41,560 nt of DNA from an uncultured Bacteroidaceae bacterium (lineage in GTDB: Bacteria; Bacteroidota; Bacteroidia; Bacteroidales; Bacteroidaceae): positions 1-41,560 of the forward strand of contig CAJONZ010000089.1 of assembly GCA_905236065.1 (NCBI GenBank). Reading direction: 5' to 3'. This document shows, in pieces, positions 1 to 41,560 of the stretch (the first letter of the stretch is position 1; every line of letters begins with the position of its first letter). The position numbers and the translations under genes are program-made. The notes under the pieces are model-generated. The model saw only the letters and a list, made by a program, of their open reading frames with translations, searched no databases and was not told the DNA's origin.

Positions 1-1431
<1,431 letters not shown>

Positions 1432-1491
1432 ACGGATGTGAAGTTTCGGAATGAAATAGCGATATTCAGAAACATAATCAAAAATATTAGT

Positions 1492-1522
1492 AACGGCATC
1501 TATAAGGGTGCCGTTTCTTTTT
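1492..1522 (+). terminator. Intrinsic terminator after the GH10-CE1 gene
   Basis: AACGGCATC (1492-1500) pairs with GGTGCCGTT (1507-1515), with one G-T wobble and a 6-nt loop, followed by TCTTTTTG. It separates the xylanase-esterase gene from the downstream GH115-GH115-xylE run. Confidence 0.75.
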
Positions 1523-1525
1523 GTG

Positions 1526-1533
1526 TAACTTTG
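1526..1533 (+). promoter_or_regulatory. Candidate Bacteroidetes -7 box for the GH115-xylE operon
   Basis: TAACTTTG fits the TAnnTTTG -7 consensus. No convincing -33 TTTG is visible at the usual spacing. The predicted transcription start would fall at or next to the ATG at 1538, giving a leaderless or nearly leaderless message, so this may be coincidental. Confidence 0.4.
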
Positions 1534-1537
1534 CAAC

Positions 1538-3895
1538 ATGAAAAAACTGTTTTCACTTCTTGTGCTGGCTCTGCTGGGTGCGGGTTGCCTGCGGGCAGTG
1601 GATTTGAAACACTGCCAGATTGTGGTTTCTGCGGACGAACCGGCCTTGGTCGGGAAAATGGCTCGTGTATTGAGCGAGGACATCGGACGGGTGACGGATG
1701 TGTGCCCGGAGGTGGTCAGCGTGGAGCCGGAGGGCGTGTCCCGGGTGGTGCTTCACGTGGGTGGATTGAACGGCTGGGAGCGTTTCCGAATCCAGACGGC
1801 AGGACAGCGGCTTCTGATTGAGGGCAGTGATGCGCGTGGACTGGCTTACGGCGTGTTGCATGTGAGCGAGCGCATCGGTGTGAGTCCTTGGTATTGGTGG
1901 GCCGACGTTCCCGTAAAGAAACTGACTAAGCTGGACTACAAGGAGAATTACACGTCGAAGGAGCCTGCCGTGAAGTATCGCGGCATCTTCATCAACGACG
2001 AGGACTGGGGCTTACTGCCTTGGGCGGCGAAGAACTTTGAGCGGGAGCTGGGCGACATTGGCCCGAAGACCTACGACAAGGTGTGCGAACTGATTCTGCG
2101 TCTGAAAGGAAATATGCTGGCACCGGCTATGCACAGCTGTACCGGGGCGTTCTATAGTCACCCCGAAAGCCAGCGCGTGGCAGCGGAGTGGGGCATCATG
2201 ATTACGACGAGCCACTGCGAGCCGTTGCTGTTCAACAACGCGGCCAAATCGGAATGGGACAAGCAGCGCGACGGTGAGTGGAACTACCTGACGAACAAGG
2301 AGACCATCGTGCGGAAGTTTGATGACCGCCTGCGTGAAACGGTGCAGTACGACAATATCTATACCACGGGAATGCGTGGCCTGCACGACGAGGCCATGAA
2401 GGGTTCGACCGACCCGCAGGTGAGGGCACGGACGCTGGAGATGGTCTTTGCCGACCAACGCCAGATTTTGGAGAAGTACAAAAAACGCCGTGCCGACGAG
2501 ATTCCGCAGATATTCGTGCCTTACAAGGAGACGCTCGACATCTACGACGCCGGCCTGCGGGTGCCCGACGACATCACCTTGGTGTGGCCCGACGACAACT
2601 ACGGCTACATGAAGCGTGTGAGCAACGCCACGGAGCAAACCCGCAAGGGCGGCAGCGGCGTGTATTACCACCTGAGCTATTTAGGTACGCCCCACGACAA
2701 CCTGTGGATTCAGACGACGGCTCCCGTGCTGATGTACGAGGAGTTGCTGAAGGCATACCGGGCGGGGGCCGACCGCTACTGGCTGTTGAACGTGGGCGAC
2801 ATCAAGCCCCTGGAGTTGGGTATGCAGCTGTTCTTCGACATGGCTTGGGATTTCAGCGCCTTCAACTACGAACGTGCGAACCGTTATCAGGCCGGTTGGC
2901 TGGCCTCGGTTTTCGGCAAGCAATACCAGAAAGATTTCCAGGCGATGCTCGATACGTATTACCGCCTGGCCTGGCAGCGGAAGCCTGAGTTCATGGGCTA
3001 CGAAATGGAGTGGGACAGTCAGGAGAACAACCGCCTGCACGATACGGATTTCTCTTTCGAGACGGGTACGGCACAAGCGCGGTTGGCAGACTATGGACAT
3101 ATCGCAGACCAATGCGAACGCATCAGCCGTGGATTGCCTGCCGAGTTCCGTCCTGCCTTCTTCGAGATGCTGGGCTACAGCGTGAAGTCGGCTTCCCAAA
3201 TGAACCGCAAGTTCCTCTTGGCACAGCGGAACCATGAGACGGGTAGTCAGGAGGATGCCCGTGCCTCGCAAGCCGCTGCCGACAGCATTCAGACGTTGCT
3301 CCGGGAATATAACACTATGTTAGGTGGCAAGTGGAATGGCATAATTTCCGTCGTTCCGCCCGGATATACGGCCAAATACCATCTGATGCCCGAACTGGTG
3401 ACTGAGCCAACGACAGCATTCCGCCTGCCCGACAGTCAGCGGCATCCCGACTTTTCAGGGAAGATTGACTTACGAAAGGCTAAGGCAAAGGCTCCCTTCC
3501 GCTTGTTGGAAGGTATGGGTACGGACTGGGTGGTGTTGCAACTGGGACAGCCCCACGACGCAGTGCAGGATGCCGGCAGCCTGCAGTCGGAGCATCTGGA
3601 TCTCTCATTTGACTGCGAGCCTCGTGACAGTGTGACGCTATGCATCAGTTGTGTACCCTTCTGGCCCGTGAGCCACGACCGCAGCAACCGTTTCGGGATC
3701 AGTGTCGATGGTCAGGCACCTGTGGTTTGTGAGAACCCTATCGAGGAGTGGTCGGGGCCGTGGAAGCTGCAAGTGCTGGAGAACCGCAAGGACTTTGTAG
3801 TGACGTTCCCCATCGATGGCAGCAAACGCCGTCACAAGCTTTCGCTCATCATTGGCGATCCGGGACAGATGGTGCAACGAATCAGTTATCAATGA
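1538..3895 (+). CDS. GH115 alpha-glucuronidase, DEDWG type, divergent
   Basis: 785 residues. GH115 enzymes remove (4-O-methyl)-alpha-glucuronic acid from xylan, including internally substituted chains. Family signatures: VSPWYWWADVPV (about 115), KYRGIFINDEDWG (about 145), LRLKGN (about 190), VPDDITLVWPDDNYGY (about 340) and LNVGDIKPLE (about 420), then helical and beta-sandwich C-terminal domains. The N-terminus is a signal sequence with Cys17 after LLGAG, so it could be a lipoprotein, although the lipobox is imperfect. It differs from the other two GH115 proteins here: their WPAMW is APAMH and their SHHEP is SHCEP (Cys227). It may belong to a different subgroup with a different substrate. 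The start is fixed by the signal sequence. The next gene begins 28 bp after the stop, so the two are probably co-transcribed. Confidence 0.9.
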   Translation: MKKLFSLLVLALLGAGCLRAVDLKHCQIVVSADEPALVGKMARVLSEDIGRVTDVCPEVVSVEPEGVSRVVLHVGGLNGWERFRIQTAGQRLLIEGSDARGLAYGVLHVSERIGVSPWYWWADVPVKKLTKLDYKENYTSKEPAVKYRGIFINDEDWGLLPWAAKNFERELGDIGPKTYDKVCELILRLKGNMLAPAMHSCTGAFYSHPESQRVAAEWGIMITTSHCEPLLFNNAAKSEWDKQRDGEWNYLTNKETIVRKFDDRLRETVQYDNIYTTGMRGLHDEAMKGSTDPQVRARTLEMVFADQRQILEKYKKRRADEIPQIFVPYKETLDIYDAGLRVPDDITLVWPDDNYGYMKRVSNATEQTRKGGSGVYYHLSYLGTPHDNLWIQTTAPVLMYEELLKAYRAGADRYWLLNVGDIKPLELGMQLFFDMAWDFSAFNYERANRYQAGWLASVFGKQYQKDFQAMLDTYYRLAWQRKPEFMGYEMEWDSQENNRLHDTDFSFETGTAQARLADYGHIADQCERISRGLPAEFRPAFFEMLGYSVKSASQMNRKFLLAQRNHETGSQEDARASQAAADSIQTLLREYNTMLGGKWNGIISVVPPGYTAKYHLMPELVTEPTTAFRLPDSQRHPDFSGKIDLRKAKAKAPFRLLEGMGTDWVVLQLGQPHDAVQDAGSLQSEHLDLSFDCEPRDSVTLCISCVPFWPVSHDRSNRFGISVDGQAPVVCENPIEEWSGPWKLQVLENRKDFVVTFPIDGSKRRHKLSLIIGDPGQMVQRISYQ

Positions 3896-3923
3896 AAAAC
3901 AGCCATTTTATAGAAGATAATTC

Positions 3924-6443
3924 ATGAAACGCTTTTGTTTTTTACTACTGTGTCTTTCTGTCATGTGGCTTCCGATGTCGGCCTCGACGGCACAAGAGGG
4001 CTTCTGCATCGCCAAAGACGGTAAGGCCACCACAATCTTTGTTGATGAGAACGACTTTAAGGGGGTCATTCGCGCAGCCAACAATCTGGGCGACGACGTG
4101 CGCAAGGTGACTGGCGTGGCAGCGCCTGTCTCTGTGTCCTCTGCTCCCTCCGTGCCCTCTATTATAGCGGGAACCATCGGCAAGAGCCGTGCCATCGACC
4201 GCCTTATCAAGCAGAAGAAGCTCGACGTGAAGAAAATCAAAGGCCATTGGGAGGCTTACGTCATTGACGTGGTCGATGGTAACCTCGTCATTGCCGGTAA
4301 CGACAAGCGCGGCACGATTTTTGGCATCTATGAGATTTCCCGACGTATCGGCGTTTCCCCTTGGTACTGGATGGCCGATGCCCCGGTCGTACATAAAGAT
4401 GAACTGTGGTGGCCAACCGGTCGCCACTTCGACTGGCCTGCCGTGAAGTACCGTGGCATCTTCATCAACGACGAATGGCCCTCGTTCGGCACATGGTGTC
4501 AGAAGCATTTCGGCGGCGTGAACGCCAAGGCATACGAGAAGATTTTCGAGTTATTGCTGCGCTTGAAGGCCAACTACTTCTGGCCCGCCATGTGGGCGAC
4601 GGCCTTTAACGAGGACGACCCTGAGTCGCCGCGTCTCGCCGACGAAATGGGCATCGTCATGGGCACCTCGCACCATGAGCCGATGATGCGCTCGCACCGC
4701 GAATACCTGAACCGAAAAGAGCAGGTGGGTCCTTGGGACTATGCCACGAACAAAGAGCGGGTCGATGCTTTCTTCCGCGAGGGCATGGAGCGCAACAAAG
4801 CGTATGACAACCTTGTGACCATCGGTATGCGTGGCGACGGCGACGTGGCGATGGGTAAGGGCGACGATCAGGAGAACATGAAGACGCTGAAGAACGTCAT
4901 CGACGGGCAGCGCAAAATCATCAAAGACATCTACGGACGCGCCGACGCCGTGCCGCAGCTTTGGGCTATCTTCACCGAGGTGCAGCGCTACTACGATGCG
5001 GGCTTCACCGTGCCCGATGATGTGACCCTGCTTTTCTGCGACAACAACTGGGGCTACATCCGCCGCAAGGGAACGGCTGCCGAGCGCAAGCGCAAGGGCG
5101 GTCTCGGCCTCTACTATCACATCGACATGAACGGCGGCCCTTGGAACGACCGCTGGATAAATACCACCACTGTGCCGAAACTGCGCGAGCAGTTGAACCT
5201 CGCCTACCAGAGCGGCATCGACCGCATTTGGATTATCAACGTCGGCGACCTGAAGCCGAAGGAGATGCCTATCTCGTTCATCATGGACTACGCATGGGAT
5301 CCTGAATCCGCCGGCCCAGGCGATGAAGAGGGCTGGCTCCGCGAATGGACGCAGTCCGTACTCGGCGGTTTGCCTGCCGAGGATTCCCGGGAAGCCGCTG
5401 ACATCATCGCCCGCTACGCCAAGTACAATCTCTGGCGCAAACCTGAAGTGCAGGTGCCCGGACTGTTCAACTATTCTGAAATGCTCCATTTGAACGACCT
5501 GTGGCAGTCGCTCGTATTGCGCTGCGAGGCTCTGAAGGAACGCATTCCCGCCGAGGCGCAGGATGCCTTCTATCAGTTGGTCTATTATCCTGCCGTAGCC
5601 TCCGCAGGCGTGGCCATGATGTACAACGCCGCCACGATGGGCGACAGCCTTACCGTCTGCGACCTGATGGAGAAAGACCAGCGCTTGACGGATTATTATA
5701 ATAAGGTGTTGGCTGGTGGCAAATGGGACGGCATCATGCTTGACAACCACATTGGCTACACCCAATGGAGCATTCCCGAGAAGAACCGCCACCCCATGAG
5801 CCTTGGCTACAAGGTGGACTATCCGTTGCTCACCTCGTTTGCCAACCCGTCGAAGGAATACACCATCCCTGTCATCGACTTTGTCAATACAAAGAGGGAG
5901 GTACACCCCTGCTTTAACGGATGGGAAATACTTTGGGGCCTTGGTCGAGGCGACGCCTGCATGGGAGCTTATGACGTGATGAAGGAATGGCCTGCCGACG
6001 GCAGTGGACCGAAACTGGAATACGACATCAACCTTGCAGACGAGGGAAAGATTGCCATTGGCATCCTGCCGACACAAGATATTGTTCCTGCCCGTGGCCT
6101 GCGTCTCGGCGTTCAGATTGACGACCAGCCGATGCAAGTCGTTGATGCCCGTCAGGGTCTGCACGACGAGTTCCAGGAATACACGCCTAAGAATCTCGCC
6201 CAGTCGAAGAACCTGAAGCCCCTGCCGCCGCACAACAACCTGCTGCTCAGTGGCTGGAGGAACGGGCGCAAGATGCTCCGTCGTGACGAGGTGTTCGACA
6301 ACATCCGCTGGTTAGAGGTCACATTCCCCAACGTCATCCCTGGTCAACACAGGCTGAAACTCATCCTGATTGACCCCGAAGTCGTGGTGGAGACCCTCGT
6401 CATAAACCCAGACAACAATCGCTACAGTTATTTCGGCTTTTGA
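3924..6443 (+). CDS. GH115 alpha-glucuronidase, canonical type
   Basis: 839 residues with a cleavable signal peptide (about 1-23, ending near SASTAQ). GH115 signatures are all present: VSPWYWMADAPV, KYRGIFINDEWPSF, LKANYFWPAMW, MGTSHHEPM (His250-His251), VPDDVTLLFCDNNWGY and INVGDLKPKEMP, followed by the C-terminal beta-sandwich. Expected reaction: release of (4-O-methyl)-D-glucuronic acid from glucuronoxylan or its oligosaccharides, in the periplasm or at the surface. It lies 28 bp after another GH115 gene and 31 bp before xylE, and is probably in one operon with them. Pairing two diverged GH115 enzymes with a pentose transporter suggests complementary specificities rather than redundancy (inference). 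Length is in the normal family range and no catalytic-region motif looks damaged. Confidence 0.93.
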   Translation: MKRFCFLLLCLSVMWLPMSASTAQEGFCIAKDGKATTIFVDENDFKGVIRAANNLGDDVRKVTGVAAPVSVSSAPSVPSIIAGTIGKSRAIDRLIKQKKLDVKKIKGHWEAYVIDVVDGNLVIAGNDKRGTIFGIYEISRRIGVSPWYWMADAPVVHKDELWWPTGRHFDWPAVKYRGIFINDEWPSFGTWCQKHFGGVNAKAYEKIFELLLRLKANYFWPAMWATAFNEDDPESPRLADEMGIVMGTSHHEPMMRSHREYLNRKEQVGPWDYATNKERVDAFFREGMERNKAYDNLVTIGMRGDGDVAMGKGDDQENMKTLKNVIDGQRKIIKDIYGRADAVPQLWAIFTEVQRYYDAGFTVPDDVTLLFCDNNWGYIRRKGTAAERKRKGGLGLYYHIDMNGGPWNDRWINTTTVPKLREQLNLAYQSGIDRIWIINVGDLKPKEMPISFIMDYAWDPESAGPGDEEGWLREWTQSVLGGLPAEDSREAADIIARYAKYNLWRKPEVQVPGLFNYSEMLHLNDLWQSLVLRCEALKERIPAEAQDAFYQLVYYPAVASAGVAMMYNAATMGDSLTVCDLMEKDQRLTDYYNKVLAGGKWDGIMLDNHIGYTQWSIPEKNRHPMSLGYKVDYPLLTSFANPSKEYTIPVIDFVNTKREVHPCFNGWEILWGLGRGDACMGAYDVMKEWPADGSGPKLEYDINLADEGKIAIGILPTQDIVPARGLRLGVQIDDQPMQVVDARQGLHDEFQEYTPKNLAQSKNLKPLPPHNNLLLSGWRNGRKMLRRDEVFDNIRWLEVTFPNVIPGQHRLKLILIDPEVVVETLVINPDNNRYSYFGF

Positions 6444-6474
6444 TACTATTTTTAAATCCAAATTATAATAAACA

Positions 6475-7941
6475 ATGAAAAATTCTACAGAAACGGGCAG
6501 CCGCATGTATCTGCTGTCCATTGTGATGGTCGCCGTCTTGGGTGGCCTGCTTTTCGGTTATGACACAGCCGTGATTTCGGGCGCGGAGAAAGGCTTGCAG
6601 GCCTTTTTCAAGGGCGCAAGTGATTTCCAGTACACCGACTACATGCACGGCTTCACGTCGTCGTCGGCCCTCATCGGCTGCATCATCGGTTCGGCCTTTT
6701 CGGGTGTCTTGGCATCCAACCTGGGTCGTAAGCGCTCACTCATCTTGGCGGGTGTGCTTTTCTTTATCTCCGCTTTCGGAAGCATGACGCCGGAGTTCCT
6801 GATTTACCCCTACGGACAGCCCACTTACTCGCTGCTTGTCGTGTTCAACATCTACCGTGTCATCGGTGGCATCGGCGTCGGTCTGGCTTCGGCCATCTGT
6901 CCGATGTACATTGGTGAGGTGGCGCCCTCCAACATCCGTGGTATGCTCGTGAGCTGGAACCAGTTTGCCATTATCTTCGGTCAGTTGGTAGTCTATTTCG
7001 TCAACTTTGTCATCTTGGGCGGCCACGCCAATCCTGTCTATGATGCCGTTGGCAGTATTGTCAACATGGCTGAAGCCCAGTGGACCATCGAGACTGGCTG
7101 GCGCTACATGTTCGGTTCCGAGATGGTACCCGCCGGCTTGTTTGCACTCCTCATCTGCTTCGTTCCTGAGACACCGCGCTACCTCGTAATGATTGGGCAA
7201 GACCAGAAGGCTTTGGGCATCCTGGGCCGCATCAATGGTACCGCCAAGGCTGCTCAGATTTTGCAGGACATCAAGGACACCATCACCGTGCGCACCGAGC
7301 GCCTCTTCACATACGGCTACCTCTGCATCTTCGTCGGCATCATGCTCAGTGTCTTCCAGCAGGCCGTCGGCATCAACGCCGTGCTCTACTATGCGCCGCG
7401 CATCTTCAAGGACATGGGCATGGAGAACGAAATGGTCTTCACCGTCTTCATGGGTGTCGTCAACATCCTGTTTACGCTCGTTGCCGTCTTCACCGTGGAG
7501 AAGTGGGGTCGCAAGCCCTTGCTCATCAGCGGTTCGCTGGGCATGGCCCTCGGTGCCCTTGGCGTTGCCGTCACCTTCGGCCATGAAGGCATGGAGATGA
7601 TGACTGCCGTCAGCATCATGGTTTATTCCGCTTCGTTCATGTTCTCATGGGGCCCCATCTGCTGGGTACTCATTGCGGAAATCTTCCCCAATACCATCCG
7701 TGGTGCAGCCGTCGCCATTGCCGTTGCCTTCCAGTGGATTTTCAACTTCATCGTCAGCAGTACCTTCGTGCCGATGTTCAACATGCACCTGACCGAGGGC
7801 GATGACTTCGGCCACTGGTTCACCTACGGCCTCTACGGCCTCATCTGCCTCCTCGCCGCCCTCTTCGTTTGGAGACTGGTACCCGAGACCAAGGGCAAGA
7901 CTCTGGAAGACATGAGCCGTCTGTGGCGACGGATCAAGTAA
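6475..7941 (+). CDS. xylE: XylE-like D-xylose:H+ symporter (MFS sugar porter)
   Basis: 488 residues, 12 predicted membrane segments, inner membrane. It is strikingly similar to E. coli XylE over its length. GGLLFGYDTAVISG in helix 1 carries the proton-coupling Asp (Asp30). YRVIGGIGVGLASAICPMYI, NQFAIIFGQ, FQQAVGIN and GPICWVL correspond to the XylE sugar-binding Gln, Gln-Gln, Asn and Trp positions. PETKGKTLE closes the protein, as in the sugar-porter family. Expected role: proton-driven uptake of xylose, possibly arabinose or glucose, released by the neighbouring enzymes. It is the last gene of the GH115-GH115-xylE run and is followed by the hairpin and 22-bp array. No xylose isomerase or xylulokinase is seen nearby. 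Substrate is inferred from similarity and context. Confidence 0.92.
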   Translation: MKNSTETGSRMYLLSIVMVAVLGGLLFGYDTAVISGAEKGLQAFFKGASDFQYTDYMHGFTSSSALIGCIIGSAFSGVLASNLGRKRSLILAGVLFFISAFGSMTPEFLIYPYGQPTYSLLVVFNIYRVIGGIGVGLASAICPMYIGEVAPSNIRGMLVSWNQFAIIFGQLVVYFVNFVILGGHANPVYDAVGSIVNMAEAQWTIETGWRYMFGSEMVPAGLFALLICFVPETPRYLVMIGQDQKALGILGRINGTAKAAQILQDIKDTITVRTERLFTYGYLCIFVGIMLSVFQQAVGINAVLYYAPRIFKDMGMENEMVFTVFMGVVNILFTLVAVFTVEKWGRKPLLISGSLGMALGALGVAVTFGHEGMEMMTAVSIMVYSASFMFSWGPICWVLIAEIFPNTIRGAAVAIAVAFQWIFNFIVSSTFVPMFNMHLTEGDDFGHWFTYGLYGLICLLAALFVWRLVPETKGKTLEDMSRLWRRIK

Positions 7942-7985
7942 CAGTTTTCTCACACACCGCACAATTTTTTCCCACGCCGCAGTGT

Positions 7986-8079
7986 AAAAGTTTATTCTCG
8001 GCGGGAATATTAAATATGGCATCGATATATTTAATATTCCCGCCGAGAATATTTTATATGTCGTCGAGAATAAACTTTT
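7986..8079. repeat. Nested perfect inverted repeats after xylE
   Basis: A perfect 24-bp inverted repeat pairs 7994-8017 with 8027-8050 across a 9-nt loop. A second, overlapping 15-bp perfect inverted repeat pairs 7986-8000 with 8065-8079. The left arm is shared, so the two pairings exclude each other. There is only a weak T-tract after the inner stem. The arms contain repeated ATTCTCG-CG blocks spaced about 21 bp apart, close to the 22-bp period of the array that follows. It sits 45 bp after the xylE stop and may act as a 3'-end or terminator structure. Confidence 0.8.
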
Positions 8080-8080
8080 C

Positions 8081-8234
8081 GAGTGAAGCGTCCAGACATT
8101 CGGAGCGAACCGTCCAAAGATTCGGAGCGAACCGTCCAAAGATTCGGAACGAACCATTTGGAGATTTGGAGTGAAGTGCCAGGAGATTCGGAACGAAGCG
8201 TTCGGAAATTTGGAGTGAAGTGTCAGGAGATTGG
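8081..8234. repeat. Seven tandem 22-bp units at a convergent gene junction
   Basis: Seven consecutive units of exactly 22 bp start at 8081, 8103, 8125, 8147, 8169, 8191 and 8213; units 2 and 3 are identical. The conserved part, spanning unit boundaries, is about ATTYGGARYGAA; the middle of each unit varies. A degenerate eighth unit may follow. Because 22 is not a multiple of 3, the translation shifts frame in each unit, so this is not a protein repeat. It lies between xylE (plus) and the minus-strand RNA candidate/HTCS gene. Function is unknown. Confidence 0.85.
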
Positions 8235-8365
8235 GTGTGAAGCCTTGCCATTCCTGCTATTCGGGGATATACGCTGCATTTGTACCCTCGGTGTCGGAGA
8301 GGGGACTGCGTTGCGGTCTTACTAAATATTTGCTGGGGGCTTATGAGTGGGATTTTGGGGAATAT

Positions 8366-8409
8366 ATAAAAAAGCAAGAAGGCGTGTCATCATCGACAGG
8401 CCTTCTTGC
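8366..8409 (-). terminator. Strong intrinsic terminator, minus strand
   Basis: GCAAGAAGGC (8374-8383) pairs perfectly with GCCTTCTTGC (8400-8409). An inner TGTC/GACA stem extends the hairpin. The A-tract at 8368-8373 gives a run of six T on the minus strand. It ends either a read-through transcript of the HTCS gene or the separate small RNA candidate starting near 8570. Confidence 0.85.
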
Positions 8410-8570
8410 CGTTGGTTAAACAAATCAACCTAACTAACCTATTAACCTTAACCTAATTTTACTAACTTTTAATTTGCTAACCTTTTTGAAAAGTCAATCG
8501 GGGAATCCCCCTGATTGCGGATTTTCATTTATAAACCTATATTATTAACCAATTTTCTTCCTTTTGTTTG
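8366..8570 (-). ncRNA. Candidate structured small RNA, about 205 nt
   Basis: On the minus strand a TAACTTTG -7 box (8577-8584) predicts a transcript starting near 8570. TTGGTTAA near its start (plus strand 8545-8552) is complementary to TTAACCAA near its end (8412-8419), closing an internal domain. That domain contains a second hairpin (8495-8517; CAATC/GATTG plus GGGG/CCCC stems). The transcript would end at the strong terminator at 8366-8409. A 19-codon ATG frame (MKIRNQGDSP...) begins near 8526 but has no clear support. Alternatives are the 3' untranslated region of the HTCS gene, or a relic leader of a lost gene. No match to a known RNA family is recognised by eye. Confidence 0.42.
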
Positions 8571-8576
8571 ACACTG

Positions 8577-8584
8577 CAAAGTTA
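8577..8584 (-). promoter_or_regulatory. Candidate -7 box for the small RNA
   Basis: Plus-strand CAAAGTTA is TAACTTTG on the minus strand, followed by GCAG as in the boxes upstream of the GH27 and secreted-protein genes. A clear -33 element is not seen. From here to the HTCS stop (8585-8768) the sequence is AT-rich and I see no gene or terminator. Confidence 0.45.
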
Positions 8585-8768
8585 CGGACTTTCTTTCGGG
8601 GGCAGTTTTTCATACGTTACATTTTTTTAATAGGGTGTTGTAATGTTGAAAAAAGTTTCGTTTTTTGCTTTTTTCGTCTCTTATAATAAGAAAAATGGTT
8701 GTAGTTTTGTTGCTCCAGCTTTCAATTTTGTAACATTTGTATCAATGAGTGGCTTTTAATTCATGGAT

Positions 8769-11700
8769 TTACAGCTGGTTGCCCTCCGATTGCATATTCT
8801 GATACTCGCTGGGAGTCATTCCGTAGAGCGATTTGAAGCTGGTTGAGAAGGTACTGAGGGTCTTGAAACCCGTTGCGTCGCTGACGCTGGTGATGTCCAA
8901 GTTCTTCTCTCGCAGCAGTCGTGCGGCCTCCTTCAGGCGGATGGTCTTGAGGAAATCGCGGGGCGACTGGCCGGTGAGTTCCTTAATCTTGCGATAGAAG
9001 TGTACGCGGCTCACGCCCACCATGTCGGCAAAGGTTTCGACGCTGAGGTCGGAATTGTCCATATTCTGGTTGATTACCTTCATAACTCGTTCCATCAGGT
9101 GCTCGTCGGGCGAGGTAAGCGCCAGCTTCTCAATCTTTTCCTCCGTCTTCTGCTCGGTGGTGAATTTGCCCTGCAGCATCAGTCGGTTGTTGAGCAAGTT
9201 GAGGGCCGTCGTGTGGAGCACTTCGATGTTGAACGGTTTCGTGATGTAGGCGTCGGCACCGCCCGTGAGTCCGTCGATGCGGTCGGCGTCGCTGCCGAGG
9301 GCCGTGATGAGGATGACGGGCAGGTGGTTGGTCAGCGGGTTGTTCTTGATTTTCTGACAGAGCGTCAGGCCGTCCATCGTCGGCATCATGCGGTCGCTGA
9401 TGACGAGGTTGATTTTCTTCGGATTCTTCTGGATGTAGTTCCAGGCTTCCTCGCCGTTGCTGCATTCGGTAACCACCATGTCGGCGGAAAGCTCACTGTG
9501 GAGGTATTGCCGTATGTTGGTGTCGTCCTCCACGACGAGGACGTTGCGATGCTTGAGTCCGCGTGGCTTCTCAATCGGCAGGACGGGGTCTTCGATGGGG
9601 GAGGGGTCAGAGGTGAGGGGTGAAGAGGCTGTTTCCTCGGCACTCTTTGCTTCCTCTGCCGGCTGGGGAAGGGGAGCCGGCTCTGGGGCTTCTCCCTCCA
9701 GGCGTGGCAGGACGATGGTGAACATGGTGCCCCGGCCTGTGGGGTTGTCCTGCACGGTGATGGTGCCCTTCATGAGCTGGACAAGCAGGTAGGTGAGGTT
9801 CAGGCCGATGCCCGTGCCGATGTAGCCGTTCTGCATGTTGGAAGAGTAGAACCGCTCGAAGATTCTGGGCTTCTCGGTGCTGGGGATGCCAGGGCCCGTG
9901 TCGATGACGCGGAGGGTGAACTGTTCGGCCTCTGTCTCCAGGCTGACCGTGATGTTGCCGCCGTCGGGGGTGAACTTGAAGGCGTTGCTGAGCAGGTTCA
10001 TCATGATTTTGTCGAAGTTCTCGGTGTCTATCTTGATGAACAGCTCGTCCACGTCGTGCTGGAATTGCAGGTTGATGTTGCGTTGGGCCGTAGCCGAGGA
10101 GAAACCGTCGCAGACGCTCTGGATGAACGAAATCAGGTCGGCGGTGGTGTAGTCCAGGCGGTACTGTCCCTTCTCAATCTTTCGGACATCCATCATCTGG
10201 CTGACCAGACGGATGATGCGCTTGGCGTTCTGCTTGATGATACGGTAGTTGCGCTGGTGGACGTCATCCTTGTCCATGCCCATCAGTTTCTCCAACGGTG
10301 CGATGATGAGCGTCATTGGGGTGCGGATTTCGTGGCTGATGTTCATGAAGAACTGGATGCGGGCCTCGTTGATTTCCTGTTCCCGTTGGTGTTCCCGCAT
10401 GAGCTTGCGGGCGATGACCTGACGCCGGATGAGCGTGAAGATGCCCCAACAGGCCAATGCAATCAGAAGGAGGTAGATGAAGATGGCCAACGGTGAGGTG
10501 TACCATGGGTGGTGGATGGTGATAGTGAGGATGCGCTCCTGGGAGACGGCCTGGTAGGTGTGGGCACGGATGTGCAGATGGTAGAGCCCGGGGGCGAGTC
10601 CCTGGATGATGATGCGCCCGGTGTTGCCTTCCTGCGTCGTCCACTTCTTGCCGTCGAAGCTGTATTCGTAGGTGATGTGGCGGTTGTTGACGCTGGGCGC
10701 GGCAATTTCTATGGAGAAGTGGTTGTCGGTGTAGGCCAGGTGTACCATCTTGGTCTCATTGACATGGGCATCCAGGATGTCGTGCGAGCCGGACTTGTCG
10801 CCCTTGTTGACGGCACGGTTGTTGATGTAGAGTCCTGCGAGGAAGATGTTGAAGGTGTTGGCGGATTTAAGTCTTGAGACGCCTTCCTCGTGGAAATAGG
10901 TGATGCCTCCGATGCCACCGAAATAAAGGTTCTTGCCGAGGGTGGTCGAGGTTCGCTGTCCGAACTCGTTGTCTTGCAGTCCATCTTCGTTGTAGAACGA
11001 CTCAAACTGCTCGGTCTGTGTGTTGAGGCAGCAGAGGCCGTTGTCGGTGCCGAGCCAAAGGTTCTGGCCCTGAATTTCGATGCTGTTGACCACGGGGTTG
11101 GGCAGTCCTTCGGTCTCGGTATAGCTTTTGACCGCCGAAGTCTTTGTGTTGAGGTAGTGCAGGCCCTCGGTCGTTCCAATCCACAGGTTTCCCTGCTTGT
11201 CAGGCTTGATACAGAGAACGTTGCGGCGGGTGAGGAGCAGGGCTTTCGGGATGAGGCGTTTCTCCTTCCTCTGATAGACTTCCAGTCCGTTGGCCGTTCC
11301 TACATAGATGGTCGTCTCGCATGGTTCGATGCAGAACACAAAGCGGTTGGGATCGGTGACGGGGGCAGATGTCTGAAGGCTTTCACTGTAATTGATGTAG
11401 TGGGTGAGTTCGTCGCGCTGTGGGTCATATTGGTAGAAGCCCATGCCCAGCGTCGAAATCCAGAGGTTGCCGGCGGCATCTTGTGCGAGGTGGAACACGC
11501 GGTTGATGTTGTATTTTGAACGTGTGAAGGTGCCCGTCTGGGTGTTCATGGACCAGAGTCCGTCGGCGTATCCGCCCATCCAGAGGGTGCCCCGGTGGTC
11601 GTCGAGCAGGGTGTTGACGGTGGAGGGCATGTTGGGCTGTCCCTCCGGCTTCCAATGGTAGCTGGAGGTGCCGTCAGCCGGGAGTTTGTAGATGCCGTCG

Positions 11701-12821
11701 TGGTCGGTGGCCACCCACAGCTTGTCGCCATCCGCAGGGGCAATGGCGGTGACGGGGTTGGTGCCGATGCTGTTCTTGGTGATGGAGTTGCGGCCAATGT
11801 ATTCAAAGGCCGACTGGTTGATGGGCTTCATCATGACACCGCGCCAGTAGATGCCCACCCAGACGTTGCCGTAGGCATCGCTCAGGGCGTCTTTCACGTT
11901 GGCGTTTGCCAGGTTGAAGTCGTTGGTGCGGATGTTGCTTTGGGCGATTTTCCCAGTACGTTCGTCATAGACTTTCAGACCGTTGCCGTCGGTGCAGATG
12001 AAGATGCGGCCATCGGTCCACTCGCGGATGCTCCAGAGGTTGTAATCGACGGGGTCGTCGTTGACGGGAAGGAATGTGTCGGCCTGTTTTGAATAGACCA
12101 GCAGGCCGTTCCGCTCACAGCCCAGATAGAGCTTGCCGGAGGTGCTGAGGTAGAGCGCGACGGGGCGTCCGGGTACATCTATCTTCTTGAAGCCTTTTCC
12201 TTCTTTCCGATAGACTCCCCCTTCACTGTTCAGAATCCAGAGGCGTTTCTCCCTGTCCTCCACGATGCGGGCCGGACTGATGTTGCCTTCGCCGGTGGCG
12301 TAGATGGTTTCCTGGTAGGCCACCATGTTGCCCTGCTTGTCTTGTTCGATGCGTCCACTGCCATGGCCCGCCACGCAGGCCACCACCTTGCCGGAGCTGA
12401 GTTGCCCCATCCAGGCAATGTGGATGCCAATGGTGTCTCCCTCGGAGGTAATAAATGGTACGTCGGTGAATCGGTCTGTGGCATAGTCGTAGGACAGCAG
12501 GCCGTTGTTGGTGCCGATGAGGATGTGGGAGGGGTCGTACTCATAGACGCAGAGCACGGAGTTGTACTTCAGGCCCTTGGGGTCGGTCTCGCTGTGTCGG
12601 TAGATGTTCATCTTCACACCGTCGTAACGGTTCAGTCCGTTCCGGGTGCCAATCCAGATGTTGTGTCGGCTGTCCTCATACAGGGTCTGTATGCAACTGT
12701 TTACCAGTCCCTGCTTCGAGGTGAAAAAAGTGATGTTCTGTGCCTGTAGGTTGGCGATGCCTGTCCAGGAAAGGAGCAACAGGCAAAGGATTCTTATCGT
12801 GAGAAAACGACGTGGTTCCAT
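8769..12821 (-). CDS. Hybrid two-component system regulator (HTCS)
   Basis: 1350 residues joining sensor kinase and DNA-binding regulator in one chain. Order: signal peptide (1-27); two seven-bladed Reg_prop propellers with repeated NIWIGT/LWLGT-type motifs (about 30-690) as the periplasmic sensor; Y_Y_Y domain (about 695-765); one transmembrane helix (about 772-795); HisKA with HEIRTP (His830); HATPase with MMNLLSNAFKFTPDGG and DTGPGIP; a Pro/Glu/Ala-rich linker (about 1040-1088); receiver domain with phospho-acceptor Asp1143 in SDRMMP; AraC-type HTH (about 1245-1340). HTCS proteins sense oligosaccharides and activate their own utilisation locus. With xylan genes on both sides the likely ligand is a xylo-oligosaccharide, as for XynR-type regulators (inference). 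Its -7 box follows the terminator of the upstream gene. Confidence 0.95.
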   Translation of the reverse strand: MEPRRFLTIRILCLLLLSWTGIANLQAQNITFFTSKQGLVNSCIQTLYEDSRHNIWIGTRNGLNRYDGVKMNIYRHSETDPKGLKYNSVLCVYEYDPSHILIGTNNGLLSYDYATDRFTDVPFITSEGDTIGIHIAWMGQLSSGKVVACVAGHGSGRIEQDKQGNMVAYQETIYATGEGNISPARIVEDREKRLWILNSEGGVYRKEGKGFKKIDVPGRPVALYLSTSGKLYLGCERNGLLVYSKQADTFLPVNDDPVDYNLWSIREWTDGRIFICTDGNGLKVYDERTGKIAQSNIRTNDFNLANANVKDALSDAYGNVWVGIYWRGVMMKPINQSAFEYIGRNSITKNSIGTNPVTAIAPADGDKLWVATDHDGIYKLPADGTSSYHWKPEGQPNMPSTVNTLLDDHRGTLWMGGYADGLWSMNTQTGTFTRSKYNINRVFHLAQDAAGNLWISTLGMGFYQYDPQRDELTHYINYSESLQTSAPVTDPNRFVFCIEPCETTIYVGTANGLEVYQRKEKRLIPKALLLTRRNVLCIKPDKQGNLWIGTTEGLHYLNTKTSAVKSYTETEGLPNPVVNSIEIQGQNLWLGTDNGLCCLNTQTEQFESFYNEDGLQDNEFGQRTSTTLGKNLYFGGIGGITYFHEEGVSRLKSANTFNIFLAGLYINNRAVNKGDKSGSHDILDAHVNETKMVHLAYTDNHFSIEIAAPSVNNRHITYEYSFDGKKWTTQEGNTGRIIIQGLAPGLYHLHIRAHTYQAVSQERILTITIHHPWYTSPLAIFIYLLLIALACWGIFTLIRRQVIARKLMREHQREQEINEARIQFFMNISHEIRTPMTLIIAPLEKLMGMDKDDVHQRNYRIIKQNAKRIIRLVSQMMDVRKIEKGQYRLDYTTADLISFIQSVCDGFSSATAQRNINLQFQHDVDELFIKIDTENFDKIMMNLLSNAFKFTPDGGNITVSLETEAEQFTLRVIDTGPGIPSTEKPRIFERFYSSNMQNGYIGTGIGLNLTYLLVQLMKGTITVQDNPTGRGTMFTIVLPRLEGEAPEPAPLPQPAEEAKSAEETASSPLTSDPSPIEDPVLPIEKPRGLKHRNVLVVEDDTNIRQYLHSELSADMVVTECSNGEEAWNYIQKNPKKINLVISDRMMPTMDGLTLCQKIKNNPLTNHLPVILITALGSDADRIDGLTGGADAYITKPFNIEVLHTTALNLLNNRLMLQGKFTTEQKTEEKIEKLALTSPDEHLMERVMKVINQNMDNSDLSVETFADMVGVSRVHFYRKIKELTGQSPRDFLKTIRLKEAARLLREKNLDITSVSDATGFKTLSTFSTSFKSLYGMTPSEYQNMQSEGNQL

Positions 12822-12855
12822 GTCTATAGGTTAAGGTTTTGAAACAACTCGGCGA

Positions 12856-12863
12856 CAAAGGTA
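12856..12863 (-). promoter_or_regulatory. Candidate -7 box for the HTCS gene
   Basis: Minus-strand TACCTTTG matches TAnnTTTG, about 35 nt before the ATG at 12821. It lies immediately after the upstream terminator, consistent with independent transcription of the regulator. No clear -33 element; that position falls inside the terminator stem. Confidence 0.5.
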
Positions 12864-12864
12864 C

Positions 12865-12903
12865 AAAAAAATGGTGTAAAGCGAACACTTTACACCATTT
12901 TTT
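12865..12903 (-). terminator. Intrinsic terminator after the large secreted protein gene
   Basis: ATGGTGTAAAG (12871-12881) pairs with CTTTACACCAT (12888-12898) across a 6-nt loop. Flanking A and T runs extend the stem to about 16 bp and give a T-tract in either direction. It begins about 35 bp after the stop of the minus-strand gene and separates it from the HTCS gene. Confidence 0.85.
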
Positions 12904-12937
12904 ATTTTTCATGCGGAGTTTTTACTCCGATGCGTAT

Positions 12938-15900
12938 TTACTTCACAACGACTTTCTCTACGTTACCGTTAGCATAGACAACGATGTTGACACCCTTCTG
13001 GAGCTTGTTGATGCTTGCACCGGCGGCGTTGTAGATAGCCTTAACCTCAGCCTTGCCGGCAGCAGCAGTCTCTGTGATGGCATCAGCCACGTTTGAATAG
13101 TTGTAACCTTCGAGTGGAGCAACGAAGTAGAGACGAGCGTCATCAGCGAAGGTGTTGGTATCCCAGTTGTCACGTGCCTCGCCACCCTTGGTAGCCTTGC
13201 CGGAAGTGTAGTGCTCAACGATACCGATAGTCAGCTTCTGGCCTTCTCCTACGCTAACGTTCTTAATAACTGTTGGGTGAGTGCCCCAGCCACCGATTGC
13301 GAATGGAACCATGATTGGGTCTTCGTCGTCAACCTGAGCATAGATGTACTTGTCCCAAATGCCAGTCTCGTCGTTCTTGGCGTTGTATGGCTCGAAGATG
13401 TTCTCACCGTATGTGCCGGAAGCGGTACGAGTGCCGAAGTAAACATCATATACACCTACGGGAGCGTTCTCGATAACTTGGTAGAACTCGTACTCTGCAC
13501 CACCGCCGTATGCATTGATCATGACGTCGCTAACAGGCTTGGCATCGGTAGCTGCGTCGCCAGAGAAGTGGACACTTCCATTTTCAAGCTGTGTGCAGTT
13601 CCAGCCTACGATGGTGTTGTCGGCCAGGTTGGCACTAGCGTTTGTTCCGTAAGTATAGAAGTGTGGGTTCTTGACAAGGCAAGTGAAATCAACGCCCTGT
13701 GAAGCAACTTGGTCTGAGCTTGTGTCAACATACTCGTCGTCAACTACAATCTTAGAACCGTCGAACATGGCGGTAGTCATCAAATCCTCTGTGAACTCGC
13801 CGTTAGCAATCTTCTGGTAGAGAGCAATCTTGGAAGCCTCGTTGCAGGCAGCGATAGCCTCGTCGTCGTCAGTTGCGATTTCGAGCATTGCGTCAACAGC
13901 CGCACCTTCAGCCTGGAGAGTGCTTGCAGTCTGGAATGCCTTGTAAGCACGCCAAGTGAGTACGTCAACCACGCTCTTCACGTTCTTCATCTTCTCAGAA
14001 GCTGTTACCAGTGCAGGAGCAACAGATGCGAGCTCCTCGTCAGACAGTGCGGAAGGATCGGTCTCACCGTAAGTGTCAATCATATTCTTGGCATCCTGAG
14101 CAATCTCAGAGTTCAGGTACTTGCCTTCGAGTGTGTTGTAAACCTCGGTAGCCTCAAGAATGGCGATAGAGAAGTTGTCGATGTTCTCTACACGTGCAGC
14201 CATTGCCTTACCCAGTGTGCTGAGTTCAGAGATGAGAGCCTCGATTTCAGATGGAGCTGTGAAGTGGCCAGTCTTTGCGTTGTTGATAGCAGCCTGGAAT
14301 GCAGTCTTGGTATCACCGTTGTACTCATCCATTGCTGCAGTTTCCATAACACCTTCTGCGATTTCTACAGCCTCGGCCAGCTTCTGCTTCCAGAATGCAG
14401 CCTTGGAAGGCATCGTGATGAGGTCAACACCACCAAGCAGGTACTCACCGTTAGGCTGAGTGGTCGAGAACTTCAGCATGTAGTAACCAGCCTTGTCAAC
14501 CATGAAGTCGGTCTGTGAACGGGTCACGTTGGTTACAGCTGTGTTCTGTGCGCCGTTTACGTTCGGCATAGCCACAACGTCGTCGAAGCGGGCATATACG
14601 TTGCCTGAAAGGTCTTCAAGTGTGAAGGTATATACAGGAGCGTTGTCTGGGCTGACAGCGTCTGTGTTGCCGTTCAGGTTCTTCCAAGCACACATACGGA
14701 TGGTAATCTGGTGCTTGCGTGCGTCGAGCCACAGAGAGATACCCTCTGGCATTTCTGGGTCGATTTCGCCGCCTTCCAGGATGTAGTCCTTCACCTGCTC
14801 ACCGAAGGTCAGGGTACCGAGCTGGTTGGCACCGTTCATTGAACGCCAGTAGATAGCTGCGCCGTTGAGGTCGCCACTGTAGCCAGTCATGGCACGGCAG
14901 CCACCACCACCAACGTTGCCACCCCAGTTGTAGTTCCATACGGCACCGGCATCGGTCGTTCCATACTGGTGGATGGTACCATTGTCGTTAGCAAGCCAAC
15001 CTACAGGGAATGTACCGTTTTCAGTCACGGCAAAAGTCTCGTTTGTGCTGTAGATAACCTCAGACTTAGAGTCGTCGGTGTCAGCGCCAATGGCGAAGGT
15101 GATAGACTGGTCGCCTTCGGCAGGAATATCCATCTTGTTGGCAATGCCAGAGAGGATGAGGGTGTATTCACCGTCAGCAAGGCCGCTGATAGCGATGTTC
15201 ACGCTCTTGCCGTCCTCGCTCAGGGTCATGGCATCGGTCAGGTCGGTCTCAACACCATTCTTAGTCAATGTGGCAGAAGCATAGTTCAGAGAAAGCTCCT
15301 TGTCGTAGGTTACACAAACGTTGTTGAAGGTAGCACCGTCAATCTCGAAGCTCTCGTTCTCAGGAACTGAGCTGACCATCTTAGGTGCAGACCAAGAAGA
15401 TGGCAGAGCGTCGATGCCTTCCGTGTAGTAGGCAGTCTCGTTCTCAAAGCCCAGCACGGCCATGTCGCCTTCTACGTCAGAGCTTGGACGACGGTCAGTG
15501 TCATAGACGATGGGGCAGTCGGCACCCGGAGTGAAGCTAACCTTCACGTCCTCAGCCTCAGCCAATTCGCCCTCATACAAGAAGATGTAGAGGAAACCGT
15601 CGTTCTTGCCTTCAACGAACTCAGCTGGCTTCTCAACGCCGTCAACAACCACCTTCACGCAAGAGGGGTCGAGCGACAGGTTACCCTCGTTGGCAGCAGC
15701 GAGCTTGCCAATGTTGGTTGGGTAGCCGAAGTCGAGCTTGATAACGTCGAAACCTGGGTCGAACAGAGCCTGGTTGAATGTAACGCCCTCTTCCACCTTG
15801 ATGTCGTCCAGGGTGTAAGTCGTGGGGCTATACATATTAATAATAAGGAAGAACTCGTTCGGCAGTTTGTGGTCGTAGTACTCAGCGTAAGTCTGAGTGC

Positions 15901-16507
15901 CGTCGCCGCCGAAGCTCTCTGGATAGACAGCGTTGCCCACCCAGCTCTGGTTTGCGATGATGTTGTTCAGTGTCTCAGCGTTGGTGTAATAAGACAAGAA
16001 TGAGATGTACTGCCACTCGCCTGTCATACCACTGGTCATCTGCACACCGTAGTTGGCGCCAGAAGGAGAGTTGATGCTCTTGTCGAAGTTCTCAATACCC
16101 TGAGAGAGCCAAGAAGTCAGACACGTGTTCTTTGTGCCTTCGTCGTTCGAGTAGGTGGGGTCAGCCTTTACCCAGAAGCTCACACGGTAGGGTGTGTTCT
16201 CCTTGATGTCGAGACCGGCAATCTTGAAACCACGGTCCCAAGTCTGTCCGGTCGTTGAGCCGTTGACAGCCTGGAAAGCATATTCGCCCGACTTCACGTC
16301 GTCGGCAAACTGCTCGTTCCATACGTCGCCGTCCTTCACGTTCACCCAGTCACCATAGGTGCTCAGTCCGGGTGTCAGCGAGTAAGCTGAACTCTTACCT
16401 GTTGCGTCGCCCTGTTCAAAACCGAGCGATACAATTGTAGTCTGTGCCTGTGCAGACATTGTGGCTGCGAAAAGGCCAAGACCCATCAAAAGGTTTAGTT
16501 TTTTCAT
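12938..16507 (-). CDS. Large secreted protein with T9SS-like C-terminal tail, function unknown
   Basis: 1189 residues from ATG at 16507; an in-frame TTG two codons upstream is less likely because MKKLNLLMGLG starts a clean signal peptide ending at AQAQ. The N-terminal 230 residues look like a jelly-roll carbohydrate-binding fold ending in YTLDDIKVEEG. Ig-like beta domains follow. Residues about 725-935 are an Ala/Glu-rich helical stretch resembling FIVAR-type spacers, then a second beta-sandwich. The tail (IYNAAG, LQKGVNIVVYANG, KVVVK) resembles a type A type IX secretion sorting domain, implying surface display or release. The protein is acidic and Asn-rich, and no glycosidase active-site motif was recognised. 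Its codons look less GC-rich than the neighbouring enzymes, which may reflect high expression or a different origin. A role in xylan binding is inferred from position only. Confidence 0.8.
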   Translation of the reverse strand: MKKLNLLMGLGLFAATMSAQAQTTIVSLGFEQGDATGKSSAYSLTPGLSTYGDWVNVKDGDVWNEQFADDVKSGEYAFQAVNGSTTGQTWDRGFKIAGLDIKENTPYRVSFWVKADPTYSNDEGTKNTCLTSWLSQGIENFDKSINSPSGANYGVQMTSGMTGEWQYISFLSYYTNAETLNNIIANQSWVGNAVYPESFGGDGTQTYAEYYDHKLPNEFFLIINMYSPTTYTLDDIKVEEGVTFNQALFDPGFDVIKLDFGYPTNIGKLAAANEGNLSLDPSCVKVVVDGVEKPAEFVEGKNDGFLYIFLYEGELAEAEDVKVSFTPGADCPIVYDTDRRPSSDVEGDMAVLGFENETAYYTEGIDALPSSWSAPKMVSSVPENESFEIDGATFNNVCVTYDKELSLNYASATLTKNGVETDLTDAMTLSEDGKSVNIAISGLADGEYTLILSGIANKMDIPAEGDQSITFAIGADTDDSKSEVIYSTNETFAVTENGTFPVGWLANDNGTIHQYGTTDAGAVWNYNWGGNVGGGGCRAMTGYSGDLNGAAIYWRSMNGANQLGTLTFGEQVKDYILEGGEIDPEMPEGISLWLDARKHQITIRMCAWKNLNGNTDAVSPDNAPVYTFTLEDLSGNVYARFDDVVAMPNVNGAQNTAVTNVTRSQTDFMVDKAGYYMLKFSTTQPNGEYLLGGVDLITMPSKAAFWKQKLAEAVEIAEGVMETAAMDEYNGDTKTAFQAAINNAKTGHFTAPSEIEALISELSTLGKAMAARVENIDNFSIAILEATEVYNTLEGKYLNSEIAQDAKNMIDTYGETDPSALSDEELASVAPALVTASEKMKNVKSVVDVLTWRAYKAFQTASTLQAEGAAVDAMLEIATDDDEAIAACNEASKIALYQKIANGEFTEDLMTTAMFDGSKIVVDDEYVDTSSDQVASQGVDFTCLVKNPHFYTYGTNASANLADNTIVGWNCTQLENGSVHFSGDAATDAKPVSDVMINAYGGGAEYEFYQVIENAPVGVYDVYFGTRTASGTYGENIFEPYNAKNDETGIWDKYIYAQVDDEDPIMVPFAIGGWGTHPTVIKNVSVGEGQKLTIGIVEHYTSGKATKGGEARDNWDTNTFADDARLYFVAPLEGYNYSNVADAITETAAAGKAEVKAIYNAAGASINKLQKGVNIVVYANGNVEKVVVK

Positions 16508-16559
16508 AAGCAAAAAAAATTAGTTAAACAATAATGTGAAAAACAATGAATTTTCGCTG

Positions 16560-16567
16560 CAAAATTA
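16560..16567 (-). promoter_or_regulatory. Candidate -7 box for the large secreted protein gene
   Basis: Minus-strand TAATTTTG followed by GCAGCG, about 53 nt before the ATG at 16507, leaving an AT-rich untranslated leader of about 45 nt. Further upstream, CATGTTACATG (16596-16606) is a small palindrome that could be a regulator site, but this is unsupported. Confidence 0.5.
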
Positions 16568-16640
16568 CCGCCTTTCCGCTCTTTCTTTTTCGTTTCATGT
16601 TACATGTGTTTTATGAAATGTTGCAAAATCTAAATAAAAA

Positions 16641-16729
16641 GAGAAAAGTAAAGAGTGAAAAATCCTAAAGTGTTGCTCGCGGAGTCCTTGTCCTGCGGTA
16701 ACGTGGATTTTTCACTCTTTACTTTTCTC
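16641..16729 (-). terminator. 25-bp perfect inverted repeat acting as terminator after the GH27 gene
   Basis: Arms 16641-16665 and 16705-16729 are perfectly complementary over 25 bp with a 39-nt loop. On the minus strand the hairpin is followed by TTTTTATTTA, fitting an intrinsic terminator 20 nt after the stop codon. The GAAAAGTAAAGAGTGAAAAA-type arms resemble purine-rich interspersed repeats I recall from Bacteroidales genomes, so it may be a repeat element reused as a terminator. No target-site duplication is evident. Confidence 0.7.
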
Positions 16730-16748
16730 GGTTTCTGCTTGTCGGCTT

Positions 16749-19289
<2,541 letters not shown>

Positions 19290-19306
19290 TCAAAACTTAT
19301 TTGCTG

Positions 19307-19314
19307 CAAAGTTA
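19307..19314 (-). promoter_or_regulatory. Candidate -7 box for the GH27-CE6 gene
   Basis: Minus-strand TAACTTTG followed by GCAGC, about 42 nt before the ATG at 19265. It faces away from the TAATTTTG box of the divergent GH115 gene. The two share a 227-bp intergenic region where a common HTCS operator could lie. Confidence 0.55.
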
Positions 19315-19465
19315 ATGCTTTTTAATATTATATAGGTGTTGAACCTTAACCAAAACTTTCCCGCATGTTTCATCTTTGCCCCCGTCGGGTGCTTTGCTTG
19401 CATTTTTGTAACACGCCGCTAAAATATATATATAATGTGCAAAACCCCCTTTGGCCGAAAACCGC

Positions 19466-19473
19466 TAATTTTG
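19466..19473 (+). promoter_or_regulatory. Candidate -7 box for the GH115/GH30-GH43 operon
   Basis: TAATTTTG followed by TCGC, 20 nt before the ATG at 19493, giving a very short leader. TTTG at 19450-19453 is too close to serve as a normal -33 element. Confidence 0.5.
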
Positions 19474-19492
19474 TCGCAAAAATATCTGTTTT

Positions 19493-21910
19493 ATGAAAAA
19501 GTATCTTTTTTTTCTCTTTCTCTTGGGCAGCCTTTCCCTGTGGGCGGCTGACGATTTTCTGTTCTTTTCCCGTCCTTCCACTCCTGCCTTGCAGCTGACG
19601 GGCACCTCCGCCACCGTGCAGTTCGACGCCGCCGACTATCGTGGCGTGGCCCTTGCCGTGCAGAACCTCCAGGCCGACCTTCAGGCCGTGACGGGCTCCT
19701 CCACGGCCCCCATTGTCGTGGGTACGTGGGGCAAAAGTTCCCTCATCGACAAGAAGGCGTATGCCAAAGAGCTGAAAGGCCGCAACGAGAAATTCATCAT
19801 CGACGTACAGGCCGACCGCATCGTCGTGGCCGGCAGCGACAAGCGCGGCACCATCTACGGCATCTACGAGCTTTCCCGCCAGTTGGGTGTCTCGCCCTGG
19901 TACTGGTGGGCCGACGTGCCCGTGCAGAAACACACCGAGGTCTATGCCCGTCCCGGTCAATACACCGACGGCGAGCCTGCCGTGAAGTACCGTGGCATCT
20001 TCCTCAACGACGAATGGCCCTGCATGGGCAACTGGGCGCACGATACGTTCGGCGGCTTCAATCATAAGATGTACGAGAAAGTCTTTGAACTCATCCTCCG
20101 TCTCAAGGGCAACTTCATGTGGCCGGCCATGTGGTCAGCCGCCTTCTATGCCGACGACCCCGAGAACCTGCGCACCGCCGACGACATGGGCATCATCATG
20201 GGCACCAGCCACCACGAGCCCTGCGCCAAGGCCCACCAGGAGTGGACCCGTGTACGCACTCGCGGCCCCTGGAACTACGACACCAACCGCGACGAGTTGG
20301 TCAGCTTCTGGCGTTCGGGCATCGAGCGCATGAAGGACACCGAGGACGTCATCACCATCGGTATGCGCGGCAACGGCGATGAGCCGATGGCCGACAAGCC
20401 CGACGTGGCCCTCATGGAGCGCATCGTGGCCCATCAGCGCCGCCTCATCACCGAGGCCACGGGCAAGAAGGCCAAGGACGTGCCGCAGGTCTGGGCCCTC
20501 TACAAGGAGGTGCAGCAATACTATGAGATGGGCATGAAGGTGCCCGACGACGTCATCCTCCTGCTCTGTGACGACAACTGGGGCAACGTCCGCATCGTGC
20601 CCGACACCAAAACCGCCCAGCCGCAAGGCAGCAAGACCGTCCAGCCGAAAAAGCGTCACCCCGGCGGCTACGGCATGTACTACCACGTCGATTACGTGGG
20701 AGCGCCCCGCAACAGCAAGTGGCTCAACGTGAGCCAGATTCAGCGACTCTGGGAGCAACTTGACCTCACTTATCGCTCTGGCATCGACAAGCTGTGGATT
20801 CTGAACGTCGGCGACCTGAAGCCCATGGAGTTCCCCATCGACTTCTGGTTCAAGGAGGCGTGGAATCCCACCCAGTTCACGGCTGAGAACCTGATGGCCT
20901 ACACCGAGGACTTCTGCCGCCAGCAGTTTGGCGACCAGCAGGCCAAGGAGGCCGCCCGCATCCTCAACCTGCAATGCAAGTATGCCCACCGTCGCACCCC
21001 GGAGCAGATGGCTCGCAACACCTATAATATTAATAATGGGGAGTGGGCCGAGCGCCTGGCCGAGTACAAGACGCTGGAGGCCGACGCCTTGGCTCAGTAT
21101 GCCACCCTGCCCGCTGAGTACCGCGACGCCTACAACGAACTCATCCTCTTCCCCATCCGGGGCATTGCCAACTTCTACGAAATGTACTACGCACAGGCCA
21201 AGAACGAGCAGTTGGCCATCTTGGGCGACCCTGCCGCCAACGACTGGGCCGACCTCGTGGCACGTTGCTTCGTGAAGGACTCCTTGTTGCGCAACGACTA
21301 CAACAAGAACATTGCCGGCGGCAAGTGGAACCACATGATGGACGAGATTTGCATCGGCTACATCTCTTGGAACAATCCGCGCCGCAACGTCATGCCTGCC
21401 GTCAAGCGCGTCGATACGCAGCGCCCCGTCATCGCCGAGCACAACGGTCGTGTCATCCTCGATGCCGACTGCTACAGCGAGAAGACCGATGCCGCCAACG
21501 CCCGTTGGACGGTCATCCCCCATTTCGGCATCTATCGCAACGCCATTGCCCTGATGCCCTATAGCGAGAAGACCGACGGCGGCAGCCTCACCTACCGGTT
21601 TATGACCACCAAGAAGGCGGCCACCCTCACCTTCCATTTCGCCCCGAACTTCCCCTTCAACGATGTGCAGCAGGGTATGCGCCTGAGCTACACCCTTGAT
21701 GGCGGCGCTCCTGAGACGATGAGCACCAACGGCGCTTCCGTCATCCGCTTCAACAACGCCACGGGCGACCAGCAGTTCGACTGGGCCAAGGAGCGCATCA
21801 ACCGCCGCAAGGTGCGGGTTGCCCTCGACGATACGTCCGACGGCGTCCACACACTGACGCTCACCCCGCTCGACCCCGGTATTGTCATTGAACGAATCAC
21901 GATAGAATAA
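19493..21910 (+). CDS. GH115 alpha-glucuronidase, third paralogue
   Basis: 805 residues, signal peptide about 1-19 (ending SLWAAD). It resembles the second GH115 more than the first: KYRGIFLNDEWPCMGNW, LKGNFMWPAMW, MGTSHHEP (His240-His241), VPDDVILLLCDDNWGN, LNVGDLKPMEFP. A short Gln/Lys-rich insertion (TAQPQGSKTVQPKK, about residue 380) interrupts the segment after DDNWG; it is a solvent-exposed loop insertion by inference. Expected role: removal of (4-O-methyl)glucuronic acid from xylan. The next gene, a GH30-GH43 fusion, starts 5 bp after the stop, so both are surely co-transcribed and probably act together on glucuronoarabinoxylan, GH30 often requiring the glucuronate branch. The codons are the most GC-rich of the three GH115 genes by eye. 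Confidence 0.93.
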   Translation: MKKYLFFLFLLGSLSLWAADDFLFFSRPSTPALQLTGTSATVQFDAADYRGVALAVQNLQADLQAVTGSSTAPIVVGTWGKSSLIDKKAYAKELKGRNEKFIIDVQADRIVVAGSDKRGTIYGIYELSRQLGVSPWYWWADVPVQKHTEVYARPGQYTDGEPAVKYRGIFLNDEWPCMGNWAHDTFGGFNHKMYEKVFELILRLKGNFMWPAMWSAAFYADDPENLRTADDMGIIMGTSHHEPCAKAHQEWTRVRTRGPWNYDTNRDELVSFWRSGIERMKDTEDVITIGMRGNGDEPMADKPDVALMERIVAHQRRLITEATGKKAKDVPQVWALYKEVQQYYEMGMKVPDDVILLLCDDNWGNVRIVPDTKTAQPQGSKTVQPKKRHPGGYGMYYHVDYVGAPRNSKWLNVSQIQRLWEQLDLTYRSGIDKLWILNVGDLKPMEFPIDFWFKEAWNPTQFTAENLMAYTEDFCRQQFGDQQAKEAARILNLQCKYAHRRTPEQMARNTYNINNGEWAERLAEYKTLEADALAQYATLPAEYRDAYNELILFPIRGIANFYEMYYAQAKNEQLAILGDPAANDWADLVARCFVKDSLLRNDYNKNIAGGKWNHMMDEICIGYISWNNPRRNVMPAVKRVDTQRPVIAEHNGRVILDADCYSEKTDAANARWTVIPHFGIYRNAIALMPYSEKTDGGSLTYRFMTTKKAATLTFHFAPNFPFNDVQQGMRLSYTLDGGAPETMSTNGASVIRFNNATGDQQFDWAKERINRRKVRVALDDTSDGVHTLTLTPLDPGIVIERITIE

Positions 21911-21915
21911 CCATT

Positions 21916-24900
21916 ATGAAGAAAACCTTATCAATCCTTGCACTGGCAGCACTTTCCCTGTCTGCCGCTGCACAGCGGTCGGCGTCTGCCAACATCGTCC
22001 GCTCCACCAAATACCAGTACATTGATGGCTTCGGCGGTACTGGCATGAACGGCCAATGGGCCGATGTCTATACCCAGGAGAAAGCCCGCAAGCTCTGGGG
22101 CATGGGCGACGACGCCGTCGGCCTGAACATCATGCGTGTCCGCATCAACCCCAACGAAGGCAACTGGGGCGAGTATGGCAACACCATCAAGTGGGCCCGC
22201 GCCGTCAATCCCAACCTCAGCGTCTTTGCCACGCCCTGGACACCGCCCAAGAAGTACAAGACGAGCAAGACCTACAACTACCAGAACGAGTTCGGCACCT
22301 GGGTGTGGCCCATCGTGGAACACAGCTGGGGCGGAGAAGGCTCCAACGGCGGTACCATCAACGATGAAAAGATTCCCGAATATGCCGACTTCCTCGAACG
22401 CTACCGTGCCACGATGGAGTCGAAGGGTTGCCCCATCGACATCATCTCCATCCAGAACGAGTGCGACTACACCCCCACGACGACCGACAACGGCGTGGAA
22501 CATGCCAGCTACGAGAGCTGCATCTATTCGCCCAAGCAGATGGCGGCCATGGTGAAGGCTGCCCGTGCGGCGGTCGATCCCAAGTGCAAGATTATGGGCC
22601 CCGAGACCTTCGGCTGGGGACAGGCCAACTACAACAATACCCTTGTCAACATCAAGGATGCCGTCGATAACATCGACATTTGGGGCAACCACCTCTATGG
22701 CTCCAACGACTTCACCTTTATCAGTCAGGTCACCAGCAAGACGAAGAAGCACATGTGGATGACGGAGATACTCTACGACTATGGCGAAGTGGCCAACTAC
22801 GGCGGCGAGTTTTCTGCCGAGTACCGTGTCGTCGAGAGCTTGGAGAACGCCTTGCAGAACGGCTATAACGGCTACGTCTATTACGACATGCTCAATGACT
22901 TCTTCTCCGTGGCTCACGGCGGCAGCGACACCGAACTGTGGAAACGTGCCTACGTCTTCAGCCATTATGCCAAGTACGTCACCGGCAAGACCCGCGTCCG
23001 CTCCAGTCTGCTCGGCACCTACGCCTCCGACCTGAGGGGCGGTTCGGCCTACGTGAGCGAGGGTGGCGACACCATCACCTTCAACGTGCTCAACCCCACC
23101 TCCTACACTTATACGCTGACCATCAACGTCCCCATCAACCCCACGAAGGTCACCGCCATCGTGACGAACGACGCCGTCAACGCCAAGAAGGTCAACCTGA
23201 CCAGCCAATATACCGACGGCAGCAAGAAGTTCAAGGCCACCCTCCAGCCCGGCACGTTCTACACGCTGGTCTTCGAGAAGGTTCACACGCCCGAGGGCGA
23301 GACACCGCAGGCCGACCTGGCCGTCAGCCCCAAGCAGCCCAACTACGGCAACCCCATCAGCCCCTATCAGTTCTGTGCCGACCCTACGGCCATTGAGTAC
23401 GACGGTCGTCTCTATGTCTATGCCACGAACGATCAGCAGGAGTTCGACCTTTCCAACGGCCTGAAGGCCAACAGCTTCGGCAAAATCAACCAGCTCGTCT
23501 GCATGTCAACCGCCGACATGGTGAACTGGACCCACCACGGAGTCATCGACGTGAAGGCCATCGCCCCTTGGGTTTCCGCTTCGTGGGCACCCAGCATCAT
23601 CAGTCGTGAGGAGGCCGACGGCCAGACCCACTTCTACCTCTATTTCACCAACTCCGCCTCCGGCATCGGTGTGCTGACGGCCACTTCGCCGACCGGCCCT
23701 TGGACCGACCCGTTGGGCCATGCGCTCATCGACCGCAACACCGCCGGACTGGGTACGATTTCCCAAATCATCGACCCCGGAGCCGCCATCAAGCCCGATG
23801 GTTCTGAGGCTTACCTCACCTTCGGCGGCGGCGACGTGAAGGGGACAGACTTGCAGCCTGGCAACGCCCGCATCGTGAAGTTAGGCCGCGACCTGATTTC
23901 GCTCGACGGGGCCATCAAGTCCATCTCGGCTCCCTGCCATTTCGAGGCCAACGAACTGAACTACGTCGGCAACAAGTGGATTTTCAGCTACTGCACCCGC
24001 TGGTCGATTGCCTCCAACTGGAGTTCTTACAGCTCGGCCAATGCGCCCACGCCTGCCTCCATCGTCTATATGACTGCCTCCGACCCGATGGCCGACAACT
24101 GGGGCTACAAGGGCGAGTTGCTGCCCAACCCCGGACGCATCGGCTTCCCCTACGGCACCAACCACAGCCGCCTGCAAAAGTTCGGCCCGTCCTACTTCCT
24201 CCTCTACCACACGCAGTGGCTGGAGAATCAGTTAGGCTACAGTGGTGGCTATCGCAGTCTGCACATCAACAAAATCACGGTGACGGAGAAAACGGCTCGT
24301 GTCGCTCCACTCTCGGCCACGACGGCCACCCTTACGGGCGTTCCCCAGCTGACTGCCGGTCGCCTGAATGCCTACCAGCCCCTGCTGTCAACCACCTTGG
24401 CCAATGCGGCGGGCGTTCATGTCCTCGCTACCGACACGCCGGGCACGACTGCCCTTGGCGACATCTACAGCGGCAGTTGGGCCATGATGCGCGGCGTTCA
24501 GTTTACAAATGCCGACGCGCCGGAGGGTGCCAAGAGCGTGGCGGTCAACCTGCAAGGCAAGGGTACGCTCGAAGTGCGTTTGGGTGCTCTCGATGCCGCT
24601 CCGCTGGTCACCCTTCCGTTCGATGCCGCCAACGACACCACCCTGCGGGTCAACCTCTCCGAGGCCGTCGGCTCCTTCCAGAACTATCTCTACTTTGTCT
24701 TCACTGAGGCCAAGGATGTGAAGTTCTACGGCTATCAGTTCTCCACGGAGACGGTGCCGACCGATGAGCCGTTGCCTGGCGACACGGACGGCGACGGCCA
24801 ACTCACGCTTGCGGACTTCCGCCTGCTGCTCAATCAGTACCTCAGTTCGTCGGCTTCGGCCCTCGATGTCGATGGAAACGGCAAGCTGACGCTCTGCGAC

Positions 24901-24951
24901 CTCACGAAGTGGCTGGAGCTGTACCGCCAGTCACAGGCCACTGCCCAGTAA
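21916..24951 (+). CDS. GH30-GH43 fusion with C-terminal dockerin-like EF-hand pair
   Basis: 1011 residues, signal peptide about 1-19. GH30 (about 25-450): YIDGFGGTGMNGQW, FATPWTPP, acid/base Glu182 in IQNECDY, nucleophile Glu284 in MTEILYD, and the family's side beta-domain. GH43 (about 475-785): base Asp489 in FCADPTAIEYDG, Asp620 in IIDPGAAI, acid Glu677 in FEANEL, on a five-bladed propeller. Then a CBM6-like beta-sandwich (about 790-945) and two calcium-loop motifs, DTDGDGQLTLADF and DVDGNGKLTLCDL (about 955-1005). GH30 cuts the xylan backbone; GH43 would remove arabinofuranose or xylose. The EF-hand pair resembles type I dockerins, but no cohesin is visible in the window. It follows the GH115 gene by 5 bp. 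GH43 subfamily and exact activity cannot be assigned by eye. Confidence 0.92.
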   Translation: MKKTLSILALAALSLSAAAQRSASANIVRSTKYQYIDGFGGTGMNGQWADVYTQEKARKLWGMGDDAVGLNIMRVRINPNEGNWGEYGNTIKWARAVNPNLSVFATPWTPPKKYKTSKTYNYQNEFGTWVWPIVEHSWGGEGSNGGTINDEKIPEYADFLERYRATMESKGCPIDIISIQNECDYTPTTTDNGVEHASYESCIYSPKQMAAMVKAARAAVDPKCKIMGPETFGWGQANYNNTLVNIKDAVDNIDIWGNHLYGSNDFTFISQVTSKTKKHMWMTEILYDYGEVANYGGEFSAEYRVVESLENALQNGYNGYVYYDMLNDFFSVAHGGSDTELWKRAYVFSHYAKYVTGKTRVRSSLLGTYASDLRGGSAYVSEGGDTITFNVLNPTSYTYTLTINVPINPTKVTAIVTNDAVNAKKVNLTSQYTDGSKKFKATLQPGTFYTLVFEKVHTPEGETPQADLAVSPKQPNYGNPISPYQFCADPTAIEYDGRLYVYATNDQQEFDLSNGLKANSFGKINQLVCMSTADMVNWTHHGVIDVKAIAPWVSASWAPSIISREEADGQTHFYLYFTNSASGIGVLTATSPTGPWTDPLGHALIDRNTAGLGTISQIIDPGAAIKPDGSEAYLTFGGGDVKGTDLQPGNARIVKLGRDLISLDGAIKSISAPCHFEANELNYVGNKWIFSYCTRWSIASNWSSYSSANAPTPASIVYMTASDPMADNWGYKGELLPNPGRIGFPYGTNHSRLQKFGPSYFLLYHTQWLENQLGYSGGYRSLHINKITVTEKTARVAPLSATTATLTGVPQLTAGRLNAYQPLLSTTLANAAGVHVLATDTPGTTALGDIYSGSWAMMRGVQFTNADAPEGAKSVAVNLQGKGTLEVRLGALDAAPLVTLPFDAANDTTLRVNLSEAVGSFQNYLYFVFTEAKDVKFYGYQFSTETVPTDEPLPGDTDGDGQLTLADFRLLLNQYLSSSASALDVDGNGKLTLCDLTKWLELYRQSQATAQ

Positions 24952-24983
24952 ATTCGCCCTCAAACACTTATCGACCAAAAATG

Positions 24984-25017
24984 ACGCAGAACTGTATCAA
25001 TGAATACAGTTCTGCGT
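24984..25017. repeat. Perfect 14-bp inverted repeat between convergent genes
   Basis: ACGCAGAACTGTAT (24984-24997) pairs perfectly with ATACAGTTCTGCGT (25004-25017) across a 6-nt loop. It lies 32 bp after the GH30-GH43 stop and 65 bp beyond the giant gene's stop on the other strand. T-tracts are weak on both sides, so it may be a shared bidirectional 3'-end hairpin. Confidence 0.8.
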
Positions 25018-25073
25018 TACGTTTTGTAGAGTTCTGCGTCGTCTCCGATAGAGTTCTGCGTGATTTTTGAAAG
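25008..25073. repeat. Three tandem 22-bp units at a convergent gene junction
   Basis: AGTTCTGCGT occurs at 25008, 25030 and 25052, exactly 22 bp apart. Each copy is followed by 10 variable bases and AG. The first copy is also the right arm of the hairpin, and the inverted form ACGCAGAACT is at 24984. The architecture (hairpin plus 22-bp units, convergent 3' ends) matches the element at 7986-8234 although the sequence is unrelated. Confidence 0.85.
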
Positions 25074-25082
25074 TCTTCCGCC

Positions 25083-28000
25083 TTACTCCCTTGACTCCAC
25101 TTTTTCAGTCAGTTCGTTCACGCAAACGATGTAGGTGCCTTCGTAGAGGGTGCGGCGGTACGAGTTGGCCGTGGCCTTCGTGTGGACGAGCTCGATGCCA
25201 TCCAGGGTGTAGATGCGGATGAGGTCGCCCGGTTCGATGCCGCTGATGCGGAGGCTGTTGCGGTGGATGCTGATGACGCAACCCTGCTCAGCGTGGTCTT
25301 CCACCTCGGGGCGCAGGCCGCCAAAGCGGAGCGTCAGGCGGTGGGTGTCGTCGCCGGCATCGGCAGTGCTGAGGGTGTAGGGCTGCTGCTTCAGGTCGGT
25401 CACCTTGCCCAACTGGTGGTCGGTCAGCCATACGTGGTCATAGTCGTCGTAGGCCGCCGGCGCGGGCAGGCTCATGGTCAGTGTGCCGGGCTGTGGCGAC
25501 CGCAGGCCCAGGCGGATGTCCGTCTGTTCCGGGGCGGCACTGACGAGCGAGAGGTTGGTCTCGTCGTCGTTCACCACGTAGAGTTGTGGGTGCAGGTCGT
25601 CGAAAGAGAACCACTTGATGCCGTCGGTGCCCAGGCGGTAGGGCATGGCCGGGTCTGCGTCGGTGTGTGGGTGGATTTCCACATAGTCGGCCACGGCTGC
25701 CTGCGGCTCGTAGCCCTTCGACACGGCCACCAGCCTGCGGGGGCGGAGCGGTGCGGGAGCCGGGGCCACGTAGGTCGGCAGGCGGAAGGTCAAATTCTCG
25801 TGGTCGCCGATGATGGCCGTCTGTGTGAAGAAGGCATCGCCCAGGACCATGGCGGCATCGTCGTCCCAGGAGCGGTAAGTGTAGGACTGTCCGGGCAGTT
25901 TCGGCAGGGAACCGTCCGTGGGGTTCATACCGTAGAACAGGTGGGGCACGTCCATTTTATATTGGTGGGGCGTGGCCGTGACGTCGGTCTTGAACGAGGC
26001 GACGAGCCAGGGCTGTCCCTTCAGGTTCCAACCCATGTTCTCCTGCTTGGTGAACGACGGGTAATCGACTTTTCCATCGGGGTTTCGGCCTGTGTTGTTG
26101 CTGTTGTACTGCGTGAGTTCGACCACCTTGTCCCCGCCTTCCTCGGCGTAGGCATAGGAAGCCTTGTTGTCGGCCCAGCCCGTGAAGCGGAGCGTCTTCG
26201 ACTGTGAGCTGCCGAAGTTCAGCTGCCAGCCCTCGCAGGCGGCCATCTCCTCGGTGGCCACCCAGCACCCGGAGTTATCCTCATGGTAATCGTAGTCCCA
26301 GGCCGAGCGCAACAAGCCGTCATAGGTGTGGGAGCTGAACGTGTGGGCGGGGTCGGACGTGTTGTGTTCGCTTACTTGCGTCAGCACGTCGGTCGCAAGG
26401 GTGTAGTTGGTGGAGAGTGCGTCCTTCACATCGTAGGCGAACGGGAAGGCCGTCAGGGCATACTGTGTGCTGCTGTAGGTCTTCTCGGCAGCCACATAGC
26501 CGAAGCGCAGGGTGTTGCCCTGTCCGTAGATGGAGGCACCGGGCTTCAGCAGTACGTAGCCGGGCGAAACGGGGTTGGTGCCGATGAAGAGGGCATCGCC
26601 ATCGCCGCTCTTATCCACAATGAGGTTGCGGTCGGCGTTCAGATAGACCACACTGCCGACATGGGGATAGACGTGGCCGCCGTAGTTGGTGGTGTAGGCG
26701 GCGTTGGTCGTATTGTGGATGTGGGTGTCGCTTTCGATGCGCCAAGTCTCGAAGCAGCCGTTATCGACTTGTGTGTCGAGGCGGCGCGGATTGCCCAGCA
26801 CGTCGAGGTCGTGACCGAAATCGACGTAGGGTTGCAAGGCCGTAGGCAACCAGGCATTGATGTCGTCGGTCTCTTCGCCGGCGTTGATTTCCTTGCTCTG
26901 CTCATGCAGCTGGTACCAGTAGGGACGCCACTCGGTCAAGTAGTTGGCAGGTGTGTAGATGTTGCCGCCTCGGTCGGAGGGACGCAGGTAGGGGGCAAAC
27001 ATCGGAGCCCGTTCGGCGGTGGCCTCGGTCACGTGGAGGGTGTTCTTCACGTGGGTGGCTGCGCCGTCGCCGCTGAGGGTGGTCTGGCCGTCCTCGCCCA
27101 CGACGGTGCAGTTGAGCACATAACCGTCGGTGCCGACGCTGACGATGGGGGCGCTGCTGGTCGGGTTGTTGTAGAGCAGGACGTTGTAGAGCAGGCCCTT
27201 CTCTGCATTCACGGCGGGCACTCCGCTGGCGGTCACGGTGTTATCGGCAATGACCACGTTGCGCAGTACGACGTTGTCCTTCGTCATGCTGACGGCAGAC
27301 CGGTCGATGGTGCCGCCTGAAACCCAGAAGCCGTCGAGCAGGAAGCCGTTGGTGTAGGTGGAGACATCGTTGGGGACGATTCCCTTGACGGAGCTGTGGG
27401 TGGCCTCCTTGCTGGCCACGCTGCTGCGAGTGGCCTTCACCATTCGGACGTAGGCATCGATTTTCTCGTCAAGATAGCTGTCGTCGCTTTCCCGCTCCAC
27501 CTCCTCCAGGAATGCGGTGTTGAGTCCGCCATAGACCGACACGCCGTCGCGTGGGTTGATGACTTCGTTGGTGAAGTCGGCAGCCTTCACGAAGACATAG
27601 GCTTGCTCCCGTGGCGAGGTGGTGAGCGAATAGATGGCGGCCACGTCGATGGCCTTTTGCAGGTCTTCAAGCTGGAAGGCGTGTTCCCAGCTGGTGCCGT
27701 CCTTCTGGCCCGTTGCACCCTCCATCACGTAGAGCACACGCTCCACGGCAGCCGTACACTCGTAGGGGCCGCGCTCGATACCCTTGCCGTACCAGCGGGC
27801 CTTGTAGTCCAGCTCGCGCTCGGTGTAGTTCGGGTCGGTGCCCTTCAGCTGTGCGTCGGTCAGGGTGGCGCGGTCGTCTCGCTGCACACTGTGGAAGAAA
27901 TATTTCGTGCCGTCGGTGGCCGTCCTCTCTTCCTCGGTGTAAGTCTCGGCATAGTAGGGCACGAGGGCCTTGTAGAGGTCGGTGTTGGCCTGGTTGATGG

Positions 28001-31000
28001 TACGCGCACTGGCGTTCAGGCGGAAGTTGCGCGACTGCTTCATGGCCAGTTGCTCGGCGTCGCTGAGTCCGTCGGGCAGGGGATAGACTGGGTCAATGAA
28101 GTTGGGGCCGTAGAGCACGTCGGCATTGTTGGGGCTGAGGCGGATGTTGCCTGTGCCGTAAATCATGTTCAGGCCGATGGGGTACCACCATCCGTAGGTG
28201 TCGGGGTCGGAGGTCTTCTTTTGCCACTCGGTGAAGGCGTTGTACCTCATGTAGTGGTCGTCGCCGGGTCCCACGTTCTTTTGGGAGGTACCCATGCTGA
28301 TGCCCTCAACGGCTACGGTCTCGGGGTCGTCACCTTCCCAGAGTTTCTTCTTGGAACCGTCGGCCTGTGCCTCGTCGTCCAACCAGATGATGGAGTTGAA
28401 GACGCCGCTGTGGTAGGTGCTCACCGACGAGCCGTCGTGGTACGACTCGGTCACGTCGGTCAGGGTGAGGTGGCCGCCGTTCAGGGCCGAAGTGCAGTTG
28501 ACGAGCTGGGTGTTCACGCCCTTGACGGGTGCGCCGCTGTTGCTGTGGAAGAGGCAGTTGACGAAGAGGGACTCGCCGCCGCCCTTTTGAATGTTCACTG
28601 CCGAAACTTCCTCGCACTGGCCGTTGGTGATGAAGGAGCAGTCCTTGACCAGCAGTTTGGGGATGCCGTCTCCGGCTGCCTTCAGCAAGCGGGTGGGGTC
28701 GGAATAGTAGGTCTGCGAGCCGTCGTCGAAGAGGGTCTGGTACTGCTCCTTGTAGAAGAGGGCCGCACCGCCGTCGTCGTGGCTGTGGCCGTAGGGGTTG
28801 ATGAAGGTGATGCCGTCGAAGATGATGGGCATGACATAGTCCTTGAAGTCAGGGTTTCGTCCCGACATGTAGTTGGCGAACGTACCTTTCTGCTCGGCAT
28901 CCTCGATGATGAAGAGGTGTTCCAACTGCTGGTCGATGTTTCCCTTCTCGTAGGTCATGGCGAAGGTGACGGGATAGAGTTCCGTGCTGCGTTTGCTTTC
29001 GAAGTTGTCCAAGCCAATGACATCCTCGGCACCGATTGACGGGTAGCCGCCACGGATGGTCAGGCTCTTGACGACATGCGTCACGTCGGCATCCAGGGTT
29101 TTGGGCAGCTTCACACCGTCCTGCTTCGAGGGCGTGTTGATGAAGAACGCTTTGTGGTTGCTCTGGGTCATCTGGGTGGGTGAATAGGTTCCGCCCTTGA
29201 TTTTGATGATTTTGTCGTGGTCGTTGCGCGAGAGCAGCAGGGTCTCGATGGCGTTTTGCAGGTCGCTGGTGGCCTTCTTCCAGGTGGAGCCGTCGCAGAC
29301 CTCGTTGGCATCCTCCTCGGTAGCCACCCAGATGACATCCATCTCGCTGCCCGGCGTGGTCAGCTGTACGTACTGGTACTCGTAGATGCCCATGTCGATA
29401 AATACATCCTGTACGCCCATCTTCGGGTGGGTGGAGATGCGGCGCATGTTGGTTGCCGCGCCCTCGCCGTCGCGTGAGTATTCCATGTAAAGGTCTTCAC
29501 CGATAGGGAGCAGGTTGGGATAGCCCACGTCGTGGAAGCGGAGGTGGATGTTCTTGGAGTGCAGGTTGTAGAAACCTTCACCATAGAGGTCGTGGTACTG
29601 TTCCTCGATGGTGGCAAAGTCGTGCGGGTCGAAGGGGCTGGTGGGGGTCAGATTGTTGACGTCCGTTCCTTTCAGCAGTTTCGTGTTGTAGAGGCCAGAC
29701 GACTCGTCCGCCATCGTCACGTTCTGCTTCAGGTAGCCCCAGCCCGTGTCGATGGAGTTGTTTAGACGGGTCACGAGCCAGTCGGAGGTCTCCATGTAGC
29801 CGTCGATGCCGGCTGTGAGCGAAGGCTGGGAGAAGTAGGGGCCACCGGGCACGTTGTTCTCTGATTCCAGTACGAGGTTGTAGTTGTAAGGTACGGCCCT
29901 ATTGGCGTCGTCTCCCGTCAGCGGGCCTACCTTATCGCCATTCAACATCAGGTTCTCATCCGTGATGGCACTGGGAAGGCGCTCTTCGTTGACCAGTTTG
30001 TAGTAGGGGGTCTCGGGATGCCCGTCGGGGTAGTAGCCGAAGTAGTCGTCGAGCACGTCGGAGAACAAACCGGCATAGAGTCGGGTCAGACCGTCCAACT
30101 CGCCGACAGGGGATCCATAGTCCTTGGGCTCGATGGGGGCAGACTTGGCCCGCTCATGGTTGCCCCACCACACGGTACCTTCACGACCCGTGCCTTCCTC
30201 ATAGGAGCAGAAGGTCAGTGTGGCCACGTCCAATAGCGGGCCGAAGTTGGCCACGTGCCAAGGCTTGCGCAGGTCGAGGAAATCAGGTCTTCCATACAGT
30301 GCTTCGTAGTACGATGATTCCCAACCAGTGGCACTGGCCACGGATGAGGCGGTCGCCTCGTTGCCCCAGAAGATGGAATTTGCGGCAAAGTGCCAGCCTC
30401 GACCGTAGTATCTTGGGTCGGTGCCATGGTCGGCATCGGGGATGGTGCTTGAAATGGCTCGCAGGTTGTTGTCGATGAAGTTGTAGAGGGCAGGGAAGGC
30501 CACGGCCTTGTTGCGCACGAAGTCGCAGTTGCAGATACGGGCCAGTCCGGTCTCGGAGCAGGAGATGGTACCGCCATAGCCCTGTCGGTCATCGGCATTG
30601 GTGATGTTGTCAATGGTGATGGGATAGTTCCCGCGCTTGGCCTCGTTGTTGGCAAAGAGCGAATTCCAGAGGTGAACCTCGTAGTTGTTGGCAATGGCAC
30701 CGCCTGCCGTCCAGGGGATGTAGTTCTGGTCGGTGGTGGTGATGGGGCCGATGGAGTAGTTCTTGGTGAAGTGGCAACTGAAGGCATAGAAGGTACCGTT
30801 GGTATAGACTCCTCCGCCATTGCCGGCCACGTTGTCCTTGATGGTGCAGGCGGTCATCATCAGGGGAATGTTGCGCTTGGCCACGCCCAGTACCTCGGGA
30901 AGGCCGGATAATTTGTCGAAAGTGTTGTCCCAGTTGCCTTCGACCAAGACGCCACCGCCACGGAAATAGGTGAGCTTCTGGAAGTTGCTGGACTCGTCCT

Positions 31001-34000
31001 CATGGTCGATGTTGTTGGCATAGCCGCCCGTGATGGTCACGCCGTCGATGATGATGGTGCGCTTGTCGCGGCTGTCGCGGCTCTCGTCCTCAATATTCTT
31101 CAGGAGGTCTCCCGTGCTGGGGTTCACGCCGACGAACATCGGGGAAAGGGTGCTGCCGCTCTCATCCTTTCGGGTCGGCAGTTGTCCCACTTGGTTGACG
31201 TCGGGGAAGCAGGTGATGATGTGATAGACGTTGGTCGTCTGGTCGTTCTGCACGGCGTTGCCGTCGAGGATGGTTTGCTCGGTCAGCTCCCACGGCTCCT
31301 TCACGTGGTTACCATTGCGGTCCAGGTGTTCGCGGTCGGTACGTATTTCGTAGGTGGAGGCCGGGTTCAGGGTCTGTTCGGCCACGGTGAATGCGCTTCC
31401 CGTCGTCTCCTGGCAATACTGGTGGCCGCTGGTCTCGTGGTTCACGCCGCCGATGATGGTCACCTCCTCGGGCACGACGAAGGTGTTGGCACGTGCCTCA
31501 CCCTGACGACCGTGGGCGTCGCGGAAGGGGTGGAAGGTGCCACCGCAGACGAAGACCTCGAAGCGCACGTCCTTGTAGTGCTGGCCAATGGTGACTCCGC
31601 TTTCATACAGCTCCGTCATCTCCTTGCGTACATTTATTATATATTCAAGGGCGTCGCCCAGACGGTGGAAGGGGTTGAGGAAGGAACTGCCCATCTGCTT
31701 GTAGGTCTCCACGTCCCTCTTCACGGCTTTGTATTCGTCGCTATTTTGGTCGGGAGTCGAAATGTCGGGATGGCGGCGTGACCACTCAGCCTCCACGGTG
31801 TTCTTTTGCAACGCCAGGGCGGCATCGGTGGGCAGGCGCTCGGTGGTGGTGACGAAGAGGCGGGTCAGCACGTGGCTGAACTCCATCTTCACCTCGAAGT
31901 TTCCGTTCATGACGCGGGCACCCATCTCGATGAAGGAGTTGTCCTTCTTCACCTTCGCAAAGTGGCTTCCGTCGGCGAGGATGAGCTCTTCGCCCTCGAT
32001 TTCCTGCGCCATGCGGTTGAGGCCGAAGAGGTCAACCAGCTCAAGGGTGGGGTACAGCTCGCGGAACTGGGCATAGGCCGCGTAGGTCATGCCGGCACGA
32101 CCGAGGACGGAGGAGACGGTGATGGGGAAGTAGCGTTCGCCCGTGCCCGCACCGCCCATGGCTACGGTCTCGTAAGGCATGGTGGGATCCCAGCGCACAC
32201 CCTCGGAGGCCACCGACGGCAGCTCGATGTTGTTCACACCGGCTACACGGCGGGAGCCCACGCCGCAGTAGTTCAGCGGGTAGTTTTCCTCCAACTGCGT
32301 CAGTCCGGTGGCAAACACGCCGGCCACGTTGCCGTAGTTGCTGGCATTGTTGCGCCAGAAGGCCGAGGAGTTGGCACGAACGTTGGTGTTGAACCAAAGG
32401 CCGCCGGCATTTTGCGTGGCCTCGTTGTCAACCACGGTGGTGGAGATGATGTGGACGTAGGTGGTGCTGTTGACCGTCTCCGGCTCCTCCACGTAGAGGC
32501 CGCCGCCCTGCGTGGCCGAGTTGTTCTTCACGATGCAGCCGCTGACGAGGGCCTGGGGCTCCAGGTAGAGTCCGCCACCGTACTTGGAGGCGGTGTTGTT
32601 CTGAATGACGCAGTTGCGTACGTGGGCATAGCTCGTCACCACGGCGGCACCGCCCTGTTGGTGGGCCGTGTTGGTACCTGTGGCGGCACCTTTCTGGATG
32701 AAGAGGCCGTCGAGTACGGTGCGGTGAGCCTCCACCTTGGCCTGGGCGGTGACTTGGGCGGCTGCCTTGCCGTCGTCGTCAAGGCTGTCGTAGTCGTCGG
32801 GATAGAAGAACGACGGGGTGCCCAGGAAGGTCAGCTGCCCCGTAATGTTGGCCGTGTAGCCCTCGTCGTCTCGGGTGAACAGCCTCTCTTCCACGTCGAA
32901 GAGGTCGTTGGTGAAGGTGATGACGTGATAGACGTTTCCATCCGTGCCCAGTACCTCGTTGATGAGCTCGCCGCTGAAATAGGTGGGGCGTCCCAGGATG
33001 TCGCGGTTCGTGAAGCTGTCATTGTAGCCGCCCTCAATCTGGATGCCGTGAGGCACGATGAGCGACTTCTCCAGCTCGTTCATGCTCTCGGTGTTCTGGT
33101 TGGTGTTGCGTGTGGGGATGTAGCTGAAGTGCGAGCCGTTGTCGCCCTCCAGACGCACGATGACCTCGTAGTCCTTCAGGTTGGGAAGCTCGGCACTGAT
33201 GGCTGCGGCGTTGATGTTGTTACCCACGCCGGCTCTCAAGAGTTCCTGACGGAGCACGGTCGTGTTGATGTTGTTCTGCATCTGCGTCTCGTCCTCGTCG
33301 TCGGCATATTTGTAGGAGGCGTAGCGCCAGCGTCCGGCGGCGTCGAGCACCTTCTGCAGCTTCAGGTAGCAGGCTGCGTTGGCGGGCGTCTCGGCGGTGG
33401 CCAGACCGGAACCGTTCTGCGTGACGAAGAATACGGCCTTCTTCGGTGTCTCGTTGGGGAAGAGTGTCGGCTCGATGGCACGTGTACCGTCGAACTCGTA
33501 GGCGCCAATATCCACCTGACAGTCCTGGATGCGTTGGGCAAAGGCCACGTCGTTGTCGGGCAAATTCACACTGGTAGCTGCGAGGTAGGAGCTGTTGTTT
33601 GCGATGTTCGAGGTGCCGATGCGGTTCAAGGCATTGTACATGCTCGAACCGAAGTCTTCCGTACCCTTGTTGATACAGTGGGCAAAGTCATCGCGCAGAC
33701 GGTAGTCGTTGGCGGTGATGGCTCCGCCTGTATATACATTATTATTATCGACGTCGGCCTCGAACGGCGTGTTGTCCAGGCTTGGAGCCACGCCATTCAG
33801 AATCTTGTTCTTCAAGCCCATGCCCCCAGACCTCTTGTAGCCGGCCTCCTCCGGGTCGGTGCTGCTGTTCGGAGCATAGATGGCATTCAGGATGGCGCCG
33901 TTGCTGATGGTACTCTGCGACTGGATGTAGCAGTGGAGGAAGGGGGCAAACGCAGACGACTCGGTCATGGAGATGGCCAGGCCGCTGTTGCCGTAGATGA

Positions 34001-37000
34001 TGGAGTTGGCCATCAGGATGTAGGACTCGGCACCCTTGGCGATACGCAGTCCGCCGCCGCCAGTGGATTCCCCGCAGATGTTGTAGGCCAGCGTGTTGTT
34101 GTAGAACTTGCCCACGCAGAGGCCCAGTCCGCCGCCGTTGCCCAGGGAATAGTTGTTTGCAATCAGGGTGTTGTAGCACGTTCCCTCATACATGAACATG
34201 CCGCCGGCAAAAATCTGGGAAATAACCGGTGCCGGGCTGAGGTCTGTGACGTTGCTGCGCGTGCAGGTGTTGTCGATGATGAAGCAGCCCTCCACCGAGG
34301 CCGTGGCACCATCCACGAACGCACCGCCGCCCTTGTTGCGCTCACCCGACACGATGGTGTTGATGATGATGCAGTTTTTCAGGTGGCCACCCTCGTACAT
34401 GCTCACGCCGGCACCGCCGCCGTGTGACATGGCAAAGTCGTGGAGGAAGCCGTGACGGATGGTGAAGCCGTCCCACGTGGCATCGGTGTACCAATCGTAG
34501 TCTGGGTCGGCGAACTTTGTATATTGGTTGTTGGCCTTTCGGCGTGAGTCAATCACGCGCTCCGAGTGGCTGATGTAGTCGGCGTTGGTGGTGAACTTCG
34601 CACCTGCTTGCCGCGTGGGGTCGCCCATGTAGCCACCGCCGCCATACACGGGGTTGGCCTTGTCGGGCATCTGGAGCACACGTTTGCGCAGGGTGCTGCG
34701 GTGCTTGGTCACGGTGTAGGCCGTACCCGAAGTCACCTCGTCGGGTAGGGGGTTGTCAACCACCCTGTCCACGGTCACGTCGGTTTTCTCGCCGATGTTC
34801 TCCGAGTAGCTGTCACCCATAACCAGCTGATAGAGCTTCAGGTTGTCCATGTTGATTTCACGGCGGTTGGGGTTTTTGTTCATTGCCAGACTGAAGTCGT
34901 CGGGCACCTCGTTGCCGTCTCGGTCAAGTCCGGGGCCTACCACCAGCTTGACAGTCACGTTGCCCGTTGCCGCCTGCGTGAAAGAGAGGCTGTAGCGATT
35001 CATATCCTCTCGGCCCGAGTAGTAGGAGATAGGCCTGGAGTTCAGGATGTTGTCGCTTGCATCCAGGATTTGCAGCGTCACATTCACGTTGGGGTTGCCC
35101 GCGTTGCCATTCATGTTGTTGTAGTTGTCGTAATAGAAGGCTGCCAAATCAATCTTAATCATGTAGCCGCCTGCCGGCACATTCTTCAGCGTCTGCCACA
35201 CCTCTACGCCCGTAAGACAGCCGTCACGGAAACTGCCTCTCTTGTTTTTTCCGCTTGACACCTTGACACCATTCTCATAGATAGTGCCGGCAGTTTCTCG
35301 CTCAAAGGCACCAATAATCTTGCCAACGTTATTATTGGGGGCGCTGACATGCCAGCAGTCCTTGTCTTCGGTTGCTGTTCCGAAGGTATAGTATCGTCGG
35401 TCGCCCACGACCGTATTTGTGGTGTTGGAGGCAAACACGTTGGCCGAACCATTCATCATGTCGCTGTATTGCACGTAGGTGCTGGTCATGTCGATGCTTT
35501 GCTCTGCGTCGTAATGGGTGAAGTGGTGGGTGATGGTACGGGTCTTGTAGGCGTACTTCGTGGTCTGGGTGCCTGTCAGTTTGGCATAGTCGTCATCCCA
35601 GAACTTGACAGCGTCCATGTTCAGGTGCTCGTTGTCCTCTTTGGGGTTCACATCCGATACCTGCAGGATGGTCTCGTAATCTACGGACTCCAGGTCTCTG
35701 GCCGACATCGACTTGGGAATGTCGATGATGGCCGACATCAGGGCCTCTCGCTCGTTCAGGCCCGGTGTGCCGCCGTCCTTGGCCGGGAAGCCGCCCATGA
35801 CGGTCGTGTTGTCGCGCATAATGAAGCCCTTGTAGTCGGTGTAGATGCCGTTGCTCACCCACACCTGCACCGAGTCGATGCCCTCAATGCGTCCAGGGTC
35901 GTTGTTCGCTAAGGCATTGTAGGCCGCAGCCCGCTCCACGGCATATTGCAGGCCGCTCACGTAGTCCTCCGTGCGGTTGTTCCGAATCTTGATGCCACGG
36001 TCGGGGTCTGTGAGCATTTCGTTGAACGTACCGCTGCCGATGCCCGTCACGGTCTCGCCCGTATAGGAGTCAGTCCTCGTGTCCGACGATTTGAAGGAGT
36101 TGGCCGTCCACCATTCGGGCACAGGGGTGAAGTTGCCCGTGGCCCGCCAGAAGGCACGGCTCTGTCCCGACTGTTCGCCGTAGGGGAAGCGCTCGTCGTC
36201 GGCCCAGCCGGAGCTGAAGCCGCCCTCCGCCGTACCCTGGTCGTTGATGACGATGTTGGTGGTCTGGGTCGGCTCCGTGTCGTTGCGGATGATTTCTTCC
36301 TCTCCAGCCCGGACGCCGTCGTCATACACGTTCTTCTCAATCGTCCACGTGTCGGTGATGGTCGTCGTCGTCGCGGCCCCCGTCCTTCGTTCCTTGAACC
36401 ACGACCGGGCAAAGCCGCCGCAGTAGCGGTTGTCGGTCGTCAGCACACCGTCGGCTGCACCCGTCGTGGCCGACCCGTCGCCCGTGGTGTTGATGAGGCG
36501 GGCACCGTTCTGGGCGTCGATGGCGTCACTTCCGGCGGCCACGCCGTTCAGCGCATAGATGGCGTTGCCCTGGATGGCGTTGGCCCACGACGAACCGTCG
36601 CGTTTGCCGGCTCCGTCGGGGGTGACGTAGAGCACCATGCCGGCCTTGGGCAGACGCAGGGTCTCGATGGCGCCCACGTCGGGGTCGCCGCCGTAGTCAC
36701 GGGTACGCAGACCCATGTCGTAGCTCATGCAGGCCATCGTGCCGCTTGCACCCGTTCCCGTGTCTATCGTGGTGCAGCCGGCGTTCACGATGGGGTTCGT
36801 CGGCAGCGGCTCGTAGTTGATGCGTCCGCCGTAGTACGACTGGTCGTCACCCGTACTGTGTCCCACGTTTCGGCTGGGGTTCACGAATGTCGGGTAGTGG
36901 ACGACGACTTCCGTGCTGGCATCGGTTCCCCAGTAGCCCTGCTGGGTGCCGTCGTCAACGCGGGTGTGCAGGGTCGCCTTGTCCTCGTTCTTGTTGTGGG

Positions 37001-40000
37001 TCAGCACACGGTAGATGTGGTTTTCCTCCAGCTTGGACACGATGTTTTCCGGCAGCAGCACGTCGTAGCCCATGAAGATGTACTTGCCCGTCACCTTGTA
37101 CCAGCTTTCCTTCGGGCAGAACACCGTGTTGGTGATGTTCGAACGGTCCTGGTGTACGCGCAGTCCGTTACTGAACGTCAGACTGTTATAGACCTCTATT
37201 TTTCCTGAAATGTAATCGTCGTTGAGCTTCACCGAGTCGCACTTGAAGGGGAAGCCCGTGTTGTTTACGATGTCGCAGTTGCGCACCAGTATCTTTCCGT
37301 TTCCGTTGGCCGTGCAGACACCGGCGAGGGTGATTTGCATGGTTGCCGGCGTGTCGTCCGGCTTGGCCACGAAGCGGTCGGGGTCTTCGTAGATGTCGCC
37401 CGCCGTGCAGTTACGCACGATGACGTTCACCATCGTCAGCTCGGCCCGGCACAGCTGGTCACTCACCGCCGAGCCGTCTTCATTGCCTCGTAGGAAACCG
37501 CCGCTCACATACACGGCCGCTCCCTCAGGCGCCGCACAGTTCGCCATGACGATGTTGCGCAGGATGTTGCCCGTCATGTCGCGCCGCTTGGTTGGGTTGG
37601 CGGTCTGGGCGTTGTTCACGACGACGCCCGCACCATCGGCCAGCGAGAAGTACAGCTTCCACTCGTCGGAGGCGCTTTCGGGGTCGCCGCCGGGGGCGGG
37701 GGCCACGTTCGCATTGCCCGAAAACAGGCGGAAGCCATCCACGATGACGTCGTGCTGGTTGGCAATGGCGATTACGTGGACGGAGTTGTTCTCAAACGTA
37801 CCGTTCAGGATGTTGGCCGACACGTTCGAGTTGACCTCGTAGGGGTCGCGCCCCTCGACGTCGGTGCCGGTGTTCTCCTTCGGGAAGGCACCGTACAGGC
37901 GCATGTTGCTGCCCGGACGCAGGGAGGCCGTTCGGGCGTGTCCGCTGATATATGAGCCCTGTCCGGCTACGTTCAGGTTGCCCTCCTTCACGAGGATTTG
38001 CACGTGGTGGAAGTGCTTGCTGGGGTCGTGCGAGTCGCCCTCGCACAGGCAGTAGTATGTCCTTTCGGGGTGGGCCGCGTAGTCAGCCTGCGTGAAGTTG
38101 GTGTCCTTCAGCCGTTGCTTGAAGTAGTAGATGGCGTCGGCCAGGTTCTGCATCGGGTGCGTCCAGCTGTTGCCCATGGGCTGGTCGTCCTTGAATCCCG
38201 TGTGTTCGGCGGTGTTCTCTCCGCCTGCCGTCACGAGGTTAGGGTCCACGAACAGCGTCGGGATGTTCGTCGTCTCCGACGGGTCGCGGCCCTCCACCTT
38301 CTCCATCGAGGGCAGCAGGGCGTACTGGATGTTGCGGTAGCTATGCGCCAGGGCACCGCACGACGACACGCTCTCGAAGCTTCTTCCCACCACGTCCACG
38401 TCGGTGTGGGCATGGAGGATTTCGTCGGTCAGACCCTGCACGGCATCGGTCACCTGCACGGCCTTTCCGCGCAGGTCGGACAGGGCCAGCGGGTGCCAGT
38501 TATACACACGCTGGTAAGGTTCGCCGGGGGCGTTCTGGTCGGGGTGTACCACGCCGTTGTCCGTGAATTGGATGCCCGCTGCCAAGGTCGGCTGCGAGAA
38601 CATCGGGAAGTTTCCCTTGTTATGCTCCGGCGAGGGGTAGTTGGCATCCTCCAGCGTATAGGCCGACTCCTTGATGACGGCGGCCCAGTCCGTGATGTCG
38701 CCCTTCGAGAAGGCACTGTGATACACGCTGATATGTTTCTCCCCCTCCTTGAAGGCCGCAAACTGCACGTCGTTGTTCACCGCACACTCGTTGCCCCATG
38801 CCACGCTGTTGTAGATGGTGCCGCCGTTGCGCACATAGATGCCGCCCGTGCGTCCGTGCCGTCGGCCATAGTAGATGATGTCCGGGCCGATGCATTTGTT
38901 GTTCACCACCGAGCAGTGGTTCAGGGTGCCGCCTTCGTCCAGATACACGCCCGCACCTTCGGCGTTCGACGTGCAGTTCGCAATCACGGTCGAGAGGGCA
39001 AACGGGTCGTAGGGCGTGGCCATGCCGTCGTCCTCCGTGATGTAGGCTTGGCGGAAGGCTTCCGACTGGCTCTTGGCCGTCTGTTCCGGGTACTCGTGGG
39101 GCACGTGGCAGATGGCCAGGCCCGCACCGATTCGTGCCGCGCACTGGATGATGTATGAGTGTTTCACGGCACCGTCGTAGTCGATGCACACGCCGCCGCC
39201 GTAGCCCTCCTGCATACCGTAGCCCGTGGCCTGCGAGGTGTGGATGTAGCAACGCTCCACCTCGCCGCCGCCGTCCATATACACCGCGCCGCCCCGTTGC
39301 ATGGCCGAGCAATAGCGCACGATGCAGTTGCGCAGCATGGCGTTCCGCACCATATACACGCCGCCGCCGTAGCCCGTGTGGTCGTGGCCTTTCAGGTTCG
39401 TGCTGCTGGCATAGCCGCCCTCGATGGTGCAACCGTCCAGCACGGCGGGGATGTCCAGGGGCAGGTAGTGGCCCGTGAGTCCCTTCTCCGCTCCCTCTTC
39501 GTCGGGAGTGACCTTGCCGTTCGTGCCGAACCACACCACGTGATAGGAGTTCATCGGGAACACCGTACTATACACGCCACGGTTCTGGTCGAAGCGGAAC
39601 GAGAAGGGGGTGGTGGAGTGGCTGCCCGAAAGCACGGTCTTGTACTTGAAGTTCCAGCGACGCACCGTCTGGCCGATCTTGTCTGCGTCGATGTCGCTCT
39701 CTACGTGGGCGTAGGTCTCCCCGTTCGTCATGATACGCAGCTTCGGCAGGTCTTGCTCGTTAGGAAAATCCACCGTCGGCACCTCGTCGCCCTTGAAGCC
39801 ACCGAACACATGGATGCCCTCATAGATACAGAACGACGTGTTGAACACCGAACCGTCCGATTCGCTCGTGCTTCGCTTACTGGGGGTGAACACCATGCCC
39901 TCCTCCGCATCCTCGCCGGCCACGAACACATAGCCCGTCTTGCCCGACACACGGATTTCCTCAAACAGCTCGTCAATCGCATTCTGCAAATTGTTCTTCG

Positions 40001-40133
40001 CATCCGCCCACGACGTTCCCCCATTGGTGAATGCACCATTGGTGGATACGTATCGGAAGGCATAGTCTCCTTCCGCGTATGCCCATGCCGTCCAGCACGA
40101 CAGCACCATTAATAATATGTATAGTCTTTTCAT
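25083..40133 (-). CDS. Giant parallel beta-helix surface protein with T9SS-like tail
   Basis: 5016 residues in one uninterrupted frame, over a third of the window. A signal peptide (1-20) precedes repeated modules that each open with a short strand, a G(T/S/N)SW motif and a helix like LQNAI, near residues 25, 640, 1167, 3605 and 4135, with degenerate copies near 1394, 2236 and 2828. Each is followed by right-handed beta-helix rungs rich in GGG(L/V/I)Y and N(N/C) steps, such as SKYGGGLYLE and TQGGGLYVEE. The last 450 residues are beta-rich. The tail (IRIYTLDG, LYEGTYIV) resembles a type A sorting domain. No glycosidase or lyase active site was recognised. Likely a secreted fibre or adhesin, or a polysaccharide-binding scaffold. 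It starts 2 nt after the FimB-like gene's stop, so translation is probably coupled. Function is inferred from fold and context. Confidence 0.85.
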   Translation of the reverse strand: MKRLYILLMVLSCWTAWAYAEGDYAFRYVSTNGAFTNGGTSWADAKNNLQNAIDELFEEIRVSGKTGYVFVAGEDAEEGMVFTPSKRSTSESDGSVFNTSFCIYEGIHVFGGFKGDEVPTVDFPNEQDLPKLRIMTNGETYAHVESDIDADKIGQTVRRWNFKYKTVLSGSHSTTPFSFRFDQNRGVYSTVFPMNSYHVVWFGTNGKVTPDEEGAEKGLTGHYLPLDIPAVLDGCTIEGGYASSTNLKGHDHTGYGGGVYMVRNAMLRNCIVRYCSAMQRGGAVYMDGGGEVERCYIHTSQATGYGMQEGYGGGVCIDYDGAVKHSYIIQCAARIGAGLAICHVPHEYPEQTAKSQSEAFRQAYITEDDGMATPYDPFALSTVIANCTSNAEGAGVYLDEGGTLNHCSVVNNKCIGPDIIYYGRRHGRTGGIYVRNGGTIYNSVAWGNECAVNNDVQFAAFKEGEKHISVYHSAFSKGDITDWAAVIKESAYTLEDANYPSPEHNKGNFPMFSQPTLAAGIQFTDNGVVHPDQNAPGEPYQRVYNWHPLALSDLRGKAVQVTDAVQGLTDEILHAHTDVDVVGRSFESVSSCGALAHSYRNIQYALLPSMEKVEGRDPSETTNIPTLFVDPNLVTAGGENTAEHTGFKDDQPMGNSWTHPMQNLADAIYYFKQRLKDTNFTQADYAAHPERTYYCLCEGDSHDPSKHFHHVQILVKEGNLNVAGQGSYISGHARTASLRPGSNMRLYGAFPKENTGTDVEGRDPYEVNSNVSANILNGTFENNSVHVIAIANQHDVIVDGFRLFSGNANVAPAPGGDPESASDEWKLYFSLADGAGVVVNNAQTANPTKRRDMTGNILRNIVMANCAAPEGAAVYVSGGFLRGNEDGSAVSDQLCRAELTMVNVIVRNCTAGDIYEDPDRFVAKPDDTPATMQITLAGVCTANGNGKILVRNCDIVNNTGFPFKCDSVKLNDDYISGKIEVYNSLTFSNGLRVHQDRSNITNTVFCPKESWYKVTGKYIFMGYDVLLPENIVSKLEENHIYRVLTHNKNEDKATLHTRVDDGTQQGYWGTDASTEVVVHYPTFVNPSRNVGHSTGDDQSYYGGRINYEPLPTNPIVNAGCTTIDTGTGASGTMACMSYDMGLRTRDYGGDPDVGAIETLRLPKAGMVLYVTPDGAGKRDGSSWANAIQGNAIYALNGVAAGSDAIDAQNGARLINTTGDGSATTGAADGVLTTDNRYCGGFARSWFKERRTGAATTTTITDTWTIEKNVYDDGVRAGEEEIIRNDTEPTQTTNIVINDQGTAEGGFSSGWADDERFPYGEQSGQSRAFWRATGNFTPVPEWWTANSFKSSDTRTDSYTGETVTGIGSGTFNEMLTDPDRGIKIRNNRTEDYVSGLQYAVERAAAYNALANNDPGRIEGIDSVQVWVSNGIYTDYKGFIMRDNTTVMGGFPAKDGGTPGLNEREALMSAIIDIPKSMSARDLESVDYETILQVSDVNPKEDNEHLNMDAVKFWDDDYAKLTGTQTTKYAYKTRTITHHFTHYDAEQSIDMTSTYVQYSDMMNGSANVFASNTTNTVVGDRRYYTFGTATEDKDCWHVSAPNNNVGKIIGAFERETAGTIYENGVKVSSGKNKRGSFRDGCLTGVEVWQTLKNVPAGGYMIKIDLAAFYYDNYNNMNGNAGNPNVNVTLQILDASDNILNSRPISYYSGREDMNRYSLSFTQAATGNVTVKLVVGPGLDRDGNEVPDDFSLAMNKNPNRREINMDNLKLYQLVMGDSYSENIGEKTDVTVDRVVDNPLPDEVTSGTAYTVTKHRSTLRKRVLQMPDKANPVYGGGGYMGDPTRQAGAKFTTNADYISHSERVIDSRRKANNQYTKFADPDYDWYTDATWDGFTIRHGFLHDFAMSHGGGAGVSMYEGGHLKNCIIINTIVSGERNKGGGAFVDGATASVEGCFIIDNTCTRSNVTDLSPAPVISQIFAGGMFMYEGTCYNTLIANNYSLGNGGGLGLCVGKFYNNTLAYNICGESTGGGGLRIAKGAESYILMANSIIYGNSGLAISMTESSAFAPFLHCYIQSQSTISNGAILNAIYAPNSSTDPEEAGYKRSGGMGLKNKILNGVAPSLDNTPFEADVDNNNVYTGGAITANDYRLRDDFAHCINKGTEDFGSSMYNALNRIGTSNIANNSSYLAATSVNLPDNDVAFAQRIQDCQVDIGAYEFDGTRAIEPTLFPNETPKKAVFFVTQNGSGLATAETPANAACYLKLQKVLDAAGRWRYASYKYADDEDETQMQNNINTTVLRQELLRAGVGNNINAAAISAELPNLKDYEVIVRLEGDNGSHFSYIPTRNTNQNTESMNELEKSLIVPHGIQIEGGYNDSFTNRDILGRPTYFSGELINEVLGTDGNVYHVITFTNDLFDVEERLFTRDDEGYTANITGQLTFLGTPSFFYPDDYDSLDDDGKAAAQVTAQAKVEAHRTVLDGLFIQKGAATGTNTAHQQGGAAVVTSYAHVRNCVIQNNTASKYGGGLYLEPQALVSGCIVKNNSATQGGGLYVEEPETVNSTTYVHIISTTVVDNEATQNAGGLWFNTNVRANSSAFWRNNASNYGNVAGVFATGLTQLEENYPLNYCGVGSRRVAGVNNIELPSVASEGVRWDPTMPYETVAMGGAGTGERYFPITVSSVLGRAGMTYAAYAQFRELYPTLELVDLFGLNRMAQEIEGEELILADGSHFAKVKKDNSFIEMGARVMNGNFEVKMEFSHVLTRLFVTTTERLPTDAALALQKNTVEAEWSRRHPDISTPDQNSDEYKAVKRDVETYKQMGSSFLNPFHRLGDALEYIINVRKEMTELYESGVTIGQHYKDVRFEVFVCGGTFHPFRDAHGRQGEARANTFVVPEEVTIIGGVNHETSGHQYCQETTGSAFTVAEQTLNPASTYEIRTDREHLDRNGNHVKEPWELTEQTILDGNAVQNDQTTNVYHIITCFPDVNQVGQLPTRKDESGSTLSPMFVGVNPSTGDLLKNIEDESRDSRDKRTIIIDGVTITGGYANNIDHEDESSNFQKLTYFRGGGVLVEGNWDNTFDKLSGLPEVLGVAKRNIPLMMTACTIKDNVAGNGGGVYTNGTFYAFSCHFTKNYSIGPITTTDQNYIPWTAGGAIANNYEVHLWNSLFANNEAKRGNYPITIDNITNADDRQGYGGTISCSETGLARICNCDFVRNKAVAFPALYNFIDNNLRAISSTIPDADHGTDPRYYGRGWHFAANSIFWGNEATASSVASATGWESSYYEALYGRPDFLDLRKPWHVANFGPLLDVATLTFCSYEEGTGREGTVWWGNHERAKSAPIEPKDYGSPVGELDGLTRLYAGLFSDVLDDYFGYYPDGHPETPYYKLVNEERLPSAITDENLMLNGDKVGPLTGDDANRAVPYNYNLVLESENNVPGGPYFSQPSLTAGIDGYMETSDWLVTRLNNSIDTGWGYLKQNVTMADESSGLYNTKLLKGTDVNNLTPTSPFDPHDFATIEEQYHDLYGEGFYNLHSKNIHLRFHDVGYPNLLPIGEDLYMEYSRDGEGAATNMRRISTHPKMGVQDVFIDMGIYEYQYVQLTTPGSEMDVIWVATEEDANEVCDGSTWKKATSDLQNAIETLLLSRNDHDKIIKIKGGTYSPTQMTQSNHKAFFINTPSKQDGVKLPKTLDADVTHVVKSLTIRGGYPSIGAEDVIGLDNFESKRSTELYPVTFAMTYEKGNIDQQLEHLFIIEDAEQKGTFANYMSGRNPDFKDYVMPIIFDGITFINPYGHSHDDGGAALFYKEQYQTLFDDGSQTYYSDPTRLLKAAGDGIPKLLVKDCSFITNGQCEEVSAVNIQKGGGESLFVNCLFHSNSGAPVKGVNTQLVNCTSALNGGHLTLTDVTESYHDGSSVSTYHSGVFNSIIWLDDEAQADGSKKKLWEGDDPETVAVEGISMGTSQKNVGPGDDHYMRYNAFTEWQKKTSDPDTYGWWYPIGLNMIYGTGNIRLSPNNADVLYGPNFIDPVYPLPDGLSDAEQLAMKQSRNFRLNASARTINQANTDLYKALVPYYAETYTEEERTATDGTKYFFHSVQRDDRATLTDAQLKGTDPNYTERELDYKARWYGKGIERGPYECTAAVERVLYVMEGATGQKDGTSWEHAFQLEDLQKAIDVAAIYSLTTSPREQAYVFVKAADFTNEVINPRDGVSVYGGLNTAFLEEVERESDDSYLDEKIDAYVRMVKATRSSVASKEATHSSVKGIVPNDVSTYTNGFLLDGFWVSGGTIDRSAVSMTKDNVVLRNVVIADNTVTASGVPAVNAEKGLLYNVLLYNNPTSSAPIVSVGTDGYVLNCTVVGEDGQTTLSGDGAATHVKNTLHVTEATAERAPMFAPYLRPSDRGGNIYTPANYLTEWRPYWYQLHEQSKEINAGEETDDINAWLPTALQPYVDFGHDLDVLGNPRRLDTQVDNGCFETWRIESDTHIHNTTNAAYTTNYGGHVYPHVGSVVYLNADRNLIVDKSGDGDALFIGTNPVSPGYVLLKPGASIYGQGNTLRFGYVAAEKTYSSTQYALTAFPFAYDVKDALSTNYTLATDVLTQVSEHNTSDPAHTFSSHTYDGLLRSAWDYDYHEDNSGCWVATEEMAACEGWQLNFGSSQSKTLRFTGWADNKASYAYAEEGGDKVVELTQYNSNNTGRNPDGKVDYPSFTKQENMGWNLKGQPWLVASFKTDVTATPHQYKMDVPHLFYGMNPTDGSLPKLPGQSYTYRSWDDDAAMVLGDAFFTQTAIIGDHENLTFRLPTYVAPAPAPLRPRRLVAVSKGYEPQAAVADYVEIHPHTDADPAMPYRLGTDGIKWFSFDDLHPQLYVVNDDETNLSLVSAAPEQTDIRLGLRSPQPGTLTMSLPAPAAYDDYDHVWLTDHQLGKVTDLKQQPYTLSTADAGDDTHRLTLRFGGLRPEVEDHAEQGCVISIHRNSLRISGIEPGDLIRIYTLDGIELVHTKATANSYRRTLYEGTYIVCVNELTEKVESRE

Positions 40134-40135
40134 TT

Positions 40136-41362
40136 TTAATTATACGTCAAATCGCTTGTTACCACCAGGTCGTTCCTCAGCCACGGCACGAAGATGTCGA
40201 ATGCCGTCCCTAAATTCTTGTGAATCGTCAGGTTATACCCGCTATTTTGGTACGTGGTCACGTCGTCGCCATTCTTCAGCACATGCAGGTTGAGGTCGAA
40301 CACCCCCGTGTTGCGGAACGGGATGGTGTAGAAATACTGCCGCCCGTACCACTGCCGCCCCACGTCGAGGTCGCTTGGGTCGCTGCCGTCCAGCAGCACC
40401 TTCGTGTAGTGGTTGCCGTCCAGTCCGTCGCTGGCATTGTCCCATGTGTTCTCCGTCGGGCGGAACAGCAGGCATCCCTTCTTCTTCAGCTTCCGCGCCT
40501 CAATGTGGCTGATGCGCACGTCCGCCTGCTTCGCCGGGTCCACGTTCCACATCACATCCACCTTCGCTGCCACGTGGTAGATGATACGGGTGATGTCCTC
40601 CGTCTTCGTCGGCTCGTTGATGGTGTAGTAGTACTCCCCGCCATACGTCTTTACGGGCGCATAGTTGTAGGGCGACGAATACACGTTCTGCAAGCCTGCA
40701 GCCAGCAGGTCGTCATCCACGTCGAACCGCAGTCCCAGCACGTCGCTCTCGTGGTGGGTGTTGCCCAGCACCTGGTTGTCCGCGTCAATCTTCACGCCTA
40801 ACTCATGCCCGTTGTACTTCAGCGGCACGGGCGAGGCTGCCACGTAGATGCGCAGTTTCTTGATGTTCGTGATGTTCTCTTCGCCCTCCAACTTGAAGGT
40901 CACCTGCTGCGTACAGCCCAAGATGCTGTCGTGGAGCGTCTGCGGCGGATCCACGAACATGTCGTAGGAGTTCCACTCCGCCCCGCCCACGTCGATGCGG
41001 TTCACCTCCGTCTTCGGCTCGCCAACGCCCACCTTCAGCGGGAACACCTTGCCCGGGTCATCCACGGCAGCCGTAAAGCCCACCACATACACATAAAAAT
41101 AGCGCGGCTTGTCGAAATGCTCCTCCGTGCCCGGGTCACCCATCGCCCGCGTCGTTCCCGCCTCGATGGCCATGTCCCGCTCCGGCTGCAGGCACACCGT
41201 CAGGTTCAGCTGACACATCCCCTCGTCCGGTGCCTCATCCATCGTCTCCGACGTGCAGGCCACCAACAAGAGGCAGATGAGGAACAGCCCCTTCCTAACC
41301 TCCCCCCATAGGGGAGGAATGCCATCCGGGATGTACGTTTGTATGTTAATATATCTCTTCAT
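40136..41362 (-). CDS. FimB/Mfa2-like fimbrial lipoprotein
   Basis: 408 residues. The signal peptide has a type II lipobox (LLLVAC, Cys36) after an unusually long n-region of about 24 residues, part of which (IPPLWGEVRKG) is encoded by an interspersed CCTCCCC/GGGGAGG palindrome. The mature part starts TSETMDEAPDEG, and its beta-rich pattern (YFYVYVVGF, KKLRIYVAASP, ISHIEARKLKKKGCLLFRP, FDLNLHVLKNG) resembles FimB/Mfa2-type fimbrial anchor or fimbrillin-like proteins of Bacteroidales. Expected location: outer membrane, lipid-anchored. The stop TAA is 2 nt before the giant protein's ATG; together they form an operon. Inferred role: anchor or export partner of the giant protein. The family call is moderate, made from overall pattern rather than a diagnostic motif. 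The start lies within an AATGAAG repeat, and no promoter is visible. Confidence 0.65.
   Translation of the reverse strand: MKRYINIQTYIPDGIPPLWGEVRKGLFLICLLLVACTSETMDEAPDEGMCQLNLTVCLQPERDMAIEAGTTRAMGDPGTEEHFDKPRYFYVYVVGFTAAVDDPGKVFPLKVGVGEPKTEVNRIDVGGAEWNSYDMFVDPPQTLHDSILGCTQQVTFKLEGEENITNIKKLRIYVAASPVPLKYNGHELGVKIDADNQVLGNTHHESDVLGLRFDVDDDLLAAGLQNVYSSPYNYAPVKTYGGEYYYTINEPTKTEDITRIIYHVAAKVDVMWNVDPAKQADVRISHIEARKLKKKGCLLFRPTENTWDNASDGLDGNHYTKVLLDGSDPSDLDVGRQWYGRQYFYTIPFRNTGVFDLNLHVLKNGDDVTTYQNSGYNLTIHKNLGTAFDIFVPWLRNDLVVTSDLTYN
41299..41317. repeat. Interspersed palindrome within the signal peptide codons
   Basis: CCTCCCC and GGGGAGG arms flank a 5-nt loop. This palindrome type is one I recall as a common intergenic repeat in Prevotella-like genomes. 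Here it is in frame inside the FimB-like gene and encodes PPLWGEV-type residues in the signal peptide n-region. Confidence 0.65.
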
Positions 41363-41380
41363 TATTCTTCATTCTTCATT
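41357..41380. repeat. AATGAAG heptamers at the FimB-like start codon
   Basis: CTTCATT at 41357-41363, 41367-41373 and 41374-41380 reads as AATGAAG on the minus strand. The first copy contains the start codon. The same heptamer occurs in the GH27-CE6 gene. Confidence 0.8.
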
Positions 41381-41383
41381 ATG

Positions 41384-41560
41384 ATTATCCGCTATTGTAC
41401 CCCCAGGACGCTGAAGGCGTCTCCGCTCCGTAACCGTAGGTCGGCACGACCTGCGGATAGGATGCAAGCAGGAATGCACCCTGGAGGGGTGCCCCATCAA
41501 TGGCACAGGGCGACCCATTCAGGGTCGGTTGAGGTGCTATCATTTATCCGGGGGTGCTCG
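41384..41560. repeat. REP-like multi-hairpin element, cut by the window end
   Basis: Four short perfect hairpins follow each other: GACGC/GCGTC (41407-41421), AGGTCG/CGACCT (41438-41452), GCACCC/GGGTGC (41476-41492) and GACCC/GGGTC (41512-41526), with 3-5-nt loops and centres 31-39 bp apart. The block is bracketed by TTATCCGC...TACCCCC and TTTATCCGGGGG. Such hairpin clusters are typical of REP/BIME-like interspersed elements; I recall similar sequences from Prevotella. No gene is seen here. Confidence 0.65.

Follow-up and report, generated by a model that had tools for sequence, protein, structure and literature searches.

The window, meaning the whole stretch of 41,560 nucleotides analysed here, from an uncultured Bacteroidaceae bacterium, carries four genes on the forward strand followed by three on the reverse, two on the forward and two on the reverse strand, and thus has exactly two convergent junctions. 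This layout, like the placement of all elements described below, rests on the calls of a simple purpose-made gene caller. An earlier note on this DNA had labelled several of the genes; its GH43, HTCS and sugar-transporter labels were upheld, and the gene that it called 'GH30' matches GH115 instead.

Repeat elements at the two convergent junctions

The earlier note had also claimed that a hairpin fused to an array of 22-bp period occurs at both convergent junctions and at no other. Within the window this proved correct, as the combination was present at none of the five other junctions tested. The best 44-base stretch of self-match at lag 22 scored 41 at the first convergent junction (J1) and 30 at the second (J2), values equalled by none of 1000 dinucleotide shuffles, and the five other testable junctions scored 20 or less (three very short junctions were left out). 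The element at J1 is a member of a dispersed intergenic family, F1, and that at J2 of another, F2. The features are the following (strand in brackets).

7942-8768: J1, convergent intergenic region
7974-8091 (unstranded): F1 outer inverted flanks, arms 7974-8003 and 8062-8091, 80% inverted
7992-8073 (unstranded): F1 core, modules centred at 8001, 8022, 8043 and 8064, pitch 21 bp, from a module scan of 25 F1 copies and alignment
within 7992-8073: F1 module type, TATTCTCGNCGAGAATA / ATATCGNCGCCATAT
7993-8051 (unstranded): perfect hairpin of the J1 copy, 25-bp arms 7993-8017 and 8027-8051 with 9 nt between them
8072-8247 (forward): 22-bp array adjoining F1, with units such as GGAGCGAACCGTCCAAAGATTC
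24952-25082: J2, convergent intergenic region
24974-25071 (forward): F2 element, model R1, 98 positions, 114.1 bits, also in alignment
24976-25069 (unstranded): F2 outer inverted ends, CAAAAATGACGCAGAACTGTATC / GATAGAGTTCTGCGTGATTTTTG, 91% inverted
24984-24993 (reverse): inverted F2 unit, AGTTCTGCGT
25008-25061 (forward): three direct F2 units at 25008, 25030 and 25052, pitch 22 bp

The 22-bp period that had been ascribed to J1 thus holds for the flanking array; the pitch of the core is 21 bp. The source genome contains 25 copies of F1, in which 71 of 76 successive module centres lie 21 bp apart. Among them, the J1 copy alone has so long a perfect hairpin; in the other 24 the perfect arms measure 8-21 bp. 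Outer flanks similar to those at J1 were aligned beside other F1 copies. The outer positions d5-d8 of the F1 modules are symmetric beyond chance, a symmetry that a stem could equally produce. The sequence of the units varies along the array 8072-8247, which gave no match besides itself below E 0.1 in its own genome; an analogous flanking array lies on contig C65, at position 6915.

The F2 family occupies at least 91 places in the source genome, as counted by model search and merged by hand. At J2 its hairpin is perfect over 14 bp and reaches 81% over 27 bp. Alignment showed that the F2 unit is not palindromic and that 20 copies align gapless or nearly so, and outside the core further units decay in phase. 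These alignments bear on whether the arrays are neutral minisatellites produced by slippage, for which the variable array of the J1 copy, found in that copy only, might speak. For the element cores this reading is contradicted by the (near-)gapless F2 alignment, by a pitch that is exact in unrelated families and by conservation limited to the modules, and we give it very little credence.

Plasmid iterons are short protein-binding repeats spaced about two turns apart, similar in size and pitch to the present units, and F2 combines inverted and direct sites at 22-bp pitch. The elements might therefore be iterons of the chromosome that serve to titrate plasmids or to keep them out. Unlike plasmid iterons, however, they are dispersed over a chromosome, in a genome without a match to Rep_3; 3 of 21 genomes have such a match, all below the family cut-off. 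Moreover, F2 found no match among 72,556 plasmid and 50,697 phage records, so that this origin must be regarded as highly improbable. The F1 matches in plasmid records (about 30 bases, E 0.08, in unrelated plasmids) were taken as chance, and neither the F2 nor the F5 pattern (see below) had an exact match in viral contigs. Among named genomes the F2 pattern matched three times: a Bacteroidaceae MAG obtained from horse faeces shows four units spaced 22 bp, and the two remaining matches were taken as chance.

Families of like build across the genus

Other species of the genus carry three unrelated families of like build, F3, F4 and F5, present in 8, 9 and 14 of 41 genomes, respectively. They consist of palindromes, typically three, spaced 23 or 24 bp; the modules are 13-17 bp as patterned and, judged by eye, of mixed rather than alternating orientation. 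When any spacing between 18 and 52 bp was allowed in 57 F3-F5 elements, successive strict modules were 23 or 46 bp apart in all 33 cases for F3 and F4, and 23, 24 or 48 bp apart in all 53 cases for F5. Each of the 14 best-match F5 loci keeps a single pitch (24 bp in 10, 23 bp in 4, the latter from four genomes), and since F5 has two pitches, the pitch is fixed per element and not family-wide. Of the five families, four have dyad-symmetric modules. The suggestion that the two arrays of the window represent a class with a common architecture and unrelated sequence was thus supported beyond the window, F1-F5 all being dispersed, intergenic and of fixed pitch.

The 22-bp periodicity also emerged when intergenic regions 90 bp or longer were scanned within 443 kb of the source genome: 14 of 131 reached at least 30 of 44 at lag 22, and every other lag from 12 to 40 was represented by at most two. 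Lags 22-24 together were found in 15/131 regions of the source genome, in 12/219 of six same-genus genomes and in 1/117 sampled regions of three genomes of the same order (G017, G018 and G023). A general 22-bp phasing of intergenic DNA was considered and rejected, as 109 element-free regions had no lag-22 signal; the masked flanks of 22 element-bearing regions do carry it.

Conservation was compared for F4 and F5 on one contig pair, from two species about 91% alike (G010 and G011). All 11 elements keep their place, and bases had changed at 13 of 513 positions in the palindromes, 22 of 180 in the spacers and 253 of 1859 in the flanks. Modules thus diverge less than flanks (p 2e-15), and spacers do not differ from flanks (p 0.73). 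Because the elements had been found by pattern, a null set at half the neutral rate is fairer, and it gives p 2e-5 for the modules. Seven of the 13 module changes fall on the central base. Moreover, the 11 elements contain no gap or inserted columns, against 21 gap columns in the flanks. Palindromes kept amid changed surroundings point, on the strength of sequence comparison, to an undescribed kind of candidate protein-binding site. For the genome with F1 and F2, the longest blocks matched in same-genus genomes are 75-78% alike.

The elements might instead be non-autonomous and mobile, MITE-like and akin to BrickBuilt, with the units as transposase-binding sites and the outer ends as terminal repeats. 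Spread in bursts would then account for lineage-specific families. In fact, F2 occupies 91 places here and was found in 0 of 25 relatives at E 1e-19, a strict threshold passed by just 28 copies of its own genome. Terminal inverted repeats are present, the ends of the window F2 copy being 91% inverted over 23 bp, and part of the F4 and F5 copies have, by eye, the outer ends CCTCAAAA...TTTTGAGG; across 90 F2 copies the inverted-end consensus fades in the outermost bases. The way in which units decay in phase outside the core fits mobility as well, as does an element seen in one species and not in the other at three compared sites (G011 versus G015, G014 versus G010 and G007 versus G015). However, 11 of 11 F4/F5 elements in place, with conserved modules and free spacers, are not what decaying copies would show. 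Furthermore, a transposase search, limited to the Y1 type, gave a single match in the source genome (contig C10, position 12640), and this sits amid a different repeat, TAACCGAGGG, with one F2 copy about 0.9 kb off (C10, 11632-11729). On balance we consider mobility unlikely, though a serious contender; should it apply, the elements would be a compact case of selfish repeats kept in place by their hosts.

Position relative to genes

The elements had been thought to belong to convergent junctions. The junction counts of F1-F5 rule out a convergent-only placement: among the placed copies, 62 of 82 in F2 and 17 of 22 in F1 occupy other junctions. The 82 F2 copies divide into 20 at convergent, 24 at divergent and 38 at tandem junctions. 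By intergenic length 10.1 convergent copies were expected, an enrichment of about twofold (p 0.002), and divergent junctions are enriched too (15.3 expected, p 0.02). Counted per junction for F1 and F2 together, convergent junctions differ from the rest with p 0.039 when the window is included; without it, 4/33 convergent against 16/240 other junctions carry an element (p 0.28). F3-F5 showed 11 of 44 convergent copies against 4.7 expected with orthologous copies counted (p 0.005); with orthologs dropped this became 8 of 37 against 3.9 (p 0.053; by junction p 0.13), which is not significant.

Closeness to the upstream stop codon is a steadier rule than convergence. Thirty of the 38 tandem F2 copies lie nearer to the upstream stop, at a median of 64.5 nt past it (p 9e-6), as do 18 of 21 tandem F3-F5 copies with orthologs dropped (median 65 nt); for F1 the count is 8 of 10 and not significant (p 0.11). 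Placement may in part reflect avoidance of promoters and operons.

RNA elements, either intrinsic terminators that work in both directions or hairpins that stabilise 3' ends, would also explain a position some tens of bases past stops, as well as A and T tracts at the outer ends and independence of orientation. Such A-tract and T-tract ends occur in F2 and in some of the F4 and F5 copies. Where F2 lies less than 50 nt from a gene end, 32 of 34 ends have no terminator-like site before it, though the gap hardly holds one; at 50-300 nt, by contrast, a terminator already precedes the element at 21 of 41 gene ends. Among element-free gene ends 43/138 have a terminator (shuffled, 1/138). A compact terminator lies inside the element for just 12 of 75 3' ends facing F2 and 4 of 17 facing F1; a compact stem with a T run is not a general feature of F1 and F2. 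At the main variable site in the arms of F2, pairing showed no covariation (55/90 against 54.2 expected), which weakens the view that what is chiefly conserved is an RNA hairpin; one F2-arm site shows weak covariation with the first of the direct units (70/90 against 63.5; p 0.025 in one among 18 tests). Conserved module letters and an exact pitch would be needless for a terminator, and an Rfam scan of 15 loci, 10 of them with F1 or F2 from the source genome, returned two tRNAs only at the gathering score. We therefore judge a role in RNA to be improbable.

Candidate binding sites and known repeat systems

The overall reading that we favour, at about even chances, is that the arrays are phased sites of a lineage-specific DNA-binding protein and serve as boundaries or roadblocks after genes. 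On its parts we differ in confidence: the modules are probably protein-binding sites, and the boundary function is put forward tentatively as a possibility. Each element consists of some three or four short modules, spaced at an exact pitch that ranges from 21 to 24 bp, about two helical turns. The module sequences differ between lineages, and lineage-specific protein dimers would occupy the modules side by side. Binding of this kind would account for a fixed spacing of centres whatever the direction of the modules, conserved modules and free spacers; F2, the units of which are not palindromic, fits a dimer less well. The hairpin would then arise secondarily, from sites that are palindromic or inverted. 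Mostly some tens of bases past the stop codon, the filled array could form a boundary at the 3' ends of genes that works in either orientation, whether by blocking read-through, as an insulator or by anchoring the nucleoid, with convergent junctions as one setting among several.

A counterpart of BIME elements had been proposed, and the likeness holds in form but not in convergent specificity. Two reports (PMC2817692, PMC3733652) describe REP/BIME as dispersed intergenic palindromic units of 20-40 bp, regularly spaced in differing orientation, often between unidirectional and convergent genes, and bound by protein in E. coli. F1-F5 share the dispersed and intergenic placement, whereas the present modules, about three or four at exact pitch, are 13-17 bp as patterned. 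This falls short of the 20-40 bp of a REP unit, and the F2 unit is not palindromic. Orientation alternates in BIMEs; F3-F5 combine exact spacing with an orientation that is mixed by eye, and the sequences of F1-F5 are mutually unrelated. A REP unit ends on one side in a GTAG or CGTC tag, and RAYT-linked REPs flank the RAYT gene; the single Y1 match here has another repeat around it and one F2 copy about 0.9 kb away.

BrickBuilt, a MITE of Porphyromonas gingivalis, is described (PMC4596501) as intergenic, with 19 copies, a 23-nt tandem unit, small inverted ends and predicted stem loops, and as comprising 1 to 22.8 direct repeats in 84-991 nt with a leader and a tail. The present elements resemble it in being intergenic and dispersed with a near-equal unit, inverted ends and predicted stem loops. 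They differ in that about three or four modules, mixed in orientation, occupy roughly 60-100 bp, and neither leader nor tail was noticed. A search of openly licensed literature with the module sequences of F2, F3 and F5 gave no related description, judged by title, and one for intergenic repeats of Bacteroidetes or Prevotella gave nothing matching these arrays.

If the preferred reading of phased protein-binding sites is right, the arrays are ready bait for an unknown DNA-binding protein, and the class would be a natural experiment in which a protein and dozens of its sites change together. Extended further, and as a speculation that we hold to be rather unlikely, the phased palindrome arrays after genes could constitute a genus-wide boundary system, cooperatively bound by a fast-changing DNA-binding protein, in which the letters are swapped wholesale between species and the build, pitch and gene-relative position are retained. 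A case in point for such wholesale replacement would be one and the same gene that is followed by F4 in genomes G002 and G035 and by F5 in G010 and G011.

Dispersed repeat families at the convergent junctions

The window has exactly two convergent junctions according to our own gene calls, at 7942-8768 (J1) and 24952-25082 (J2), and the earlier note had observed correctly that both carry a hairpin with a 22-bp array. The best self-match at lag 22 is 41/44 at J1 and 30/44 at J2, values matched by none of 1000 shuffles, and at most 20 in five other junctions of the window. Each of the two is one copy of a dispersed family. The family of J2 (F2, window copy at 24974-25071) was found at no fewer than 91 places in the 2.73-Mb draft genome, merged by hand from 150 listed matches, a number that is a lower bound because 150 of the 910 first-look candidates were scored. 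That of J1 (F1, window copy at 7969-8091) was found at 25 places, merged from 55 rows.

The layout of F2, as seen in 20 copies that align almost without gaps, is a single inverted unit followed by three direct units AGTTCTGCGT at a pitch (centre-to-centre spacing) of 22 bp. Outwards from the inverted unit the series goes on in register but weakens: the first inverted unit lies within two mismatches in 88 of 90 copies (one odd-length copy was dropped), the next in 18 and the one after that in 6. On the direct side a fourth unit is present in just one of the 90. F1 nearly always has four modules, and 71 of 76 neighbouring centres are 21 bp apart. In the 443-kb sample, which contains nine F1 copies, the flanking 22-bp array is strongest at J1 (41/44); the copy at C65:6915 has a resembling one (36/44), and the J1 array unit has no other match in the genome below E 0.1. 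Two further intergenic 22-bp arrays, unrelated in sequence, lie at C127:16146 and C87:21073 of the same genome.

Lag 22 stands out across the 443-kb sample. Of its 131 intergenic regions of 90 bp or more, 14 score 30/44 or better at lag 22, and no other lag from 12 to 40 has more than 2 that do. After masking of the elements the signal was absent from the 109 element-free regions and persisted in the flanks of the 22 element-bearing ones, and is therefore a property of the elements and not of intergenic DNA in general.

With respect to the genes of the window, the transporter, HTCS and GH43 labels were upheld, and the gene labelled GH30 proved to be a GH115 match. To judge from the HTCS gene and the literature, the organism probably belongs near Bacteroidales. 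The reading frame 16749-19265 contains a perfect 7-bp tandem (AATGAAG, 4.4 times, 18085-18115), a unit from which phase variation could arise. The giant frame at 25083-40133 encodes 5016 aa, the stop-proximal 905 of which have no Pfam match at 1e-5.

The same build in other species of the genus

No F2 match was found below E 1e-19 among 25 relatives, a threshold that only 28 of the copies in its own genome pass, so that weak relatives would escape the search. Samples from other species of the genus contained arrays with different letters. By pattern search, family F3 (TACCCNNNGGGTA) is present in 8, F4 (CGAYSTCGWCGASRTCG) in 9 and F5 (GGTSTGASTCASACC), among the matches listed, in 14 of 41 genomes of the genus; the genome of the window, one of the 41, has no match to any of the three. 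These searches gave up to 178 forward matches per genome and none in the backward control. Arrays at lags 22-24 were seen in 12 of 219 sampled regions of six same-genus genomes versus 1 of 117 in three genomes of the same order. The class of arrays proposed in the earlier note is real, and wider than was supposed.

Spacing was measured in 57 distinct F3-F5 elements, using strict modules and allowing 18-52 bp. In F3 and F4 the distance from one module to the next is 23 or 46 bp in 33 of 33 cases; in F5 it is 23 bp (7), 24 bp (45) or 48 bp (1; n=53). The pitch within F5 varies by lineage: each of the 14 best-match loci has a single spacing, which is 24 bp in ten genomes and 23 bp in four (G007, G029, G033 and G042). 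Three or four strict modules are present in 28 of the 57 elements and two in 29, where a decayed third is frequently discernible by eye. A locus in a Bacteroidaceae MAG from horse faeces (L173, 7628-7703) has AGTTCTGCGT four times at 22 bp, with other spacers in between.

Conservation was tested for F4 and F5 in one contig pair of two species (G010 C3 and G011 C21), a test not possible for F1 and F2. The two genomes share long blocks of 88-95% identity, and all 11 elements of one species have a counterpart in the other. Differences amount to 13 of 513 bases in modules, 22 of 180 in spacers and 253 of 1859 in adjacent flanks. Detection by pattern favours intact modules, but the deficit in the modules holds even against half the neutral rate (p 2e-5). 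The spacers diverge like the flanks (p 0.73) at unchanged length; there are no gap or inserted columns inside the elements and 21 gap columns in the flanks. Conserved modules separated by flank-like spacers of constant length are what is expected of an array of protein sites at fixed pitch. Of the 13 changed module bases, seven are the central one of the palindrome. In F5 this base differs in 5 of 24 modules and all remaining positions together account for 3 differences, as if single palindromes had been inverted.

Downstream of one gene F4 is found in G002 and G035 and F5 in G010 and G011, a swap that is possibly due to chance since it is a single case in which only the upstream gene beside the element is common. 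Despite differing flanks, F3 persists in two comparisons, G014 with G002 and G029 with G014. At three compared sites an element is present in one species and none was seen in the other (G011 vs G015, G014 vs G010, G007 vs G015), which may represent gain or loss.

Placement relative to genes

Of the 91 F2 copies, 82 fall in tandem (38), divergent (24) or convergent (20) junctions and nine at stretch edges. On the basis of element-free intergenic length, convergent (10.1 expected, p 0.002) and divergent (15.3, p 0.02) placements are in excess and tandem placements are depleted (56.6). The 25 F1 copies (3 at edges, 10 tandem, 7 divergent, 5 convergent) show no significant convergent excess (2.7 expected, p 0.18). 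Counted per junction, with F1 and F2 pooled and the window left out, an element is present at 4 of the 33 convergent junctions, at 6 of the 30 divergent ones and at 10 of the 210 tandem ones; for convergent junctions versus the rest p is 0.28, and 0.039 when the window is included.

Of all 57 F3-F5 elements, orthologous copies included, 44 were assigned to a junction type (tandem 24, convergent 11, divergent 9), the others overlapping gene calls (7) or lying at edges (6). The 11 convergent placements compare with expectations of 4.7 from length (p 0.005) and 5.4 from junction counts (p 0.019). When each orthologous site is counted once, 48 elements remain, of which 37 were placed (21 tandem, 8 convergent, 8 divergent), and the convergent expectation becomes 3.9 from length (p 0.053) or 4.7 from junction counts (p 0.13). 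The link to convergent junctions drawn in the earlier note holds within the window and, weakly, by intergenic length, but fails as a rule for the genome, where it is at most a twofold bias.

In tandem junctions F2 is nearer to the upstream stop than to the next start in 30 of 38 cases (p 9e-6; medians 64.5 and 214.5 nt), F1 in 8 of 10 (p 0.11). F3-F5, with orthologs collapsed, resemble F2 (18 of 21, median 65 nt). The strand of F1 and F2 elements is roughly balanced.

Hairpin, proposed protein site and known systems

Between the arms of F2, no covariation is seen at the main variable base of the unit (55 of 90 versus 54.2 expected); it is weak at one other position (70 versus 63.5, p 0.025), and at two loop-side positions agreement is below chance. 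The perfect arms measure 6-34 bp in F2 and 8-25 bp in F1, whose longest are those of the window copy. The symmetry of the F1 module exceeds chance at d5-d8 and not at d3-d4, and a compact terminator was found at 12 of 75 F2-facing and 4 of 17 F1-facing gene ends. On these results the hairpin is read as a side effect of sites that are palindromic or inverted, although some copies may have a role as RNA. We think of the arrays as predicted in-phase protein sites near gene ends.

Nearest in form are the BIMEs (PMC2817692, PMC3733652), of which the earlier note proposed a Bacteroidetes counterpart, and the BrickBuilt MITE of P. gingivalis (PMC4596501). The present arrays differ from both in how large and how numerous the modules are, in their exact pitch and in the turnover of their sequences. 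No prior description of six F2, F3 and F5 module sequences was found in the literature searched, which consists of openly licensed papers.

The genome of the window also has a separate REP-like system, formed by a single match to a Y1 (RAYT-like) transposase at C10:12640-12987 (L109) and TAACCGAGGG repeats, including those at C10:11960, 12053 and 12472. There are 13 of these repeats in an 814-kb sample, none within gene calls. On C34, C115, C83, C62 and C72 they lie no more than a few hundred bases from F2 copies, some near contig ends, in a sample biased towards F2 neighbourhoods.
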